DNA from: Nocardiopsis listeri NBRC 13360
GTDB taxonomy: Bacteria; Actinomycetota; Actinomycetes; Streptosporangiales; Streptosporangiaceae
DNA length: 64,000 bases
Assembly (NCBI RefSeq): GCF_001570765.1
Contig: NZ_BCSH01000006.1
Location: forward strand, 1 to 64,000
Direction of reading: 5' to 3'
Positions 1-64,000 of the stretch are shown here, piece after piece (position 1 is the stretch's first letter; every line of letters starts with the position of its first letter). The position numbers and the translations under genes were made by a program. The notes beneath the pieces were generated by a model that did no database searches, was not told the DNA's origin, and was given only the letters and a program-made list of their open reading frames with translations.

Positions 1-204
1 CCGGTAGGTCGGGCGGCCGTCGTGGGCACTAGTGCCGGCGGTGCCGGTAACGCCCAGAGGTGCTACTTCAAGGTGTGGACACGCCGATATCCCCACCCCG
101 CCCGACAACCCCCAAGAACCAGAGCCCCCACCCGCCCCGGCCACCTCCACCCCCTGGAATCACTCATCTAGGGGATCAGGGATTCTCGGTCCGTCCTCGC
201 ATGG
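1..204. other. Left edge, no gene seen
   Basis: No reading frame here has a ribosome-binding site or recognisable protein. The open frames that cross it are proline- and serine-rich translations of the reverse of the gene to the right. Confidence 0.6.
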
Positions 205-242
205 ACGTGGCGGAGACCCGATCGTTCGGGGCCCCGCCACGT
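205..242 (-). terminator. Terminator after the CHRD gene
   Basis: A 9-bp perfect outer stem (205-213 with 234-242) encloses a CCCG/CGGG inner stem (217-220 with 227-230). It lies about 40 bases beyond the stop codon of the leftward CHRD gene. No T-run follows, as is common for actinobacterial hairpin terminators. Confidence 0.5.
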
Positions 243-283
243 CGCCTCGCGGCCGAAGGTTCGGCCGTCATGGTGTGGATCGG

Positions 284-1237
284 TCACTCGGTGCTTCCGC
301 CACCGTCTTCGGTTCCGGTGCCGCCACCGGAACCTTCACCACCTTCGGTTCCGGTGCCGGTGCCGTCGCCTTCGGTGCCGGTATCACCGCCGGAACCCTC
401 TTCACCACCGCTACCGCCCTCGGAGCCGGTGTCACTCTCGGAGCCGCTACCGTCACCGGACCCGCTTCCCTCCTCGGACCCGCTGCCCTCTTCACCGCCG
501 GCCCCCTCGCCACCGGAGCCCTCACCACCGGAGCCCTCGCTGCCGCCGGAGCCTTCCTCGGAACCACTCTCCTCGGCCGGGAGCTGTCCGCGGACCGCCC
601 CGTCCGGGTAGTCGGCGGTGTGCGTGTCGACGTAGAAGTTCTCGGGGTTCTCCTCGATCTGGGCGACCGTGAAGCCCTCACCGGTGTCCGTGCCCTCTTC
701 CGCGTCCTCCTCACCGGTGGTGAAGGGTCCCTGCACGCAACCAGAGCCGACCGAGGTGCCCTCGCCCTGGTCCTCCGGGTCGGGGAAGACCACACGCGGC
801 GGACCGAACTCGCCTTCGGCCGCCTCGTGAAGATGGGTCGCGGTATCGGCCGAGCTCTCGAAGGGTTCGGTGACGCCGGAGAGCTCGATGTCGTAGCAGA
901 TGATCTCCTCATCGCTGTTGAGCCGCAGTCCGTAGGTCCCAGTCGCGCCCTCCTCGCCGTCGACCGACTGGTTCTCGGCGTCGACGACCATGTCCGGGGT
1001 CGCGTCGACCGTGAACTCGCTGGTGAACGTCTCGGGCTCTTGGACCTCCTGCCCGCCGTCCCCTTCGGAGCCCTCGGTCTCCTCCGTTCCTCCCGTTCCC
1101 TCGGTCTCCTCGGCCTGCTCCGTCGGCTCCATCCCCTCGGTCTGCTCCGCGTGCGCGACCGTCGACTGCGTCGCGGCCAGTAGACCCGCGGCGGCCGCGG
1201 CCATCGTCACGGTCATCCGCCCCACCGTCATCCTCAT
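284..1237 (-). CDS. Secreted CHRD-domain protein with acidic low-complexity tail
   Basis: This 317-residue protein has a signal peptide: charged N-terminus, an alanine-rich core, and a probable cleavage site after AHA near residue 30. An acidic linker rich in Glu, Gly and Thr follows. A CHRD domain covers about residues 70-225 and shows THLHEA near its middle and a GAVRGQL ending, both typical of the family. The last 90 or so residues are almost only Gly, Ser, Glu and Thr, so the tail is probably disordered and strongly negative. CHRD domains were named from chordin; bacterial forms are secreted and of unknown role. The ATG at 1237 follows a GGGGAAG site. There is no sortase signal or lipobox, so free secretion is the likely fate. 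Confidence 0.8.
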   Translation of the reverse strand: MRMTVGRMTVTMAAAAAGLLAATQSTVAHAEQTEGMEPTEQAEETEGTGGTEETEGSEGDGGQEVQEPETFTSEFTVDATPDMVVDAENQSVDGEEGATGTYGLRLNSDEEIICYDIELSGVTEPFESSADTATHLHEAAEGEFGPPRVVFPDPEDQGEGTSVGSGCVQGPFTTGEEDAEEGTDTGEGFTVAQIEENPENFYVDTHTADYPDGAVRGQLPAEESGSEEGSGGSEGSGGEGSGGEGAGGEEGSGSEEGSGSGDGSGSESDTGSEGGSGGEEGSGGDTGTEGDGTGTGTEGGEGSGGGTGTEDGGGSTE

Positions 1238-1490
1238 ATCCGCTTCCCCTCATTCGGTGAAATGTGCGCGGACCCTCCTTTATGCAACGGGAATCGCTCC
1301 GACACTCACTCTGAGCCATCAACTCTCGGCAAAAACACCACATCTCCGCATCGCGGAACTGATGTTCGGCTCGCTTCGTACCCTCGGACCTCGGGAACGT
1401 GTTCCCCCGGAACCCCGTGCCTTGGGCGGTCATCGGAACGTGGTGGAACGCGGTCCGATATCGCCGGACCTGAGCGAGGAGAGGGACATC

Positions 1491-2735
1491 TTGACGGCAG
1501 ATCTCGACCAGGCGTGGCGGGCCTTGGAGTCCGGTGACGTGGGCTCCGCGGTGAACTCACTACGTGGAGGGGCGGACGACCTCCGCCCGGCGGACGTCGG
1601 GCGCTTCGTGGGCGCGGTCGGACGCGCGGCGAACCTTCCCGACCTCAGCACGGCGGCGGAGGCGTTGGTGGAACGACCGGACGCCCCGCAGGCCTGCCAC
1701 GACTTCGGTTACGCGTGTCTGGAGGCGGGCCTGCCGCACCTGGCGATCCCCGCGCTGCGAACGGGCCGGGCGAACGCGCCGGAGGCCGCCCCGATCCTGT
1801 GGGAACTCACCTCGGCGCTGGAGGACCTGGAGCGCCACGAGGACGCCGTACACGCGCTACGGACCTGGGACGGACCACTTCCGGACTGGCCCGGCGGATA
1901 CCTCCTGGCGTACAACACGCTGTGCTCCGGCGACATCGACGTCGCACGCGAGCTCCTCGACCATCTCTCCACCCCCGAGGACGAGTCCTGGGATCTGGCC
2001 CACCACCGGATCACCCTCATGGTGGAAAGGGCCGAGGTGGCCCGGGAGACCGGTCCCATGGACCATCGTGATCTGCGTGGATGGCATTTCGCGCTGACGG
2101 GCGCCGTCCTGGGCCGGATTTCTCCACATGGTTTCGACGAGGGGATGGCCGGACGATTCGCCTACCTCGGCGACGGCTACGAGAGCTGTCGCACCGGGAT
2201 CGCCGACCTCGTCGCGGTACTCGCCGCCGGCGGTCACGCTCCCGACGCGGTGATGCCCTTGCCGGACCGCTCCAGCCTCATCCTGGGGCTCGCCACCGCG
2301 CGACTGCTCGACCTGCCCGTTGTCCCGGTCGAGCCGGAACGCTCGGACGCCTTGGTCGTGGCCTACGACCTCACCGACACCGACATGGAACTTCGTCGGT
2401 CCCTCGTTCCTCGTTCGCCCGGTCAGGTCCTGTTCGAGCACGCTTCCTGCTGGTCCGATCCACCCGGTGTCGCCGCCGACGTGGTCTCGGTGCTGCACCA
2501 GACCGTGAACCCTCCCTGGGGCGGAAGCCTCCGCGTCGTGGACGGCGATCTCGTCCGGGACCCGGTCGACGAGCGTCCCGATGAGGAGATCGCCGAGGAG
2601 ATCGTCGCGGTCGAACCGCGGGAGGGCGACCCCGAGGTGGTGCCCTTCACCGAGGCGGTGGCACGGAGGTGGGCGGACGGACCGAGGCTGCCCTCGATGA
2701 CCTCCGGACCGGTGCGCAGCTCCAAGTTCGTCTGA
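1491..2735 (+). CDS. TPR-like helical repeat protein of unknown function
   Basis: A 414-residue protein read from a TTG at 1491 that follows an AGGAGAGG ribosome-binding site; the frame is open further upstream, but those residues overlap the CHRD promoter region and look non-coding. The first 200 residues form alanine- and leucine-rich helical pairs (for example the stretches around YACLEAGLPHLA and LTSALEDLERHEDA) that resemble tetratricopeptide repeats, suggesting protein binding. The C-terminal half has alternating hydrophobic strands and no motif I recognise. No signal peptide or membrane segment is present, so it should be cytoplasmic. A strong hairpin ends the unit directly after the stop codon, so it is probably monocistronic. 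Function unknown. Confidence 0.65.
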   Translation: MTADLDQAWRALESGDVGSAVNSLRGGADDLRPADVGRFVGAVGRAANLPDLSTAAEALVERPDAPQACHDFGYACLEAGLPHLAIPALRTGRANAPEAAPILWELTSALEDLERHEDAVHALRTWDGPLPDWPGGYLLAYNTLCSGDIDVARELLDHLSTPEDESWDLAHHRITLMVERAEVARETGPMDHRDLRGWHFALTGAVLGRISPHGFDEGMAGRFAYLGDGYESCRTGIADLVAVLAAGGHAPDAVMPLPDRSSLILGLATARLLDLPVVPVEPERSDALVVAYDLTDTDMELRRSLVPRSPGQVLFEHASCWSDPPGVAADVVSVLHQTVNPPWGGSLRVVDGDLVRDPVDERPDEEIAEEIVAVEPREGDPEVVPFTEAVARRWADGPRLPSMTSGPVRSSKFV

Positions 2736-2738
2736 GTT

Positions 2739-2772
2739 CCCGCCCCGACCCGGTGTCCCGGGTCTGGGCGGG
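2739..2772 (+). terminator. Terminator after the TPR-like gene
   Basis: A 15-position stem with one internal C/T mismatch (2739-2753 with 2758-2772) and a 4-base loop begins four bases after the stop codon. Confidence 0.75.
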
Positions 2773-2792
2773 CCGGTCGGTGGGTCGGGCCG

Positions 2793-2816
2793 GCGAATGG
2801 GCGAATGGACGAATGG
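2793..2816 (+). repeat. Three tandem 8-bp units
   Basis: GCGAATGG, GCGAATGG and ACGAATGG follow one another directly in the gap before the L,D-transpeptidase gene. This is a short simple repeat with no known role. Confidence 0.6.
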
Positions 2817-2938
2817 TCGTGGTACCGGGTTGAAGCGCCTTGGGTGACCGTCGATCGACCGTCCCCACGGGCCATGCGTCTCGATTCGCCGGGCTTGGAA
2901 CGCCACGACCTGCGACGTCGATTCGGGGTCGATTCGAG

Positions 2939-2985
2939 TTGTCCACAGGTTCCGGGGCGAAGACACGGGAAACCCGAATCTGTGG
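2939..2985 (+). promoter_or_regulatory. Leader hairpin with a DnaA-box match before the L,D-transpeptidase
   Basis: The arm at 2943-2956 is nearly complementary to 2973-2985 (CCACAG pairing with CTGTGG at the base), and the hairpin ends five bases before the first candidate ATG. The left arm begins inside TTGTCCACA (2939-2947), which equals the actinobacterial DnaA-box consensus. The hairpin may control translation of the next gene, or may be a promoter-region operator. Confidence 0.4.
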
Positions 2986-2989
2986 GTAA

Positions 2990-3763
2990 ATGGAACGTAT
3001 GGTCTCCCCTCGATCACTCTTCGCCAGGAACCCCGTCCGAACGACCCTCCTCCTCGGCCCGGCCTGTGCCCTGGCCTTGGGCACCTCCCTGATCGCCTCC
3101 CCGGCGCACGCCGTACCGGCCCCGGCCCCCACCTCCGCGCCGGCCCCGTCCGCCACCGCGATCACCTCGGAATTGCGGCCCGGTGACTCCGGTGAGCAGG
3201 TGCGCGCCCTCCAGGAACGGCTGAACGAACTCGGCTACTGGATCGACGGTTCGGACGGCGAGTTCGGCATGCACACCGAACACGCGGTCCTGGCCCTGCA
3301 AAAGGCCGCCGGCATCGACCGGGACGGCATCGTCGGCCCGGCCACCCGCGGTGCCCTCGACGAGGGCACCGTCCCCTCCGCCTCCTCCGATTCCGGCTCG
3401 GTGGTGGAGATCGACCTGGAACGGCAGTTGCTTCTGGTCGTCACCGACGGCGAGGTCCAGCGCGTCATCCACACCTCCACCGGTTCAGGTCAGCCCTACG
3501 AGGGCTCCGACGGCGACGAGCGGATCGCCGTCACCCCGGAGGGCTCCTACCCGGTCTTCCGTGAGGTCGACTCCTGGGACCCAGGACCCTACGGAGCGCT
3601 CTACCGACCCAAGTACTTCAACGGCGGCATCGCCGTGCACGGCTACCCGAGCGTCCCCGCGCAGCCGGCCTCCAGAGGTTGCGCCCGGGTCAGCCTGGCC
3701 GCCATGGACTGGTTGTGGGAGCAGGGACACCTGGACATCCACGCCACCGTCCTGGTGCGCTGA
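2990..3763 (+). CDS. L,D-transpeptidase with peptidoglycan-binding domain
   Basis: This 257-residue exported enzyme should cross-link peptidoglycan 3-3 or attach proteins to it, outside the membrane. The N-terminal hydrophobic stretch ends in AHA near residue 42. A proline/alanine linker is followed by a PG_binding_1 domain (about residues 65-120, LRPGDSGEQVRALQERL) and a YkuD domain (about 130-257). The catalytic signature is complete: His217 in AVHGYP and Cys231 in SRGCARVS, with the usual 13 residues between. The ATG at 2990 has no clear ribosome-binding site; an ATG at 3002 preceded by TGGAACG is an equally good start and would shorten the cytoplasmic tail by four residues. It stands alone between a terminator and a phosphatase gene. 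Confidence 0.9.
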   Translation: MERMVSPRSLFARNPVRTTLLLGPACALALGTSLIASPAHAVPAPAPTSAPAPSATAITSELRPGDSGEQVRALQERLNELGYWIDGSDGEFGMHTEHAVLALQKAAGIDRDGIVGPATRGALDEGTVPSASSDSGSVVEIDLERQLLLVVTDGEVQRVIHTSTGSGQPYEGSDGDERIAVTPEGSYPVFREVDSWDPGPYGALYRPKYFNGGIAVHGYPSVPAQPASRGCARVSLAAMDWLWEQGHLDIHATVLVR

Positions 3764-3850
3764 ACCGATCGTCCACGCGGGGTCGGCCGGTGTGATCCGG
3801 ACGACCCCGCCGGCACGGATGCGGGCTCTTGTCCCGGGTAGGACCGTTCC

Positions 3851-4597
3851 GTGCCCTTCCTCCTCGCCACCGAAGCCGGTGCCCCCGACCATCCCAACGA
3901 GGACTTCGCCGCGGTCACCACCACGTCCGCTGTGCTGCTCGATGGTGTCAGCGCCCCTCAGGATGAGGACAACGGTTGTTCGCACGGGGTCGCCTGGTAC
4001 ACGCGCAGGCTCGGGGCCCTGCTGTTGGCGGGGGTGGACTCCGGCCTCCCGATGCGCGAGGCGCTGGCGGAGGCGATCACGGCCGTGTCCGCCGCGCACG
4101 CGGGGACCTGCGACCTCACCGTTCAGGAGTCACCTTCGGCGACGGTGGTCGCGGTCCGTGTGCACGACGACGCCCTGGAGTACCTGGTGTTGTCCGATTC
4201 CGTGCTGCTGTCCCAGGACGACGGCCGAACCCGGGTGGTGGCCGACACGCGTCTCGACGACCTGCGCCCACGTGTGGGCCCGGGTACCGCGATCAGGGCC
4301 TGGCGCAACGTTCCGAACGGGTTCTGGACGGCGGGTGCCGATCCACGGGCCGCCGAAGAGGCGCTGACCGGCACGCTGCCCCGGGCGCCGTTCCTGGCGA
4401 TGACCGACGGGGCGAGCCGGTCGGTGGAGGTCTTCGAGGACCTCTCCTGGTCCGAGATCTTCGCGTTGGCCCGGGAGCAGGGCCCCGATGCCCTGCTGAA
4501 GCGGGTGCGCGCCCTGGAAGGGGCCGACCCGTCGGGCCTCCGGTTCCCGCGTGGCAAGGTCCGGGACGACGCGACCGCCCTCTGGTGGAGCCCCTGA
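3851..4597 (+). CDS. PP2C-family protein phosphatase-like protein
   Basis: A 248-residue cytoplasmic protein with the metal-dependent PP2C (PPM) fold. The metal-binding landmarks are present in order: an acidic NEDF motif near residue 17, VLLDGVSAP near residue 29, a central SDSVLLSQDD segment, AMTDGASR near residue 182 and a late DDATALW aspartate pair. The family removes phosphate from Ser or Thr; in actinobacteria such single-domain members often oppose Hanks-type kinases, but no kinase lies nearby. The start is GTG at 3851, with only a weak AGGACC upstream. It is probably independent of the L,D-transpeptidase gene 88 bases upstream, although no terminator separates them. Confidence 0.75.
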   Translation: MPFLLATEAGAPDHPNEDFAAVTTTSAVLLDGVSAPQDEDNGCSHGVAWYTRRLGALLLAGVDSGLPMREALAEAITAVSAAHAGTCDLTVQESPSATVVAVRVHDDALEYLVLSDSVLLSQDDGRTRVVADTRLDDLRPRVGPGTAIRAWRNVPNGFWTAGADPRAAEEALTGTLPRAPFLAMTDGASRSVEVFEDLSWSEIFALAREQGPDALLKRVRALEGADPSGLRFPRGKVRDDATALWWSP

Positions 4598-5063
4598 CCT
4601 GGGACCGTTCGTGGTGGGAGCACCGACCATGGAAGCCCTAGTTTCGGCCTGGCCTGATATCCAGTTTCGGACATTCAATTCTATCCACGAGAAAGATCGT
4701 TTCCTCGACACGCCAGAGTGAACAGGGAAAAGAAAGTTACCGACATTACAGACGTTTTTGTCGATACACCAGATCACCTTTGCTCTGGTTCCCTGGAAAA
4801 GTCCTCAACGGGACGTCACGTACCGAAGCCCCCCTGCCCGAGAGAGACGTACGCCTCCCGTGAACCTGGGCGGCAAGCGCTTTCGCGCGTCCTCTTCATC
4901 CGGTACATTTCCCTGTAACCGATCGGTCGGTGTTCCCGCCACAACATCCCAATCCGACGGTCGACGTTCACGAAACACCCTTGTCCGCGCTCGTGTCGTA
5001 CGAGCGCGGGAGCACCCTTTCCATGCCCTTGGCCGTCATCACGACAGCCGAAAAGGAGACCGA
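4598..5063. other. Intergenic region with an AT-richer block and a strong hairpin
   Basis: No gene seen. Positions 4640-4790 are clearly less GC-rich than the surroundings and probably hold promoter sequence for the next gene. A perfect 10-bp stem with a 5-base loop lies at 4985-5009, about 55 bases before the next start codon; it has no T-run and would lie in the 5' leader of that transcript. Confidence 0.55.
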
Positions 5064-5513
5064 GTGAGTGTCCCAGACCTCCTCGAACCGACAGGCCCGA
5101 ACCGTTCGCTGTACAGGTCCGGTCGGGTGGCCCGCGTCCGGGTCGACCTCATGAGCACGCCCACGACCGACGCCCACTCCGAATCGGAGCAGCGCCCCAA
5201 CCCCAGGGACGCCCGCGACCCTGCGGAGTTCCTGCTGACCATGCGCCGCTACCTCGCCTGGGCCGGTGACTGGTCCTACCTGGAACTGGAGTACAAGTGC
5301 GGCGGTGTGGTCAGCGCCGAAAAGTTCCGCCGGGCCCTTGAGGGCACCGAGCTCCCCGGCTACGTGTTCCTGATGGCCTTCGTGACCGCCTGCGTCGGCA
5401 CCGACGAGGGCGAACGTCTGCGGTGGGCCACCGCCTGGCACCGACTGCGCCGCGCGGCCCGTGCCGCCGAGGACGCCCGGTTGCGCGCGGCCTCGGAGCA
5501 GGACCAGAGCTGA
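5064..5513 (+). CDS. Small XRE-like helix-turn-helix protein
   Basis: A 149-residue protein starting at GTG 5064 behind an AAAAGGAGACCGA ribosome-binding site, a better start than the internal ATG at 5151. The segment from about residue 52 to 125 (DPAEFLLTMRRYLAWAGD, then a helix ending ELPGYVFLMAFVTACVG) follows the layout of the divergent XRE-type DNA-binding domain common in Streptomyces and relatives, in which a short recognition region is followed by a pair of helices. The first 50 residues are polar and probably disordered. No effector domain is present. A role in regulation is inferred from fold resemblance only, and the target is unknown. A strong terminator follows at once. Confidence 0.6.
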   Translation: MSVPDLLEPTGPNRSLYRSGRVARVRVDLMSTPTTDAHSESEQRPNPRDARDPAEFLLTMRRYLAWAGDWSYLELEYKCGGVVSAEKFRRALEGTELPGYVFLMAFVTACVGTDEGERLRWATAWHRLRRAARAAEDARLRAASEQDQS

Positions 5514-5517
5514 CCAC

Positions 5518-5553
5518 TCGCCTGGGACCGTGACGGGCACCGGTCCCAGGCGA
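5518..5553 (+). terminator. Terminator after the XRE-like gene
   Basis: A perfect 13-bp stem (5518-5530 with 5541-5553) with a 10-base loop starts four bases after the stop codon. Confidence 0.8.
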
Positions 5554-5993
5554 CGTCCCTCGGAGAGCCGACGTCTCCTCGGAGAGCGCGGTGGGTCCCG
5601 CGCCGAATCGTTCGGGTGGCACATTCCCGAGCCGGCGACCGGTCGACCCCGCGCGGCCTCACCCCTTCCATCCTCGGAGTCCTGAGCACAACGCCCGCTT
5701 CGATCGGCTCCGACACGCGATGAAGGGCGTCCCCGCGACCCGACGAGCAGGTGGGTGAGCGCGCTCACGGATACGGGAAACCCGCAGTGGCAGGGTTTGT
5801 GGGCCTGTGGTTCGGATCACCCGGAATCCTTGGTCAAGTCGGGATCACCATCCCTTGGACATCCGTTGCACGCGGAAGTGTCCCCACGTCGGGCACATCC
5901 CAGGTGCCCCACCCGAAGGTGGCTCACGGCGCCGACCCAACACACGACCCCCGGGTCGCCCTGTACCTTCTTCCACCCTGTTCTGGAGGGCTC
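5554..5993. other. Intergenic region before the MFS gene
   Basis: No gene supported. The beginning holds two adjacent near-identical 18-19 base units (from 5552 and 5570, both reading GACGTC then CTCGGAGAGC). The rest probably contains the promoter of the exporter gene. A frame open through this region lacks any start with a ribosome-binding site until 5994. Confidence 0.5.
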
Positions 5994-7268
5994 GTGAGCC
6001 TGACCACTGTGCGCCCGAACGCGGGCCCCAACGTACGCACCAACGTGCGCTCGGACACCGCCGTCGCGACTCCGACGCGGCCCACGACGCTGCTCGTACT
6101 CGTCCTGGCCGCGCTGTCCGCGATCGGGCCGCTCGCCACCGACCTGTACCTGCCGGCACTCCCGCAGATCGCCGCCGACCTGGGGTCGAGCGAATCCCGG
6201 GTGAAGCTCACCCTGACCGCCGTCATGGCCGGCCTGGCCCTGGGTCAGCTGGTCGCGGGTCCTCTCAGCGACCGTTGGGGGCGCCGTATGCCCCTCCTGG
6301 TCGGCACCGGTGTGTTCACCGCGGTGACCTTCGCGATCATGTTCGTGACGTCGACCGAGACGTTCATGGTGCTGCGGTTCGTGCAGGGGCTGGCCGCGGC
6401 GGCCGGCCTGGTGGTGTCCCGCGCGGTCGTGCGAGACGTGTTCCACGGCGACACCGCCGCCACCTTCTTCTCCCGGTTGATGCTGGTCACCGGGCTGGCG
6501 CCCATGCTCGGTCCGCTGCTCGGAGGGCAGCTCCTGTACCTGGGCCCTTGGCAGCTGATCTTCGGGACGCTGGGCCTGGCCGGCGCTCTCACGTTCGCGC
6601 TGGTGTACTTCTCCCTCCCGGAGAGCCTTCCCGAGGAGCGTCGCACCAGGCAGGACCCGCGTGTGCTCGCCCGGACCTTCGTTCGACTGCTGAGCGACCC
6701 CGGTTTCATCGCACCCACCGCCGTCCTGGCGTTGAGCTTCGGGATGAGCTTCACCTACATCTCGGCGTTCTCCTTCGTTTCACAGAACCAGTTCGACGCG
6801 ACCGCCCAGCAGTTCAGTCTGGTCTTCGGGGTGACCACTCTCGGGATGATCCTCGGCAACCAGGTGAACGTGGCGCTGATCCGACGGATGGAGCTGCGCC
6901 GTCGGCTGGGCGTGGGGCTCCTGGGCGCCATCGCCTCGGTGCTGGTCATGGGTCTCCTGGCGGTCTCCGGGCACGCCGACCTGCTGAACGTCACCGCCGC
7001 GCTGTTCGTGATGATGCTCTTCACCGGGCTGATCTCGCCCAACGCCACGGCGATGGCACTCTCCGGGCAGCCCTCGGAGATCGCCGGAACGAGCTCGGCG
7101 CTGCTGGGCACGCTCCAGTTCGCGGTGGGCTCCGGCCTCGCGGCCACCGCCGGCCTGACCGGCGCCGCCACCCTGGGCAGCATGACCACGGTGATGCTGC
7201 TGACCGCGGTGGGCGCGCTGGCGGTGTTCCTGTACGCCGCCCGCCGCACCCCCGCCCCGGCCGTCTGA
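5994..7268 (+). CDS. Bcr/CflA-family MFS drug exporter
   Basis: A 424-residue integral membrane protein with about 12 hydrophobic segments. The start is GTG at 5994, six bases after a GGAGGG site. The first transmembrane segment ends with PLATDLYLPALPQIA, a hallmark of the Bcr/CflA branch of DHA1 drug:proton antiporters. The cytoplasmic loop between segments 2 and 3 has the MFS motif GPLSDRWGRR. The second half shows the usual looser repeat (GLISPNATAMAL near residue 345). Members export chloramphenicol, bicyclomycin, cysteine or sulfonamides; the substrate cannot be told from sequence. A perfect hairpin terminator follows. No regulator gene adjoins it. Confidence 0.88.
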   Translation: MSLTTVRPNAGPNVRTNVRSDTAVATPTRPTTLLVLVLAALSAIGPLATDLYLPALPQIAADLGSSESRVKLTLTAVMAGLALGQLVAGPLSDRWGRRMPLLVGTGVFTAVTFAIMFVTSTETFMVLRFVQGLAAAAGLVVSRAVVRDVFHGDTAATFFSRLMLVTGLAPMLGPLLGGQLLYLGPWQLIFGTLGLAGALTFALVYFSLPESLPEERRTRQDPRVLARTFVRLLSDPGFIAPTAVLALSFGMSFTYISAFSFVSQNQFDATAQQFSLVFGVTTLGMILGNQVNVALIRRMELRRRLGVGLLGAIASVLVMGLLAVSGHADLLNVTAALFVMMLFTGLISPNATAMALSGQPSEIAGTSSALLGTLQFAVGSGLAATAGLTGAATLGSMTTVMLLTAVGALAVFLYAARRTPAPAV

Positions 7269-7282
7269 ACGAACCCGACTCC

Positions 7283-7314
7283 GAGGGCCCCGACGTCGAC
7301 GCGTCGGGGCCCTC
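7283..7314 (+). terminator. Terminator after the MFS gene
   Basis: A perfect 12-bp stem (7283-7294 with 7303-7314) and an 8-base loop, 15 bases after the stop codon. Confidence 0.85.
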
Positions 7315-7369
7315 TGCGCGTCCGGCCCCGGACCGGTGGGTTCGGAACCCTCCCACCTACCCTGGGAGG

Positions 7370-10144
7370 ATGTCCGAAACGGCGATGACGATGGCGGAGG
7401 CCACTTGGCCCGGGGAGCTTCGTCCCTACCAACTCTCCGCCCTCGACGAGGTGGACCGCCGTTGGGGCCGTGGGGACCGGCGGACCTGGATCGTGCTCCC
7501 GCCGGGCTCGGGCAAGACCCTCGTCGGGCTGGAGGCCGCCCGAAGGCTGGGACGCCGAACCGTGGTGCTGGCGCCCAACACCGCCATCCAGGGCCAGTGG
7601 ATCCGGCACTGGGAATCCTTCGAACGCCCCAAGGGCTGTGACGCCGGCGGTGACCGTTCACTGGGGGACGCCGTCAACGTGCTCACCTACCAGTCCCTGG
7701 CGGTCTTCGACCCCGACGCCGAAACGGACGACGAGGGACGCTCACCCACCCCCGTCAGTGACCGGCTGCACCCCAACGGCCGCGCCCTGATCGACGCCCT
7801 GCACGACGCGGGCCCGCTCACCCTTCTGCTCGACGAGTGCCATCACCTGTTGCAGGTGTGGGGTCGTCTTCTCGCCGAGATCCTCGACGAACTCCCGGAC
7901 GCACACGTGATCGGGTTGACCGGCACACCGGCGGGCAGTCTCACCGGTACCGAACGCGATCTCGTCGACCGACTCTTCGCATCGCCCATCACCGGCGCGT
8001 CCATTCCCGCCCTGGTCCGCGACGGCTACCTGGCGCCCTTCGCCGAGCTCGTGTACGTCGTCGAACCCGCCCTCACCGAACACGAGTACCTCGCCGGTCA
8101 GGGCACCCGGTTCAGCACGATGTGCACCGACCTGCTCGAACCCGGGTTCGCGAGCACCGACTTCCTGCCCTGGTTGGACGCCCGTTTCGTCTCCCGCGAC
8201 ACCGCCGAGGGTGGGCGCCTGGGATGGGGGACCCTCGCCACGGACGACCCCGAACTCACCGACGCCGTGCTGCGGCTGCACCACGAGGGGCTGATCGCCC
8301 GACCGGACGGCGCCCGCGTGTACGAACAACATCGGCACCCGCCACGGGCGCAGGACTGGACGAGGCTGATCGGGGACTACGCCCACCACTGCCTGGACCC
8401 CGACACTCCACAGGACAAGGAGGCACGCGAACGGATCCGCGCCGCCCTGCCCTCCGTGGGATACCACCTGACCCGCCGTGGAATCCGCAGGGGCGCCTCA
8501 CCGGTGGACCGGGTGCTGGCTCGCAGCTCCGCCAAGTCCCTGGCCACCGTGGACATCCTCGCCACGGAACGGGACGCCGTCGGAACGCGACTGCGCGCCC
8601 TGGTGCTGTGCGACCACGAGCGCGCCACCGCCCGAACCCCCGCGACGCTGCGCGGGGTGCTTGCCGACGACGCCGGTTCGGCCTGGCTCCAGGTGGCCCG
8701 GCTGGCCGAGGATCCTCGCACCCGCGACCTGGATCCCGTTCTGGTCACCGGACGCACCGTCGCCGCCGGTGCCGGCACCGCGACGGCGCTGCTGGACTTC
8801 GCCCGCGCGGAAGCGCCCAAGGCCGACCTTTCCATCCGTGAGCTGGACGGTCTGCACGTGGTCGAGGGTTCCTGGTCCTCGCGCACCTGGGTGGGGGTGG
8901 TGACGCGTTTCCTGGAAAGCGGACGTTCCCAGGTCCTGGTGGGCACGCGTGCCCTGCTAGGCGAGGGGTGGGACGCGCGCGGGGTCAACACGGTGGTGGA
9001 CCTGACCACCGCCACCACCCCCACCGCCGTGGTGCAGAGCCGGGGGCGTGCGCTGCGGCTGGACCCGGAGTGGCCGGAGAAGGTCGCGCACACCTGGACC
9101 GTGGTGTGCGTGAGCCACGAACATCCGCGCGGGTCGGCCGACTGGGACCGGTTCGTGCGCAAACACGAGGGCTACCTGGGTGTGGGCGCCGACGGTGCGG
9201 TGATGAGCGGGGTCGCGCATGTGGACCCCGAGCTCTCGCCCTACGAACCGCCCACGGAGACGGCCCCGCTCAACACGCGAATGCTGGAGCGGGCGACCGA
9301 TCGGGACGGCACCCGGGACCGATGGCGGCTCGGTACCGGCTACGAGGACACCTTGCTGCCGACGTTGCGGGTGTACGAGCGGCGAGAGCGCCGGGCCGAG
9401 ACCACGGAAGCCGGAGTGGACGTGGCCGTGCCCGGACCACCCGAGGTGCTGGTGGGCGAACGGGGTATCGTGCCCACGCCCCGACGTCTCCCCGCGGGCC
9501 GGGACCTGCTTCCCACATGGGTGCTCGGTTCGCTCATGGCCGTGTGCCTGGTGGCGACGGCCTTCACAACGTGGCCGATCGCGCTCGCCCTCGTCTTCGG
9601 TACGGCCGCGGGCGTCCACTGGTGGCGGGCTCTCGGCCGGACCCACCGAGAGGCCGCACGTCTCAGATCCTTGGCACGCCGGCCGGTGGACACCTCCCGC
9701 TACGCGTGCGCGGTCGCCGAGGCCTTGTGTTCGGCGGACCTGTCCGACACCGGAGCGCGAGGGGTACGTGTGCACGTGGACACCGACGGGGTGTACCGGT
9801 TCACCCTGACCGACCCGGCTTCCGCGGAATTGTTCGCCGAATCCCTGGACGAGGTCCTCGCGCCCCTGATCGGCGACCCGCGCTATCTGATCCCCCGGCA
9901 TGTGCTCACCACACCGACCGAGGGGGCGGGGGAAGACGCCACCATGGCGGTCCTGCACGCGGTGCCCTCGGCCCTGGCCCGCAACAAGAAGGGGGCGCTG
10001 GCCTTCGAGCGGGCGTGGAACCGGTGGGTCTCCCTGGGCGAGGCGGTGCACACGCGCAACGAGACGGGCCGGGCCCTACTGGCCGCGCACCAGGGCAGCG
10101 CACCGTTGGAAGTAACCACCGCCCGCCGCCTGGTCTGGGACTGA
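7370..10144 (+). CDS. Superfamily 2 DEAD/DEAH-like helicase with a transmembrane hairpin
   Basis: A 924-residue protein starting at ATG 7370 directly behind GGGAGG. The N-terminal RecA-like domain has a Q-like RPYQLSALDEV segment, Walker A PPGSGKT (residues 44-50), motif Ia VLAPNT and a Walker B of the DECH type (155-158) followed by GLTGTPAG (motif III-like). The second RecA domain has GEGWDARGVN and motif VI QSRGRALR near residue 556. After this come about 150 residues without known motif, then two closely spaced hydrophobic segments (about 713-732 and 735-754) and a C-terminal domain of about 170 residues. ATP-driven remodelling of nucleic acid is expected; membrane tethering is unusual for this superfamily. 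No methylase or nuclease gene adjoins, so a restriction role is not supported. Confidence 0.8.
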   Translation: MSETAMTMAEATWPGELRPYQLSALDEVDRRWGRGDRRTWIVLPPGSGKTLVGLEAARRLGRRTVVLAPNTAIQGQWIRHWESFERPKGCDAGGDRSLGDAVNVLTYQSLAVFDPDAETDDEGRSPTPVSDRLHPNGRALIDALHDAGPLTLLLDECHHLLQVWGRLLAEILDELPDAHVIGLTGTPAGSLTGTERDLVDRLFASPITGASIPALVRDGYLAPFAELVYVVEPALTEHEYLAGQGTRFSTMCTDLLEPGFASTDFLPWLDARFVSRDTAEGGRLGWGTLATDDPELTDAVLRLHHEGLIARPDGARVYEQHRHPPRAQDWTRLIGDYAHHCLDPDTPQDKEARERIRAALPSVGYHLTRRGIRRGASPVDRVLARSSAKSLATVDILATERDAVGTRLRALVLCDHERATARTPATLRGVLADDAGSAWLQVARLAEDPRTRDLDPVLVTGRTVAAGAGTATALLDFARAEAPKADLSIRELDGLHVVEGSWSSRTWVGVVTRFLESGRSQVLVGTRALLGEGWDARGVNTVVDLTTATTPTAVVQSRGRALRLDPEWPEKVAHTWTVVCVSHEHPRGSADWDRFVRKHEGYLGVGADGAVMSGVAHVDPELSPYEPPTETAPLNTRMLERATDRDGTRDRWRLGTGYEDTLLPTLRVYERRERRAETTEAGVDVAVPGPPEVLVGERGIVPTPRRLPAGRDLLPTWVLGSLMAVCLVATAFTTWPIALALVFGTAAGVHWWRALGRTHREAARLRSLARRPVDTSRYACAVAEALCSADLSDTGARGVRVHVDTDGVYRFTLTDPASAELFAESLDEVLAPLIGDPRYLIPRHVLTTPTEGAGEDATMAVLHAVPSALARNKKGALAFERAWNRWVSLGEAVHTRNETGRALLAAHQGSAPLEVTTARRLVWD

Positions 10145-10414
10145 ACGCGCCTTCAGACGCCCATCTTCGAGAACGGTTCACGCGAATTCCTCATCAATAG
10201 GAAAACATTACAAGCACCTCCTTTCGGAAAACGAGAATTAGTTATCCGATCGTCTCTCAAAGGAGTGCTTTAATCTCGCTTTACCGATCTAGCATCAATT
10301 GTCGGCGAATGCCCATGCGGTGAGAACCGGTGTGCTCGTTCGCCGTCGCCGCAGCCCAGCCGCTTCCAGTGCGCGTGCGACATCCCCCACCGGTCGTGGA
10401 ACGGAAACGACCGG
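10145..10414. other. AT-rich intergenic island with an inverted repeat
   Basis: Positions 10185-10300 are much less GC-rich than anything nearby. Arms at 10212-10224 and 10259-10270 are complementary except for one extra base (AAGCACCTCCTTT against AAAGGAGTGCTT) around a 34-base AT-rich loop. No open frame with a start signal was seen. The block may hold the promoter of the following surface-protein gene. Confidence 0.55.
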
Positions 10415-11500
10415 ATGAGACGAAGTGAGGGTTCCTTGGCTCCCCGATCCCCCGAACACTCCCTACGCGCTGCCCAGGGCGCCGTGGCCTTCATCGCCTT
10501 CGGCGCGCTCACCCTGGCGGCGGCCCCCGCCCACGCCGACACCGGAGAGGTCGGTTACGCACGGGCGCACATCGCCGATGATGCCCGCATCCAGTTGTTC
10601 GGTCCTCGGGGCGGTGACGTCCACGGCACCTATCGCTACCTGGACGCCTACGAGGACGAGATCTTCGCCGACTCCCGGACCAGCATCCTGGTGGACGTGG
10701 ACACGGACGAACTCTTCTCACGTGTGCTCTTCGAGGAACTGCGCGTCGAACTCACCAAGGGCGACGTCGAGGCCATGCGTGAGGCGGCCTCCGGTGGCGT
10801 CTCCCGACCGGGCTTGGAGAACGCTGAGGGTTCCTCCGAAGAGCCCGTCCTCCATGCCTCCTTCACCGGCACCACGATCGAGACGCATCGGAACTGGGCC
10901 GGCGACGAGGAGTTCGTCCACGACGCGGGCGAGAGCTCCGTGGAGGTGAACGAGATCGGCGCCGAGTTCTCGTTCGTCACCAACACCTCCCCCTGGGAGG
11001 AGAGCATCGAAGGCACGCCCCTGTGGGGCGCCCACCACTCCCTCGAACTCGTCGTGGACTTCCCCGAGGAGGGGTTCAGCGTCACCTACGGGATCGGGGA
11101 CACCTGGGTCGCAGGCGACCTTCCGCCCGAGGAAGACGACGGAGACGAAGGCGGGGAGGACGACGAGAACGAAGGTGGGGACGGGGGCGACACCGGCGGC
11201 GAGGAGGGCGGCAAAGGTGACACCGATCCCGATGAGTCCGAGGATTCCGATGACGAGGGCGACCAGGACGAGCAGGGCGATCAGGGCGGCTCCGACCCCG
11301 AGAAGGACACTGAGGCCCCGGCCGACGAGAAGCCCGGCAAGGAAGACGACCTGGCCCGGACCGGTGTGCCCGTCCTCGGCCTGATCGCCGCAGGCACCGC
11401 GATCGCCGCCGGGGGTGGCGCCGCCGCCTACCTGGCCCGCCGCAGGAAGAACTCCGCTCCGGAAAAGGCGACGAACACCCCGGAGAACGCCGAGGGTTGA
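10415..11500 (+). CDS. Surface protein with LARTG sortase sorting signal
   Basis: A 361-residue protein for the cell surface. A signal peptide ends in AHA near residue 41. A domain of about 190 residues that I do not recognise follows, rich in beta-prone and acidic segments. Then come about 75 residues made mostly of Glu, Asp and Gly, a typical wall-spanning spacer. The C-terminus is a complete sorting signal: LARTG (313-317), a hydrophobic stretch and RRRK. LAxTG motifs are the substrates of class E sortases in high-GC actinobacteria, so covalent attachment to peptidoglycan is likely. No sortase gene is in the window. ATG 10415 is used; a TTG at 10436 behind GAGGG is a plausible alternative that still leaves a signal peptide. 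Confidence 0.75.
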   Translation: MRRSEGSLAPRSPEHSLRAAQGAVAFIAFGALTLAAAPAHADTGEVGYARAHIADDARIQLFGPRGGDVHGTYRYLDAYEDEIFADSRTSILVDVDTDELFSRVLFEELRVELTKGDVEAMREAASGGVSRPGLENAEGSSEEPVLHASFTGTTIETHRNWAGDEEFVHDAGESSVEVNEIGAEFSFVTNTSPWEESIEGTPLWGAHHSLELVVDFPEEGFSVTYGIGDTWVAGDLPPEEDDGDEGGEDDENEGGDGGDTGGEEGGKGDTDPDESEDSDDEGDQDEQGDQGGSDPEKDTEAPADEKPGKEDDLARTGVPVLGLIAAGTAIAAGGGAAAYLARRRKNSAPEKATNTPENAEG

Positions 11501-11535
11501 TCCCGTCGAGGACCTCTGGGCACGTGTGAAGTACC

Positions 11536-11567
11536 AACGGGGCGGCCCGTCACAGGGCCGCCCCGTT
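11536..11567. terminator. Bidirectional terminator between convergent genes
   Basis: A perfect 13-bp stem (11536-11548 with 11555-11567) and a 6-base loop, placed between the end of the surface-protein gene and the end of the leftward alditol oxidase gene. Confidence 0.85.
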
Positions 11568-11574
11568 CCCGTTC

Positions 11575-12822
11575 TCAGGACCGGGGAAAGTAGGAGTCCA
11601 CGAAGGGGTTGCGGAACTTCCCGGTCGGGTCGAAGCGCTCCAGCAGGCCGGCGAAGTCGGCCGCCCGTTCGTACCTACCGACGACCTCCAGGGGCCGCAG
11701 TGTCGTGAGCTTGCCCCAGTGCGGGCGCGCGCCCAGCGGGGCGAGCCGTTCCTCCACCTCCCGAAGGACCGGGGTCACCGCCTCCGGGTTCCGATGCCAG
11801 GTGAAGTGGAAGGTCACCGAGTCGCGGCCGTGAGCGGGGCTCAGCCACAGGTCATCGGCGCGGACCGTGCGCACCTCCCCGACGTACAGCACCGGGGCGA
11901 CGCGATGGCCGATCTCTGCGAGCGCCGCGAAGGCCTCGGGAGCGGCTTCCCGAGGCAGGTAGAGCTCGGACTGGAGTTCGGCACCGGCGCTCGGGGGCAG
12001 TTCCGGACGAAAGTGCGGCAGCCGATCACACCACGGGCCGGGCACGTCCAGCTGTTCGGTGGCGGGTTCGGTGGGCCACCCCGGGACCGGGTGCTGGGGA
12101 ACGTTCGCCGTACGTCCGCCGGACCACGCGTCCCCGGGCTCGTCCACGCGTCGCTTCAGCCAGACCCTTCCGGTTCGCTCGCGCCAGTCGGTGAACAGGC
12201 TGACACTGTAGGCGGCCCCGAAGACAGCGTCGAAGTTCTCCGCGACCTCGTCCAGGGGCACGTCGAGTCGGACCCGCTGGGAGACCTCGAAGGTGGGTTC
12301 GGTCTCCAGGGTGAGCCGGGTGACGATCCCCAACGCGCCGAGCGCCACGACCGCTCCGGGAAAGGCGTCGTCGCCCCGGCCCAACCGGACCGTCTCCCCA
12401 TCGGCGCCCATCAGTTCGATCTCGCGGACCGCCGCGGCCAGGCACCGTTGTCGGTCACCGGACCCATGCGTGCCGGTGGCGCAGGAGCCAGCCACCGAGA
12501 TGTGCGGCAACGACGCCAGGTTGCCCAGCGCGAGCCCCCTCCGGTGCAGCTCTGCGGCCAGGTCCGCGTACCGGGTGCCACCGGAGACGGTGACGGTGTC
12601 CCCGCCGACCTCGATCTCCTTGGGGAGCGCGTCCAACCGGACCAGGTCGTGTTCGGAATCCGCGACCTGGTTGAAGGAGTGCCCGCTGCCCAACGCCCGA
12701 ATCCGTGTGGTCTGCCGAACCAGGGACGAGAGTTCGTCGACACTGGCCGGCCGGTGGATACGCGGGCTGGTGTAGGTGAGGTTGCCGGCCCAGTTACGGG
12801 CCGGCGTGGTCGAGGCGGTCAT
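11575..12822 (-). CDS. Alditol oxidase (FAD-dependent, VAO family)
   Basis: A 415-residue flavoenzyme that should oxidise the terminal hydroxyl of sugar alcohols such as xylitol or sorbitol with release of hydrogen peroxide. It matches Streptomyces AldO along its whole length as I remember that protein: NWAGN near the N-terminus, LGSGHS with His48 as the covalent FAD attachment residue, LASLPHISVAGS in the PP-loop region, GALGIVTRLTLE, and a C-terminal HWGK followed by FDPTGKFRN. The start is the ATG at 12822 behind TGGAGG rather than one eight codons upstream, which lacks a site. There is no signal peptide. No dehydrogenase or sugar transporter lies nearby. It converges with the surface-protein gene on a shared terminator. 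Confidence 0.9.
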   Translation of the reverse strand: MTASTTPARNWAGNLTYTSPRIHRPASVDELSSLVRQTTRIRALGSGHSFNQVADSEHDLVRLDALPKEIEVGGDTVTVSGGTRYADLAAELHRRGLALGNLASLPHISVAGSCATGTHGSGDRQRCLAAAVREIELMGADGETVRLGRGDDAFPGAVVALGALGIVTRLTLETEPTFEVSQRVRLDVPLDEVAENFDAVFGAAYSVSLFTDWRERTGRVWLKRRVDEPGDAWSGGRTANVPQHPVPGWPTEPATEQLDVPGPWCDRLPHFRPELPPSAGAELQSELYLPREAAPEAFAALAEIGHRVAPVLYVGEVRTVRADDLWLSPAHGRDSVTFHFTWHRNPEAVTPVLREVEERLAPLGARPHWGKLTTLRPLEVVGRYERAADFAGLLERFDPTGKFRNPFVDSYFPRS

Positions 12823-12964
12823 GGGGCCTCCAGAGGGGGTCACCATCTGGGAGCGTTCCCAGAGTTCGGATCGGGCACGCTACCAGACCGGCCTTCCGAG
12901 CCAACGGCAACCGAAGAGGGCATGGGAGCGTCCTACCCGGCGTCCCCCGGCATCGAGGAGAACC

Positions 12965-13276
12965 ATGTCCCCCGTCCAGATCATCCGCACCGTGGCCACC
13001 GCCCTGATCGCCGCTGGTGGTGCACTCGGACTGGTCCCCACCGGCCCCTGCGGAGCGGGCTGGTGGTCCTTCCCCATGCCTCGTGGATATGCCGGCTTCG
13101 GATCGTTCAACAGCGAGGACCTGCCCCACCAGACCACCATCGGGCTGAGCGGGTGCGAAACGGCCTTGGCCCCGGTGGGTTCGTGGGCCATCGCCCTGAT
13201 CGCGGCCGGTATCGCGCTGCTCGTGACCCTACGAATGAACGCCCGGAACAGAACGACGGAGAAGCCGCAGGAGTAG
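12965..13276 (+). CDS. Small two-helix membrane protein of unknown function
   Basis: A 103-residue protein from ATG 12965, behind a CGAGGAGAACC site. It has a hydrophobic segment at about residues 9-27 and another at about 77-95, with about 50 residues between them that include two cysteines (CGAGWW and SGCET) and so probably face outside, where they could form a disulfide. The C-terminal tail is charged and cytoplasmic. Similar short proteins of unknown role are common in Nocardiopsis-like genomes. It is transcribed away from alditol oxidase and faces the tRNA-Arg terminators. Confidence 0.6.
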   Translation: MSPVQIIRTVATALIAAGGALGLVPTGPCGAGWWSFPMPRGYAGFGSFNSEDLPHQTTIGLSGCETALAPVGSWAIALIAAGIALLVTLRMNARNRTTEKPQE

Positions 13277-13360
13277 GCGAGAAGTTCCGGTGGCACCGAA
13301 GAAACCACCCGAGCCGATCCCACGATCCGGACGGCTGTGGGTTCGATGCGCCACAAAAGA

Positions 13361-13394
13361 AGCCGCCCGGGCTGCTTGCGCAGTTCGGGCGGCT
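13361..13394 (-). terminator. Second (distal) terminator of tRNA-Arg
   Basis: A 9-bp stem (13361-13369 with 13386-13394) which, read leftward, is followed after two bases by TTTTGTGG. It shares the loop sequence GCTGCTTGC and the TTTTGTG tail with the neighbouring hairpin. Confidence 0.7.
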
Positions 13395-13415
13395 GCGGGT
13401 TCAAGGCAGCACAAA

Positions 13416-13454
13416 AGCGACCGCCGGGCTGCTTGCACATACCCGGCGGTCGCT
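13416..13454 (-). terminator. Rho-independent terminator of tRNA-Arg
   Basis: A perfect 13-bp stem (13416-13428 with 13442-13454) which, read leftward, runs into TTTTGTG. It begins 15 bases after the tRNA 3' end. Confidence 0.85.
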
Positions 13455-13468
13455 CCACTGTCTCAAGG

Positions 13469-13544
13469 TGGCGCACTCGGGAGGATTCGAACCCCCAACC
13501 TTCTGATCCGTAGTCAGATGCTCTATCCATTGAGCTACGAGTGC
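13469..13544 (-). tRNA. tRNA-Arg (ACG)
   Basis: A 76-base leftward tRNA with a 7-bp acceptor stem (GCACTCG with CGAGTGC), anticodon stem TCTGA/TCAGA enclosing loop CTACGGA (anticodon ACG), a T-arm with GGTTCGAATCC, and an encoded CCA. The A34 of ACG is the substrate of the tRNA adenosine deaminase encoded at 60705-61205. Confidence 0.96.
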
Positions 13545-13693
13545 AGGTTTTCAGTTGTGTGTCGCTTGTTCGAGCTGCGCTCTCCCTTGCGACGTCTCCG
13601 ACTCTATCACGCCATGGGAGTGGGTTCGCTCCAATTATCGGTGTGACGCGGGCCATGCGGACGCCGCCGGTGGGCCGGCGGCGTCCGGGCAGG

Positions 13694-14944
13694 TCAGACC
13701 GCTTCCTCCACGGAGGCCGCCCACAGTTCGAGGGCGGTGTCGACCTGGTCGCCGTCGACGATCAGCGCCGGGATGAACCGGACGACGTTGCCGGCCGGGC
13801 CGCAGGTCAGCAGAAGCAGACCGTTCTGGGCGGCGGCCTGCTGGGCACGCTGGGCGGTCTCCCCGTCGGGTGAACCATCGGCCTTCACGAACTCGCAGGC
13901 CTGCATCAGGCCGCGACCCCGCACGTCGCCGATGGCCGGGTTGGCCTCGGCGATCTTGGCCAGACCTTGCTGGAGGCGCTCGCCCTGGCGGGCGGCGTTC
14001 TCCACCAGCCCCTCTTCCTGGATGACGTCCAGGGTGGCCAGGGCACCGGCGCAGGCGACGGCGTTGCCGCCGTAGGTCCCGCCCTGGGATCCCGGCCAGG
14101 CCTTGTCCATGATCGCGCTGGAAGCGGCGATGGCGGAGAGCGGGAACCCGCTGGCGAGCCCCTTGGCCGTGATGACGATGTCCGGGCGAACGCCGGAGGG
14201 CTCGTGCCCCCAGAACGTTCCGGTGCGGCCGAAACCGGTCTGCACCTCGTCCAGGACCAGCAGGAACCCGTGCTGGTCGGCGCGCTCGCGCAGGCCTTGG
14301 AGGAACGCGTCCGGGACGGGAACGTAGCCGCCCTCTCCGAGGACCGGTTCGATGAACACCGCCGCGGTGTCCTTGGGCGAGGTGACCGTGGCGAACTGGT
14401 AGTCGAGCTCGCGCAGGGCGTAGGCGACGGCGTCGGCCTCGGACATGCCCAGCCGGTAGGCGTACGGGAAGGGCGTTACCACGACACCGGGGACGAGCGG
14501 CCCGATGCCCGCGCGGATCTTGGTGCCGGAGGTGGTCAGGGAGGCGGCGCCCATGGTGCGCCCGTGGAAGGAGCCCTGGAAGACGACGGCGTTCTGGCGT
14601 CCGGTGGCCTGGCGGGCCAGGCGCAGGGCCGCTTCGACCGCCTCACTGCCGGAGTTGACGTAGAACAGCCGATCGACGCCCTCGGGCAGGACCTCGCCGA
14701 GGCGTTCGGTGAGTCGCAGCAGGGGACGATGCATAACGGTGGTGTACTGGCCGTGGATCAGGGTCGCGACCTGTTCCTGGGCGGCGGCGACCACCTTGGG
14801 GTGGCAGTGTCCGGTGCTGGTCACACCGATCCCGGCCGTGAAGTCCAGGAAACGGCGGTCGTCCTCGTCGTAGATGTAGACACCCTCACCTCGTGCGGCG
14901 ACGACCGGGGTCGCCTGCTTGAGGACCGGGGAAAGCTCCGCCAT
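13694..14944 (-). CDS. gabT: Class III aminotransferase, 4-aminobutyrate type
   Basis: A 416-residue PLP enzyme that should move the amino group of 4-aminobutyrate or a similar omega-amino acid to 2-oxoglutarate. The PLP phosphate site (NSGSEAVEAALRLAR, from 97), LDEVQTGFGRTG (231-242) and the Schiff-base lysine (Lys261 in VITAKGLASG) are all present, and length is normal for the family. It diverges from an aldehyde dehydrogenase gene, and the product of this enzyme would be that enzyme's substrate. The shared promoter region carries one copy of the palindrome seen twice more at 19950 and 20071, so the GntR regulator at 16715-17428 probably controls it. The exact omega-amino acid is uncertain. 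Confidence 0.82.
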   Translation of the reverse strand: MAELSPVLKQATPVVAARGEGVYIYDEDDRRFLDFTAGIGVTSTGHCHPKVVAAAQEQVATLIHGQYTTVMHRPLLRLTERLGEVLPEGVDRLFYVNSGSEAVEAALRLARQATGRQNAVVFQGSFHGRTMGAASLTTSGTKIRAGIGPLVPGVVVTPFPYAYRLGMSEADAVAYALRELDYQFATVTSPKDTAAVFIEPVLGEGGYVPVPDAFLQGLRERADQHGFLLVLDEVQTGFGRTGTFWGHEPSGVRPDIVITAKGLASGFPLSAIAASSAIMDKAWPGSQGGTYGGNAVACAGALATLDVIQEEGLVENAARQGERLQQGLAKIAEANPAIGDVRGRGLMQACEFVKADGSPDGETAQRAQQAAAQNGLLLLTCGPAGNVVRFIPALIVDGDQVDTALELWAASVEEAV

Positions 14945-14979
14945 GCGATGGCCTCAATTCCTTGTATCGGGTTCCGTAG

Positions 14980-14993
14980 GATTGTTGACAATC
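14980..14993. promoter_or_regulatory. Probable GntR operator 1
   Basis: GATTGTTGACAATC, preceded by TAG, lies between the divergent aminotransferase and aldehyde dehydrogenase genes. The same 14-bp palindrome occurs at 19950-19963 and 20071-20084. TTGT-N2-ACAA symmetry is typical of FadR-subfamily GntR sites. Confidence 0.75.
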
Positions 14994-15084
14994 GACACTG
15001 CTATGGAAACATCCGGGACGCGGCGGTGTCCAGCGGACGCACGCCGGGCAGTTCTCTGACCACAAGTCGACTGAGGAGCAAGAC

Positions 15085-16551
15085 ATGTCGGATCGGGAAG
15101 CACGGGTCGTCGCACAGGTGAACAAGATGCTCTTCCTCGGGGGGAAGTGGCGTGAGGCGTCCACGGGGTCCACATTCCCCGTGGAGGACCCTTCCACCCG
15201 CAAGGTTCTGTGCGATGTCGCCGACGCGGGTAAGGAGGACGGCCTCGAAGCATTGGACGTCGCGACGCGTGTCCAGCCGGAGTGGGCCAAGACCTCGCCC
15301 CGGGAGCGCGGCGAGATCCTGTACCGGAGCTACCAACTGCTGATGGAGCGCCAGGAGGACTTGGCGGTTCTGATGACCCTAGAGATGGGCAAGCCACTCG
15401 CGGAGGCACGCGGCGAGATCGCCTACGCCGCCGAGTTCTTCCGCTGGTTCTCCGAGGAGGCCGTGCGGGTCGAGGGTGGTTTCTCCATCTCACCGGACGG
15501 TAAGTCGCGATTCCTCGTCATGCGACAGCCGGTCGGCCCCTGCATGCTCATCACCCCTTGGAACTTCCCCATGGCGATGGGAACCCGCAAGATCGGGCCG
15601 GCCATCGCGGCGGGGTGCACGATGATCCTCAAGCCGGCCCAGCAGACCCCTCTGTCGGCGCTGGCCCTGGCCGACATCCTCACCGAGGCGGGTCTGCCGG
15701 AAGGGGTCCTGAGCGTCCTGCCCACCACGGACGCGGGCGGGCTCACCGAACCCCTGCTCACCGACGGCCGGATCCGCAAGGTGTCGTTCACGGGATCGAC
15801 GGCGGTGGGCCGCAAGCTGCTGGAGCAGAGCGCCGGCCAGGTACTGCGCACCTCCATGGAGCTGGGCGGCAACGCGCCCTTCATCGTCTTCGACGACGCC
15901 GACCTGGACGCGGCCGTGGACGGTGCGATGCTCGCCAAGATGCGCAACATCGGGGAGGCGTGCACGGCGGCCAACCGGATCTACGCCCAGTCGGGAATCG
16001 CGGAGGAGTTCTCGGCCCGGCTCAGCGAGCGCATGGGCGCGCTCCGGTCGGGCCGTGGGGTGGAGGACAACGTGGACGTGGGTCCGCTGATCGACGAGAA
16101 GGCTCGGCGGAAGGTGCAGGACCTGGTCGACGACGCCGTCGAACGTGGGGCGAACGTACTGGTGGGCGGCGGCCCCGGGGAGGGTCCCGGGCACTTCTAC
16201 CAGCCGACGGTGCTGGCGAACGTGCCGTTCGCGGCGGAGCTGTCCACCACCGAGATCTTCGGCCCGGTGGCCCCGGTGATGCCCTTCGACACCGAGGAGG
16301 AAGTGCTCCACGCCGCCAACGACACCGAGTACGGCCTGGTCAGCTACCTGTACACGCGGGACCTGAACCGTGCGTTCCGGGTCAGTGAGGCCCTGGAGAC
16401 CGGCATGGTCGGCCTGAACCAGGGTGTGGTCTCCAACCCGGCGGCCCCGTTCGGCGGGGTGAAGCACTCCGGCCTGGGACGCGAAGGTGGCCGGGTCGGT
16501 ATCGACGAGTTCCTCGACATGAAGTACGTCGGGATCGGCGGGCTTTCCTAG
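15085..16551 (+). CDS. gabD: Succinate-semialdehyde dehydrogenase-like aldehyde dehydrogenase
   Basis: A 488-residue NAD(P)-dependent aldehyde dehydrogenase. All key residues are in place: TPWNFP (158-163), Lys183 in LKPAQQTP, FTGSTAVGR (235-243), the general base Glu259 in MELGGN and the nucleophile Cys293 in GEACTAANR. The whole pattern, including MGKPLAEARGEI, is that of the succinate-semialdehyde dehydrogenase group. With the divergent aminotransferase it would turn an omega-amino acid into a dicarboxylic acid, classically 4-aminobutyrate into succinate. The ATG at 15085 follows a GAGGAGCAAGAC site. A palindromic operator about 90 bases upstream is shared with gabT. Substrate assignment is by family only. 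Confidence 0.82.
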   Translation: MSDREARVVAQVNKMLFLGGKWREASTGSTFPVEDPSTRKVLCDVADAGKEDGLEALDVATRVQPEWAKTSPRERGEILYRSYQLLMERQEDLAVLMTLEMGKPLAEARGEIAYAAEFFRWFSEEAVRVEGGFSISPDGKSRFLVMRQPVGPCMLITPWNFPMAMGTRKIGPAIAAGCTMILKPAQQTPLSALALADILTEAGLPEGVLSVLPTTDAGGLTEPLLTDGRIRKVSFTGSTAVGRKLLEQSAGQVLRTSMELGGNAPFIVFDDADLDAAVDGAMLAKMRNIGEACTAANRIYAQSGIAEEFSARLSERMGALRSGRGVEDNVDVGPLIDEKARRKVQDLVDDAVERGANVLVGGGPGEGPGHFYQPTVLANVPFAAELSTTEIFGPVAPVMPFDTEEEVLHAANDTEYGLVSYLYTRDLNRAFRVSEALETGMVGLNQGVVSNPAAPFGGVKHSGLGREGGRVGIDEFLDMKYVGIGGLS

Positions 16552-16577
16552 TCGAACCCGGTCGAACACTCGGGCAT

Positions 16578-16607
16578 GGGCCGCCGCGCTTCGGAGCACG
16601 GCGGCCC
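16578..16607 (+). terminator. Terminator after the aldehyde dehydrogenase
   Basis: A perfect 9-bp stem (16578-16586 with 16599-16607) followed by TTTT, 26 bases after the stop codon. Confidence 0.85.
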
Positions 16608-16714
16608 TTTTCGCGGCCGACCCGGAAGGAGCGCGGCTTCCCATCACCGCCACGGCGAGGGGCCGGGTACCGCACGTCGCGACACCCGGCTCCTTCGGCC
16701 GTTCTCCGGCCCGT

Positions 16715-17428
16715 TCAGTCCTTCGTGGTGGACTCGGGAAGTTCCTCGTCGTCCCCGGGTCCGTTGCCGCCCTCGGCGTTGATCCGTTCGACGGTGTCGA
16801 TCATGTGCGACTCGATCAGGGCGAGCAGACGTTCCTCCTCGCCCTCGACGATCGTGTCCAGGATCCGCCGGTGCTCCTCTAGGAGTTCCTCCGGTTCCGG
16901 GTAGACGTCCTGCATCACCGTCAGGCACATACGGGTCTCCACCAGCAGTGTCTGCGCCATGCGCTCCAATCGGGAGTTGCCCGAGCAGCTGACCAGGGCC
17001 CGGTGGAATTCCTGGTCGGCGTCGCTCATCTCCTCGCGGTCCCCCTTGGCCGCGGCCTGCGCCAACCGGTCGACGGCGGGGGTGAGGCGGGCCAGGGCCT
17101 CGCCCCGGTTGCCCCTCATGATCAGCTCGCACGCGGCACGTTCCACCGCGAGTCGGGCGACGTAGATGTCCCGCACGTCCGTGGGGGTCAACTCGCACAC
17201 GAACAGGCCCCTGTGCCGTTCACTGCGGAGCAGACCCTCCTGAACCAGACGCTGCATCGCTTCGCGGAGCGGTCCCCGGCTCACCCCCAGGCGCCCGGCG
17301 AGTTCGGCCTCGCCCAGCTGGTCCCCCGGGGAGAGGGAGCCGTACATGATCGCCGAGCGCAGTTGGTCGGCGATCAGCTCGGCGGTGGAGCGCCGTGGGA
17401 CGGGTCTGAGCTGACCAGGGGATGACAT
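16715..17428 (-). CDS. GntR-family regulator, FadR/FCD subfamily
   Basis: A 237-residue transcription factor. A winged-helix domain covers about residues 12-75 (IADQLRSAIMYGSLSPGDQL, then LAGRLGVSRGPLREAMQRL, then a wing). An all-helical FCD ligand domain covers about 85-215, with family metal/ligand residues in the DQEFHRAL and EEHRRILDTI segments and a late ESHM. Such proteins usually repress catabolic genes until an organic acid binds. It is the last gene of the leftward operon starting at 19865, with gaps of about 115, 60 and 118 bases between genes. No copy of the 14-bp palindrome lies in front of it, so if it controls the regulon its own level rises with the operon. The C-terminal 25 residues are acidic and probably disordered. 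Confidence 0.85.
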   Translation of the reverse strand: MSSPGQLRPVPRRSTAELIADQLRSAIMYGSLSPGDQLGEAELAGRLGVSRGPLREAMQRLVQEGLLRSERHRGLFVCELTPTDVRDIYVARLAVERAACELIMRGNRGEALARLTPAVDRLAQAAAKGDREEMSDADQEFHRALVSCSGNSRLERMAQTLLVETRMCLTVMQDVYPEPEELLEEHRRILDTIVEGEEERLLALIESHMIDTVERINAEGGNGPGDDEELPESTTKD

Positions 17429-17543
17429 GTGGTCTTCCCTTCTCGGGACTCGATTCGGATTCCTGACGGGCGGTCGACACCTCGACCACGAACACGGGGG
17501 CCGGACTCAGGCGGACGAACCGGACATGTGCCGGCCCCCGAGG

Positions 17544-18290
17544 TTAACGGGCGACGAACGGGTCCCTGACAGTGGAGGCACCCGTTCGGAACAGGTTGCC
17601 GGGCCCGTTGCGCGCACCGCACCGCCCCACCAACCGAAGCCCCTCCCAGACGCTCACCTGGTTGGCGGTGAGCACCGTCTTGCCCAGGAGTGCCTCCATG
17701 GGGTCGATGAGGTCGGCGCTGTGCAGAGCGGTGTCCGGCACCAGGACCACCTCCGACCTCGGGTGGTCGTTGGTGATGACGTAGTCGACCACGTCGTCGG
17801 GTTCCAGTCGCCCCACCTCGGCGGCGGTGGGGATGCCGTGGCTGGCCAGGGACACCACCGAGACACCCGCGTCGTCGAGGAAGTCCACGAACCGTTGACC
17901 GACGTCGTCGGGGTAGGTCGCGGCGATGGCGACCCTTGATACTCCCAACTGGCGCAGGGCGTGCACGAACGCGAAGGAGGTGCTGGACGTGGGCACGCCC
18001 ACGACGTCGCGCACCCCTTGGACCTGGCGTTGTGCCCCTTGCCAGCCGAACACGAAGCTACCGCTGGTACAGGCCCAGACCGCGGCATCGACCTCCAGGG
18101 CGGCGAGCTCCTGCGCCCCCTTGGCGAGCACGCCTTCACTGCCCACGTCCATGAGGGCGTCCACACGGTGGGCGTCCTCGCGCATGAGCGTGTGCACGAG
18201 AGGTAGTTCGACGTCATCGAGCAGGTCGGCGAAGGCCGGGTAGTCGTCTTCGGCGCTGTGGCCGGGATACAGGAATCCGACGCGGGTCAT
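17544..18290 (-). CDS. Asp/Glu racemase-superfamily enzyme (maleate isomerase / arylmalonate decarboxylase-like), single-Cys form
   Basis: A 248-residue enzyme of the superfamily that contains maleate cis-trans isomerase, arylmalonate decarboxylase and EutA. The ATG at 18290 follows GAGGAGAGAC. The start has VGFLYPGHSAEDDYP, and the first catalytic cysteine is Cys74 in VWACTSGSF. At the place of the second cysteine the sequence reads VPDTALHSADLI, with Asp instead of Cys. Racemases and isomerases need two cysteines, while decarboxylases use one, so a decarboxylase- or lyase-like reaction is possible; this is inference. Its neighbour at 18350-19252 is a diverged paralogue with both cysteines. 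Both are expected to act on small dicarboxylate-like acids in the cytoplasm. Confidence 0.75.
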   Translation of the reverse strand: MTRVGFLYPGHSAEDDYPAFADLLDDVELPLVHTLMREDAHRVDALMDVGSEGVLAKGAQELAALEVDAAVWACTSGSFVFGWQGAQRQVQGVRDVVGVPTSSTSFAFVHALRQLGVSRVAIAATYPDDVGQRFVDFLDDAGVSVVSLASHGIPTAAEVGRLEPDDVVDYVITNDHPRSEVVLVPDTALHSADLIDPMEALLGKTVLTANQVSVWEGLRLVGRCGARNGPGNLFRTGASTVRDPFVAR

Positions 18291-18349
18291 GTCTCTCCTC
18301 TGGGTCGAGGCGCTCTCCGTGGCCGGTGGTCGGTGGTCGGTGGGTGCCG

Positions 18350-19252
18350 TCAGGCGGCGCTGGGCGCGGCCACGTCGATCAGGCTCTGTCCGCGTGCGAC
18401 GGCGCGGCGGCCGGCCGCGTTCATGACCGCCCACATGGTGACCTGGTTGGCCGCTATGACGGGTTTACCCAGTTCGCGCTCCAAGGGCGCGATGATGTCG
18501 TAGGTGAGGACGTTGGTGCAGCTGATGTAGACGGCCTGGGCGTCGGGGTGGTCCGCCTCGTGCACGGCGTGGGCGACCTCGGCGTAGGTGACCTTCCAGA
18601 TGTGGCTGAGCAGGCCGAGTCCGATGCTCGAGGTGACGCCGACGCCGTGTTCGGCGAGGTAGTCCAGGAGTCGGTCGGTCACGCTGTCCACGTACGGGGT
18701 GACCACCGCGATCCGGTCGGTGCCGAGGGCCTTGAGCGCCTCGATCAGGGCGCCCGATGTGGTGGCCGCCCTTGGGGCTCCGGCCGCCAGCATGGTGCGG
18801 TGGAGTCCGCGTTCGCCCTCGGCCCCGTGCACGAAGCTGCCCGAGGCACAGGCGTAGCCGACGGCCAGGGGTTCGGGTGCCATGAGCGCCTTGACGGCGC
18901 GGGTCACCGCCTTGCCCTTGCTGAGGGCCGCGGCCTGGTCGACCGTCACCGGAACGTGGACGTAGGGCAGGCGGGTGACGTGCAAGGACACGTCGTCGGG
19001 CGTCCATCGCCACAGTTCGCGGTCGAGCGCGAAGTCGTAGGGGGCTAGCACGCCGACCCCGGCCTGCCAGGGGGTCGTGGTGGCGGCCGACAGTTCGACG
19101 ACCTTCGGGCCGTTCGCCTGCCCGGACTCCCGGTCGGGCGCCCGTCCGGTCGCTTCCCGGTCGGTCTCGGGCCCGGGCCGCCGCGCCGAACCCGTCGAGT
19201 TCGTGTGCTCGGTGCCGGGTCGGGGCTCCGGTCCGGTTCCCTCGGTTCTCAT
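18350..19252 (-). CDS. Asp/Glu racemase-superfamily enzyme, two-Cys form
   Basis: A 300-residue paralogue of the next gene downstream. After about 50 polar residues that look disordered, the fold begins at VGVLAPYDFALD. Both catalytic cysteines are kept: Cys135 in GYACASGSF and Cys245 in YISCTNVLT. The C-terminal segment PVIAANQVTMWAVMNAAG resembles the TANQVSVWEGLRLVG segment of the paralogue and of EutA/maleate isomerase proteins. Racemisation or cis-trans isomerisation of a small acid is therefore possible. The ATG at 19252 is preceded by GGGAGGTGAG at a slightly long distance. It lies second in the operon, after the DUF3830 gene. The long N-terminal extension is unusual for the family. 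Confidence 0.75.
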   Translation of the reverse strand: MRTEGTGPEPRPGTEHTNSTGSARRPGPETDREATGRAPDRESGQANGPKVVELSAATTTPWQAGVGVLAPYDFALDRELWRWTPDDVSLHVTRLPYVHVPVTVDQAAALSKGKAVTRAVKALMAPEPLAVGYACASGSFVHGAEGERGLHRTMLAAGAPRAATTSGALIEALKALGTDRIAVVTPYVDSVTDRLLDYLAEHGVGVTSSIGLGLLSHIWKVTYAEVAHAVHEADHPDAQAVYISCTNVLTYDIIAPLERELGKPVIAANQVTMWAVMNAAGRRAVARGQSLIDVAAPSAA

Positions 19253-19370
19253 CGGTCACTCACCTCCCGTTGACGTGCTCTGTCCAGCCGTGTGCGGTGT
19301 TCCGGATGTGCCGGCACGGGCCTCGGTACGCGGTGGGTGTCGAGGCCGCCGTGGGTCCTGTGGCCGCCGT

Positions 19371-19865
19371 TCAGCGGTCGAGCCGTTCGTACAGGAGGCG
19401 TTCACCGACGCTGCCGGAGCGCCAGACGTCGTTGCAGGCCTCGGCCATGGCGGGCAGGTTCTCCACCACGGTGGCGAACACGTTGCCGGGGACCCATCCC
19501 ACGTCTCCGTTGAGCAGCAGGTTGTTCCGGCCGTAGAAGAGGGCCAGGTCGATGACCCCCGGCAGGTGATCGATGCCCTTGTCCTCCTTGAAGGAGCGGT
19601 CGAGCATGCCGGAGTCGAAGGAGAAGTAGACGAGGTCACCGGGGATCGGGGTGACGGTGGGGTTCTCCTGTCCGGGTTCGGGGTCGGCGAACCGCGGCAC
19701 CATCGTGTAGACCTCGTTGCGCGCGTACTTGGCGTGTTGGACGGCGTCGCCCTGCGGGAGGGCGTTCCACACCGCTTCACATGTGCGGGGCGCTTCCTTG
19801 TCGAGGAGTTCGGCGACGCAGGAGACCCCGCGTCGGGTGAGCGTGACGGTCATGTACCTGGGCAA
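19371..19865 (-). CDS. DUF3830 family protein (cyclophilin-like fold)
   Basis: A protein of up to 164 residues that I assign to DUF3830 from its start (TRRGVSCVAELLDKEAPRTC, followed by a VWNALP segment) and length. The family is thought to have a cyclophilin-like barrel and has no established function; members often sit beside amidase, racemase-superfamily and transporter genes for small nitrogen compounds. The first start is a TTG at 19865 six bases after GAAGGGA; the ATG at 19853 is an alternative. It is the first gene of the leftward operon and is preceded by two copies of the GntR palindrome. A role in binding or isomerising the pathway substrate is speculation. Confidence 0.68.
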   Translation of the reverse strand: MPRYMTVTLTRRGVSCVAELLDKEAPRTCEAVWNALPQGDAVQHAKYARNEVYTMVPRFADPEPGQENPTVTPIPGDLVYFSFDSGMLDRSFKEDKGIDHLPGVIDLALFYGRNNLLLNGDVGWVPGNVFATVVENLPAMAEACNDVWRSGSVGERLLYERLDR

Positions 19866-19949
19866 GTGGGTTCCCTTCGGCGGGGCCTACATGAGTCCTG
19901 GGAGACCGACCCGAGGGGCCGTTCGGGCCGCTGATGTCACGATGCCATT

Positions 19950-19963
19950 GATTGTCGACAATC
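19950..19963. promoter_or_regulatory. Probable GntR operator 2
   Basis: GATTGTCGACAATC is a perfect 14-bp palindrome, 85 bases before the DUF3830 gene start, and read leftward is preceded by TAG as at operator 1. Confidence 0.75.
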
Positions 19964-20070
19964 CTACGATCAATCTCCGGAGTCAGGCAATAGACCCGAG
20001 ACGAACGGGTATCCCGCCAGTGCCGACGCGGGTGCAAGGTGTGCTTTTGCCCAAGAACAGCCCTTTTGTG

Positions 20071-20084
20071 GATTGTTGACAATC
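20071..20084. promoter_or_regulatory. Probable GntR operator 3
   Basis: GATTGTTGACAATC, extended to GGATTG/CAATCC symmetry, lies 85 bases before the 2-hydroxyacid dehydrogenase start. Operators 2 and 3 are 121 bases apart centre to centre, which would allow separate control of each divergent promoter or looping between them. Confidence 0.75.
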
Positions 20085-20168
20085 CTATGTGGGCTCCTTA
20101 GCGTTTCCGGTGCAGGGCGAAACCAGCACCTCGACGGCACCGCATCACCAGTCGCTACCGGAAAGCTC

Positions 20169-21212
20169 GTGCCAGTGAACCGTCCTCCCGGCTCCACCAC
20201 CGTCTCCGCACCCGAACGACCGCGTCTGCTCGTCCTCCACGGCGAGGACCTCCCACCGGGGCACGAACGTCTCGACGACCACCCCGGGTTGGGCGAGGTC
20301 GTCTACACCGACGCCGAAGGGCTGTCCGCCGCCCTTCCCGGTGCCGACGCGCTCCTGGTCTGGGACCTGTTCACCGAAGCGCTCGCCCGATCCTGGCCCA
20401 GGGCCGACCGACTGCGGTGGGTGCACGCCGCCACCACCGGGGTGGACAACCTGATGTTCCCCGGGCTGGTCGAGAGCGACGCCGTGGTCACCAACTCGCG
20501 CGGGGTCTTCGACGAGCACATCGCCGAATACGTGCTGGGCCTGGTCATCGCCTTCGCCAAGGACTTCCACCGCACGTCGGAGCTACAGCGCGGGCACCGG
20601 TGGCTGCACCGCGAGACCGAGCGCGTCACCGGCAAACGCGCGCTGGTCGTCGGTACCGGCCCCATCGGTCGAGCGATCGGGCGCAAGCTCGCCGCGGTGG
20701 GGATGGAGGTCCGCGCCTCCGGCAGCCACGCCCGCGACGGCGATCCCGACTTCGGTCACGTGGTCGCCTCCAGCCTGGCGGAACGCACCGATGACGACGA
20801 CCCCACGTTGTTCCAGGCCCTCCCCGAGGCCGACTACGTGGTCGTCGCCGCGCCGCTCACCGCCGCCACCCGAGGCCTCGTCGACCGGCGCTTCCTCGAC
20901 CTCATGAAGCCCACCGCGCGCCTGATCAACATCGCCCGTGGCCCCATCGTCGTCCAGTCCGACCTGGTCAACGCCCTCCAAGAGGGTTCGATCGCCGGCT
21001 CGGCCCTGGACGTCTTCGAACGGGAACCGCTCAAGGCCATCAACCCGCTGTGGGGCCTGCCCGGGTCCATCGTCTCGCCGCACATGTCCGGTGACGTGGT
21101 CGGGTGGCGCGATGACCTGGTCGAGCTGTTCCTGGACAACCTCGCCCGTTACCTGGACGGGCGGGAACTGCGCAACGTCGTGGACAAGGACCGGGGCTAC
21201 GTACCCGGCTGA
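20169..21212 (+). CDS. D-isomer-specific 2-hydroxyacid dehydrogenase
   Basis: A 347-residue NAD(P)-dependent enzyme that should interconvert a 2-hydroxy acid and a 2-oxo acid. The substrate domain has HAATTGVDNL and SRGVFDEHIAEYVLG; the nucleotide domain has VVGTGPIGRAIG; the catalytic Arg and Glu appear in INIARGPIV and DVFEREPL; and the catalytic His sits in SPHMSGD. The frame is open back to a TTG inside operator 3, but that would place the start in the operator, so GTG 20169 (or GTG 20175), shortly after GGAAAG, is preferred. It is the first gene of the rightward pair with the amidase and is probably repressed by the GntR protein at 16715-17428. Confidence 0.8.
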   Translation: MPVNRPPGSTTVSAPERPRLLVLHGEDLPPGHERLDDHPGLGEVVYTDAEGLSAALPGADALLVWDLFTEALARSWPRADRLRWVHAATTGVDNLMFPGLVESDAVVTNSRGVFDEHIAEYVLGLVIAFAKDFHRTSELQRGHRWLHRETERVTGKRALVVGTGPIGRAIGRKLAAVGMEVRASGSHARDGDPDFGHVVASSLAERTDDDDPTLFQALPEADYVVVAAPLTAATRGLVDRRFLDLMKPTARLINIARGPIVVQSDLVNALQEGSIAGSALDVFEREPLKAINPLWGLPGSIVSPHMSGDVVGWRDDLVELFLDNLARYLDGRELRNVVDKDRGYVPG

Positions 21213-21238
21213 CCCCTCGCGTGACTTGGGAGGCTGAA

Positions 21239-22765
21239 GTGACGATCCGTTCCGAACGGGCCGGGACCGAAGACACGGGCACGGCCGCCGACCCGGCCGT
21301 CGGCACCGCGGGGAACGCGCCCGGGTCCGACCCCGCGGTCCCCCGCGCCCGTTCCGGTGCGAGCGCACCGGCCGACCTGTCCGCCGAACAACTGCTGCGC
21401 GCCTACTCCACCGGGGAGCTCTCCCCGGTGGAGGCCGTCGACTCCGTGCTCGAACGCATCGAGCAGGACAACCCGGCGCTCAACGCGTTCTGCCTGGTGC
21501 GCCCCGAGGAGGCCCGCGAGGCCGCGCGCGCCTCGGCCGAACGGTGGCGGCGCGGCGAACCGGTCGGGAAGCTCGACGGGGTGCCCGCCTCCATCAAGGA
21601 CATCCACCTGACGAAGGGGTGGCCCACCCTGAAGGGGTCGGTGACCTCTTCCCAGGAGGGCCCGTGGGAGGAGGACTCCCCGGTCACGGCACGCCTGCGC
21701 GAGCACGGGGCGGTGTTCGTCGGCAAGACCACCACCCCCGAACTGGCGTGGAAGGGGGTCACGGACAACCCGCTCACCGGGATCACCCGTAACCCCTGGG
21801 ACCTGTCCACCACTCCGGGCGGCTCCAGCGGCGGCTCGGCGGCGGCGGTCGCCGCGGGGATGGGTCCACTGTCGACGGGGACCGACGGGGGCGGGTCCAT
21901 CCGCATCCCGGCGAGCTTCACCGGGGTCTGCGGGATCAAGCCCACGTGGGGGTTGGTGCCGCACTACCCGGCGAGCCCGTTCGGGTCACTGGCGCACACC
22001 GGTCCGATGACCCGCACCGTCGGCGACATGGCGCTGATGCTGGACGTGATCTCCGGCTTCGACTCCCGCGACTGGATGGCGATGCCGCCCCCCGCTCCCG
22101 GTCTGGCCGAGGCCGGACGCGGAGAGGACCCGCGCGAACTGGTCCGAGGGATGCGGATCGCCTACAGCCCGACCCTGGGTGGGTTGGACGTGGACCCGGA
22201 GGTGGCCCGCTCGGTCGCCGACGCGGTGCGCGTGTTCGAGGGGCTCGGCGCCAAGGTGGAGGAGGCCGACCCGGAGCTGCCCGATTCCATGGCGGAGTTC
22301 CACGTGCTCTGGTACTCGGGCGCGGCCAAGGCCACCGAGAAGCTCACCGACCGTGAGCGTGACCTTCAGGACCCGGGACTGCGCGAGATCATCGAGGAAG
22401 GACTGTCCTACTCGGCGCACGACTACCTGACCGCGATGGCCCTGCGGATGGCCATGGGCGCTCGTATGGGCCGCTTCCACGAGACCTACGATCTGTTGCT
22501 CACGCCGACCATGCCGATGGTGGCCTTCGAGGCCGGACTGGAGTCGCCGCCCGAGCTGTCCGGGCGAAGGTGGACCTCCTGGGCCGGTTTCAGCTATCCG
22601 TTCAACATGACCCAGCAGCCGGCGGCGAGCGTGCCGTGCGGGTTCAGCGATTCGGGGTTGCCGATCGGCCTCCAGATCGTGGGTCCACGACACTCGGATC
22701 CCCGGGTGCTGCGGGCGTGCCGAGCCTTCGAACTGGCCCGCCCGTGGGCCGGGCGCCGTCCCTGA
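21239..22765 (+). CDS. Amidase (amidase-signature family)
   Basis: A 508-residue hydrolase that cleaves a carboxylic amide to acid and ammonia. The Ser-cisSer-Lys triad is complete and normally spaced: Lys120 in ASIKDIH, cis-Ser196 in GGSSGGS and nucleophile Ser220 in GGGSIRIPAS. GTG 21239, five bases after GGGAGG, is preferred to a GTG six codons upstream. The N-terminal 40 residues are polar and variable. It follows the 2-hydroxyacid dehydrogenase gene by 26 bases, so the two share a transcript. In this locus it could release the acid that the racemase-superfamily enzymes then act on; the substrate cannot be read from sequence. Confidence 0.88.
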   Translation: MTIRSERAGTEDTGTAADPAVGTAGNAPGSDPAVPRARSGASAPADLSAEQLLRAYSTGELSPVEAVDSVLERIEQDNPALNAFCLVRPEEAREAARASAERWRRGEPVGKLDGVPASIKDIHLTKGWPTLKGSVTSSQEGPWEEDSPVTARLREHGAVFVGKTTTPELAWKGVTDNPLTGITRNPWDLSTTPGGSSGGSAAAVAAGMGPLSTGTDGGGSIRIPASFTGVCGIKPTWGLVPHYPASPFGSLAHTGPMTRTVGDMALMLDVISGFDSRDWMAMPPPAPGLAEAGRGEDPRELVRGMRIAYSPTLGGLDVDPEVARSVADAVRVFEGLGAKVEEADPELPDSMAEFHVLWYSGAAKATEKLTDRERDLQDPGLREIIEEGLSYSAHDYLTAMALRMAMGARMGRFHETYDLLLTPTMPMVAFEAGLESPPELSGRRWTSWAGFSYPFNMTQQPAASVPCGFSDSGLPIGLQIVGPRHSDPRVLRACRAFELARPWAGRRP

Positions 22766-22782
22766 ACTCCTGTTCCCATGTT

Positions 22783-22807
22783 CCCCGGGGGCCCATCGCC
22801 CCCGGGG
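22783..22807 (+). terminator. Terminator after the amidase
   Basis: A perfect 10-bp stem (22783-22792 with 22798-22807) and a 5-base loop, 18 bases after the stop codon. Confidence 0.85.
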
Positions 22808-23023
22808 GTGTGCATTGGCGATACGGTGACCATGACACGACCGTGATCACGTCCGCACCACCCGTGATCGACCCCCCGCGGCACTCGGACCACGTTTGGC
22901 CGGTTCTGGGACTTTTGACCGGCCACTTCGATGGCTTAAGACCCCCGATGAACCCCATATACGTATTAACGTCTTCCTCGGAGTGGTGTCGCGAGCACGC
23001 GGACGCGAGGAGAGGGAGGACCG

Positions 23024-23695
23024 ATGACGATCGGTGGAGCCGAGAACGCTCGGAAACAGATCAGGGTCTTCCTCGTCGATGACCACGAGGTCGTCCGGCG
23101 CGGCGTGGCGGCCCTCCTCGAGACCGAGGACGACATGACCGTCGTCGGTGAGGCCGGGACCGCCGAACAGGCACTGGCACGGATCCCCGTGGTGCTTCCC
23201 GACGTCGCGGTGTTGGACGTGCGGCTGCCCGGTGGTTCCGGGGTCCAGGTCTGCCGGGAGATCCGGTCCGACCACCCCGAGATCGCCTGCCTGATGCTCA
23301 CCTCCTTCGCCGACGAGGACGCGCTGTACGACGCCGTCATGGCCGGGGCCGCCGGGTACGTGCTCAAGCAGATCCACGGCGCGGACCTGGTCGGCGCGGT
23401 GCGCACCGTCGCCGCCGGCGGCTCCCTGCTGGACTCCGGAAGCACGGGTGCGATGCTGGAGCGGTTGCGCGGTGCCCAGGCCGAGCCCGACCCGCTGGCG
23501 GAGCTGACCCCGCAGGAACGGCAGATTCTCGACCTCATCGGCGAGGGCATGACCAACCGGCAGATCGGCGAGCGGCTGTACCTGGCGGAGAAGACCGTGA
23601 AGAACTACGTGTCGGCGCTGCTGGCCAAGTTGGACCTCAAGCGCCGTACCCAGGCCGCCGTCCTCGTCGCGGAGCTGCGCGGCCGCCGCTACTGA
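23024..23695 (+). CDS. NarL/DevR-type response regulator, orphan
   Basis: A 223-residue two-component regulator. The receiver domain has the acidic pair in VDDHEVVRRG (19-20), the phosphorylation site Asp65 in VAVLDVRLPGG, and MLTSF and VLKQ for the conserved Thr/Ser and Lys. The LuxR-type helix-turn-helix lies at about 158-215 (LTPQERQILDLIGEGMTNRQ, then AEKTVKNYVSALLAKL). The LAEKTVKNYVS recognition helix and the overall pattern are those of DevR/DosR of mycobacteria, the hypoxia and nitric-oxide regulator. No DevS-like kinase gene is adjacent, so the partner must lie elsewhere. It is preceded by a 216-base gap containing an AT-rich CATATACGTATTAACG block that may be its promoter. Confidence 0.87.
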   Translation: MTIGGAENARKQIRVFLVDDHEVVRRGVAALLETEDDMTVVGEAGTAEQALARIPVVLPDVAVLDVRLPGGSGVQVCREIRSDHPEIACLMLTSFADEDALYDAVMAGAAGYVLKQIHGADLVGAVRTVAAGGSLLDSGSTGAMLERLRGAQAEPDPLAELTPQERQILDLIGEGMTNRQIGERLYLAEKTVKNYVSALLAKLDLKRRTQAAVLVAELRGRRY

Positions 23696-23782
23696 GACCC
23701 TCGATTCCCCTCGGGCCCCACCGCGTGCGGGGCCCGTTCGGTGTGATGGGGATCCTGTTCCGTGCCCGGTCGAACTGGGAGG

Positions 23783-23810
23783 ATGAAGCCTTCTTCATCT
23801 TCGCTTCATC
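23783..23810 (+). promoter_or_regulatory. Composite direct/inverted repeat before the two-component operon
   Basis: ATGAAG-cctt-CTTCAT is followed after five bases by CTTCAT. The two TTCAT boxes are 11 bp apart, the spacing of OmpR-family binding sites. An element with the same layout stands at 26611-26637, before the DUF4956 gene. Confidence 0.6.
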
Positions 23811-23844
23811 CTGTCTTCCCGCGGGACGAGGACACTCTGTCGAT

Positions 23845-24231
23845 ATGAGATCACCTCTGGTGCCCCTGATCACCGGGACGTTGACGGTCGTCCTCGTGAC
23901 GGCCGCCGCCCTGGTATGGGCGTTCTTCCTGCGTTCTCCGGGTCCGGTACCCGCCTCGGAGGTGGTGGTCGGTGAGTCGCCCGAGGGCGCCACCGTCGAG
24001 CCCACCGACGAAGGCGTGGTCCCCCCTCCCCCACCCGTCACCGAGGAGTCGGGCGAGCCGACCGAGACGAGCCCGGAGGCCGAGCCGTCCGCCGGCCCCG
24101 CGCCGACCGGCTTCCCGTTCGACTGCCTCGACGAGGGCTCCGGACACGAGAGCTGGGGCGAGGACCAATGGGACGACTGGTGGGAGCTGTGCCAGGACCA
24201 GCGGTTCGGGGACGATGACGATGACGACTGA
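23845..24231 (+). CDS. Small membrane-anchored extracytoplasmic protein
   Basis: A 128-residue protein with one N-terminal hydrophobic segment (about residues 8-30) and no clear cleavage site, so it is probably anchored with its remainder outside. The rest is Pro-, Glu- and Thr-rich up to residue 95. A C-terminal part follows with two cysteines (FDCLDEG and WELCQDQ), several tryptophans and a final run of aspartates. It is the first gene of an operon with a histidine kinase that overlaps its end by 17 bases, so it may serve that kinase as an accessory or sensing subunit; this is inferred from position only. No family recognised. Confidence 0.6.
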   Translation: MRSPLVPLITGTLTVVLVTAAALVWAFFLRSPGPVPASEVVVGESPEGATVEPTDEGVVPPPPPVTEESGEPTETSPEAEPSAGPAPTGFPFDCLDEGSGHESWGEDQWDDWWELCQDQRFGDDDDDD

Positions 24232-25882
24232 TCCCGAGGACGGACCCGACGCGACCACCGTCCGGGTACCGACCGCCGGCGACCACGAGGACCCCGCCGA
24301 ACGGCGCTCCACCGGCCGTTCCGAAGGCACCTTCGTGTTCCCGACCCTGGTGATGCGCGGTCCCCAACCGGAACTCCCCCACCGTCGACGCGTTCCCGCA
24401 CGACTCCTCATCATGGCCTGGGTGGTCCTGCTCATGGCCGCCGTGCTCCTGATGGTCAACGTCGTCACGTGGAGCGCGCTGACCGCGAGGGTGGACGAAC
24501 GCGTGGATCGGGCGCTGAGTCAGGAGACCGGCGAGTTCGAGGAGTTCGCGTCCGTGGGCATCGACCCGCTGACCGGGGAACCCTTCACCGACGTGGGCGC
24601 CCTCATCCGGGTCCACCTGGAGCGGCAGCATCCCGACGACTCCGAGATCCTCTTCGGCTGGGTCGAGGAGGGCGAGACCACCGAGACCACCGAGACCCCC
24701 CGACAACGAGGGGGCGCCGCCGGGAGCGAAGGGGAGACGACGACCGAACCCGGGCGGATCCGGCAGGGCCAGGACCCGCCGCACGACCTTTCCGCCGACC
24801 CGGAGTCCGTCGCGGCGATCCTGGAGTCCCCGGACGCGCGCGGCGCACTCGACACCCCGGCGGGTCCGGTCGAGTGGGAGAAGGTCCGCGCGCTGCCCCC
24901 GGAGGGCGTCCAGGGCCCGGCCGGTTGGTTCGTCATCGGTTACTTCACCGAAGAGGACCACGCCGCCACCGGCTCCACCATGGGCACCATCGCCCTGGTG
25001 AGCACGCTGGGTCTGCTCGCCGCGAGCACGGCCGCCTGGTGGGTGGCCGGACGCATCCTCGCTCCGGTCCGGCTGGTGCGCCGAACCGCCGCAGCGATCG
25101 GCGAGGAGGACCTCACCCAGCGGATCGAGGTGTCCGGCCGGGACGACATCGCCGCCCTGGCCGAACAGTTCAACAGCATGTTGGACCGGTTGGAGGGCGC
25201 CTTCACCGCTCAGCGGCGGTTCGTCGACGACGCCGGCCACGAACTGCGCACCCCCATCACCATCGTGCGCGGACACCTCGAACTCATGGGCGACTCCCCC
25301 GAGGAACGCGAGGAGGTCGTCCGGCTGGTCACCGACGAACTCGACCGCATGGGGCGGATCGTGGAGGACCTGCTGTTGCTGGCCAAGGCGCAACAGCCCG
25401 ACTTCGTGCGCCCCGAGCCGGTCTCGCTGGCCGAGCTGACCAGCGACATCGACGCGAAGGTACGCCCGTTGGGCGACCGGTCGTGGCGGCTGGAGACCAT
25501 CGCCGATGGCACGGCCCGACTCGACCCGCAGCGGGTCACGCAGGCGATGGTGCAGTTGGCCGCCAACGCCGTCCGATACGGCCCCGCGGGGTCCACCGTG
25601 CGGATCGGCTCCGCCTTGGTGGGTTCGGACGTTCGCCTGTGGGTGTCCGACGAGGGGTCGGGGATCCCGGCCGAGGACCACGGCAGGATCTTCGAACGGT
25701 TCTCCCGTGGTGGGCGGACCGCGCGGGGCGGCGACGGCGGCGCCGGGCTGGGCCTGGCCATCGTCCGCGCCATCGCCGAGGCGCACCACGGCAGGGTCGA
25801 CCTGCGTTCGACACCCGGTCGAGGATCGACGTTCACCCTGGTCCTCCCGGTCGACAGAACCTTGGGAAGGGAGCGCGCGTGA
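24215..25882 (+). CDS. Sensor histidine kinase
   Basis: A 555-residue membrane kinase. The order is a 60-residue cytoplasmic tail, transmembrane segment 1 (about 63-87), an extracellular domain of about 165 residues containing a Thr/Glu-rich insert, transmembrane segment 2 (about 254-278), HAMP, HisKA with phospho-acceptor His342 in GHELRTP, and an HATPase domain with N-box QLAANAVRYG (near 448), DEGSGIP and GAGLGLAIV. The start is ATG 24215 (or 24221), inside the end of the upstream gene, so the two are translationally coupled. The regulator gene overlaps its stop codon by four bases. The signal is unknown. Confidence 0.88.
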   Translation: MTMTTDPEDGPDATTVRVPTAGDHEDPAERRSTGRSEGTFVFPTLVMRGPQPELPHRRRVPARLLIMAWVVLLMAAVLLMVNVVTWSALTARVDERVDRALSQETGEFEEFASVGIDPLTGEPFTDVGALIRVHLERQHPDDSEILFGWVEEGETTETTETPRQRGGAAGSEGETTTEPGRIRQGQDPPHDLSADPESVAAILESPDARGALDTPAGPVEWEKVRALPPEGVQGPAGWFVIGYFTEEDHAATGSTMGTIALVSTLGLLAASTAAWWVAGRILAPVRLVRRTAAAIGEEDLTQRIEVSGRDDIAALAEQFNSMLDRLEGAFTAQRRFVDDAGHELRTPITIVRGHLELMGDSPEEREEVVRLVTDELDRMGRIVEDLLLLAKAQQPDFVRPEPVSLAELTSDIDAKVRPLGDRSWRLETIADGTARLDPQRVTQAMVQLAANAVRYGPAGSTVRIGSALVGSDVRLWVSDEGSGIPAEDHGRIFERFSRGGRTARGGDGGAGLGLAIVRAIAEAHHGRVDLRSTPGRGSTFTLVLPVDRTLGRERA

Positions 25883-26538
25883 GTCGCGTACTCATCGTCG
25901 AGGACGAGGAGCGGATCGCCTCGTTCGTCCGCAAGGGCCTGACCGCGAACGGGTTCACCACCACCGTGGTGGGTACCGGCGGGGAGGCCGTGGACTACGC
26001 CGTCACCGGCGGGTTCGACCTGATGTTGTTGGACCTGGGGTTGCCCGACACCGACGGGTTCGACGTGCTGCGCCGGATCCGGTCGATGGGTGTGCAGACC
26101 CCCGTGGTGATCCTGACCGCGCGGGACGGGGTGCGCGACACCGTGACCGGACTGGAGATCGGGGCGGACGACTACGTCACCAAGCCGTTCCGGTTCGAGG
26201 AACTGCTCGCCCGGGTGCGGCTGCGGATGCGCACCGAACGCACGGCGGACCTGACGGTGCTGCGCGCGGGCGGGATGTCCCTGGACCTGCGCACCCGACG
26301 AGCGTCGGTGGACGAGTCGACCGTGGACCTGACCGCCCGCGAGTTCGCCCTGTTGGAGCTGCTCATGCGCCACCCCGGGCAGGTCCTGACCCGTCAGCAG
26401 ATGCTGTCGCACGTGTGGGGCTACGACTACGACCCCGGGTCGAACGTGGTGGACGTGTTCGTGCGGGCGCTGCGTCGCAAGGTGGGCGCGGAGCGGATCG
26501 TGACGGTGCGGGGCATGGGGTACCGGCTGACCGGTTGA
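25879..26538 (+). CDS. OmpR-type response regulator
   Basis: A 219-residue DNA-binding regulator starting at GTG 25879, which overlaps the kinase stop codon as GTGA. The receiver domain has the acidic residues EDEE (8-11), phosphorylation site Asp52 in LMLLDLGLPD, Thr in ILTARD and Lys in VTKPFR. The winged-helix domain (about 125-219) ends with the usual VVDVFVRALRRK and VRGMGYRL. It is the cognate partner of the upstream kinase. Its likely targets include its own operon and the DUF4956/VTC pair just downstream, since both promoter regions carry the same repeated TCAT element. Confidence 0.9.
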   Translation: MSRVLIVEDEERIASFVRKGLTANGFTTTVVGTGGEAVDYAVTGGFDLMLLDLGLPDTDGFDVLRRIRSMGVQTPVVILTARDGVRDTVTGLEIGADDYVTKPFRFEELLARVRLRMRTERTADLTVLRAGGMSLDLRTRRASVDESTVDLTAREFALLELLMRHPGQVLTRQQMLSHVWGYDYDPGSNVVDVFVRALRRKVGAERIVTVRGMGYRLTG

Positions 26539-26610
26539 TCGGACGGCGTCGACGGTTGGACGACGCTTCGGCCATACCGATCGTTCGGTGGAGTGGACGG
26601 TCGGGCGATC

Positions 26611-26637
26611 ATGAGGGTTTCCTCATCCGGCACTCAT
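26611..26637 (+). promoter_or_regulatory. Composite repeat before the DUF4956/VTC pair
   Basis: ATGAGG-gttt-CCTCAT is followed after five bases by ACTCAT, with CTCAT boxes 11 bp apart. Spacing and symmetry equal those of the element at 23783-23810. Confidence 0.6.
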
Positions 26638-26662
26638 GATCACCTCACGGCCGGTGCCCAGG

Positions 26663-27277
26663 ATGATGACCATGATCTGGTTCGCGTTGGCGGTCGACCT
26701 GGCCGCGATCACGGTGTTGTCCTATGTCCTCTACTTCCGTCGGCACGGCCGTCGGGACCTGTTGTTGGCCTACGTGGCACTGAACGTCGGCATCTTCGCC
26801 GTGGTGGCGATGATGGCCCGCCAGGAGGTGGGGCTCGCGGTCGGCTTCGGGTTGTTCGGTGTGCTGTCGATCCTGCGGCTGCGGTCGGACCTGATCAGTC
26901 AGGGCGAGATCGGCTACTACTTCGTCGCGATCGCCCTGGGTCTGATCAACGCGATCGCGCCCCCGTTGGTGATGGTGGGTCTGAACATCCTGCTGCTGGG
27001 TGTGCTGTACCTGGCCGGCCACCCCAAGCTCCTGCCCCGCACCCAACGGCGGATCATGACGCTGGACGTGGTGCACGAGGACCCCATCGCGCTCCGGCAG
27101 GATTTGGAGGGTCGGCTGCGCGGCAAGGTTCGGCACGTGGAGGTCACCGAGGTGGACTACGTGCGCGACCTCATGGTGGTGGACGTTCGGTTCCTGGAAC
27201 CGAGGCTCGAAGCGGCCCCGGGCCCGCTGCCGGGCGAGCGTCGTCACTCCATGCCGGCCTGGTGGGGTGAACGATGA
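26663..27277 (+). CDS. DUF4956 family membrane protein
   Basis: A protein of about 204 residues with four or five hydrophobic segments in the first 120 residues and a C-terminal cytoplasmic domain of about 80. GVLSILRLRSDLISQGEIGYY is interrupted by no gap and resembles the DUF4956 core, where a conserved arginine- and glutamine-containing loop joins two helices. The family nearly always stands beside VTC-domain genes, as here, and is thought to take part in the same membrane polyphosphate or phosphate-handling process. The first ATG of the frame (26636) lies inside the composite repeat, so the ATG at 26663 after CCCAGG is preferred. Its last codons overlap the VTC gene as ATGA. Confidence 0.78.
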   Translation: MMTMIWFALAVDLAAITVLSYVLYFRRHGRRDLLLAYVALNVGIFAVVAMMARQEVGLAVGFGLFGVLSILRLRSDLISQGEIGYYFVAIALGLINAIAPPLVMVGLNILLLGVLYLAGHPKLLPRTQRRIMTLDVVHEDPIALRQDLEGRLRGKVRHVEVTEVDYVRDLMVVDVRFLEPRLEAAPGPLPGERRHSMPAWWGER

Positions 27278-28134
27278 GGCCCTCGCTCACCGGCGGCCCG
27301 GCGGGGTCCCTCGCCGTCGGACGCTCCCCCGAGTTCCCTCCCGGTGGTCCCCCGCCCGGCCTCGCCGGACTGCACCCGGTGTCCCTGAGCGAGATGAACG
27401 CGCGCGCCGCCCTGGTGTCCCGGACCTGCCGCAAGTACCTGGTCCCCATCGAACTGATGCCGGAACTCTTCGCGGGCGCCGAGCGGGACTTCGGCGTTCT
27501 GGAGATCGGGGGCCGGACCTCCTTCCGGTACTCGTCCGCCTACATGGACACCCCGGACCTGGGCACCTTCCACGACCACCGCCAGGGTCGGCGGCTCCGG
27601 TACAAGGTGCGCACCCGCACCTACGTGGACACCGGCACCAAGATGTTCGAGGTGAAGCTGAAGGGGGCGCGCGGCGTCACCGACAAGGTGCGGATCGAGC
27701 TGCCGATGGAGGCGCCCTCGGACCGGCTGACCCCGCGGACACGGGAGTTCCTCGATCGCTCCCTGACCGCCTACCGGATGGAGGCACCCGACACGCTGCT
27801 GCCCGCCGCGGTGACGGATTACCGACGATCCACGGTGGTGTCGTCCTGTGGCCAGGAGCGCGTCACGGTCGACACCGATCTCGTCGGATACCGGGGGGAC
27901 CGGTCGGTGCGGATGCGCCCGGACGTGGTGTTGTTGGAGATCAAGACCCGGGGCGGGCTCACCCGGACCGAACGCCGACTGCACCGACTGGGACTGAGGG
28001 AGGCCCGGTTCAGCAAGTACGCGGCGGCGCTGTCCTCACTGGAACCGGGGCTTCGAGGCAATCGTTGGCTGCGCGCGATGGGCCGTTGCCTGGACCTGCC
28101 GGAGCCGGTGCGCGGTCTTCGGACCGGGACGTGA
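27274..28134 (+). CDS. VTC-domain protein (polyphosphate polymerase-like)
   Basis: A 286-residue protein with a VTC domain from about residue 45 to 260. This triphosphate-tunnel fold makes polyphosphate from ATP in yeast Vtc4. Tunnel-type basic and acidic residues are visible in RKYLVP (near 53), RLRYKVRTRTY (near 106-116), FEVKLKG (near 124-130) and LLEIKTRGG (near 223-231), with a late FSKYAAAL. The first 35 residues are Pro- and Gly-rich. It overlaps the DUF4956 gene by four bases. Bacterial operons of this kind often also include a CotH kinase gene, which is absent here. Whether it makes polyphosphate or regulates it is not known for bacterial members. Confidence 0.82.
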   Translation: MRPSLTGGPAGSLAVGRSPEFPPGGPPPGLAGLHPVSLSEMNARAALVSRTCRKYLVPIELMPELFAGAERDFGVLEIGGRTSFRYSSAYMDTPDLGTFHDHRQGRRLRYKVRTRTYVDTGTKMFEVKLKGARGVTDKVRIELPMEAPSDRLTPRTREFLDRSLTAYRMEAPDTLLPAAVTDYRRSTVVSSCGQERVTVDTDLVGYRGDRSVRMRPDVVLLEIKTRGGLTRTERRLHRLGLREARFSKYAAALSSLEPGLRGNRWLRAMGRCLDLPEPVRGLRTGT

Positions 28135-28167
28135 TCGCAGGCCGCAGCGCCGAATGAGGGGCCGGGT

Positions 28168-28181
28168 GTTTCACGTGAAAC
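28168..28181. other. parS: parS centromere site
   Basis: GTTTCACGTGAAAC is a perfect 14-bp palindrome that equals the ParB-binding parS core of Streptomyces and Bacillus; with its flanking T it matches 15 of the 16 consensus bases. It lies in a non-coding gap between the VTC and antitoxin genes. Bacterial parS sites cluster in the origin-proximal part of the chromosome. Confidence 0.85.
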
Positions 28182-28297
28182 CTTCGGCTCCACGCTCGCG
28201 TCGCGGGCGTGGACGGCCGCCGCCTCGTAACCGGTCGAGACGGCGGCCTCGCCGTGAGCCCCCTCCCGCTACAAGAGGGCGAACACGACGCACCAAT

Positions 28298-28347
28298 GCT
28301 GTCACCCGCCACCGCACAGGTCCAGACCGGTGGCCGAAACCTGCCAC
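28298..28347 (+). repeat. Direct repeat, left copy, flanking the toxin-antitoxin pair
   Basis: Fifty bases that recur at 29412-29461 with one mismatch (base 5); the last 45 are identical. The unit contains a CCACCG/CGGTGG stem and an overlapping CAGGT/ACCTG stem. The antitoxin start lies 38 bases to the right. Confidence 0.9.
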
Positions 28348-28362
28348 GGAGTTTCGTTTTTT

Positions 28363-28381
28363 TCGAATATGGTATGTTCGA
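28363..28381 (+). promoter_or_regulatory. Antitoxin promoter with operator-like inverted repeat
   Basis: TCGAA and TTCGA arms flank TATGGTATG, and a T-run precedes them. TATGGT (28368-28373) could be a -10 hexamer, which would place the transcription start within about five bases of the antitoxin ATG and give a nearly leaderless mRNA. The symmetry suggests autorepression by the antitoxin. Confidence 0.5.
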
Positions 28382-28384
28382 GCC

Positions 28385-28852
28385 ATGGCGAGCACACTGC
28401 GTGAACGAACGGTCCTTCCTCCCGACGATCTTTCCGAGCTGACTCGATTCGCCCGGAACATGGGCGATGAGGGCGGCGCACACGCCCGATTGGTCGGCCC
28501 GGACGGTTCCGCGATCGACCTTCCCGAGGAACTCCACGAGGTCCTACGGGATGTGGTCGCCGCGCTCTCCCAAGGCTTGGCGATCTCCATCGCCCCGCAC
28601 AACACCATGTTGACCACTCAGGAGGCCGCGGATCTCTTGGCGGTGTCCCGCCCCACTCTGGTCAAACTCCTGGAAGAGGGCGAGATCCCGTTCAGCATGC
28701 GCGGACGTCACCGTCGTGTTCTGCTTCGGGAGGTCCTGGAGTACCAGGAGCACACCAGACGGGAGCGTGAACAGGTCCTCGACCGAATGGCCGCCGAGGC
28801 CGAGGAGATGGACCTGTACGACACCACCGCAGCCCCCCGGAACACCAGGTGA
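28385..28852 (+). CDS. Antitoxin with excisionase-type helix-turn-helix
   Basis: A 155-residue protein. Residues about 77-125 (MLTTQEAADLLAVSRPTLVKL, followed by GEIPFSMRGRHRRV) form the MerR/excisionase-like helix-turn-helix typical of antitoxins paired with PIN toxins. An N-terminal region of about 70 residues and a helical, acidic C-terminal tail, which probably wraps the toxin, complete it. ATG 28385 has no ribosome-binding site, in line with a leaderless message. The toxin gene starts 12 bases after its stop codon. A 50-bp direct repeat encloses both genes exactly. It is expected to neutralise the toxin and repress the shared promoter. Confidence 0.82.
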   Translation: MASTLRERTVLPPDDLSELTRFARNMGDEGGAHARLVGPDGSAIDLPEELHEVLRDVVAALSQGLAISIAPHNTMLTTQEAADLLAVSRPTLVKLLEEGEIPFSMRGRHRRVLLREVLEYQEHTRREREQVLDRMAAEAEEMDLYDTTAAPRNTR

Positions 28853-28864
28853 GAACGGACGATC

Positions 28865-29416
28865 TTGGCCTTCCCAGCCTTCCTCGACACCTGTGTCCTC
28901 TATCCGGCCTACTTGTGCGACACACTCCTTCGTCTGGCGACCGCCGGAGCGTACCGCCCCTTGTGGTCGGCGGACGTCCTTGATGAGTTGAGTCGCAACC
29001 TCGTCCAACGGGGGATTCCCGTGGACAAGGTGGATCGCCGCATAGGTCAGATGAACCGGGCGTTCCCGGACGCGACGGTCCACGGATACGACACGCTCGT
29101 CGACGGGATGAAGAACGATCCCAAGGACCGTCATGTCCTCGCCGCCGCGGTCAGAGCCAACGCGGAAGTCATCGTCACCTTCAACACCAGAGACTTTCCC
29201 AACGCGGCTCTGGCCCCCTATGACCTCCTGGCGGTTCACCCCGACGACTTCCTCCTGGACCAACTGGACCTCTACCCGGGTCTGGTGCTTCAGGTGTTGG
29301 AGAAGCAGGCCGCTTCATACCGCCGAGAACCCACCACCGTGCCGGGTGTGCTCGCCCTGCTCGATCGCACCGGGACCCCTCGATTCGCTTCGGAGGTACA
29401 CCGGCATCTGCGCTGA
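28865..29416 (+). CDS. PIN-domain toxin (predicted ribonuclease)
   Basis: A 183-residue protein with a PIN domain in the first 130 residues. Acidic metal ligands are visible at Asp8 (FLDTCVLYP), in DVLDELSR near residue 40, in the KNDPKDRHVLAAA segment near residue 80, and in FNTRDFP near residue 105. PIN toxins cut RNA, often tRNA or mRNA. The C-terminal 60 residues extend beyond a minimal PIN domain. The start is a TTG at 28865 preceded by AGGTGAG. The stop codon falls inside the right copy of the 50-bp repeat, so the repeat unit contributes the last bases of the gene. The pair forms a type II toxin-antitoxin system. Confidence 0.83.
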   Translation: MAFPAFLDTCVLYPAYLCDTLLRLATAGAYRPLWSADVLDELSRNLVQRGIPVDKVDRRIGQMNRAFPDATVHGYDTLVDGMKNDPKDRHVLAAAVRANAEVIVTFNTRDFPNAALAPYDLLAVHPDDFLLDQLDLYPGLVLQVLEKQAASYRREPTTVPGVLALLDRTGTPRFASEVHRHLR

Positions 29417-29461
29417 CACCCGCCACCGCACAGGTCCAGACCGGTGGCCGAAACCTGCCAC
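29412..29461 (+). repeat. Direct repeat, right copy
   Basis: Second copy of the 28298-28347 unit, 1,114 bases away and in the same orientation, with 49 of 50 bases identical. The toxin stop codon (29414-29416) lies in its first bases. Confidence 0.9.
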
Positions 29462-29470
29462 TCCCGGGGG

Positions 29471-29773
29471 CTACCGGAGACCCGGGTGGGTGAGGGCCTG
29501 GGCGACCCGGCGCCAGTCCACGTCGCTCAATCCGCCCGACCGGAGGTCCTCCACCACGGTCTTCAGGGTGCGCAGATCGAAGTCGTCGCTGATGGGCCTG
29601 GTCCCGTCGCGGTGGTCGCGCACCAGCTCGGTGACGTAGAGGCGCAGGCGCTCCGAGCCGTGACGGGCGTGCTCACGGGCCTGGGCCTGCCAGCGGGCGT
29701 CGTGGGGGATCCAGGCCTCGATGACTTCGGTGGGGTCCGGATGCACCGGAGGCACTAGGACCTTCCGATCCAT
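29471..29773 (-). CDS. Small hypothetical protein
   Basis: A 100-residue protein from ATG 29773. It is charged, probably all-helical and cytoplasmic; landmarks are WIPHDARWQAQAREHARHG near residue 23 and two short helices at the end (TLKTVVEDLR and WRRVAQAL). No family recognised. Its start lies inside the end of the zinc-ribbon microprotein gene (19-base overlap), so the two are probably translated together. The same frame is open for another 140 codons upstream, but that part is the wrong frame of the microprotein and an intergenic region. Confidence 0.55.
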   Translation of the reverse strand: MDRKVLVPPVHPDPTEVIEAWIPHDARWQAQAREHARHGSERLRLYVTELVRDHRDGTRPISDDFDLRTLKTVVEDLRSGGLSDVDWRRVAQALTHPGLR

Positions 29774-29868
29774 GAGGACGATCGCCCTCGGACACCCAGG
29801 GGACGTAGACAGTTCCGGCACTTCTGGTTCACTCCGCCGTTCCAGGACCCGCAGTAGTCGCAGTACAC
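29755..29868 (-). CDS. Zinc-ribbon microprotein, 37 residues
   Basis: Starts at GTG 29868, eight bases after a strong GGGAGGAG. The first residues read VYCDYCGSWN and then KCRNC, giving two CxxC pairs 13 residues apart that should bind one zinc ion. The remainder is basic and serine-rich. Proteins of this kind may act as tiny RNA- or protein-binding ribbons, but function is unknown. It overlaps the next gene by 19 bases, suggesting an operon of two small genes. The strong ribosome-binding site and the ordered cysteine spacing are the reasons to accept such a short gene. Confidence 0.55.
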   Translation of the reverse strand: MYCDYCGSWNGGVNQKCRNCLRPLGVRGRSSSWIGRS

Positions 29869-30043
29869 GTGAGCTCCTCCCTGGCCTGTTCCTGCCGACG
29901 GTAAAGCCATTCGGGCTCCGGTAGGGGCGGAATGGAACAAGTGCTCCCCATCGAGTCGGATCAGGCGATCGGGCCGTCCTCGCGATCGGGCACGTGACAG
30001 GATTTCGAGGAACCTCCGAACACCACCGAACGGGTGATGCCTC

Positions 30044-30667
30044 ATGCTGTCCACAGAGAAGATCGGCGACTACCTGGCCAGGTTGTCGGCCAAGGAACCA
30101 ACCCCCGGTGGCGGGGCGGCAGCGGCACTCCACGCGGCGCAGGGAGCCGCCCTGATCGCGATGGTCGCCCGATACAGCACCGGCGAGAAGTACGCCGAGC
30201 ACGCCGACGAGATCGCTCGGATCACCGAGAGCGCCGATGAACTCGTGGCCCGGTCCCTGGAGTGCGCCGACGCCGACGAGACCGCCTTCGGAGCCATGGG
30301 CGACGCCTACGGACTTCCCCGAGGCACCGACGAGGAGAATGCCGCCCGCAAGGAGGCGATCTCCGACGCCGCCGCCGGGGCCGCTCGACCACCGATGAGG
30401 GTGATCGCCATCGCCCGGAAAATCGTCGACCTGGCCGGGGAGCTGATTCCGATCGGCAACCGTAACCTGATCACCGACCTGGCCGCCGCCGCGGACGCCG
30501 CTCGGGCGGCGGCCGGCACCAGCCGGGTGAACATCGAGATCAACCGGCCGAGCGTCAAGGACTCGGACATGGCGCTCCGTCTCTCTCGGTCGGCGGATGA
30601 TGTCGACGCCGTCCAGACGGACGCCGACAGGGTGACCGAACAGGTGCGCGAGGTGATCCGCCGATGA
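30044..30667 (+). CDS. Cyclodeaminase/cyclohydrolase family protein (FchA-like)
   Basis: A 207-residue all-helical protein of the formiminotransferase-cyclodeaminase C-terminal family. The family signature PTPGGGAAAA lies at about residues 19-28, followed by the long helices ALHAAQGAALIAMVARYS and RNLITDLAAAADAARAAA. Stand-alone members include methenyltetrahydrofolate cyclohydrolase (FchA) of methylotrophs and clostridia and formimino-THF cyclodeaminase. It overlaps folD by four bases (ATGA), so the two are co-translated. Because that FolD lacks its cyclohydrolase lysine, this protein may supply the cyclohydrolase step. The start codon lies 19 bases after the end of a GGGTGATGCC stretch and has no strong ribosome-binding site. 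Confidence 0.8.
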   Translation: MLSTEKIGDYLARLSAKEPTPGGGAAAALHAAQGAALIAMVARYSTGEKYAEHADEIARITESADELVARSLECADADETAFGAMGDAYGLPRGTDEENAARKEAISDAAAGAARPPMRVIAIARKIVDLAGELIPIGNRNLITDLAAAADAARAAAGTSRVNIEINRPSVKDSDMALRLSRSADDVDAVQTDADRVTEQVREVIRR

Positions 30668-31500
30668 GCGTGCTCTCGGGCAAGGAGATCGCCGCGCAGG
30701 TCCGGCAGGAGACGCGCGAACGCGCCACCGATCTGAGCGAGCAGGGCAGGCCTCCCCGGCTCGCCGTGGTGGTGGCCACCGATGACGGAGGTAGCGCCTG
30801 GTACGTGAGCTCGATCGCCCGCGCGGCGGAGAAGGTCGGCATCACCTGCGACGTCGTGGACCTGGGTGCGGACGCTTCAGCGAAGGTCATCGCGGATCGT
30901 CTCGACGAACTGGGTCGGGACGCGAAGGTGCACGGGATCATCCTGCAAACACCGCTGCCGGAGGGCGTCTCGGCATCGGAGCTCGCCGAACGGATTCCGG
31001 TCGACAAGGACGTGGACGGGGCCAACCCCGCCTCACTCGGCCGACTGGCCGCCGGGCTGACCGCGTTCGCGCCGGCGACGGCCGAAGCCGTGGTGACGAT
31101 CCTGGAACACCACGAGGTGGCGTTGGAGGGTGTGGAGGTCGCGGTGGTGGGCCGGTCCACCGTGGTCGGTAAGCCCCTCGCCCACCTGTTGTTGGATCGG
31201 AACGCGACGGTCACCGTGTGCCATTCGAGGACGAGTGATCTCCCCGAGGTGACTTCCCGCGCGCGCGTGCTGGTCGCGGCCGTTGGTCGGCCGGCGCTCA
31301 TCGGCGCGGACCATGTGCGATCCGGCGCGGTGGTCGTGGACGTGGGCACCAACCCGACCGAGGAGGGTGGCCTGGTCGGTGACGTAGACGCCGACGCCGT
31401 GTCGGAGAAGGCCGGGGCGCTCACCCCTGTTCCAGGTGGTGTGGGACCGGTGACCACGGCACTGCTGTTGCGCCACACGGTGGACGCCGCCTTCCGGTGA
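30664..31500 (+). CDS. folD: FolD-like methylenetetrahydrofolate dehydrogenase, cyclohydrolase lysine replaced
   Basis: A 278-residue enzyme of one-carbon metabolism, recognisable by GIILQTPLPEGV (91-102), PVDKDVDGANPASLG (112-126), VVGRSTVVGKPLAHLLL and VPGGVGPVT. In FolD proteins the motif YxxxK carries the lysine needed for the cyclohydrolase reaction (Lys56 in E. coli). Here the segment reads AWYVSSIARAA: Tyr47 is kept, but position 51 is Ile. The NADP-binding domain looks intact. Dehydrogenase activity is therefore expected, while cyclohydrolase activity is doubtful. The gene overlaps the FchA-like gene by four bases. No second folD lies in the window. Confidence 0.82.
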   Translation: MSVLSGKEIAAQVRQETRERATDLSEQGRPPRLAVVVATDDGGSAWYVSSIARAAEKVGITCDVVDLGADASAKVIADRLDELGRDAKVHGIILQTPLPEGVSASELAERIPVDKDVDGANPASLGRLAAGLTAFAPATAEAVVTILEHHEVALEGVEVAVVGRSTVVGKPLAHLLLDRNATVTVCHSRTSDLPEVTSRARVLVAAVGRPALIGADHVRSGAVVVDVGTNPTEEGGLVGDVDADAVSEKAGALTPVPGGVGPVTTALLLRHTVDAAFR

Positions 31501-31622
31501 GCCGTCGAGGGCCGATCTCGGCTCGTCCGACCGGGCGCGCGGGTCCGGCCCCGACCGAGGTCGATCCCGCGTGCTCGGGGTGGGTCGGTGGCGGGCCCGG
31601 GCGCGCGGGGGTCGTGGGTGTC

Positions 31623-31850
31623 CTACGTGCGATGCCGGTCGGGTGTGCGCGGCCGGTCGGGTGTGCGCGGCCAGTGGAGTCGGTGGAAGTGGCGGCCTTG
31701 TTCGAGCCAGCCCTGGCCGTTGTCCAGGCGATGCAGTGCTGCGGTCTCCTCCTCGTCCAGGGGTCGGTTGGTGTCCTGGCCGTGTTCGTCGAGGTCGGGG
31801 GCGTAGCGAGTCGGGTCGTAGCCGTCCCCTTCGTGGTCGTTGGTTTTCAC
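31623..31850 (-). CDS. Small hypothetical protein, fourth in the overlapping operon
   Basis: A 75-residue acidic and arginine-rich protein. It begins MKTNDHEGDGYDP and has a single likely helix (DEEETAALHRL); a C-terminal PRTPDRPRTPDR repeat follows. ATG 31850 overlaps the stop codon of the preceding gene as ATGA, the best evidence that it is translated. No family recognised and no membrane segment. It closes a run of four coupled leftward genes that face an XRE/DUF397 pair. Confidence 0.5.
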   Translation of the reverse strand: MKTNDHEGDGYDPTRYAPDLDEHGQDTNRPLDEEETAALHRLDNGQGWLEQGRHFHRLHWPRTPDRPRTPDRHRT

Positions 31851-32224
31851 GGGGTCGCTCCTCGCTGTCGCGGGACGGAACCGGGCACGGGCACGGGCAC
31901 GGGTCCGGGTTCGAGTTCGGGTGCCGGGCCCGGCGGTGGGCCGTGGTGCTCGCGGAGGCGGACTTCGAGGAGTTCGGGGGTGGGTTCGATCTCGGTGCGC
32001 CAGTGCGTGTGCGGGTCACGGTGCACGGCGACCCACAGGGTGCCGGTGTAGGCCACCCGGTGGGTGCGGCCCCAGCGGTGGACGAGTTCTTGGAGGGCTT
32101 GGCCCGGAAGATAGCGGGCCCGGCCATGGTCATCGGTGTGGGCACCGGGGTGGTCGGCCCGACCGATGCAGTACCAGCGTTCACCCCGCCCGGTGTCACC
32201 TTGGGCTGCGCACAGTCGCGTCAC
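31847..32224 (-). CDS. Hypothetical protein, third in the overlapping operon
   Basis: A 125-residue protein. The first 95 residues look folded: RWYCIGRADHPGAH, with Cys and several His, then a strand-rich part with YTGTLWVAVHRDPHTHW. The last 30 residues are almost only Pro, Gly and Glu. The ATG overlaps the upstream stop codon as ATGA. The His/Cys cluster could bind metal, but no family is recognised. Comparable small genes next to XRE/DUF397 pairs occur widely in actinobacteria; their role is unknown. Confidence 0.55.
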   Translation of the reverse strand: MTRLCAAQGDTGRGERWYCIGRADHPGAHTDDHGRARYLPGQALQELVHRWGRTHRVAYTGTLWVAVHRDPHTHWRTEIEPTPELLEVRLREHHGPPPGPAPELEPGPVPVPVPGSVPRQRGATP

Positions 32225-32772
32225 GCCGCCCGCCTTCCCGGTCGGCCAAGGTAGGCGCGGATGGTGTTGCGCAAGGTCGCGAACTCAGCCCGCTCGTCCG
32301 GTTCCAGGTCGCGCACGTACCCGCGTACCCGGCGGCTGCGCCTGCGCACGGGGCCGGCTTCGGCCGGTTCGGGTGTGGTGGGCGGCGGGCTCTGGCCGGT
32401 GTGGTGGGTGCGGTAGGCGTCCAGTTCGATGACCACCGCCAGGGCACCTTCTCCACGCTGGTGGTCGGGTTCGGTCCGGAGTCGGAAGCCGGTGTCCTGG
32501 TCGCGCAGGTCGATCACGGTGAACCCGGTGTCCTGGTCCACGGGTTCGGGTTCAGGGGCCGGTTCGGGCCGGTGGTGCCTGCCCTTGGGGGCGGGGAGCA
32601 CGGCGGCGTCGATTCCCGAGTCGAAGGTGCGGGCCCGGCTCCCCTCGCCCTGGGCGCTGTGCCCGGGTGTGGAGTGCTTCATCGGCAGGTCGACGCGGTG
32701 GTCCAGGGAGAAGGCGGACTCAGCGGCCAGGGAGCGGACGGCCAGCAGGTCGGCCGAGGCGAGGTAGGTCAT
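32221..32772 (-). CDS. Hypothetical protein, second in the overlapping operon
   Basis: A 183-residue protein from ATG 32772, seven to eight bases after GCGGAGG. It starts with a helical segment (LASADLLAVRSLAAESAFSL), continues with a Pro- and Glu-rich linker that contains DQDTGF twice, 12 residues apart, and ends in a basic region rich in arginine (RRRSRRVRGYVRD) followed by a helix (ERAEFATLRNTIRAYLG). No family recognised. The basic C-terminus could contact nucleic acid. Its start overlaps the stop of the preceding 34-residue gene as ATGA. Confidence 0.55.
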   Translation of the reverse strand: MTYLASADLLAVRSLAAESAFSLDHRVDLPMKHSTPGHSAQGEGSRARTFDSGIDAAVLPAPKGRHHRPEPAPEPEPVDQDTGFTVIDLRDQDTGFRLRTEPDHQRGEGALAVVIELDAYRTHHTGQSPPPTTPEPAEAGPVRRRSRRVRGYVRDLEPDERAEFATLRNTIRAYLGRPGRRAA

Positions 32773-32873
32773 CGCACGGCCTCCGCACAGCGGTCGAGGT
32801 GGGCACCGAACGGGTTGGTGCGCTTGCGGTGCGTCACGTCGGCGGGCAAGGGTTTCGGACAGCAGGGCGCCAT
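32769..32873 (-). CDS. 34-residue leader protein of the overlapping operon
   Basis: Starts at ATG 32873, six bases after AGGAGGTG, the best ribosome-binding site of this operon. The product begins MAPCCPKPLP and contains later His residues and one more Cys, so metal binding is possible. A longer frame begins at 32969 but would start in the AT-rich promoter region and lacks a ribosome-binding site. It overlaps the next gene by four bases. It may serve mainly to deliver ribosomes to the downstream gene. Confidence 0.5.
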   Translation of the reverse strand: MAPCCPKPLPADVTHRKRTNPFGAHLDRCAEAVR

Positions 32874-32949
32874 GGGCGCGCACCTCCTGGCTCGGGCGCC
32901 GTCTGGAACGGGACGACGCAACAGAACGAGTACAGTCCACATCTTGCAC

Positions 32950-33005
32950 CCTAGAAATCTAGGATTCAAGTGCTATGAAATAGATTGCTAGTCCTGAGAT
33001 TGCTA
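32950..33005. promoter_or_regulatory. Divergent promoter region with palindrome and spaced direct repeats
   Basis: CCTAGAAATCTAGG (32950-32963) has perfect 6-bp arms. GATTGCTA occurs at 32983-32990 and again at 32998-33005, a 15-bp period. The block is AT-rich and lies between the leftward small-gene operon and the XRE gene, which is the obvious candidate to bind it. Confidence 0.55.
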
Positions 33006-33080
33006 AATGTCCGGTTTCTCGCATTGGGAGCTACCATCAGCAGCACACAGAAGCAGCGCACACACACCAGGAAGGCCAAG

Positions 33081-33923
33081 GTGGCAGCCAGTCCCACGAT
33101 CCGGAGGCGCCAGCTCTCCGCCGTGCTCCGGAGAATGCGGAAGGATGCGGGTCTCTCCTTGGAGGAGGCCGCCAAGCGGGTGGAGTGGTCCCGCGCGAAG
33201 CTCGGGCACATCGAGACAGGCGAGCGCAAGAGGCCGAGCGTGGTGGAGATCCGGGCCCTGCTCCACGAGTACGGCGTCGATACAACGGATCCTCGCCACA
33301 AGGCCGTCCTCACACTGGTCAGGAACGCCCAACAGCGCGGCTGGTGGACTCGCTACGATGACATTCTCACCGGCTCCTACGTCGAGTTGGAAGCCGAAGC
33401 CACGAGCATCGCGAACTATGAGGCCTTCGGTGTACCCGGGCTTCTACAAACACCTGGGTTGGCCAGGCTCATGCAACGAGCACGACTCTGGCGCAATGCC
33501 GAAGACATTCAGCGTGCAGTTGATGCCCGAACCCGTAGGCAACAGATCCTTACCGGCGATAATCCGACCCAGCTCTGGGCCGTTATCGAAGAACACGCGC
33601 TCCAAAGGCTCGCAGGTGCCCCCGAAGTCATGCTCGAACAGATCGAGCACTTGATCGATCTCGCGGACTCCTCCAACAACGTGACCCTCCAAGTGCTCCC
33701 CACCGACGCAGGGGTGCATGCTGGCGTAGCAGGCCCGTTCGTCATCATGGACTTCGCCGAACCAGCAGGACCCATCGTGTATCTGGAGACCTACACCGAT
33801 GGCCTGTACCTCGAACGAGACACCGAGATCGCACGATACCGGCGCCTGTGGGACCACATTCGCACCTCGGCGTTGGACGAGGAGCGGACGATCCCGTACC
33901 TGAAGAAGATGATGAACCGATAG
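33081..33923 (+). CDS. XRE-family regulator with DUF5753 domain
   Basis: A 280-residue regulator of the large actinobacterial class paired with DUF397 proteins. The helix-turn-helix is at about residues 12-70 (LRRMRKDAGLSLEEAAKRV, then SRAKLGHIETGERKRPS). The DUF5753 domain fills about 95-275, with SIANYEAFGVPGLLQTP near its start, VIEEHALQR in the middle and a late YLETYTDGLYLE. GTG 33081 follows AGGAAGG; the frame continues upstream into the promoter region. Codon use includes more A/T-ending codons than neighbouring genes, which hints at later acquisition. The DUF397 gene follows by nine bases. Related pairs affect morphological development and antibiotic production. Confidence 0.9.
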   Translation: MAASPTIRRRQLSAVLRRMRKDAGLSLEEAAKRVEWSRAKLGHIETGERKRPSVVEIRALLHEYGVDTTDPRHKAVLTLVRNAQQRGWWTRYDDILTGSYVELEAEATSIANYEAFGVPGLLQTPGLARLMQRARLWRNAEDIQRAVDARTRRQQILTGDNPTQLWAVIEEHALQRLAGAPEVMLEQIEHLIDLADSSNNVTLQVLPTDAGVHAGVAGPFVIMDFAEPAGPIVYLETYTDGLYLERDTEIARYRRLWDHIRTSALDEERTIPYLKKMMNR

Positions 33924-33932
33924 GAAGAGCCG

Positions 33933-34115
33933 ATGTACTCGTTCCCTGCTGAGGCCTCCTGGCGTACGTCCTCCTACACGCAGCAGCAGAACTGCGTAGA
34001 AGTCGCGGACACCCCAGGACTGTCTGCTGTCCGCGACACCAAGAACCGGGATAACGGCCACCTGGCGTTCATGTCACCCGAGTGGCACGCGTTCATTGAC
34101 AGCGTGAAGTCCTGA
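33933..34115 (+). CDS. DUF397 protein
   Basis: A 60-residue protein with the full DUF397 pattern: WRTSSYTQQQNCVEVAD near the start, VRDTKNRD in the middle and FMSPEWHAFIDSVK at the end. It follows the XRE/DUF5753 gene by nine bases and is almost surely co-transcribed. DUF397 proteins are partners, probably antagonists, of the XRE protein encoded beside them; the paired arrangement has been likened to toxin-antitoxin or sigma/anti-sigma systems. A strong terminator follows 23 bases later. Confidence 0.92.
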   Translation: MYSFPAEASWRTSSYTQQQNCVEVADTPGLSAVRDTKNRDNGHLAFMSPEWHAFIDSVKS

Positions 34116-34138
34116 CCCGCTCCGAACACGACCAAGAG

Positions 34139-34169
34139 CGAAGGCCCCCGGGTGAACCGGGGGCCTTCG
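34139..34169 (+). terminator. Terminator after the XRE/DUF397 pair
   Basis: A perfect 13-bp stem (34139-34151 with 34157-34169) and a 5-base loop. Confidence 0.88.
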
Positions 34170-34430
34170 TGTACTCGTTCCACAGGCAATATATCCCGCA
34201 ATCGATGTTCCGGGAAGAGTGAGGACTTGTAGCGTCGGGCTCTCGCAGTGTGGGCAGCGCGATACCGACGGAGACCGAACTCCCCCCGATACAACCACGA
34301 TGCGCCATAGGGGCGAGGCGTGTCACCTCTGATTTCCACAGGCTGTGGATAACTTCGACTCGCCGCCGAATGTGCCGGCTACGTCACGAATGCCTCGGCT
34401 TCCAGATCCGGAAGTCAAGGCTCGGTCGGG
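34170..34430. other. Intergenic region with a DnaA-box match
   Basis: No gene seen between the XRE/DUF397 terminator and the end of the leftward ATPase gene. TGTGGATAA (34344-34352) is TTATCCACA on the other strand, a perfect E. coli-type DnaA box, and TTTCCACAG ten bases to its left forms an imperfect mirror to it. Confidence 0.5.
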
Positions 34431-36479
34431 TCAGTCGGCGGGGCGCAGGTCCAGTCCCCTCAACAACTGGGCGTTGAGCGCGACGATGATGGTCGACAGG
34501 CTCATCAGCACCGCACCGACTGCCGGAGCCAGGACGAACCCGACCGGCGCCAGGACACCCGCCGCCAACGGCACGGCGACGACGTTGTACCCCGCCGCCC
34601 ACACCAGGTTCTGGATCATCTTCCGGTAGCCCGCGTTGGACAGCTTCCGAACGGAGACCACGCCTCGCGGGTCGTCCGAGGCCAGCACCACCCCGGCGGA
34701 CTCGATGGCCACGTCCGTACCCGCGCCGATGGCGATACCGACGTCCGCTCGGGCGAGGGCCGGCGCGTCGTTGACTCCGTCGCCCACCATCGCCACCCGG
34801 CGGCCACGATCCTGAAGATCACGAACCACCGCGTCCTTCTGGTCGGGCAGCACTTGGGCGAACACCTCGTCGAGGCCGAGCCCTGCGGCGACGGAGTCGG
34901 CGACGTTGCGGGCGTCACCGGTCACGATGGCCACCTGCACGCCCTGCTCCTTGAGCTGTCGGACGGCGGACGCGGATTCGGGTCGGATCTCGTCGGCCAG
35001 GGCCAAGGCCCCGACGATGGCCCCGTCATCGATCACGTGCAGCACGGTCGAGCCTTGGTCCCGCCAGGACCGGGTGCGCTCGGCCAGGTCCTCGGGTTCG
35101 GTGAGACCCAGCGACTCCAGCAGGGCGGGTCCGCCCACGTGCACGTCGATCCCGTCCACGGTCCCCCGAACGCCACGTCCGGGCAGCGAGTGGAAGTCGG
35201 TGGCCCTGGGGACCTCGCCGGCCTCGCGGGCCGCTTCGACGATCGCCTTCGCCGAGGGGTGCTCGGAGTCGGCCTCCACGGCACCGGCCAGCGACAGCAT
35301 GCGCTCGGGCGACTCACCGTCCATGGCGGTCATGTCCAGGACCGCGGGAGTGCCCTTGGTGAGGGTGCCGGTCTTGTCGAACAGCACCGTGTCCACCAGG
35401 CGGGTGCGCTCCAGCGACAGCCGGTCCTTGACCAGGATGCCGTTGCGCGCGGACAGGGTCGTGGAGATCGCGATGACCAGCGGGATCGCCAGGCCGAGCG
35501 CGTGGGGGCAGGCGATCACCAGCACCGTGACGGTCCGTTCGACGGCCTGGCTGGAATCCCCGAGGAACAGCCCCCACACGAGCGAGGTGAGGACGGCCGC
35601 GGACAGGGCGAACCAGAACAACAGTCCGGCTGCTCGGTCGGCGAGCGCCTGGGAACGTGAGCGCGACTCCTGCGCTTGGGAGACCAGTCGTTGGATCCCG
35701 GCGAGCGTGGTGTCGTCTCCGACGGCGTCCACCCGAACCCGCAGGGCGGAGTCGGTGGCGACGGTCCCGGCGACCACACGGTCGCCGTCGGTTCGGGTGA
35801 CCGTGCGGGACTCGCCGGTGATCATCGACTCGTCGACGTCGGCACGGCCCTGGAGCACGGTGCCGTCCGCGGGCACGCGTCCCCCGGAGCGGACCAGGAC
35901 GGTGTCGCCGGCGGCCAGCCGCGCGATGGAGATCTCCTCGACCTCATCATCGGCGCCCACGCGTTCGGTCTGGTCGGGCAGGAGTTCGGCGAGGGCCTCC
36001 AACGCTCCGGACGCCTGGCCCAGCGCCCGCATCTCCAGCCAGTGGCCGAGCAGCATCACCACGACAAGGAGGACGAGTTCCCACCAAAAGTCCAGTTCCG
36101 TGCCGACCACACCGAACGTGGCGAGCAGACTGGAGCCGAAGGCGACGGTGATCGCCATGGCGACCAGGGTCATCATGCCCGGCTTGCGTTCCCGCAGTTC
36201 GGCGGGCACACCGGCGAGGAAGGGCCATCCGCCGTAGAGGAAGACGACGGTGCCCAGGAGCGGCGGTACCCAGGTGAGCGCGTCGGGGACGTCGTAGCCG
36301 AACCAGCCGGCCACCATGTGGCTGGTGAACACCACCGGCACGCTCAGGAGCAGGCTCCACCAGAACCGCTTCCGGAACATGGCCGCGTGGTCGCCATGGC
36401 CGCCATGGCCCCCATGACCGCCGTGACCGCCGTGATCGTGCCCCGTGTGATCCGGGTGACCGTGGGTGTCTGTGTTCAT
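34431..36479 (-). CDS. CopB-like P1B-type heavy-metal ATPase
   Basis: A 682-residue metal-exporting membrane ATPase. Ten histidines lie in the first 31 residues, a metal-sensing tail typical of CopB. Two helices precede the core. Then come the TGES loop (MITGES), the transmembrane metal motif CPH (324-326), phosphorylated Asp368 in DKTGT, HP in SEHPSA, and GDGVNDAPAL. A CPH motif with a His-rich tail marks the P1B-3 group, reported to move Cu(II) or Cu(I)/Ag(I). The C-terminal helices carry YNVVAVPLAAG and MSLSTIIVALNA. ATG 36479 follows a GGGGGGAAGGGG stretch. No metal sensor or chaperone gene adjoins it. Confidence 0.88.
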   Translation of the reverse strand: MNTDTHGHPDHTGHDHGGHGGHGGHGGHGDHAAMFRKRFWWSLLLSVPVVFTSHMVAGWFGYDVPDALTWVPPLLGTVVFLYGGWPFLAGVPAELRERKPGMMTLVAMAITVAFGSSLLATFGVVGTELDFWWELVLLVVVMLLGHWLEMRALGQASGALEALAELLPDQTERVGADDEVEEISIARLAAGDTVLVRSGGRVPADGTVLQGRADVDESMITGESRTVTRTDGDRVVAGTVATDSALRVRVDAVGDDTTLAGIQRLVSQAQESRSRSQALADRAAGLLFWFALSAAVLTSLVWGLFLGDSSQAVERTVTVLVIACPHALGLAIPLVIAISTTLSARNGILVKDRLSLERTRLVDTVLFDKTGTLTKGTPAVLDMTAMDGESPERMLSLAGAVEADSEHPSAKAIVEAAREAGEVPRATDFHSLPGRGVRGTVDGIDVHVGGPALLESLGLTEPEDLAERTRSWRDQGSTVLHVIDDGAIVGALALADEIRPESASAVRQLKEQGVQVAIVTGDARNVADSVAAGLGLDEVFAQVLPDQKDAVVRDLQDRGRRVAMVGDGVNDAPALARADVGIAIGAGTDVAIESAGVVLASDDPRGVVSVRKLSNAGYRKMIQNLVWAAGYNVVAVPLAAGVLAPVGFVLAPAVGAVLMSLSTIIVALNAQLLRGLDLRPAD

Positions 36480-36667
36480 ACTTACGCCCCTTCCCCCCGG
36501 AAGCGCCCTCCATGGGCTCCTTCGGAGCGAATGTCCGCGATACCGTCCATTCCTCTCGACAACGCATACCCCCTCCGGGTATTCCGAATCGATGCGCGTA
36601 CCCCGACGAAAAAGGAGCGCCCGTCGATCTCCTCGACGGACGCTCCTCGTGTTCCTTCTTGTCGAAC

Positions 36668-37531
36668 CTAGGCCGCGACCTCGGATTCCTTGCCGTACCA
36701 GGGCCACCAGTGGACGGTGTGTCCGTGCGGGATCATCCGGTCCAGACGGATCGTCAGCCGCAACGCGAACCCTCCGGCGATCATCCCGGCCAACAGGTCC
36801 GTGAACCAGTGGAACTGTAGGTAGATCGACACGGTCGACTGAAGTAACGCGATGCCCACGATGCAGTACGCCAGGCGTTTGATGATGTGCGGTCGGGCCG
36901 CGCCGAACCTGATGATCAGGAACAGCACCAGCCCGTAGATGAGGATCGCGTTGGCCCCGTGCCCCGATGGGAAGGCCACGTTCCCCGCCCCGGCGAAGAA
37001 GTCCGGGTCCTGGTACTTGGCGTGTCCCCGGTTGATGAACAGCTTCATCACCGAGACCATCGACATCACCCCGAAGACGCCGCCCGCTCCCAGGATGATC
37101 GGCCGCCAGCTCCGGTGCCAGTAGGCCAGCTGGACCGCGGTCACACCCAGGACCGGCAGGGCCACGTAACGGGAGGCCACGTTGTCGGGCCAGTAGATCA
37201 GCGGCTCGCGCAACGCGTCCCAGTAGGGCCGATGCGCGTCGTTGAGGAAGTTGTCGACCGGATGCAACGGCCCGGCAGCGAGCATCGTCACGACGATCAG
37301 GGCCACGAAGAACATGATCGCGAGTCGGTCCGAGGCGAGCCCCCACGCGATCTCGCTCACACTCGGCCACTTCACGGCACGCACGACGGGCGGCCCCGGG
37401 GCGAGCTCGTCGGCTCGGACCACGGGTATGGGACCGCTGTACGGACCGGGTTCGGGTCTGCGTCGTTCCGGTTCGTGAGGCGGAGGTGTCTGTCTGGACC
37501 GTGTGCGCCTGGTCCTCGGAGAATGCGTCAT
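36668..37531 (-). CDS. PAP2-family membrane phosphatase
   Basis: A 287-residue membrane protein with a 65-residue polar tail followed by about six hydrophobic segments. The acid-phosphatase signature appears as KLFINRGHAKY (a modified first motif), FPSGHGAN with the catalytic His, and FHWFTDLLAG with the second His. Such enzymes dephosphorylate lipid phosphates such as phosphatidic acid or undecaprenyl diphosphate on the outer face of the membrane. The first motif lacks the usual RP, having RG instead, so activity should be tested rather than assumed. It is leftward like the ATPase gene 188 bases downstream but probably separate. Confidence 0.8.
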   Translation of the reverse strand: MTHSPRTRRTRSRQTPPPHEPERRRPEPGPYSGPIPVVRADELAPGPPVVRAVKWPSVSEIAWGLASDRLAIMFFVALIVVTMLAAGPLHPVDNFLNDAHRPYWDALREPLIYWPDNVASRYVALPVLGVTAVQLAYWHRSWRPIILGAGGVFGVMSMVSVMKLFINRGHAKYQDPDFFAGAGNVAFPSGHGANAILIYGLVLFLIIRFGAARPHIIKRLAYCIVGIALLQSTVSIYLQFHWFTDLLAGMIAGGFALRLTIRLDRMIPHGHTVHWWPWYGKESEVAA

Positions 37532-37546
37532 GTGCTCAGTGCTGTC

Positions 37547-37807
37547 TCACACGTCGTGGGCTTGCCTGTGGCACTGCTGGGGCGTGGGGGACGGGCTAGC
37601 CGCGGTTGTCGGACTGGTTCTGAGGGCCTCGGGGTCGACACCTGGTGTCGGTAACGTATCGAGGGGCATTTCCCTCCCTCCCGCACCCGGTTCGACGACC
37701 GAACCTTCAGGCTGGTTCGCGGTGTTCGCGACCGGCCTTTCGCAGGTTCGGCATTCCAAGACGAACAGATCGTCGTCGTCGATGTCCCCCACCCGCGCCG
37801 GCCCCAC
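37547..37807 (-). CDS. Possible small CxxC protein
   Basis: A frame of up to 86 residues starting at GTG 37807 or at a GTG seven codons later. After GDIDDDDLFVLECRTCERPV, where one CxxC pair stands in a likely beta-hairpin, the sequence becomes Pro-, Thr- and Glu-rich. The acidic start and CxxC pair look protein-like, but there is no good ribosome-binding site and only one cysteine pair. It is 15 bases from the start of the PAP2 gene in the same orientation. Doubtful gene. Confidence 0.35.
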   Translation of the reverse strand: MGPARVGDIDDDDLFVLECRTCERPVANTANQPEGSVVEPGAGGREMPLDTLPTPGVDPEALRTSPTTAASPSPTPQQCHRQAHDV

Positions 37808-38163
37808 TCCAATTCAGTTCGCGCAGGTCAGGCGGCACCTTGGGCTGTGGCCGTGACGTCCACTACATTCCATCCGGCCTTTTCCAGATATCGCCGACAG
37901 GTGAGCCTACCCGGCCACGCTATGTCATTGGCGCTTCGACGGCCCGAATGTGATCCTTCTACCTCGGACTTTGCCGAAGCCTCCCCCGGCCGATCCGACC
38001 GCTTCACCCGTCCGCGATCCGTTCGTGATTCCTTCGTTAGCACTCCGTGCCCGAAGGTCCGGTCGACCCACCCGGGTGTGGCACTCTTCAAAGAGCTTGT
38101 CAGACAGTGGTGTGCGGGCCTCGAAGCCGGTCACACCCGGGACGGAGAACGGAAGGGCCCTGG
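37808..38163. other. Intergenic region before the GntR gene
   Basis: No gene supported. TTGTCAGACAG (38097-38107) contains the 9-bp palindrome TGTC-A-GACA, a plausible autoregulatory site for the GntR protein whose gene begins 57 bases further on. Confidence 0.4.
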
Positions 38164-38841
38164 ATGGTCGACCTCCCGCAGTTGCCGGATGATCCCTCGA
38201 AACTGGCCCGTGAGCCGTTGAGGGAGCAGATCCGGCAGGTTCTGGTCGAGGGCCTGTTGTCGGGTCGTTGGCAGCCGGGCGAACGCATCGTCGAACGTCG
38301 GGTCGCCACCGAGCTCAAGGTGAGCCAGGCACCGGTCCGCGAGGCCCTACGCGAGCTGGAGACGCTGCGTCTCATCGAGACCGTGCCCAACAAGGGCGCC
38401 AGGGTTCGGGCGTTCGGTGTCCAGGACATGGCGGAGATCTATCCCGTGCGCGCCGGTCTGGAGCTCGTCGCCGCGCAGTTGGCCGCCCCGCGCCTGGCCC
38501 AGGATCCGTCACCGCTGGAGCGGGAGGTGGAGGCCCTGCGGGACGCGACCGCCAGGGGCGACGTCACCGACCAGATCCGGCACAGCGTGGAGTTCCACCG
38601 CGAGGTCGTACGGGCCGCGAACAACAGCGTGCTGCTGCACACCTGGGAGTCCCTGGGCGTGGAGGTGTGGACCGCGCTCTCGGTGCGGTGGCTCGACATG
38701 GAGCTGCACGCCAAGGCGGTCGACCACGCCCAGATCACCAAGGCGTTCCGCGAGGGGGACCCCTCCGTCGGCCGATTGCTCAGCGACCACGTCCTGAACT
38801 ACGTCGAGGCGGCGCTGAAGACCCACGAGGGTCGACACTGA
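38164..38841 (+). CDS. GntR-family regulator, FadR/FCD subfamily
   Basis: A 225-residue transcription factor. The winged-helix domain is at about residues 15-80 (LREQIRQVLVEGLLSGRWQPG, with a break of one residue by motif, then ATELKVSQAPVREALRELE). The FCD domain is at about 88-215 and shows HSVEFHREVVRAANN, the metal/ligand region of the family, and a late SDHVLNYV. ATG 38164 follows GGAAGGG. The pyruvate dehydrogenase operon begins 480 bases downstream in the same orientation, and a 17-bp palindrome stands in the gap, so control of that operon is a reasonable guess. Ligand unknown, though organic acids are usual for the family. Confidence 0.85.
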   Translation: MVDLPQLPDDPSKLAREPLREQIRQVLVEGLLSGRWQPGERIVERRVATELKVSQAPVREALRELETLRLIETVPNKGARVRAFGVQDMAEIYPVRAGLELVAAQLAAPRLAQDPSPLEREVEALRDATARGDVTDQIRHSVEFHREVVRAANNSVLLHTWESLGVEVWTALSVRWLDMELHAKAVDHAQITKAFREGDPSVGRLLSDHVLNYVEAALKTHEGRH

Positions 38842-39322
38842 AGGACCCCCGGTCCAGCCCGGGTCTCGGTTCCGGAATCCGGGAGCGATCTGGTGTTATG
38901 CGCGGAACTTCGGGTATCTCCCGTAAAGTTGTATTGATCGATCATCGATCAGAACGTAGAGTGTGCGCGACACACGTCACACCGCTACACGCGTACGCCC
39001 TGGTGGCACGGTGTCGTTCATCCGGCCGGTGAACGAACTCGGGCCACCTCTGTGCGCATGCTTACCGCCCTCCAGGCCGGGAAGCAATGCCCTCAAGGGT
39101 TTCGGCGCGACAACTGCACACGCGACCCGATTCACTTCGCGTCCACACGCGGGCCCGGCCACGGCCCCGGCGGACGCTCCCCGCAACAGCCACGGTGTCG
39201 CCACCGATGAGCCCGGCGGCGACACACGCTCGGGCCACGCCTGACAGCGGGGCCCGAGCGGGCCAGGCCACCCGGCCCACAGGTCGGGAGGGCAGGCCTT
39301 CTCGTACGTAGAAAGGCACGAC
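38842..39322. other. Long leader/promoter region of the pyruvate dehydrogenase operon
   Basis: No gene supported on either strand. Apart from the palindrome at 38935-38951 there is a somewhat AT-richer stretch near 38915-38960 that probably contains the promoter, leaving a leader of roughly 350 bases. I see no riboswitch consensus in it. Confidence 0.5.
38935..38951. promoter_or_regulatory. 17-bp palindrome in the pdh promoter region
   Basis: TGATCGAT-C-ATCGATCA is a perfect palindrome around one central base, 94 bases after the GntR stop codon and 372 before pdhA. It is a likely operator, with the adjacent GntR protein as first candidate ligand. Confidence 0.6.
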
Positions 39323-40426
39323 ATGGCTGACACGGCCAAGCCGAAGGGCGGGACCGCACGGGCCTCCACGGCCAAGCGGCGCACCCGCAAGGACACGACC
39401 GGTCTCGGCAACGAGAAGCCGGAGACACTCCTCGACTACTACCGCCAGATGCTGTTCATCCGACGCTTCGAGGAGCGCACCGGCCAGGCCTACACCCAGG
39501 CCCGGATCGGCGGTTACTGCCACCTCAACCTCGGCGAAGAGGCCACCGTCGTCGGTCTGATGACGGCCCTCCAGGAGCGCGACTACCTGTTCACGAACTA
39601 CCGTGACCACGGGTACGCGATCGGCAAGGGCATGGACCCCAAGCGGGTCATGGCCGAGCTCTACGGGCGCACCGACGGTGTCGCCAAGGGCTGGGGCGGG
39701 TCGATGCACATGTACGACACCGAGACCCGCATGCTCGGCGGCTACGGCATCGTCGGCGGACAGCTGCCGCTGGCCACCGGCGCGGCGCTGGCCGTCACCT
39801 ACCGTGGCGGCGACGAGGTCGTCATGTGCCAGATGGGCGATGGCACCACCAACATCGGCGCCTGGCACGAGTCCCTCAACCTCGCCAAGTTGTGGAACCT
39901 GCCCGTCGTGTTCGTGGTGATCAACAACTTCACCGGCATGGGCACCACCGTCGACATGTCCTCCGCCGAGCCCGAGCTGTACAAGCGCGGCGCCGCCTTC
40001 CGGATGGAGGGTGAGCGCGTGGACGGCCGCGACGTCCTGGCCGTTCGCGACACCGCCGCCAGGCTGGTCGAGCGCGCACGCGAGGAGCAGACCCCGTTCC
40101 TGTTGGAGGCCTGGAGCCACCGGCAGAAGGGCCACTCCGTCGTGGACCCCGCCAAGTACCGCACCGAAGAGCAGCGTGACGAGGCCCGTTCCGACGAGAA
40201 CGACCCGATCCGGATCTTCGACGCCCAGCTGACCAAGGCCGGCGTCCTCACGGACGAGCTCCGCGACGAGATCGCCGCATCCGTCAAGGCCGAGGTCGCC
40301 GAGGCCGCCGACTTCGCGGAGAACAGCCCGCACCCGGACCCGTCCACGCTCTTCGACTACACGTACGCCACCCCGGTTCCCAACGAGTCGCGGCGCATGC
40401 CCGCCGACCCGGTGTTCGCGGAGTAG
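39323..40426 (+). CDS. pdhA: Pyruvate dehydrogenase E1 component, alpha subunit
   Basis: A 367-residue thiamine-diphosphate enzyme subunit that decarboxylates pyruvate in the cytoplasmic dehydrogenase complex. The ThDP/Mg motif starts at MGDGTTNIGAWHESLN and ends at VVINN. GWGGSMHMYD, which precedes GYGIVGGQLPLATG, is characteristic of E1-alpha, and HRQKGHSVVDPAKYR is the phosphorylation-loop region. The first 30 residues are basic and rich in Lys and Thr. ATG 39323 follows GAAAGG. E1-beta and E2 follow with 15- and 11-base gaps, forming one operon. A branched-chain 2-oxoacid substrate is less likely but cannot be excluded from sequence alone. Confidence 0.9.
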   Translation: MADTAKPKGGTARASTAKRRTRKDTTGLGNEKPETLLDYYRQMLFIRRFEERTGQAYTQARIGGYCHLNLGEEATVVGLMTALQERDYLFTNYRDHGYAIGKGMDPKRVMAELYGRTDGVAKGWGGSMHMYDTETRMLGGYGIVGGQLPLATGAALAVTYRGGDEVVMCQMGDGTTNIGAWHESLNLAKLWNLPVVFVVINNFTGMGTTVDMSSAEPELYKRGAAFRMEGERVDGRDVLAVRDTAARLVERAREEQTPFLLEAWSHRQKGHSVVDPAKYRTEEQRDEARSDENDPIRIFDAQLTKAGVLTDELRDEIAASVKAEVAEAADFAENSPHPDPSTLFDYTYATPVPNESRRMPADPVFAE

Positions 40427-40441
40427 GGAAGGAACAGTCAC

Positions 40442-41458
40442 ATGTCCGTGATCACATACCGCCAGGCTCTGCGGGACACTCTGCGCGCCGAGATGGTGCG
40501 CGACGAGAACGTCCTCGTCATCGGCGAGGAGATCGGTGTCTTCGAGGGCTCCTACAAGATCACCGAGGGCCTCCTCAAGGAGTTCGGCCCCCGGCGCGTC
40601 AAGGACACCCCGATCGCCGAGGAAGGCTTCGTCGGCGCGGCCGTCGGCGCCGCCATGCTCGGCCTGCGCCCCGTCGTCGAGCTCATGACGATCAACTTCT
40701 CGCTGATCGCCATCGACCAGATCATCAACCACGCCGCCAAGATCTACGGGATGTTCGGTGGCCAGACCAGCGTTCCCCTGGTCATCCGCACCCCCGGGGG
40801 CGGCGGCCAGCAGCTGGGCGCGACCCACTCCCAGAACATCGAGCTGTTCTACTCCTTCATCCCCGGCCTCAAGGTGATGGCTCCCAGCACCCCGGCCGAG
40901 GCCTCCTCGATGCTTCGCGCGGCCATCCGCGACGACGACCCGGTGCTGTTCCTGGAGAACCTGGGCCTGTACAACTCCAAGGGCGAGGTCCCCGACGACT
41001 ACGCCGAGCCCGAGAACGACGACGCCGCCACCATCGGGCGTGCCGCGGTCACTCGCGAAGGCAGCGACATCACGCTGATCGGCTACTCCCGGATGGCCAT
41101 GGTCGCGAACCAGGTCGCCGAGAAGCTGGCCGAGGAGGACGACATCAGCGTCGAGGTCGTCGACCTGCGCAGCCTGCGTCCGCTGGACCGGCAGACCTTC
41201 GTGGACTCGGTCAAGAAGACCGGTTCCGCGGTCATCTGCGAGGACGACTGGCTCACCTACGGGATCGGCGCGGAGATCGCCGCCTCCATCCAGGAGGGGG
41301 CCTTCGACTACCTGGACGCTCCGGTTCGTCGAGTGGCCATGGCCGAGGTGCCGATGCCCTACGCCAAGCCGCTGGAGACCGCGGCCCTGCCGTCGATCGA
41401 GTCGATCAGCACCGTGATCAAGGAGACCCTGAGCGCCGTCGGCAAACGGGTCGGGTAG
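40442..41458 (+). CDS. pdhB: Pyruvate dehydrogenase E1 component, beta subunit
   Basis: A 338-residue partner of the alpha subunit. It has GEEIGVFEGSYKITEGL near residue 22, the conserved DTPIAEEGFVGAAVGAA segment that contacts thiamine, and RTPGGGGQQLGATHSQ near 114-129. The transketolase C-terminal domain begins near residue 205 (DITLIGYSRMA) and ends with RRVAMAEVPMPYA. The pair forms the alpha2-beta2 E1 enzyme, which passes the acetyl group to the lipoyl arm of E2. ATG 40442 follows AGGGAAGGAAC. Same operon as pdhA and the E2 gene. Confidence 0.92.
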   Translation: MSVITYRQALRDTLRAEMVRDENVLVIGEEIGVFEGSYKITEGLLKEFGPRRVKDTPIAEEGFVGAAVGAAMLGLRPVVELMTINFSLIAIDQIINHAAKIYGMFGGQTSVPLVIRTPGGGGQQLGATHSQNIELFYSFIPGLKVMAPSTPAEASSMLRAAIRDDDPVLFLENLGLYNSKGEVPDDYAEPENDDAATIGRAAVTREGSDITLIGYSRMAMVANQVAEKLAEEDDISVEVVDLRSLRPLDRQTFVDSVKKTGSAVICEDDWLTYGIGAEIAASIQEGAFDYLDAPVRRVAMAEVPMPYAKPLETAALPSIESISTVIKETLSAVGKRVG

Positions 41459-41469
41459 AGGGAGATTCA

Positions 41470-42771
41470 ATGAGCGAGATCCACATGCCGCGCCTCTCCG
41501 ACACCATGGAGGAAGGCGTCATCTCCACCTGGGTGAAGAAGGTGGGGGACGAGGTTTCCTCCGGTGACGTGCTGGTCGAGATCGAGACCGACAAGGCCGT
41601 CATGGAGTACGAGGCCTACGAGGACGGTTACCTGGTCAAGCAGACCGCCTCCGAGGGCGACACCGTGGCGATCGGTGAGGTCATCGGCATCATCGGCGAT
41701 TCCCCGGACGCGGTGCCCGAGGAGTCGGGTGGCTCTGACGCTCCCGCCGCCGAGGAGAAGGCCGCCGAGCCCGAGGAGGAGGCCAAGGGCGAGGAGGAGC
41801 CCGCCGAGGCGACCTCCTCCGCCCCCGCCGAGCCCACCACTCCGGCGGGCGACGTCGACGGCCCTCGTCCGCGCACCTCCCCCCTGGCCCGCAGGCTGGC
41901 CAAGGAGTACGGTCTGGACATCACCAAGGTCCAGGGCTCCGGCCCCAAGGGGCGGATCGTGCGCGCCGACATCGAGGCCGCGGCCAAGGAGGGGTACGCC
42001 GCCCAGGACGTTCCCGCCGAGGAAAAGGCCGCCCCGAGCGCGCCCGCCAAGGCACCAGCGGCGCAGTCCTTCGATGACGCTCGCGACTCCGAGGAGCTCA
42101 AGACCAGCAACGTGCGCAAGGTGATCGCGCGCCGTCTGACCGAGAGCAAGCAGACGGTCCCGCACTTCTACCTGCGCCGCGCGATCGACGCCGAGGCCCT
42201 CAAGGCCTTCCGCGCCCAGATCAACGAGCAGCTGTCGAGCACGGGCGTCAAGATCAGCTTCAACGACCTGATCGTCAAGGCGTGCGCCACCACGCTCAAG
42301 CTCCACCCGGCGGTCAACACCTCCTGGGTGGAGGACAAGCTGGTCCAGCACCACCGCGTCAACGTCGGTGTGGCGGTGGCCGTGGACGCCGGTCTGGTCG
42401 TTCCTGTGCTGCACGACACGGACAAGGCCACGTTGTCGGAGATCTCCACCCGCACGCGTGACCTGGCCGGCAAGGCCCGCGACAACAAGCTCAAGCCGCA
42501 GGAGATGAGCGGCGGCACGTTCAGCGTGTCCAACCTGGGCATGTTCGGCGTGGACAGCTTCTCCGCGGTGATCAACCCGCCGGAGGCCGCGATCCTGGCC
42601 GTGGGCGCCATGCGTCCGGAGCCGACGGTCGTGGACGGTGAGGTGCGGGTGCGCAACCGCATCTCCCTGGAACTGTCCGTCGACCACCGTGCGGTGGACG
42701 GTGCCGTCGGCGCCGCGTTCCTCAAGGACCTCGCCGAGATCCTCGAAGAGCCCATGCGGATCATCCTGTAG
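41470..42771 (+). CDS. pdhC: Dihydrolipoamide acyltransferase (E2) of the pyruvate dehydrogenase complex
   Basis: A 433-residue E2 protein. One lipoyl domain (about 1-76) has the lipoylated lysine in EIETDKAVMEYE. An Ala-, Glu- and Pro-rich linker follows. The E3/E1-binding domain is at about 137-173 (TSPLARRLAKEYGLDI, then GSGPKGRIV). A second linker precedes the catalytic domain (about 210-433) with active-site His and Asp in SVDHRAVDGAVGA near the C-terminus. ATG 41470 follows GGGAGA, 11 bases after pdhB. No E3 (dihydrolipoamide dehydrogenase) gene follows, so the complex must use one encoded elsewhere. A terminator lies 33 bases after the stop. Confidence 0.92.
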   Translation: MSEIHMPRLSDTMEEGVISTWVKKVGDEVSSGDVLVEIETDKAVMEYEAYEDGYLVKQTASEGDTVAIGEVIGIIGDSPDAVPEESGGSDAPAAEEKAAEPEEEAKGEEEPAEATSSAPAEPTTPAGDVDGPRPRTSPLARRLAKEYGLDITKVQGSGPKGRIVRADIEAAAKEGYAAQDVPAEEKAAPSAPAKAPAAQSFDDARDSEELKTSNVRKVIARRLTESKQTVPHFYLRRAIDAEALKAFRAQINEQLSSTGVKISFNDLIVKACATTLKLHPAVNTSWVEDKLVQHHRVNVGVAVAVDAGLVVPVLHDTDKATLSEISTRTRDLAGKARDNKLKPQEMSGGTFSVSNLGMFGVDSFSAVINPPEAAILAVGAMRPEPTVVDGEVRVRNRISLELSVDHRAVDGAVGAAFLKDLAEILEEPMRIIL

Positions 42772-42803
42772 GTCATCGGTGGCGCTTCGTGCGTCGGTGA
42801 AGT

Positions 42804-42840
42804 CGAACGCCCCGGTCGGGTCCTCCGGCCGGGGCGTTCG
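42804..42840 (+). terminator. Terminator of the pdh operon
   Basis: A perfect 12-bp stem (42804-42815 with 42829-42840) and a 13-base loop. Confidence 0.85.
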
Positions 42841-42886
42841 CCATAGCCGGCATGATCGACGCATCACCATGGAAAGGCCGCACAGT

Positions 42887-43978
42887 ATGACGAACCACCT
42901 CTGGCCAGCCGAGCGGATCGGTGCCCTCGGCACGCTGCTCCGGAACGTCGACCCCGGGAAGTGGACCGAGGCCGATCTGTCTCGGATGGCGGTCGAAGAG
43001 GGTTGGCGTTGGGAGGCCGGAGAGTGGGGACCGATCCTGCGTACACGCTCCTACGGTGACGCGTGGTTGCGCCCGGTCGACGACTTCATGGGGATCCACG
43101 TGACCCGGGAGGAGTACGTCGGCCTGCACTTCCCGTTGGGGCGGGTCGGAACCGGGACACGGGAACAGGTCGAGGCGTTCCGTGACGCGGGCCGTGCCCT
43201 GCGCCAGGGGTTGGGCGAACCGAACGTCATCGGTTCCGACGACGAGAGCCCCTTCCATGACGAGAGCCCCTACTGGGGCGCTCCCTTCCTACGCTGGCGC
43301 CGGAGCGAGCACAGCCTGGACCTGCGTGCCGGCCGTGACGGCCCGGTCCTGTGCCTGGTCCCGACCTCCCCCGCCGAGGGTTGGTACTGGTACCAGCGTG
43401 AGCACGGGGGTGACACGACCGCCGGTTTCCTCGGGGTTTCCATGACCGGCGACGTCGGTGGCATGAACATCGCGGGAATCACCCGGTTCGACGACTGGAA
43501 GTCCTACGCGCGTCGTTTGGTCGACGTTTTTCGCGACATGCCCGCGGAACTGACCGCGATGGACCACGAACGTTCCTTCGGCTTCCACGGTCGCTTCCCC
43601 GGTGAGGAGGGCGGGCCCTGGGTCTTCCACTTCGAGCTCGGCGAACACGTGCGCCTGGGCCTGGACAAGGTCGCGGCCGACGCGCTGCGGAACGACCCCG
43701 AGGCGTCCGCCCCGGAGGAACTCGGCTGGATCGAGGCCACCGAGGAACGCCACCTGGAGATGGACGTCACCCACGTCTCTCCCGCCTACCGCTTCGACGA
43801 GGTCAACGCGGTGCGCCTGGCGATGCTCGTGCTGGAGACCGCCGAAGCCCTGGGGATCCGCACCCCCGAGGACCTCTCCCTGACCGACAACGGCGACACC
43901 GTTCCGATGCCCGGTGGTGGGTGGCGTGAGGCCTACCGGATCAGCGACTACGGGCTCTGTGTCACCGGCAATCCCTGA
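42887..43978 (+). CDS. Hypothetical protein, probable two-domain
   Basis: A 363-residue cytoplasmic protein from ATG 42887, nine bases after GGAAAGG. The N-terminal half (about 1-165) contains WTEADLSRMAVEEGWRWE, many aromatic residues and GWYWYQRE at its end. The C-terminal half begins VSMTGDVGGMNIAGITRFDDW and carries another strand/helix-rich region with HVRLGLDKVAADALR. The two halves have a similar order of strands and helices and may be a duplicated fold, but identity is too low to prove it by eye. Proteins of this kind (possibly DUF6301-like at the N-terminus) are common in actinobacteria and uncharacterised. The next gene starts 22 bases later, so the two may be co-transcribed. Confidence 0.6.
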   Translation: MTNHLWPAERIGALGTLLRNVDPGKWTEADLSRMAVEEGWRWEAGEWGPILRTRSYGDAWLRPVDDFMGIHVTREEYVGLHFPLGRVGTGTREQVEAFRDAGRALRQGLGEPNVIGSDDESPFHDESPYWGAPFLRWRRSEHSLDLRAGRDGPVLCLVPTSPAEGWYWYQREHGGDTTAGFLGVSMTGDVGGMNIAGITRFDDWKSYARRLVDVFRDMPAELTAMDHERSFGFHGRFPGEEGGPWVFHFELGEHVRLGLDKVAADALRNDPEASAPEELGWIEATEERHLEMDVTHVSPAYRFDEVNAVRLAMLVLETAEALGIRTPEDLSLTDNGDTVPMPGGGWREAYRISDYGLCVTGNP

Positions 43979-44000
43979 TCCGGGCGGGTAACGTCCGCCC

Positions 44001-44372
44001 ATGAGCCTTGTACTGCACCTGACCGAGCTCTCCCGGTGGTCGGCCGGCGGGGACATCGAAGCCGCGTCCTTGGACACCGAGGGATACCTCCACGCCTCCC
44101 CCGACGAGGCGACCATGCTCGCCGTGGCGAACGCCTTCTACGCCGAACCGGCCGAACCCCTGGTCGTCCTGGTGGTGGACACCGGCCTGCTGGACGCCGA
44201 GGTCCGTTGGGAGTCCGCCGCCCCGGTCCCCCCGCCCGGGGTGCGCTCCGACGTGCGTTTCCCCCACGTCTACGGTCCCATCCCCCGGCGCTCCGTGACG
44301 TCGGTGCTGCGGCTCGTCCGTGACGCGTCGGGACGCCACACTGCGTTGGAGGAGGGCCACCCCACCTCGTGA
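44001..44372 (+). CDS. DUF952 family protein
   Basis: A 123-residue protein with the DUF952 landmarks: an opening helix ending W, EGYLHASPDEATML (a variant of EGFIHCS), a central LVVLVVDTGLL strand, and RFPHVYGPIPRRSV near residue 88. The family is structurally related to ADP-ribosyltransferase-like or RES-type folds according to some analyses, but no function has been established. It begins 22 bases after the preceding gene, in the same direction, and is followed by the 16-bp repeats at 44406-44485. Confidence 0.82.
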   Translation: MSLVLHLTELSRWSAGGDIEAASLDTEGYLHASPDEATMLAVANAFYAEPAEPLVVLVVDTGLLDAEVRWESAAPVPPPGVRSDVRFPHVYGPIPRRSVTSVLRLVRDASGRHTALEEGHPTS

Positions 44373-44405
44373 GCGCGAGGTCGACCGGTCGACGACACGG
44401 CAAGC

Positions 44406-44485
44406 GTTCTGGCGACACGGAGTTCTGGCGACACAGTGTTTTAGTGACACGTCGACTTGAGGACACGGCGACTTGGCGACAGGAC
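44406..44485 (+). repeat. Five degenerate 16-bp tandem units
   Basis: Units start at 44406, 44422, 44438, 44454 and 44470, each close to GTTCTGGCGACACGGA or GACTTGGCGACACGGC, with GACA at the same place in all. The exact 16-bp period over 80 bases distinguishes it from chance. It lies between the convergent DUF952 and PLDc_N genes. Confidence 0.75.
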
Positions 44486-44499
44486 GATGAGCACAAAAG

Positions 44500-44538
44500 G
44501 CGAAGGGCCTGTCCACAGCCTGTGGACAAGCCCTTCGC
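44500..44538 (-). terminator. Terminator of the PLDc_N gene, containing a DnaA-box sequence
   Basis: An 18-of-19-bp stem with a one-base loop, followed leftward by TTTTGTGC. Its right arm contains TGTGGACAA (44521-44529), which is TTGTCCACA on the other strand. Confidence 0.85.
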
Positions 44539-44560
44539 TCCGACGCTCGGGCGGGTCGAT

Positions 44561-44944
44561 TCAGACGTGCCCGAGCCTGGTCCGATCGGGCACCACGTCG
44601 CTGTGCTGGCCGACGCTGACGGGGATCGTGTGGCGAGCCCGCCCCCTGTCGATCCCGAGGAACCGGTTCAGGTGGCCCTTCTTGCCGACCACGAACCAGG
44701 CGATGGCACCGAACAAGGGGAACCAGAGGATGAAGATCACCCACAGGAGCTTGCCCCCGGTCGAGGTGTCACTGTTGGCGAGAGCGGAGACGACCGCCGC
44801 GACGACCATCACCACGACCGCGAGGAACGCGAGTCCGACGAGGACACCGGTGATCCCGCCCATCCAGGCGACCGTCCGACCGCTGGTGTCCGTCAGTTGG
44901 GCCAGTCGCTCCAACTGCGGTGTCTCCGACAGGTTCGTGATCAT
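44561..44944 (-). CDS. Membrane protein with phospholipase D nuclease N-terminal (PLDc_N) domain
   Basis: A 127-residue protein from ATG 44944 behind GGGGGAG. It has two hydrophobic segments (about 29-57 and 67-88). The second, VIFILWFPLFGAIAWFVVG, is the PLDc_N signature, a two-helix domain found at the start of cardiolipin synthases and alone in many small actinobacterial proteins. No catalytic HKD motif is present, so it is not an enzyme by itself. The C-terminal 35 residues are polar and basic. Function unknown; envelope-related roles are guessed for the family. Confidence 0.72.
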   Translation of the reverse strand: MITNLSETPQLERLAQLTDTSGRTVAWMGGITGVLVGLAFLAVVVMVVAAVVSALANSDTSTGGKLLWVIFILWFPLFGAIAWFVVGKKGHLNRFLGIDRGRARHTIPVSVGQHSDVVPDRTRLGHV

Positions 44945-45282
44945 GACTCCCCCAAGCATGATGTGGCTAACCTGCTACACAGGGTAATAATCACGGGCAT
45001 CAAGAGAGTACATTCCTTCGGTTACGGGCGTTTCCCCCTTGTGCCCCACGGATTCCGGTTCCGTGGTCCTCTCGCGGTCGAACTCCCTACTTTCCGGTAG
45101 CGCCCCCCACCAGGCCTTTCCACTGCTTTACTGGTTCCATGGGCGAGCTTCGGCGAACTGGCAGCAACATTTCGACCCTCCGACCCCCGACCGGCGCCGC
45201 CGGGGAAACCGGCACCCTCGACCACCGAATCACGAGAGCCCGCGCACACCCCGGGGCCCACGCTCCAAGGGTCCGGTGAACG
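44945..45282. other. Divergent intergenic region
   Basis: No gene seen. It separates the leftward PLDc_N gene from the rightward GntR/UTRA gene, so promoters for both are expected. An AT-richer stretch at 44960-45000 (CTACACAGGGTAATAATC) is the most promoter-like part for the leftward gene. Confidence 0.45.
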
Positions 45283-46017
45283 GTGGCCAGGCGACCCCGA
45301 TACCTCTGGCTGGCCGAACAACTGCGCGCTCCCATCCTCAGCGGGGAGATGACCCCGGGAACCCGGTTGCCCTCCCGCACCCGCCTGGCCCGCTCCTACC
45401 GGGTCAGCGAGCAGATCTCCCGCACCGCGCTGCGGCTCCTGGTCACCGAGGGTCTCGTCGAGTCCAGACCCGGATCCGGGTACTTCGTTCGTGCCGTCCC
45501 CGAGGTGTTCAGGCTCTCCCGCACCGACGCCACCTCGGGTTCCGGACTGGGCGGGCTGATCCGGGAACGGGTCGGCACCGAACAGGAACGTGGTTCGGGC
45601 CGGCTCGCCGCCCGGCTGCGTCTGCGTGACGGCGACCCGGTGTACCGGACCACCTCCCGCGGTCTGCACGGCGACCGCTCGGTCACCCTGCACCTCTCGT
45701 GGGAGCCGGCGATCCTCACCGCCGGAACCCTGCGTACCCCTTTCGACACCGCCGACGTAGGCCCCCTCGAACGGCTCGGCTTCGTGGGACATCCCGTCGA
45801 CCGGGTCGTGGAGGAGGTCGGGATCCGCTCCCTGCGCGACACGGAGGCCGAACTACTGGACATCCCGCCCGGGGTCCCCGTCCTCGTCGTGGAACGGACC
45901 CACTTCAGCGGTGATCGTCCGGTGGAGACCTCCGACCTCATCGGTTCCGCCGAACAGTGTCGCCTCCTCTACAAATTGTCCTTGGGTCGACCCCGCGGCC
46001 TCCGACCCCCGACCTGA
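45283..46017 (+). CDS. GntR-family regulator, HutC/UTRA subfamily
   Basis: A 244-residue transcription factor. The winged-helix domain is at residues about 5-70 (LAEQLRAPILSGEMTPGTRLP, interrupted by no insertion, then RSYRVSEQISRTALRLL). The UTRA effector domain is at about 95-235, with VYRTTSRGLHGDRSVTLH and a late VERTHFSGDRPVETSD, the usual ligand-pocket segment of HutC-type proteins. These proteins sense sugars, histidine derivatives or fatty acids. GTG 45283 has a weak ribosome-binding site. No transporter or enzyme gene is adjacent; it converges with asd on a shared terminator, so its targets are probably elsewhere. Confidence 0.8.
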   Translation: MARRPRYLWLAEQLRAPILSGEMTPGTRLPSRTRLARSYRVSEQISRTALRLLVTEGLVESRPGSGYFVRAVPEVFRLSRTDATSGSGLGGLIRERVGTEQERGSGRLAARLRLRDGDPVYRTTSRGLHGDRSVTLHLSWEPAILTAGTLRTPFDTADVGPLERLGFVGHPVDRVVEEVGIRSLRDTEAELLDIPPGVPVLVVERTHFSGDRPVETSDLIGSAEQCRLLYKLSLGRPRGLRPPT

Positions 46018-46032
46018 GCCGGACACGACGAA

Positions 46033-46076
46033 GGGCGGTGGCCCGTCCCTCCCGTAGGAGGGACCGACCACCGCCC
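46033..46076. terminator. Bidirectional terminator between GntR/UTRA and asd
   Basis: A 9-bp outer stem (46033-46041 with 46068-46076) and an 8-bp inner stem (46045-46052 with 46057-46064), 15 bases after the GntR stop codon and 57 beyond the asd stop. Confidence 0.8.
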
Positions 46077-46132
46077 TCAGGTCACACCCGACCGGCCGGG
46101 CATCCGGAGCGGACACCCGAACCCGCCACGGA

Positions 46133-47194
46133 TCAGGCCTGGGTGAACTCCTTGGCCACGACCTCGGCGATCTGCGCGGTGTTCAGCGCGGCGCCCTTGC
46201 GCAGGTTGTCCCCGCACAGGAACAGGTCCAGCGACTTGGGGTCGTCGATCGACTGACGGATACGACCGACCCAGGTCGGGTCGGTGCCCACCACGTCGTT
46301 CGGGGTCGGGAACTCGCCCTTGGCGGGGTCGTCCAGGACCTCGACGCCCTCGGCGGCGCCCAGCAGCTTGCGGGCGTCGTCGGCGGCGACCTCGCTGTCG
46401 AAGGTCGCGTGCACGACCAGCGAGTGCGTGGTGATCACCGGGACGCGGACACAGGTCGCGGAGACCTTCAGGTCCGACAGGCCCAGGATCTTGCGGGACT
46501 CGTTGCGGACCTTCAGCTCCTCGGAGGACCAGCCGTCGTCCTTGAGCGAACCCGCCCACGGCACGACGTTGTAGGCCAGCGGCGCCGGGAACGGGCCGAG
46601 CTCGTCGACGGCCTCGCGCATGTCGCCACCCTTGTCACCGAGGGTGCGGTCCGAACCGGCCTTGGCCATCTGGTCGCGCAGGACGTCGATGCCCTCCTGA
46701 CCGGCACCGGAGGCGGCCTGGTAGGAGGAGACCACGAGTTCCTTGACGCCGTAGGTGCGGTGCAGGGCACCGATCGCCACGATCATCGAGAGGGTGGTGC
46801 AGTTCGGGTTGGAGATGATGCCGCGCGGACGGTTGCGGACCTGGTCCGAGTTGACCTCGGGCACCACCAGCGGGACGTCCGGGTCGAGCCGGAAGGCGCC
46901 GGAGTTGTCGACGGCGACCGCGCCGCGGGCGGCGGCGATCGGCGCCCACTCCTTGGACACCTCGTCCGGTACGTCGAACATGGCGACGTCGACGCCGTCG
47001 AAGACCTCGGGGGTCAGGGCCTGGACCACGACGTCCTCGCCGCGAACGCTCAGGACCTTGCCGGCGCTGCGCGCGGAGGCGACGAGACGGATCTCGCCCC
47101 AGACGTTCTCGCGCCGGCTGAGGATCTCACGCATGACGGTGCCGACCGCGCCGGTCGCGCCGACGAGGGCGAGGGTGGGAAGACGGTTGCTCAT
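46133..47194 (-). CDS. asd: Aspartate-semialdehyde dehydrogenase
   Basis: A 353-residue enzyme that reduces aspartyl phosphate to aspartate semialdehyde, the branch point to lysine/diaminopimelate, methionine and threonine. The NADP site is [11 protein letters not shown] (11-21). The catalytic Cys132 stands in ISNPNCTT, the substrate-binding Gln in YQAASGAGQ, and the catalytic His in [11 protein letters not shown] 47194 overlaps the lysC stop codon as ATGA, the classic arrangement in actinobacteria, so the two are co-translated and probably regulated together. Confidence 0.96.
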
Positions 47195-48462
47195 CGGCCG
47201 GTACCTCCATAGACGACAGCTTCGACCTGGTCGGCGTCGAGCTGGAACTCACTGTGCGCGGCCTGGACCGCGGCGTCGACCTGGTCCTCTTCGACGATGA
47301 CCGAGATGCGGATCTCCGAGGTGGAGATCATCTCGACGTTGGTGCCGGAAGTGGCGATGGAGTCGAAGAAGCGGGCGGTCACACCCGGGTAGGAACGCAT
47401 ACCGGCGCCGATCAACGAGACCTTGCCGATCTTGTCGTCGTAACGCAGGGAGTCGTAACCGACCTTGTCCTGGACCTTCTTCAAGGCGTCGACGGCCTGC
47501 TTGCCGGAGTCCTTGGGAACGGTGAAGGAGATGTCGGTGCGCGAGGTGGAGACCGCCGACACGTTCTGGACGATCATGTCGATGTTGATCTCGGCGTCCG
47601 CGAGCGCCTTGAAGATCGTCGCGGCCTCACCGACCTTGTCGGGGACGCCTACGACGGTGATCTTGGCTTCGCTCCGGTCGAAAGAGACCCCGGAGATGAT
47701 CGGCTGTTCCATGCCTTTGCTTTCCTCGACTTCCGAAACGATCCACGTGCCGGGCTTCTGGCTGAACGACGAGCGGACGTGCAAGGGGATGTTGAACTGG
47801 CGCGCGTACTCGACGCAGCGCAGGTGCAGGATCTTGGTGCCGCTCGCGGCCATCTCCAGCATCTCCTCGTAGGAGATCTGCGGGATGCGCTGAGCGGTGG
47901 GCACGACACGCGGGTCGGCGGTGAACACGCCGTCCACGTCGCTGTAGATCTCGCAGGCGTCGGCGTTGAGCGCACCCGCGAGAGCGACGGCCGTGGTGTC
48001 CGAACCGCCACGGCCCAGGGACGTGATGTCCTTCGTGTCCTGGGAGACGCCCTGGAAACCGGCGACGATGCAGATCGCGCCCTCGCCGACGGCTTCCTGG
48101 ATACGCCCGGGCGTCACGTCGATGATCTTGGCGTTGCCGTGCAACGACGTGGTGATGACTCCGGCTTGGGAGCCGGTGAAGGAGCGAGCCTCGTACCCGA
48201 GGTTCTCGATGGCCATGGCCACGAGTGCCATGGACATGCGCTCACCCGCGGTGACGAGCATGTCGAGCTCGCGGGCGGGCGGCATCGGGGAGACCTGTTC
48301 GGCCAGGTCCAGCAGTTCGTCGGTCGTGTCGCCCATCGCGGAGACGACGACCACGACGTCATGTCCCGCCTTTTTCTGAGCCACGATCCTTTGGGCTACT
48401 CGCTTGATGGCTTCCGCGTCGGCCACGGAAGACCCACCGTACTTCTGCACGATTAGGGCCAC
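47191..48462 (-). CDS. lysC: Aspartate kinase
   Basis: A 423-residue enzyme that phosphorylates aspartate, the first step of the aspartate family pathway. The start is GTG 48462 behind CAGGAG, giving the normal N-terminus [13 protein letters not shown]; the frame is open for 37 more codons upstream without a start signal. The kinase domain ends near residue 250 and includes [13 protein letters not shown] and [16 protein letters not shown]. Two ACT domains follow (about 265-420), with the effector-site segment [15 protein letters not shown]. As in Corynebacterium, feedback inhibition by lysine plus threonine is expected, and an internal start producing the small beta subunit is possible. Coupled to asd by a four-base overlap. 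Confidence 0.95.
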
Positions 48463-48643
48463 GATCGATGCTCCTGAGGAGTTGGGATCAAGACAATTCA
48501 CAAGGGAGTGTAGTCGTCGACACCTCGCCGTACCCGCTCCGACCTGCGACGGGAGGGCGTGGCGTCTTGACACACCAGCGCTCGGGCCTACCCGCTCGAA
48601 CGGAGGTTACTCATATTTCGTCCCCATTACGGGAGAATGTGAG

Positions 48644-49243
48644 CTAGAACTCCAGGCTTCTGCGGCCTTCGAAGGCACGACCCAAAGTGACCTCGTCGGC
48701 GTACTCGAGGTCGCCGCCGACGGGCAGACCGCTGGCCAGGCGGGTGACTTTCAGCCCCATGGGTTTGACCAACCGCGCCAGGTAGGTCGCGGTGGCCTCC
48801 CCTTCCAGGTTGGGATCGGTCGCCAGGATCAGCTCGGTCACCTGGCCGTCGGCCAGACGGGTCATGAGCTCCTTGACGCGCAGGTCGTCCGGTCCCACGC
48901 CCTCGATGGGGCTGATGGCGCCGCCGAGCACGTGGTAGCGGCCCCGGAACTCCCGGGTGCGCTCGATGGCGACGACGTCCTTGGACTCCTCCACGACACA
49001 GATGATCGTGGTGTCGCGACGGGCGTCACGGCAGATTCGGCACTCGGTCTCTTCGGCGACGTTGCCGCAGACGGAGCAGAAGCGGACCCGCTCCTTGACC
49101 TCGACGAGCGCGTTGACCAAGCGCTTGACGTCCGCGTGTTCGGCGGACAGGAGGTGGAAGGCGATGCGTTGCGCGCTCTTCGGACCGACGCCGGGCAGCC
49201 GCCCGAGCTCGTCGATCAGATTCTGAACCGCGCCTTCGTACAT
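48644..49243 (-). CDS. recR: Recombination mediator RecR
   Basis: A 199-residue protein, the standard RecR length when read from ATG 49243. The order is a helix-hairpin-helix ([19 protein letters not shown], 14-32), a four-cysteine zinc finger (Cys56, Cys59, Cys68, Cys71), a Toprim domain with [12 protein letters not shown] and a late [15 protein letters not shown], and the Walker-B-like tail. RecR loads RecA with RecO and RecF at single-strand gaps. It follows ybaB in the same direction, the usual dnaX-ybaB-recR neighbourhood, although here dnaX is separated from them by methyltransferase and TetR genes. Confidence 0.95.
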
Positions 49244-49658
49244 GCCTACCCACTCGGTCGGAACCGGGATCACCCCGGCGGGGCCGTTGTCGCCCCTTGT
49301 GGTCCCCACCGTATCGGGGGCCGGTGACCTCTTCGGACAGGGGCCGGCGAAGGAGAGGAGGTGGCCCGGCCTCGCCGCCCCGGCCGTTTCACCGGGACGG
49401 CGCCGTCTCCTCGATCCTTCCGACAAGGCCTCGGCCCGTCAGGAAGGGAGGCCGGTCCCTGCTTCTCGAACCACGGGGGGTCACCGTTCGGGCGCCGTCA
49501 GGCCCTGTTCATTGGCAACCCGGGGAGGTGCCGGCGGTGGGACGGCACGCTTTTCGCCATCACACCGAAGGCGCCGCTGTGCCCCCTTGCACCCGTTCCT
49601 GACTTATTCGGCGCCCGAACACGCCGAAGCGCTAGCGGCGTCGCGAAACGAACACCGC
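49244..49658. other. Gap between ybaB and recR
   Basis: No gene is supported in these 415 bases on either strand; open frames present lack start signals and resemble no protein. This gap is wider than usual between these two genes, and nothing repeated or strongly structured stands out. Confidence 0.5.
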
Positions 49659-50012
49659 CTAGAAGCCGGGGAGACCGGGGATCCCGCCACCTCCGGGCAT
49701 GCCCTCGGTCAGCGGGCCCATCTTCTCCTGCTGGAGACGCTCGACCTGCGCCTCGGCGTCGCGGATCGCCGCCAGGACCAGGTCCGCGATGGTCTGGGAG
49801 GTCTCCTCCGCGTCGGTGGGGTCGACGGCCTTGGGGTCGACGGTGATGTCCTCGACCTGTCCGCGCCCGCTCAGCTTGACCTTGACCAGGCCACCACCGG
49901 AGGTGCCCTCGACCTCGGCCTCCTCCAGGGCCTGCTGCGCCTCCACAAGCTGCTGTTGCATCTGCTGGGCCTGCTGGAGCAGGGCCTGCATGTCCATTCC
50001 GCCAGGGTTCAC
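49659..50012 (-). CDS. ybaB: YbaB/EbfC nucleoid-associated protein
   Basis: A 117-residue DNA-binding protein. GTG 50012 after GAGGAGACGG is preferred over longer starts. It opens MDMQALLQQAQQMQQQLVEA at residues 6-25 in two helices (only the core is typical), continues with the strand segment GGGLVKVKLSGRGQVEDITVDP, and ends with a helix followed by a Gly- and Pro-rich tail (GGGGIPGLPGF), as in other actinobacterial members. EbfC binds DNA as a tweezer-like dimer and is usually encoded with recR, as here. It diverges from the methyltransferase gene. Confidence 0.93.
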   Translation of the reverse strand: MNPGGMDMQALLQQAQQMQQQLVEAQQALEEAEVEGTSGGGLVKVKLSGRGQVEDITVDPKAVDPTDAEETSQTIADLVLAAIRDAEAQVERLQQEKMGPLTEGMPGGGGIPGLPGF

Positions 50013-50309
50013 GGCCGTCTCCTCGCCGCACTCGAGGTGCTGGGTCTCTTTCCGGATGTCACTCGTCTGTGAGGGTAGTCGGTACATCCGGTGCCGTTCG
50101 CGCTTCGTTCGACGAGCCGATCGAGCGGCTCGGATCCCGGTTCGTCACGGGGAGGACTTGGTCGCACCGTTGACCCGATTTCACCAGCGAAAAGCCCCAA
50201 GAGAGCGGCGGGGAGCGGCCTCGGTTGACATGATGGCGACAGGGTCGCTCGACCCCTTCGGTGTCCTCCGACACCGCATCCGACCAGCGACGACCAGGGG
50301 ACTGAGGAC

Positions 50310-51461
50310 GTGTTGACCGCAAGGGAGCGCAACTCGGCACTGATCGAGGCGATAATCGCGGACGGCACACTGAGGGACGCCGCCCTCGTGGAGGCGTTCC
50401 GCGCCGTGCCCCGCCACCTGTTCATCCCGGAGACGGGCGCGGTGACCGCGCGCGGCGGCACGCTGAGCGCCGAGGGGAACCCGGACCGCTGGTTGGCCGC
50501 CGTCTACACGGACAACGCCATCGTCACCCGCTTGGAGGGGCCGGAGGCCCCTCGGCAACGTCGATCTCGCCAGGGTCCGGCCACCTCGTGCAGTTCGGCG
50601 CCGACCGTGCTCGCGCGGATACTGGAACTGGCCGACCTCGCCAACGGTCAGCGGGTGCTGGAGGTGGGCACCGGAACGGGCTGGAACACGGCCTTGCTCA
50701 CCCACCGGCTGGGCGACCGGGCCGTGACTTCCTTGGAGATCGACGACCGACTGCTGGGCGCGGCCCGGCGGGCACTGCACGACACCGGATTGTCCCCCGC
50801 CACCCACCTGGCGGACGGCCATTCCGGGCACCCGGACGGCGCGCCGTACGACCGGATCATCAGTGTCTGCGGGGTGCGCCGGGTGCCGGGTGCCTGGTTG
50901 GAACAGCTGGTCGAGGGCGGGCTGGTCGTGTGCCCGTGGGGCCTGTTGGAGAGCGCGGGAGTGCTCATGCGCCTCGAACGTCGAGCCGGGGGCGCCGCGC
51001 TGGGCCGTTTCCACGGAGGCGTGGGGTTCGTGGCGCTGCGCACCCCGGGGTCCTCATCACCGCCGGTACGAGACACCGGACAACAGCCCGACGAGTACCG
51101 TCTCACCCAGGAGGACCCGGTATCGCCCCTGCTGACCTTCGCGTCCGCGTTCGCCCTGTCGGTGATGGTGCCGGACTGGCGGATGCGGCGGCGCTGGATC
51201 GGTACCGGATCGGGCCTGTGGCTGTGCGATCGAAGGGGTGATTCCTGGGTGCGGATCTATCCCTACGGCACTTCGTGGATGGTCGAGCAAGGCGGCCCGC
51301 GCAGCATCTGGGACGAGTTCGAGGATGCCTTGAGGCTCTGGGCCGATCTGGGCCGGCCGGAGCCGGACCGGTTCGGGTTGGCCGTGGACCCCGACGGTGG
51401 TCAGCGGCTATGGCTGGACGACCCCGAGGGACGATCCTGGCCGGTGGGTTCACCGATCTGA
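50310..51461 (+). CDS. PIMT-like methyltransferase with extra C-terminal domain
   Basis: A 383-residue protein related to protein-L-isoaspartate O-methyltransferase. The N-terminal part has FRAVPRHLFIPE (30-41) and a reshaped active-site region (YTDNAIVTRLEG, then SCSSAPTVLARILELA). The SAM-binding motif I is VLEVGTGTGWNTALL, near residue 115. The methyltransferase domain ends near residue 240. About 140 further residues contain many Trp and strand-like segments (RMRRRWIGTGSGLWLCD; WVRIYPYGTSWMVEQGG). Ordinary PIMT is about 210 residues; the longer form resembles PIMT homologues that modify aspartates in ribosomal peptides, but no precursor gene is visible. GTG 50310 follows GAGGAC. Its last 12 bases overlap the convergent small gene. 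Confidence 0.75.
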   Translation: MLTARERNSALIEAIIADGTLRDAALVEAFRAVPRHLFIPETGAVTARGGTLSAEGNPDRWLAAVYTDNAIVTRLEGPEAPRQRRSRQGPATSCSSAPTVLARILELADLANGQRVLEVGTGTGWNTALLTHRLGDRAVTSLEIDDRLLGAARRALHDTGLSPATHLADGHSGHPDGAPYDRIISVCGVRRVPGAWLEQLVEGGLVVCPWGLLESAGVLMRLERRAGGAALGRFHGGVGFVALRTPGSSSPPVRDTGQQPDEYRLTQEDPVSPLLTFASAFALSVMVPDWRMRRRWIGTGSGLWLCDRRGDSWVRIYPYGTSWMVEQGGPRSIWDEFEDALRLWADLGRPEPDRFGLAVDPDGGQRLWLDDPEGRSWPVGSPI

Positions 51462-51638
51462 GGTCTCGCTCCTCGGAACGGTGTTCTTCTCCCGGAACCT
51501 GCGCAGCAGTTCCTCCTTGCGCTCCCGGGCGTCCCCCGTCGCTCCGCCCTTGTCCCCCGCCTTGCCACCGCGCAGAGTGGAACGGGCCACAGTGGTGCGT
51601 TGCCCGCCCATGCCGAGCATGTTGTTGTTCTTCGCCAC
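51450..51638 (-). CDS. Small basic protein, DUF6243-like
   Basis: A 62-residue basic protein that opens MAKNNNMLGMGGQRTTVARS, a pattern I associate with DUF6243 (N-terminal Asn-rich stretch, GxGGQR, then a Ser/Arg segment). A Gly-rich middle and a C-terminal helix ERKEELLRRFREKN follow. ATG 51638 is preceded by AGGAGGACTCCGTGGC. Its end overlaps the end of the methyltransferase gene by 12 bases. Function unknown; the family assignment is from memory of similar proteins. It diverges from the TetR gene across two palindromic operators. Confidence 0.6.
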   Translation of the reverse strand: MAKNNNMLGMGGQRTTVARSTLRGGKAGDKGGATGDARERKEELLRRFREKNTVPRSETSDR

Positions 51639-51660
51639 GGAGTCCTCCTGTTCGAATAGT

Positions 51661-51679
51661 GCGAGACACTACGTCTCGC
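51661..51679. promoter_or_regulatory. TetR operator candidate 1
   Basis: GCGAGAC and GTCTCGC arms (51661-51667, 51673-51679) around five bases, 23 bases upstream of the small DUF6243-like gene. It shares its half-site with candidate 2. Confidence 0.65.
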
Positions 51680-51713
51680 CAAACGGACTCCCCTTGATCA
51701 TAGCGGCGTCAAT

Positions 51714-51727
51714 ACGAGACGTCTCGT
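51714..51727. promoter_or_regulatory. TetR operator candidate 2
   Basis: ACGAGACGTCTCGT is a perfect 14-bp palindrome, 26 bases before the TetR start codon, with the same CGAGAC half-site as candidate 1 but without a spacer. Confidence 0.7.
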
Positions 51728-51752
51728 CATTTTGAGCCACTACCTTGGAACC

Positions 51753-52364
51753 ATGGCAGACAACACCGCCGAACAGACCCGCCGGGCACCGGATCCCCGC
51801 CGGCGCAGCCAACGCGCGCGCAACGCCATCATCGACGCGGCCGCCGAACTCCTGGGCGAGGTCGGTTACGCCAGACTGACGATGGAGGCCATCGCCTCTC
51901 GCGCCCGGGTCGGCAAACAGACCATCTACCGGTGGTGGCCCTCCAAAGCCGCCGTGGTCTTCGACGTGTTCACCCGGCTCACCGGTTCGGAGGCCGGTGA
52001 ACCCCTGCCCGACACCGGCGACCTGGCCGCCGACCTCAGGACCGTCTTTCGGGCCACCGCCGACGAGTTCGTCGACTCCACGATGGACCGCACCACCCGG
52101 GCCTTCACCGCGGAGATCCAGAACGACGAAGAATTCGCCCGCGCCGTCTACGAACACCTGACCGAGCCCAACATCGTGGCCTTCCGGAATCGACTGCGAT
52201 CCGCGCAGGACGCCGGCCAGGTCCGCGCCGACGTCGACCTGGACCTGGCCGTGGAGATGTTCAACGGCCCGTTCCAGCACCGGTGGCTGCTGCGCACCGG
52301 ACCGATCGACCACGCCTACACCGACGCCCTGGTCGACACGGTCCTGCGCGCGTTGCGGCCCTGA
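51753..52364 (+). CDS. TetR-family transcriptional regulator
   Basis: A 203-residue regulator from ATG 51753. The DNA-binding domain is at about residues 20-70 (AIIDAAAELLGEVGYARLTME, broken only by family-typical substitutions, then GKQTIYRWWPSKAAVV). The ligand domain is helical and belongs to the TetR_C group with a late PFQHRWLLRTGPID. It is preceded by two CGAGAC palindromes, one close to its own start and the other close to the divergent DUF6243-like gene, so autorepression and control of that gene are likely. The ligand is unknown. It converges with dnaX. Confidence 0.88.
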   Translation: MADNTAEQTRRAPDPRRRSQRARNAIIDAAAELLGEVGYARLTMEAIASRARVGKQTIYRWWPSKAAVVFDVFTRLTGSEAGEPLPDTGDLAADLRTVFRATADEFVDSTMDRTTRAFTAEIQNDEEFARAVYEHLTEPNIVAFRNRLRSAQDAGQVRADVDLDLAVEMFNGPFQHRWLLRTGPIDHAYTDALVDTVLRALRP

Positions 52365-52408
52365 AGCCTCCGCCGAGGGGGCGACCCTCACCCCGCCGGC
52401 GGCACGGC

Positions 52409-54610
52409 TCACAGTTGACCGGGCGCCTCGTGCTCGATCTCCTCGATCAGCCTGCCGCCGAGCTCGGTCTCGATGAGGGCGGTACCGCCACCGGAACCAC
52501 CGTTGGACGCCGCGTCCTGCCGCGAACCACCCGTCGAAGGAGCGTTGTCCGTGGACGCATCATCGTCGGGCGCGGCCGGCGACGGCCCCGGAACGGACGC
52601 CTTCGCGGGGCCCGCGTCCCGGCCCCCCGGAGCGTTTCCACCCTGGACACCACCGCCGCGGGTCGGTGCCGGGGCCCCATAGTCCTCCGGCGGCGGGGCG
52701 GCGGCGTCCTCATAGGGGTCCGGCGGTGGCTCCGGACGGTCGCTGAGCAACCGCTCCGGTGGCGGACCCGTGGGTCGCGCCGGTTCCGGAGCCGGTTCGG
52801 AAGCCGCAGGCGCGGCGGCCCGGGGCTCGGACCGTCCCGGTGGGGCGTCCCACCCGGCGGGTTCGGCCGGTCGCGGCGCGGGCTGCGGTCGCTGTGTCTG
52901 CGGGCCACCACTCGTTCCCGAAGGCGCCACGCGCACCTCGATGCCCAGCACCTGCTGGATCGCCCCGGCCACGACCTTGTCGCTACCGGTGTTGGTGAAG
53001 CCCTTGGCCTCGTTGGGCTTGTTGAAGCCGAGCAGCACGGTGTTGCCCTCGGCCCCGATCGGCTGCACGTCACCGCCGTGCAGCATCATCCAGGTGAACC
53101 GGCGACGGCCCTTGACGGCTTCCATGATCTGGTGCCAGGCACCCTGGAGCCGGCCCAGGTCCAGAGGACCACCGCCACCGGCGGGCGCACTCTGCTGCGG
53201 CGCCGCCTGAGGACGGGAGGGCGCGGGCGCGTCCCAGCCCGAGGGCTCGTTCCGTCCGCTCGGACTCGGAGCCGGATTCGGAGCCGGTTCGACGGTTCGG
53301 GAGGGTTCGGGCCGTGCGGGCTGCGGAGCCGGGGGTTGCCGCACCGGAGCCGGGGCCGGATCGGGTACGGGGGGCGCGGCTTGCGCGGGGGCCTGAGCCA
53401 TCGGTGCCGTGGGCGCCTGTGGCCCGGACGCCGCCGGCGCCACCGCCCCGGACGCCAGCCGGCGCTCCATCTGTTCCAGCCTGGCCAGCAGCGCGGTCTG
53501 GTCACCGTCGGTGGCGGGCAGCAGGATCCGCGAACACAACAGCTCCAGGAGCAGGCGCGGCGCGGTGGCGCCCCGCATCTCCGTGAGCCCCTGGTTGAGG
53601 ACCTCCGCGGCCCGGGACAGTTCCGCCGGCCCCAGCCGCGCGGCCTGCTCCTTCATCTGGTCCACCGACTCCGGAGAGACGTTGACCAGGCCCTTGTCGA
53701 TGGCATCCGGAACCGCGGCGAGCACCACCAGGTCACGGAAGCGCTCCAGCAGGTCCGTGGTGAAACGACGCGGATCGTGACCGCCCTCGACCACTCGGTC
53801 CACCAGACCGAACACGGCCGCGCCATCACGCGCTCCCAGGAAATCGACCATCTCGCCGAGCAGGCCGGAGTCGGTGTAGCCCAGCAGGGAGACGGCGCCC
53901 TCCCGGGTGATGCCGCCCTCGTCCGAACCGGCGATCAGCTGGTCCAGGACGGAAAGGGTGTCACGCGCCGAACCCGCGCCCGCGCGCACCACCAGCGGAA
54001 GGGCGGCCGGGTCGTAGGAGACCTCCTCCTGCTTGAGGAGGTCCTCCATGAGCTCCTTGAGGGTGCTCGGCGGGATGAGCCGGAAGGGGTAGTGGTGGGT
54101 CCGCGAACGGATCGTCCCGATGACCTTCTCGGGCTCGGTGGTCGCGAACACGAACTTCAGGTGCGGCGGGGGTTCCTCGACGAGCTTGAGCAGCGCGTTG
54201 AAACCCTCGCGGGTCACCATGTGCGCCTCGTCGATGATGTAGATCTTGTAGCGCGATTTCACCGGCGCGAAGAAAGCCCTCTCCCGCAGGTCACGCGCGT
54301 CGTCGACACCACCGTGGGAGGCGGCGTCGATCTCGATCACGTCGAGGCTGCCACCGCCGTCGGGGGCGAGCCCCTCGCAGGAGTCACAGGTTCCACAGGG
54401 ATCCGGGGTCGGCCCCTGCTCACAGTTGAGAGAGCGCGCGAGGATGCGCGCACTGGTGGTCTTGCCACAACCGCGCGGTCCGCTGAAGAGGTAGGCGTGG
54501 TTGATACGTCCGCTCCGCAGCGCCTGGCGCAACGGGTCGGTCACGTGCTCCTGGCCGCGCACCTCACCGAACGTCGCGGGACGGTACTTGCGGTACAGCG
54601 CGATGCTCAC
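52409..54610 (-). CDS. dnaX: DNA polymerase III subunits gamma and tau
   Basis: A 733-residue clamp-loader ATPase. Walker A is GPRGCGKT (44-51). A zinc-binding module has four cysteines between residues 63 and 79 (NCEQGPTPDPCGTCDSC). Walker B is IIDEAHMV, and the arginine-finger region is GSARDTLSVLDQL. The collar domain ends near residue 360. About 370 residues follow that are rich in Pro, Ala, Glu and Arg and enclose a conserved tau-type block (HQIMEAVKGRRRFTWMML, with LLGFNKPNEAKGF). Starts at GTG 54610. I see no slippery frameshift sequence, so a separate gamma form is not predicted. Confidence 0.94.
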   Translation of the reverse strand: MSIALYRKYRPATFGEVRGQEHVTDPLRQALRSGRINHAYLFSGPRGCGKTTSARILARSLNCEQGPTPDPCGTCDSCEGLAPDGGGSLDVIEIDAASHGGVDDARDLRERAFFAPVKSRYKIYIIDEAHMVTREGFNALLKLVEEPPPHLKFVFATTEPEKVIGTIRSRTHHYPFRLIPPSTLKELMEDLLKQEEVSYDPAALPLVVRAGAGSARDTLSVLDQLIAGSDEGGITREGAVSLLGYTDSGLLGEMVDFLGARDGAAVFGLVDRVVEGGHDPRRFTTDLLERFRDLVVLAAVPDAIDKGLVNVSPESVDQMKEQAARLGPAELSRAAEVLNQGLTEMRGATAPRLLLELLCSRILLPATDGDQTALLARLEQMERRLASGAVAPAASGPQAPTAPMAQAPAQAAPPVPDPAPAPVRQPPAPQPARPEPSRTVEPAPNPAPSPSGRNEPSGWDAPAPSRPQAAPQQSAPAGGGGPLDLGRLQGAWHQIMEAVKGRRRFTWMMLHGGDVQPIGAEGNTVLLGFNKPNEAKGFTNTGSDKVVAGAIQQVLGIEVRVAPSGTSGGPQTQRPQPAPRPAEPAGWDAPPGRSEPRAAAPAASEPAPEPARPTGPPPERLLSDRPEPPPDPYEDAAAPPPEDYGAPAPTRGGGVQGGNAPGGRDAGPAKASVPGPSPAAPDDDASTDNAPSTGGSRQDAASNGGSGGGTALIETELGGRLIEEIEHEAPGQL

Positions 54611-54731
54611 GGTGTGATCACTCCCCTGGTCCCTGCCACGGTCCCATTCAACCCTCTGGGAGTGACGACTCGCGCCGGGTCGGGGAAACCGGGAGGGATC
54701 GATCCGGGGCGGGTACCCCCGAGAACAAGAA

Positions 54732-54826
54732 AGGACCCCCCGCGCACCCGCCAGAGCCTACTTATCCTTGCTGCCTTCCGGCCCTGGGGAGGTTCATAGG
54801 ATGACGCCGCACGAGGGGTCTGCCCC
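54732..54826 (-). ncRNA. ffs: Small signal recognition particle RNA (4.5S-type)
   Basis: Read leftward, the conserved apical SRP motif GGCCGGAAGGCAGCAAGGAT is present, flanked by an inner stem that includes CCTCCCCAGG. The ends pair GACCCC with GGGGGGTC. T-rich sequence (TTTCTTGTT) follows the 3' arm as terminator. It is the short bacterial form and binds Ffh for co-translational membrane targeting. Exact ends are estimated. Confidence 0.88.
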
Positions 54827-54931
54827 AGAGTGTATCCGAAGCCGGCACTGCTCCGGCAACCCTCGTCGGCCCGAGTTCCGTCGGGTCGAACCCGTTCGAA
54901 GCACTCCCGCGAAGCCTGTACAGTTGCTCTC

Positions 54932-55019
54932 GGAGGATTCGCCTAGTGGCCTAGGGCGCACGCTTGGAAAGCGTGTTGGGGGCAACCCCTCAAGGGTTCG
55001 AATCCCTTATCCTCCGCCA
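54932..55019 (+). tRNA. tRNA-Ser (GGA)
   Basis: An 88-base tRNA with acceptor stem GGAGGAT/ATCCTCC, anticodon stem CACGC/GCGTG around loop TTGGAAA (anticodon GGA), a long variable arm (GTTGGGGGCAACCCCT), T-arm GGGTTCGAATCCC and encoded CCA. Confidence 0.96.
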
Positions 55020-55039
55020 CAGCCCATCAGGGCAGACGC

Positions 55040-55070
55040 AAGGCCCCGATCGCACAGCGGTCGGGGCCTT
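55040..55070 (+). terminator. Terminator of tRNA-Ser(GGA)
   Basis: A 10-bp perfect stem (55040-55049 with 55061-55070) enclosing further partial pairing, ending in TT, 20 bases after the tRNA. Confidence 0.8.
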
Positions 55071-55092
55071 CGTCGTTTCCGGGACCGGGCGA

Positions 55093-56832
55093 TCACGGGC
55101 GGGGGATGTTGCGGAGGTTGGAGCGGGCCAGGTCGATCATGGCCCCCACCCCGCCCTGGAGGACCGTTCGTCCCGCCGAGAGGGCGAACCCGGTGATCTG
55201 GTCGGCGGTGATCCGCGAGGGCACCGACAGCGCGTTCGGGTCGGTGATCACGTCCACCAGCACCGGCCCGTCGGCCGACAGGGCCTCGTCCAGCGCCTGA
55301 CGCACCTTCCGGGGATCCTCCACCCTGATCGACGGCATGCCCACGGCCTTGGCCACCGCGGCGTAGTCCACCGGCGGATGGTCGGTCTGGAACGCCGGCA
55401 TGCCGTCCACCATCATCTCCAGGCGGACCATGCCGAGCGAGGAGTTGTTGAACACCACCGTCGTGATCGGCAGACCGTGCTGCTGGACGGTGATCAGCTC
55501 GCCGAGGAGCATGCTCAGTCCGCCGTCCCCGGACATGGAGACGATCCGACGCCCCGGGGCCGCGTAGGCGGCGCCGATCGCGTGCGGCAGGGCGTTGGCC
55601 ATGGTCCCGTGGGTGAAGGAACCGATCACCCGCCGCCTGCCGTTCGGAGTGACGTACCGGGCCGCCCACACGTTGTTCATGCCGGTGTCGACGGTGAACA
55701 CGGCGTCGTCCGGCGCGGCCTCGTCCAGGTGTCGGGCCACGTACTCGGGGTGGATCGGAGTGTGGTCCTCGATGTTCTTCGTGTAGGCGTCCACCACCCG
55801 GGTCAGGGCGCGTTCGTGCCGGCGGAGCATCTCGTCGAGGAAGCGCACGTCGTTCTTGGCGCGGATCACCGGCCGCAGTGCGCGCAGGGTGGCGGCGACG
55901 TCACCCTGCACCCCCAGTTTCAGGGGAACGCGACGACCCAGTCGGCGCGGGTCGTGATCCACCTGGACGACGTTCTTCTCGGGCAGGAAGTCGTCGTAGG
56001 GGAAGTCGCAGCCCAGCAGGACGGTGAGATCGGCCTCCTGAAGGGCGTCGTAGCAGGCCCCGTAGCCGAGCAGGCCGATCATGCCGACGTCGTGGGGATT
56101 GTCGTACTGGATCCACTCCTTGCCGCGCAGGGTGTGCCCGACCGGGGCCTTGATCTTCTCGGCGAGCCGGATGACCTCCTCGTGCGCGTCCCTGACCCCG
56201 GCCCCGCAGAACAGGGCGACCTTGTCGGCCTCGTTGATCCGTCGGGCGAGCTCGCGCACGTCGTCCTCACCGGGCCACGCGGTGGCGCGTCCGGCGGTGA
56301 CGGGGGTGTCGTCGGCGGGCCCGCTCGCCTTCTGCCCGGCGATGTCCCCGGGCAGGACGAGGACGGCCACACCTGGGGTCCCGAGGGCGTGTTGGATGGC
56401 CACGCGCGCCAGGCGGGGCATCTGTTGCGGGTGGGAGACGAGCTCGCGGAACTCGGTGACGTCGGCGAAGAGCCGTTCGGGGTGGGTCTCCTGGAAGAAG
56501 CCGGTGCCGATCTGGTGGGAGGGGATGTGCGAGGCGAGTGCGAGCACGGGCGCCCCACTGCGTTGGGCGTCGTAGAGCCCTTGGACCAGGTGGGTGTTGC
56601 CGGGGCCGCAGGATCCCGCGCACACCGCGAGTCGGCCGTCGATCTGTGCCTCCGCGGCGGCGGCGAAGGCCGCGCTCTCCTCGTTGCGGACATGGATCCA
56701 TTCGATGCCGTCGATGTCGCGGACCGCGTCCACCACCGGGTTGAGACTGTCTCCCACCACCCCGTAGATCCGGGTGACCCCGGCGGCGATCAGGGTACGG
56801 ACGAGCTGTTCGGCGACGGTGTTCCTGCTCAA
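55093..56832 (-). CDS. poxB: Pyruvate oxidase / pyruvate:quinone dehydrogenase-type ThDP enzyme
   Basis: A 579-residue thiamine-diphosphate flavoenzyme that should convert pyruvate to acetate and CO2 with electrons passed to quinone, at the inner membrane face. The start is TTG 56832 seven bases after GGAGG, giving LSRNTVAEQLVRTL. Landmarks are GVVGDSLNPVVDA, the catalytic Glu in RNEESAAFAAAAEA, SCGPGNTHLVQGLYDA, and the ThDP/Mg motif MSGDGGLSMLLGEL ending in VVFNNSSLGMV. The C-terminal segment that binds lipid in E. coli PoxB is not evident. It diverges from the SGNH hydrolase gene. Confidence 0.88.
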   Translation of the reverse strand: MSRNTVAEQLVRTLIAAGVTRIYGVVGDSLNPVVDAVRDIDGIEWIHVRNEESAAFAAAAEAQIDGRLAVCAGSCGPGNTHLVQGLYDAQRSGAPVLALASHIPSHQIGTGFFQETHPERLFADVTEFRELVSHPQQMPRLARVAIQHALGTPGVAVLVLPGDIAGQKASGPADDTPVTAGRATAWPGEDDVRELARRINEADKVALFCGAGVRDAHEEVIRLAEKIKAPVGHTLRGKEWIQYDNPHDVGMIGLLGYGACYDALQEADLTVLLGCDFPYDDFLPEKNVVQVDHDPRRLGRRVPLKLGVQGDVAATLRALRPVIRAKNDVRFLDEMLRRHERALTRVVDAYTKNIEDHTPIHPEYVARHLDEAAPDDAVFTVDTGMNNVWAARYVTPNGRRRVIGSFTHGTMANALPHAIGAAYAAPGRRIVSMSGDGGLSMLLGELITVQQHGLPITTVVFNNSSLGMVRLEMMVDGMPAFQTDHPPVDYAAVAKAVGMPSIRVEDPRKVRQALDEALSADGPVLVDVITDPNALSVPSRITADQITGFALSAGRTVLQGGVGAMIDLARSNLRNIPRP

Positions 56833-57019
56833 GACGGACCTCCAGCGACAGGGTGCGGGGCGGGCGACGAGCCCCCGCTCCAACGCTAGGAACGCCCTAC
56901 CCGGATCACCCGGATCGCCACACCACGAGGTTCGTCCCGTCCTCGTCGCCCGGACCCCACGGGGCGGATCGGCGCCGACGGGGGTAGTTTTCCCAAGGAC
57001 CGAGGAAAGGGGACCGGGT

Positions 57020-59934
<2,915 letters not shown>

Positions 59935-59989
59935 TCCCCGTGGCCGCGGACCCGAGCGGTCCGCGGCCGCCCCTTCCTAGAATGCGCAC

Positions 59990-60556
59990 ATGTCCCTGCC
60001 CCACGCGATCCTCACCGCCCTGTTGGAGAAACCCTCCTCGGGACTGGAGCTGACCCGGCGCTTCGACCGCTCCATCGGGTACTTCTGGTCCGCCTCCCAC
60101 CAGCAGATCTACCGAGAACTGGGGAAGCTGGAGCGGTCCGGGCTGATCCGCGCCCTGCCCAGCGACTTCCCCACCCGGGGCCGGCGCAAGGAGTACGAAG
60201 TGCTGGCCGCGGGCCGCACCGAACTGGAGCGCTGGGTGGGAGAGACCGAGGAGCCCCGCTCCCTGCGCGACACCCTGATGCTGCGGGTACGTGCCACCGG
60301 GGTCGTGGGCGTGGATCCCGACTTCGTGGCCGAGCTGCGCCGGCATCGAGAACTGCACGGCGAACGACTCGCCGAATACCGCGAGTTCCAGCGACGTGAC
60401 ACCGCCCGAGGCCGAGGGACCGAACGCGACCGGGTCCAGGGGCTGGTCCTGCGGGGAGGGGTCGAGCTGGAGACCTTCTGGGTGAACTGGCTGGACAGGG
60501 CCATCGCCGAGCTCGAGGAGACCAAGGGACCATCCGGCGGGACCTCCCCCTCCTGA
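59990..60556 (+). CDS. PadR-family transcriptional regulator
   Basis: A 188-residue regulator. The winged helix is at about residues 2-78: HAILTALLEKPSSGLELTRRF begins it (family pattern ILGLL..P.SGYEL), then SHQQIYRELGKLERSGLI and a wing with PTRGRRKEYEVLAAGR. The C-terminal Vir_C-like helical dimerisation domain is at about 85-175. PadR proteins repress detoxification or transport genes and release on binding phenolics or drugs. It follows the oxidoreductase gene in the same direction and may repress that gene through the palindrome at 57849-57862; this is inferred from position. Confidence 0.86.
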   Translation: MSLPHAILTALLEKPSSGLELTRRFDRSIGYFWSASHQQIYRELGKLERSGLIRALPSDFPTRGRRKEYEVLAAGRTELERWVGETEEPRSLRDTLMLRVRATGVVGVDPDFVAELRRHRELHGERLAEYREFQRRDTARGRGTERDRVQGLVLRGGVELETFWVNWLDRAIAELEETKGPSGGTSPS

Positions 60557-60577
60557 CGGTCCCGGGGCAAGAAAAAA

Positions 60578-60602
60578 CCGCCCCCGGTGTTCCCGGGGGC
60601 GG
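60578..60602 (-). terminator. Terminator of tRNA-Ser(CGA)
   Basis: A perfect 10-bp stem (60578-60587 with 60593-60602) and 5-base loop which, read leftward, is followed by TTTTTTCTTG. It also stands at the end of the rightward PadR gene and may serve both. Confidence 0.88.
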
Positions 60603-60606
60603 CTGG

Positions 60607-60694
60607 TGGCGGTGGAGGAGGGATTTGAACCCTCGAAGGGTTGCCCCTTACCCGCTTTCGAGGCGGGCGCCATCGGCCACTAGGCGACTCCACC
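60607..60694 (-). tRNA. tRNA-Ser (CGA)
   Basis: An 88-base leftward tRNA with acceptor stem GGTGGAG/CTCCACC, anticodon stem CCCGC/GCGGG around loop CTCGAAA (anticodon CGA), a long variable arm, T-arm GGGTTCAAATCCC and encoded CCA. Confidence 0.96.
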
Positions 60695-60704
60695 GAGAGG
60701 AACT

Positions 60705-61205
60705 CTACCGGATCCTGCGCCGTGCGAAAAACCGGATGAGCAACCCCGAACATCTCTCGGCCACGTTTTCGCTGATCATCTCGGGTGGAATCACTTCAGG
60801 ACGGTGGTTCTGCCGAGGGTCCCGGAGCAGGTCCCACATCGAACCGACCGCACCGGCCTTGGCGTCCCGCGCCCCGTAGACCACACGGTCCACCCGGGAG
60901 AGCACCGTGGCGCCCGCGCACATGACGCAGGGTTCCAGGGTCACCACCAGCGTGCAGCCGCTCAGGCGCCACTCACCGCGCGTCTCGGCGGCCGCGCGCA
61001 GGGCCAGCACCTCCGCGTGCCCGGTCGGGTCGCCCGTGGCCTCACGTTCGTTGTGGCCGCGCCCCAGCACCGTTCCGTCGGGTCCCAACACGACCGCGCC
61101 CACGGGCACGTCGTCGGTCTTCAGGGCACGCTCCGCCTCGACCAGGGCTTCGAGCATCGCAGAGTCGGCCGTGGCACGGTCGATCCCGGGAAGGGCCCCC
61201 GTCAC
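60705..61205 (-). CDS. tadA: tRNA-specific adenosine deaminase
   Basis: A 166-residue zinc enzyme that converts the wobble A34 of tRNA-Arg(ACG) to inosine. Zinc and proton-shuttle residues are His63 and Glu65 in GHAEVLAL and Cys93 and Cys96 in EPCVMCAGA. The segment GSMWDLLRDPRQNHRPEVI is typical of TadA. GTG 61205 overlaps the stop codon of the upstream gene as GTGA; an internal ATG 16 codons later is an alternative. The substrate tRNA is encoded in this window at 13469-13544. Length and neighbourhood (associated-protein genes upstream, tRNA-Ser downstream) are usual for actinobacteria. Confidence 0.94.
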   Translation of the reverse strand: MTGALPGIDRATADSAMLEALVEAERALKTDDVPVGAVVLGPDGTVLGRGHNEREATGDPTGHAEVLALRAAAETRGEWRLSGCTLVVTLEPCVMCAGATVLSRVDRVVYGARDAKAGAVGSMWDLLRDPRQNHRPEVIPPEMISENVAERCSGLLIRFFARRRIR

Positions 61206-61690
61206 AGTCGCATCGAGTCGAGGAGTTCGGCGAATCCGGTGCGTTCGGCCACCATCGCGAGGACGTCACCGGGCAGTACCCCGCCACCGGCGGAGAGGGA
61301 GCGCAGCTCCTCGCCCGGCACCCCGAGGTCCGAGAGCAGACCGTCGTCACCGTCGGGACGCGGATCCGGTCGGGCTCCCGCGCTCTCCACCGGCATGGGG
61401 GCGCCCAGACCACCGGCCTCGGAAAGGATCCCGGCCACCGGGTGATCGTGCACGACCCGACCGTCGGAGAGATAGACGCGCGGTTCGGAGCCCGTCACGT
61501 CCACACGCACGACGGCGAACCACTCGTCGTCGGCCTCCACCAAGAGCAGGGCCATGTCACTGCCCCACTCGGTCTCGTAGTCGAGCATGAGGTCGGTGAT
61601 GTCGTCGATGACGTCCACATCACCGAGATCGACCTCGGTTCCGCGCCATGTCCCGCCGTTGGGAGCGAAGACAGCTGCGAAGGTCGACAC
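61202..61690 (-). CDS. tRNA adenosine deaminase-associated protein
   Basis: A 162-residue acidic protein found beside tadA across actinobacteria, where this name is used. It opens MSTFAAVFAPNGGTW and has a WFAVVRVD strand near residue 57 that leads to VYLSDGRVV. The C-terminal part contains LPGDVLAMVAERTGFAELLD, a segment also present in the next upstream gene. The exact role is unknown; the name reflects position only. GTG 61690 follows GGGAGG. It overlaps tadA by four bases, so the two are co-translated. The Pro- and Asp-rich middle is probably flexible. Confidence 0.8.
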   Translation of the reverse strand: MSTFAAVFAPNGGTWRGTEVDLGDVDVIDDITDLMLDYETEWGSDMALLLVEADDEWFAVVRVDVTGSEPRVYLSDGRVVHDHPVAGILSEAGGLGAPMPVESAGARPDPRPDGDDGLLSDLGVPGEELRSLSAGGGVLPGDVLAMVAERTGFAELLDSMRL

Positions 61691-61732
61691 GGCTCACCCT
61701 CCCGTCTTTCCAGGTCACTTCCGCAGGCGTCC

Positions 61733-62233
61733 TTACCCCATACCGTCGAGGACACGCTGAAAGGCCTGGGCGAATCCGAGCCGTTCGGAGACGCTGGCGA
61801 GCACCTCGTCCGGATACAGGTCCAGGTCACCGGCGAGGGCGCCCAGTTCCATCTCGTCCAGCCCCAGGTCCGCGACCACGGACAGGTCGCCCGCCGGTAG
61901 GACCTGGTCGAGGTCGTCGTCGTGGGGAAGGTCGATGTCCAGGTAGTCGAGGACGTCCCTGGCCACCTGCCAGTCCACCGAGGCGGTCACGTCGGACAGG
62001 AAAACGGTGACGTCCTCCCCGTACACCCGGACGATGATGAAGAAGTCGTCGCCCACGGACACCAGTCCGAGGGAACCGCTGATGCTCGGCTGTTGGCGCA
62101 GCGCGTGGATCAGACCCTTGAGGTCGTGCACCAGCGCGATGGGGAGGAGATCCACATCCCAGTACTCCTCTTCCCTGTATGCGACGGCCGCGAAGTCACC
62201 CGAGTCGTCGTCACCATGATCGAGCACTGTCAT
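61733..62233 (-). CDS. Second tRNA adenosine deaminase-associated protein
   Basis: A 166-residue acidic paralogue of the next gene downstream. [18 protein letters not shown] corresponds to the strand region of that gene, and the C-terminal [19 protein letters not shown] matches its VLAMVAERTGFAEL helix pair, in the same order and spacing. ATG 62233, five bases after GGGGTGA, is used; a GTG two codons earlier is possible. It lies 42 bases upstream of its paralogue and is probably the first gene of the tadA operon. Function unknown. Confidence 0.78.
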
Positions 62234-62556
62234 CGTCACCCCAACCCGGACGGTGTATCGGTGCGGACGAAGGGAACCGGCTCGCCCGTGCGAGTGTCAT
62301 GGTAGCGATCACTCCCACCTCGTGGCCTTCCTTCGCCCGCCATGGAACGGACCCACGTTCTCATGACAGGAGGCTCCGGCGCGCCCCCGCATACGATCCC
62401 GGATCCCTTCTTCGCGGCCTCGGTGCCCCGGCCGGAGGTCGCGGCGCCCCGAGGCCCGCCCGAGACGCCCCGGGGCGGGGCATACGCGCGGTTAGACTCG
62501 TGCCGGCCCCTCTACCCACACATCGCCCTGTCGCCCCAGCTCACCCGGAGAACGTT
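62234..62556. other. Divergent promoter region, tadA operon and upp
   Basis: No gene supported. Promoters for the leftward tadA operon and the rightward upp gene are expected. GGTTAGACTCG near 62490 could include the upp -10 region. Frames open through this gap lack ribosome-binding sites. Confidence 0.45.
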
Positions 62557-63210
62557 TTGGAAACCCTGGTCGTCGACCACCCCTTGGTCTCGCACAAACT
62601 GACCACCCTGCGCGACGTGCGGACCGACTCACCGACCTTCCGGCGGCTGACCGACGAACTGGTGACCCTGCTCGCCTACGAGGCGACGCGGGATGTCCGA
62701 GTGACAGAGGTCACCATCGATACCCCGCTCGTGCAGAGCACCGGGTTCCAGTTGTCGCGCCCGACCCCCCTGGTCGTTCCGATCCTGCGCGCGGGACTCG
62801 GCATGCTCGACGGCATGACCCGGCTGTTGCCCACCGCCGAGGTCGGCTTCCTCGGCATGGCACGCAACGAGGAGACCCTCCAGCCGGCGACCTACGCCGA
62901 CCGCCTTCCCCAGGACCTTTCCGGTCGTCAGTGCTACGTGCTCGACCCGATGCTGGCCACCGGTGGCACCTTGGCCGCCGCCCTGAAACTGCTCGTCGAG
63001 CGCGGCGCCGATCACATCACCGCGATCTGCCTGCTGGTCGCCCCCGAGGGTCTGACCGCGGTGGAGCGGAAACTGACGGAGAGCCTCCCGGAGAACCATG
63101 GGGCCACCCTGCGCGTGGTGACCGCGGCCGTCGACGAGCGCCTGAACGAGCAGGGCTTCATCCTGCCGGGACTCGGCGACGCCGGAGACCGCCTCTACGG
63201 CTGTTCCTGA
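62557..63210 (+). CDS. upp: Uracil phosphoribosyltransferase
   Basis: A 217-residue pyrimidine-salvage enzyme that makes UMP from uracil and PRPP. The start is a TTG at 62557 six to seven bases after CGGAG, giving [16 protein letters not shown], the normal UPRTase N-terminus. [15 protein letters not shown] is the conserved central helix, [10 protein letters not shown] (near 129-138) is the PRPP-binding loop, and [11 protein letters not shown] at the end binds uracil. A terminator with a T-run follows 34 bases after the stop. Diverges from the tadA operon, a common arrangement in actinobacteria. Confidence 0.95.
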
Positions 63211-63244
63211 GGCCGGACCGCGGCTTCGTCGCCCTCCCACCCCG

Positions 63245-63274
63245 AGCGCCCGATCAGATCACTGATCGGGCGCT
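63245..63274 (+). terminator. Rho-independent terminator of upp
   Basis: A perfect 13-bp stem (63245-63257 with 63262-63274) with a 4-base loop, running into a run of five T. Confidence 0.93.
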
Positions 63275-63644
63275 TTTTCGGCTCTTTCTGGTCGAAGCCG
63301 AATGAACGTCCGAAAATCGGGCACTGACTCCTCATGACCGTGCCCCCGTCCGACGTCACCCCTGGTCGAGCCCGCTTGACCGACCGCACCGGAGACACGG
63401 GGCTGCTTTAGCCGAATTCATTTCGAGATTGGAACGTAACAGATTAGGGTGATCATGGTTCCTGACCACCCGTAACGGGGTAGATCAGCCCGACCGAAAC
63501 CGCCCCGCCCAGGAACCGGGCCACCGATACCCAACACACCGCCCCCACATTCGAGGCGGTGCCACGGCTACCCCTCGGTGGCTACGCATAGCCCCCGTGC
63601 GCACACCCCCCGTGCCGTTCCGCCCGCAGCCCAGAAGGAGTGAG
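63275..63644. other. Intergenic region before the last gene
   Basis: No gene seen. An AT-richer block at 63410-63460 (with TTCATTTCGAGATTGG and CAGATTAGGGTGATC) probably contains the promoter of the small gene that follows. Confidence 0.5.
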
Positions 63645-63887
63645 ATGCCCGAGAACCCCTCCCCCTCGTCCACCCAGGCCGCCAGCGACTCCCACTTCAG
63701 CCCCGTCGTCAGTCGCCTTTCCACGGAGTTCTCCCACGTCCACCACTCCGCCACCGTTTCGCGGTGCGTGGACGCGGCACGACACGGAGCCCAGGACGTG
63801 ACCGGACGGGCCACCCCGGACCTCGTCGAACGCATCGCACGGCAGCACCTCCAGGTTCTGGCCCTGGCCTTCGCCGAACAACGCTGA
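63645..63887 (+). CDS. Small helical protein, three-helix-bundle type
   Basis: An 80-residue protein from ATG 63645 behind AGAAGGAGTGAG. After 20 polar residues come three predicted helices (VVSRLSTEFSHVHHSATVSR; CVDAARHGAQDV; LVERIARQHLQVLALAFA). The spacing resembles small actinobacterial proteins annotated as three-helix bundle dimerization domain proteins, usually of unknown role. No membrane segment. The window ends about 110 bases after its stop codon, so its operon partners cannot be judged. Confidence 0.62.
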   Translation: MPENPSPSSTQAASDSHFSPVVSRLSTEFSHVHHSATVSRCVDAARHGAQDVTGRATPDLVERIARQHLQVLALAFAEQR

Positions 63888-64000
63888 CCACTCGCGTGGG
63901 CTGTTTCGGCCCTGCATTACACAGAACTACGGAAGACCGGGAACCGACGTCGAGCCGGCGCCGGTGATCCCCTTCCCGGGATCCGGATCTGCGGAAATCC

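Follow-up and report, generated by a model that had tools for sequence, protein, structure and literature searches.

A conserved, apparently co-regulated gene cluster of Actinomycetota as a candidate EutD-independent route of ectoine degradation

Ectoines are widespread microbial solutes, and some of the actinomycetes that produce them are industrial producers. Which compound is degraded by a gene cluster that combines a DUF3830 protein, two racemase-superfamily enzymes, a D-2-hydroxyacid dehydrogenase, an amidase, an aminotransferase and a semialdehyde dehydrogenase is the question raised by the window analyzed here, a 64,000-nucleotide stretch (contig NZ_BCSH01000006.1, positions 1 to 64,000) of Nocardiopsis listeri NBRC 13360. 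Profile searches confirmed the family assignment of 8/8 cluster genes. The gene set named in the preliminary description is thus present, with AT and ALDH lying just outside the interval 16715–22765 that it covered. The genes and their operator sites are as follows:

13694..14944, minus strand: AT, class III aminotransferase (profile matches and matches to solved relatives)
14980..14993: operator GATTGTTGACAATC in the AT/ALDH divergent promoter (genome-wide site scan)
15085..16551, plus strand: ALDH, succinate-semialdehyde-dehydrogenase-like protein (profile matches)
16715..17428, minus strand: GntR/FCD regulator (profile match)
17544..18290, minus strand: RacA, Amdase/EutA-like protein with a PDTALH motif, second catalytic Cys replaced by Asp
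18350..19252, minus strand: RacB, Amdase/EutA-like protein with both catalytic cysteines
19371..19865, minus strand: DUF3830, cyclophilin-like protein (PF12903, 207 bits, cut-off 26)
19950..19963: operator GATTGTCGACAATC, a perfect palindrome, in the DUF3830/HADH divergent promoter
20071..20084: operator GATTGTTGACAATC, second site of the DUF3830/HADH divergent promoter
about 20169..21212, plus strand: HADH, D-2-hydroxyacid dehydrogenase (profile matches)
about 21239..22765, plus strand: AMI, amidase-signature amidase of the PRK06169 family (NF004815, 773 bits, cut-off 506)

The longest frame of HADH starts at 20073, within the operator at 20071..20084, and a start at GTG 20169 (or 20175) is therefore likelier; several homologous frames span 321–346 aa. 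For AMI, the longest frame starts at 21221, and GTG 21239 is preceded by GGAGG. An Rfam scan returned a small SRP RNA, tRNAs and nothing else, and a scan for sigma-70 promoters and terminators gave no signal exceeding that of shuffled sequences.

Conservation was assessed in the 80 closest GTDB loci (the best 80 of 537 relatives, 1.49 Mb in total), many of them incomplete. The order and strand of AMI, HADH, DUF3830, RacB, RacA and GntR are kept in 77/77 loci holding all six genes, an arrangement far beyond chance, and the parts do co-occur, contrary to the refuting outcome named in the preliminary description; the remaining three (L020, L028, L068) lack one or two core genes and have a contig end on that side. 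Within the same best 80 of 537, GntR is found in 78/80 loci, AT in 64/80 and ALDH in 54/80, and the cluster is present in many Nocardiopsis, Saccharopolyspora and Actinomadura genomes. Across Actinomycetota, 19/396 sampled genomes (hereafter carriers) hold full-length DUF3830. A literature search found no description of such a gene unit, in keeping with the earlier remark that the set matches no familiar pathway. Among further gene groups frequent in the 80 loci, several look antisense to core genes and the rest are confined to the flanks of particular lineages. Plasmid-borne relatives of DUF3830 were set aside, as only two weak matches of 27–30% identity were obtained, in seemingly unrelated contexts (one record is unannotated).

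The cluster also has a dedicated operator. The 14-base palindrome occurs at only three sites in the 5.69-Mb host genome, all within the two divergent promoters listed above. In the best 80 of 537 loci, 215/216 TTGTNNACAA sites occupy one of three places: the gap between HADH and DUF3830, the 400 bases preceding AT, or the gap between RacB and RacA. The DUF3830/HADH gap contains a site in 79/79 loci with both genes, and 63/64 loci bearing AT have TTGTNNACAA in the 400 bases preceding it. When 16 of the 19 carriers were scanned (all except G000, G128 and G161), 28/32 operator sites fell in cluster loci, spread over 12 genomes, while a reversed-operator control gave 0 sites in the same scan. The GntR/FCD protein is probably the local regulator, with the GATTGTYRACAATC sites as its candidate targets, and the site distribution agrees with co-regulation, on which the earlier proposal depends, as far as this can be read from sequence. 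Taken together, these data support treating the eight genes as a single catabolic unit that is conserved and apparently under common control. Plain GABA catabolism was considered for AT and ALDH, which resemble GabT and SSADH, and was rejected as the two genes sit at the cluster's own operator. In loci of the family designated f3, GntR and the operator are both missing, hence the shared-operator argument fails there; AT and ALDH were not found within the 20 kb of these loci. Genome G065 has GntR and lacks an operator site. In G334, the cluster has no GntR, and two operator sites lie outside it, one of them preceding another GntR-family gene. A further operator-like site, G392:4270014 (L158), is located within a very long open frame and seems to have no connection with the cluster.

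The link to ectoines comes from transporters in relatives. An ectoine-type transporter is linked to cluster genes in L115, L117, L119, L120, L128 and L134, and EhuBCDA directly adjoins the cluster in 4/4 f3 loci holding DUF3830; in the one f3 locus tested (L117), all four Ehu subunits exceed their NCBIfam cut-offs. The f3 EhuB beside the cluster scores 199.6 bits against Sinorhizobium EhuB (2q88) and 84.6 against the next PDB sequence, and the residues that we take to form the ectoine site are conserved or replaced by similar ones. Rac genes and Ehu occur together in G008 (L134), G226 (L128) and G205 (L144, a short contig). Operators precede EhuB in L134 of G008 and ProP-like genes in L134 and L124, and sit between GDH and BCCT genes in L125 and L161; three unrelated types of osmolyte carrier (Ehu, ProP, BCCT) thus appear to converge on the predicted regulon. 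On the other side, the host carries ectABC-ehuBCDA as one stretch on another contig, where EctA, EctB, EctC and EhuB exceed their cut-offs, with EctD elsewhere in the genome. This stretch has no operator and the window's cluster has no transporter, a placement expected of an osmoprotectant importer that counts against the ectoine reading. EhuB exceeds its cut-off in 12/19 carriers (and not in the other seven) versus 20/377 other genomes, and this co-occurrence is lineage-confounded. Of 11 named f3 genomes, 10 have EhuB and only four of those have DUF3830; six f3 loci with EhuB hold RacA (four also HADH) and lack RacB, AMI and DUF3830, so the cluster parts are separable.

EutD and EutE of the known route were not found. 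In the host genome, EutD/DoeA (TIGR02993) gave no match at E ≤ 1e-40 and EutE/DoeB (TIGR02994) none at E ≤ 1e-15, and neither EutB nor EutC occurs within the cluster. DoeA matches above 500 bits were found in 0/19 carriers versus 8/20 other genomes with EhuB; these eight all belong to one family (f17), and four of them exceed the cut-off of 613 bits. At E ≤ 1e-40, 17/19 carriers have no DoeA match at all, and EutE/DoeB exceeds its cut-off in 0/39 genomes, with weak matches in 16. The preliminary description had dismissed ectoine because EutD and EutE are missing. Their absence from the host holds, whereas the exclusion does not follow: EhuABCD adjacency, operators shared by EhuB, ProP and BCCT genes, and the lack of a strong DoeA in carriers suggest an ectoine route in which both enzymes are replaced. 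We estimate a probability of about 0.62 that the cluster degrades ectoine and/or hydroxyectoine without EutD (DoeA) and EutE (DoeB), and it is probably an EutD-independent variant of the known kind of pathway.

Both RacA and RacB match Pfam Amdase, and EutA (TIGR02990) is the best NCBIfam model for each, with 92.6 and 106.9 bits, respectively, far under the equivalog cut-off of 318. All 98 distinct RacB sequences have Cys at both catalytic positions; in RacA, Cys occupies the first position in 94/102 sequences, having been lost in some lineages, and Asp the second in 99/102. By the two-Cys criterion of maleate isomerase and two-Cys racemases, RacB would therefore qualify and RacA would not. 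The hallmark of arylmalonate decarboxylase is Gly74 together with Cys188 (PMC4996985), a pattern that neither RacB nor RacA shows. The DUF3830 family has no annotation, and a structure of it has been solved (3kop). Its nearest folds outside the family are the Pictet-Spenglerases KslB (Z 18.2) and McbB (Z 18.0), ahead of cyclophilins (about 13), in a VIA-align re-examination of the folds listed by Foldseek, which leaves room for folds beyond that list. Its profile weakly matches McbB (E 0.003), sharing an HA...N..Y segment, and KslB (E 0.62). Unlike these two proteins, DUF3830 is a single small domain of roughly half their chain length, and its function is putative; the likeness nevertheless suggests that it might act on the C=N bond of the ectoine ring.

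We infer the substrate and every individual reaction as follows. The solute would come from the cell's own pool or be imported via EhuABCD, after which DUF3830 and RacA/RacB may attack the alpha-carbon and the C=N bond of the cyclic amidine, opening the ring. Hydroxyectoine could lose water and then be hydrolyzed to a 4-acetamido-2-oxo acid. HADH would reduce the 2-oxo acid to a D-2-hydroxy acid, AMI, as the proposed deacetylase, would remove the acetyl group, and AT (omega-transamination) and ALDH (semialdehyde oxidation) would convert the 4-amino-2-hydroxy acid to D-malate, or yield tartrate where the 3-hydroxyl is retained. A linked tartrate/D-malate dehydrogenase could use the end product in some genomes: in G050 an additional operator site is accompanied by ALDH-TtuC-glycerate kinase, the G235 cluster has ALDH-TtuC, and glycerate kinase adjoins TtuC at one locus only (L159). 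Tartrate dehydrogenase exceeds its cut-off in only 10/19 carriers, and since the host is not among them, a D-malate end is weak for this organism. The order of the reactions is offered tentatively. The scheme is compatible with the earlier outline, in which the amidase frees an acid, the racemase-superfamily enzymes reshape it, and aminotransferase and dehydrogenase lead to central metabolism. Nothing in the loci examined ties the cluster to the maleamate, hydantoin or lactam substrates proposed earlier, or to a nicotinate route. Haladaptatus racemase matches beside hydantoinase genes are distant and stand in a different context.

The same substrates might be degraded through the classical intermediates, a variant within the favored substrate claim, in which the ring would be opened to N-acetyl-diaminobutyrate, AMI would replace EutE as the deacetylase, AT and ALDH would serve as DoeD and DoeC to give L-aspartate, and HADH and the Rac proteins would handle only the hydroxyl of hydroxyectoine. 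Known ectoine degradation does end in aspartate (PMC5924519, PMC13188858, in their available text), an operator-bearing locus of G008 holds M24 DoeA-like and M20 genes, and AT and ALDH share broad families with DoeD and DoeC, at 31% and 44% identity to the Ensifer proteins of these types (AT is also 31% identical to host EctB). However, the nearest solved relatives of AT are GABA transaminases (1sf2, 309.5 bits by phmmer), much nearer than DoeD (158–164 bits, by blastp), the aspartate route has no place for the 2-hydroxyacid enzyme HADH, and the linkage to TtuC is left unexplained. This variant is possible, though we consider it doubtful.

Alternatively, the cluster could be a hydroxyectoine-specific branch, a functional analogue of EutABC, in which case ectoine would either depend on other genes for its breakdown or escape degradation. 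The resemblance of RacA and RacB to EutA fits this, and M24 genes within the operator's regulon in G008 and G098 (416 and 173 bits to DoeA) suggest that part of the gene set may serve hydroxyectoine only. EctD accompanies ectoine synthase in 13/13 carriers with the latter, yet it does not discriminate, being present in 11/13 ectoine-synthase genomes without full-length DUF3830 as well, and the 17 carriers without a DoeA match would be unable to open the ring of the deoxygenated product in this way; we regard the branch as a tentative proposal. It seems rather improbable that the cluster serves a different nitrogen-containing solute or amide, be it an acetylated diamino acid, an opine-like imine or a lactam, and that the Ehu-like transporter carries this compound. 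In favor of this reading, Ehu is classed among the polar amino acid transporters, carriers of the ProP and BCCT types each accept several substrates, and DUF3830 is related to McbB, a cucumopine synthase according to its PDB entry. Against this stand the EhuB scores given above, the position of the host Ehu genes directly behind ectABC and the apparent convergence of osmolyte carriers on one regulon.

Compared with the Proteobacterial ehuABCD-eutABCDE/doeABCD systems, the cluster shares EhuABCD linkage (in several families), one local regulator, EutA-like proteins, a class III aminotransferase and an SSADH-like dehydrogenase. It differs in having no EutB, EutC, EutD or EutE within it, in its two divergent EutA-like proteins, DUF3830, D-2-hydroxyacid dehydrogenase and amidase, and in a GntR/FCD regulator in place of the MocR-type EnuR of most, though not all, known clusters. 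RacB keeps both catalytic cysteines of the Asp/Glu racemase superfamily (EutA, arylmalonate decarboxylase, maleate isomerase), unlike RacA with its Asp. It is conceivable, if uncertain, that a wholly different ectoine chemistry is widespread in Actinomycetota, in which DUF3830, as a relative of Pictet-Spenglerases, opens the cyclic amidine aided by a Cys/Cys and a Cys/Asp racemase-superfamily pair. The alpha-nitrogen would be lost and the carbon released as a D-2-hydroxy acid, with D-malate or tartrate as end products (to be converted to pyruvate or glycerate) in place of diaminobutyrate and L-aspartate. If the proposal is true, it would provide a first role for the DUF3830 family, a test system for the function of EutA-type enzymes, and an indication of how ectoine-producing actinomycetes may recycle their own osmolyte. 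The available text of PMC8739950 calls the activities of EutABC unknown. Surveys that, by their accessible descriptions, count consumers by adjacent eutD/eutE (PMC8739950) or by EutD (PMC13188858) would miss this cluster; the latter was seeded on EutD/EutB, and the cluster has neither. The available part of that 2026 survey tentatively labels EutD-based Gram-positive clusters, Actinomycetota included, as putative ectoine clusters; the Bacillaceae ones lack EutE, and EhuABCD or other carriers are possible (PMC13188858). L152, from a genome without full-length DUF3830, resembles this type: its DoeA scores 633 bits, and it also holds EutB/EutC-like genes and a gene of the M20 deacetylase family.

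Pfam and NCBIfam matches confirmed every gene named in the preliminary description:

13694-14944, minus strand: class III aminotransferase (AT)
15085-16551, plus strand: aldehyde dehydrogenase (ALDH)
16715-17428, minus strand: GntR/FCD regulator
17544-18290, minus strand: RacA, Amdase/EutA-like
18350-19252, minus strand: RacB, Amdase/EutA-like
19371-19865, minus strand: DUF3830
about 20169-21212, plus strand: HADH, divergent from DUF3830
about 21239-22765, plus strand: amidase (AMI), divergent from DUF3830 with HADH

As read from conservation and predicted operators, the cluster is a real, conserved and dedicated regulon. Among the best 80 of 537 relatives (GTDB), the order and strand of six core genes are kept in all 77 loci that hold all six; L020, L028 and L068, with one or two core genes missing, have a contig end on that side. 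The nearest DUF3830 loci in this set belong to Nocardiopsis, with identities of up to 98%. A record named Glycomyces fuscus (L015), an organism name that is probably outdated or wrong, carries a cluster DUF3830 92% identical to that of the window. In a phylum sample of 396 genomes, N. listeri counted in, DUF3830 is present in 43, of which 19 carry a full-length type (>185 bits) and the remainder a shorter one. The 20-kb surroundings were compared for 16 of the 18 other full-length genomes (G098 as two stretches) and three short-type genomes, giving 20 regions, to which the G163 cluster contig and the G205 Ehu contig were added. RacA, RacB, HADH, AMI, DUF3830 and GntR, often with AT/ALDH, recur together in distant families with the gene order rearranged, so the parts do co-occur in the neighbourhood check that had been proposed for DUF3830. 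Gene content that outlasts rearrangement argues for a shared function of the cluster genes, not an inherited neighbourhood.

The putative operator is the 14-base palindrome GATTGTYRACAATC, with one copy in the AT/ALDH divergent promoter and two in the DUF3830/HADH divergent promoter; at up to one mismatch, no further copy occurs anywhere in the 5.69 Mb and 154 contigs of the N. listeri genome, in which the window is contig C6, and the reversed-pattern control gave zero. Inverted repeats like this are of the type bound by GntR/FadR-type regulators. Among the best 80 of 537 relatives (GTDB), all 79 loci with HADH and DUF3830 carry a TTGTNNACAA site in the gap separating them, and 63 of the 64 with AT carry one no more than 400 bases upstream of that gene; 33 loci have an additional site between RacB and RacA, and of the 216 sites counted over 1.49 Mb a single one falls outside those three positions. 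In the full-length genomes (16 of 19 scanned), 28 of 32 operator sites, from 12 genomes, are inside cluster loci. No site was found at the cluster loci of G171 and G334 (both of family f3 and without GntR), G205 or G065, the last of which has GntR nonetheless.

Judged by its genomic context, this regulon is most probably an EutD/EutE-independent catabolic pathway for ectoine or hydroxyectoine. The ectoine ABC transporter genes EhuBCDA directly adjoin the cluster in all four f3 genomes with full-length DUF3830 (L115, L117, L119, L120), in whose 20-kb stretches AT and ALDH were not found. The L117 proteins all pass the NCBIfam ectoine/hydroxyectoine transporter cut-offs (score/cut-off in bits: EhuB 277.1/190.9, EhuC 223.0/197.0, EhuD 279.2/205.2, EhuA 357.1/345.4). 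EhuBCDA lies within the same 20 kb in G226 (L128; EhuB and EhuA above cut-off), and EhuB adjoins RacB on a short contig of G205 (L144). The predicted regulon of G008 comprises two loci about 90 kb apart, L113 (HADH, M24 DoeA-like, class I aminotransferase, M20, DUF3830, AT) and L134 (ALDH, AMI, ProP-like, GntR, RacA, RacB, EhuABCD), which hold 6/6 ATTGTYRACAAT sites of that genome, one immediately upstream of EhuB. In family f19, a glutamate-dehydrogenase-family gene and a BCCT carrier gene flank an operator in L125 and L161, and in L124 an operator precedes ProP-like and M24 genes. One predicted regulon thus has links to three unrelated types of osmolyte carrier (Ehu, ProP and BCCT), and ectoines are a substrate common to members of these types. 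Six f3 loci with EhuB and without DUF3830 (L135-L140) all have RacA adjoining EhuBCDA, and four have HADH; RacB and AMI are absent from all six. In L137 at least, EhuA is followed by an IclR-type gene.

The host itself probably makes ectoine and hydroxyectoine, since EctA (170.4/120.6 bits), EctB (635.1/552.2) and EctC (192.6/128) on contig C86 and EctD (423.3/336.5) on C26 exceed their cut-offs. EhuBCDA directly follows ectABC (EhuB 212.8/190.9; EhuC, EhuD and EhuA identified solely by BLAST), and this stretch (L133, G000:C86:2500-22400, at 6553-12608) is without the GntR operator. The closest solved relative of EhuB is Sinorhizobium EhuB (2q88), both for L117 (199.6 bits; next 84.6) and for N. 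listeri (147.5 vs 100.3). The residues of the ectoine site (Glu, three aromatics and Arg) are retained, with aromatic swaps. PMC5884947 describes Nocardiopsis gilva as having ehuABCD adjoining the ect genes and as accumulating both solutes.

Ectoine had been doubted for want of EutD/EutE (DoeA/DoeB), and their absence from N. listeri was borne out by searches that covered the 19 full-length and 20 other EhuB-positive genomes. EutE was above cut-off in 0/39 (weak matches in 16, none in N. listeri), and DoeA (TIGR02993) exceeded 500 bits in 0/19 vs 8/20, four of the eight above the 613-bit cut-off. G008 and G098 scored 416 and 173 bits, and the remaining 17/19 full-length genomes, N. listeri included, gave no DoeA match at E <= 1e-40. 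Exclusion of ectoine does not follow, as Ehu adjacency and shared operators speak against it. EctC is present in 26/39 genomes (13/19 full-length) and EctD in 24/39, with the same 13. EhuB is above cut-off in 12/19 full-length vs 20/377 other genomes (Fisher p 3e-10, relatedness ignored); because this test is blind to phylogeny, with EhuB carried by 10 of the 11 f3 genomes named and DUF3830 by four of those 10, adjacency and shared operators weigh more than co-occurrence. The DoeA contrast among EhuB genomes (0/12 vs 8/20, p 0.014, relatedness ignored) is equally confounded, all eight DoeA genomes belonging to family f17.

Unlike the window cluster, the actinobacterial loci L152 (5179-15564) and L150 (6261-12234), both from genomes that lack full-length DUF3830, have an EutD-based arrangement in which DoeA and an M20 deacetylase-like gene come after EhuBCDA-type genes; in L152, DoeA scores 633 bits and EutB/EutC-like genes are divergent. 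Tentative EutD-based clusters in Actinomycetota are described in PMC13188858, a survey seeded on EutD/EutB and by its own account not exhaustive. PMC8739950, whose data set demanded adjacent eutD/eutE, states that the exact EutABC activities are unknown. A full-text literature search, with subscription journals mostly outside its scope, gave no match for DUF3830 and no recognition of such a cluster under actinobacterial or Streptomyces ectoine degradation, EhuABCD, EutABC or this enzyme combination.

In the hypothetical reaction order proposed here, the route would run via a D-2-hydroxy acid and end in D-malate or tartrate. This is weakly favoured over an aspartate route by the enzyme families (HADH, a D-2-hydroxyacid dehydrogenase by Pfam; AT, closest to GABA transaminases; ALDH, SSADH-like) and by tartrate dehydrogenase (TtuC) linkage and counts. 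Away from the main cluster of G050 (L159, G050:C89, 2417-6168), ALDH (63% to that of the window), TtuC (490.5/470.4 bits) and glycerate kinase stand in a row, with an operator copy at the 5' end of the ALDH frame. TtuC immediately follows ALDH inside the cluster of G235 (L122), and a TtuC-like gene lies a few kb beyond GntR in L077. Tartrate dehydrogenase is above cut-off in 10/19 full-length vs 3/20 other EhuB genomes (p 0.019), N. listeri not among them.

Both catalytic cysteines of RacB are present in 98/98 distinct sequences. RacA has the first Cys in 94/102, and Asp replaces the second in 99/102, inside a PDTALH motif; because the first is missing from eight loci (three of f19, plus all but one of the six Ehu-only f3 loci), RacA chemistry may not need a thiol. 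Invariant residues of DUF3830 include H44, E67, N68, D77, Y111 and W148 (15 sequences). Its predicted model (pLDDT 90.2) best matches 3kop (Z 27.8), then the Pictet-Spenglerases KslB (18.2) and McbB (18.0), TM1367 (14.7) and cyclophilins (about 13); a profile search also matched McbB, deposited as cucumopine synthase (E 0.003). Pictet-Spenglerases couple amino acids to carbonyl compounds via a C=N bond, and it is reasonable to infer by analogy that DUF3830, as their relative, would act on the ectoine ring at its C=N bond. The shorter type is a second DUF3830 subfamily, common among f19 genomes; in L131 (8597-10302) its neighbour is an M20 peptidase, and some kb away lies a GntR gene. Three tandem DUF3830-family genes at G177:C23:24402-25787 (L132) adjoin a GntR-family gene and an ABC-ATPase-like gene.
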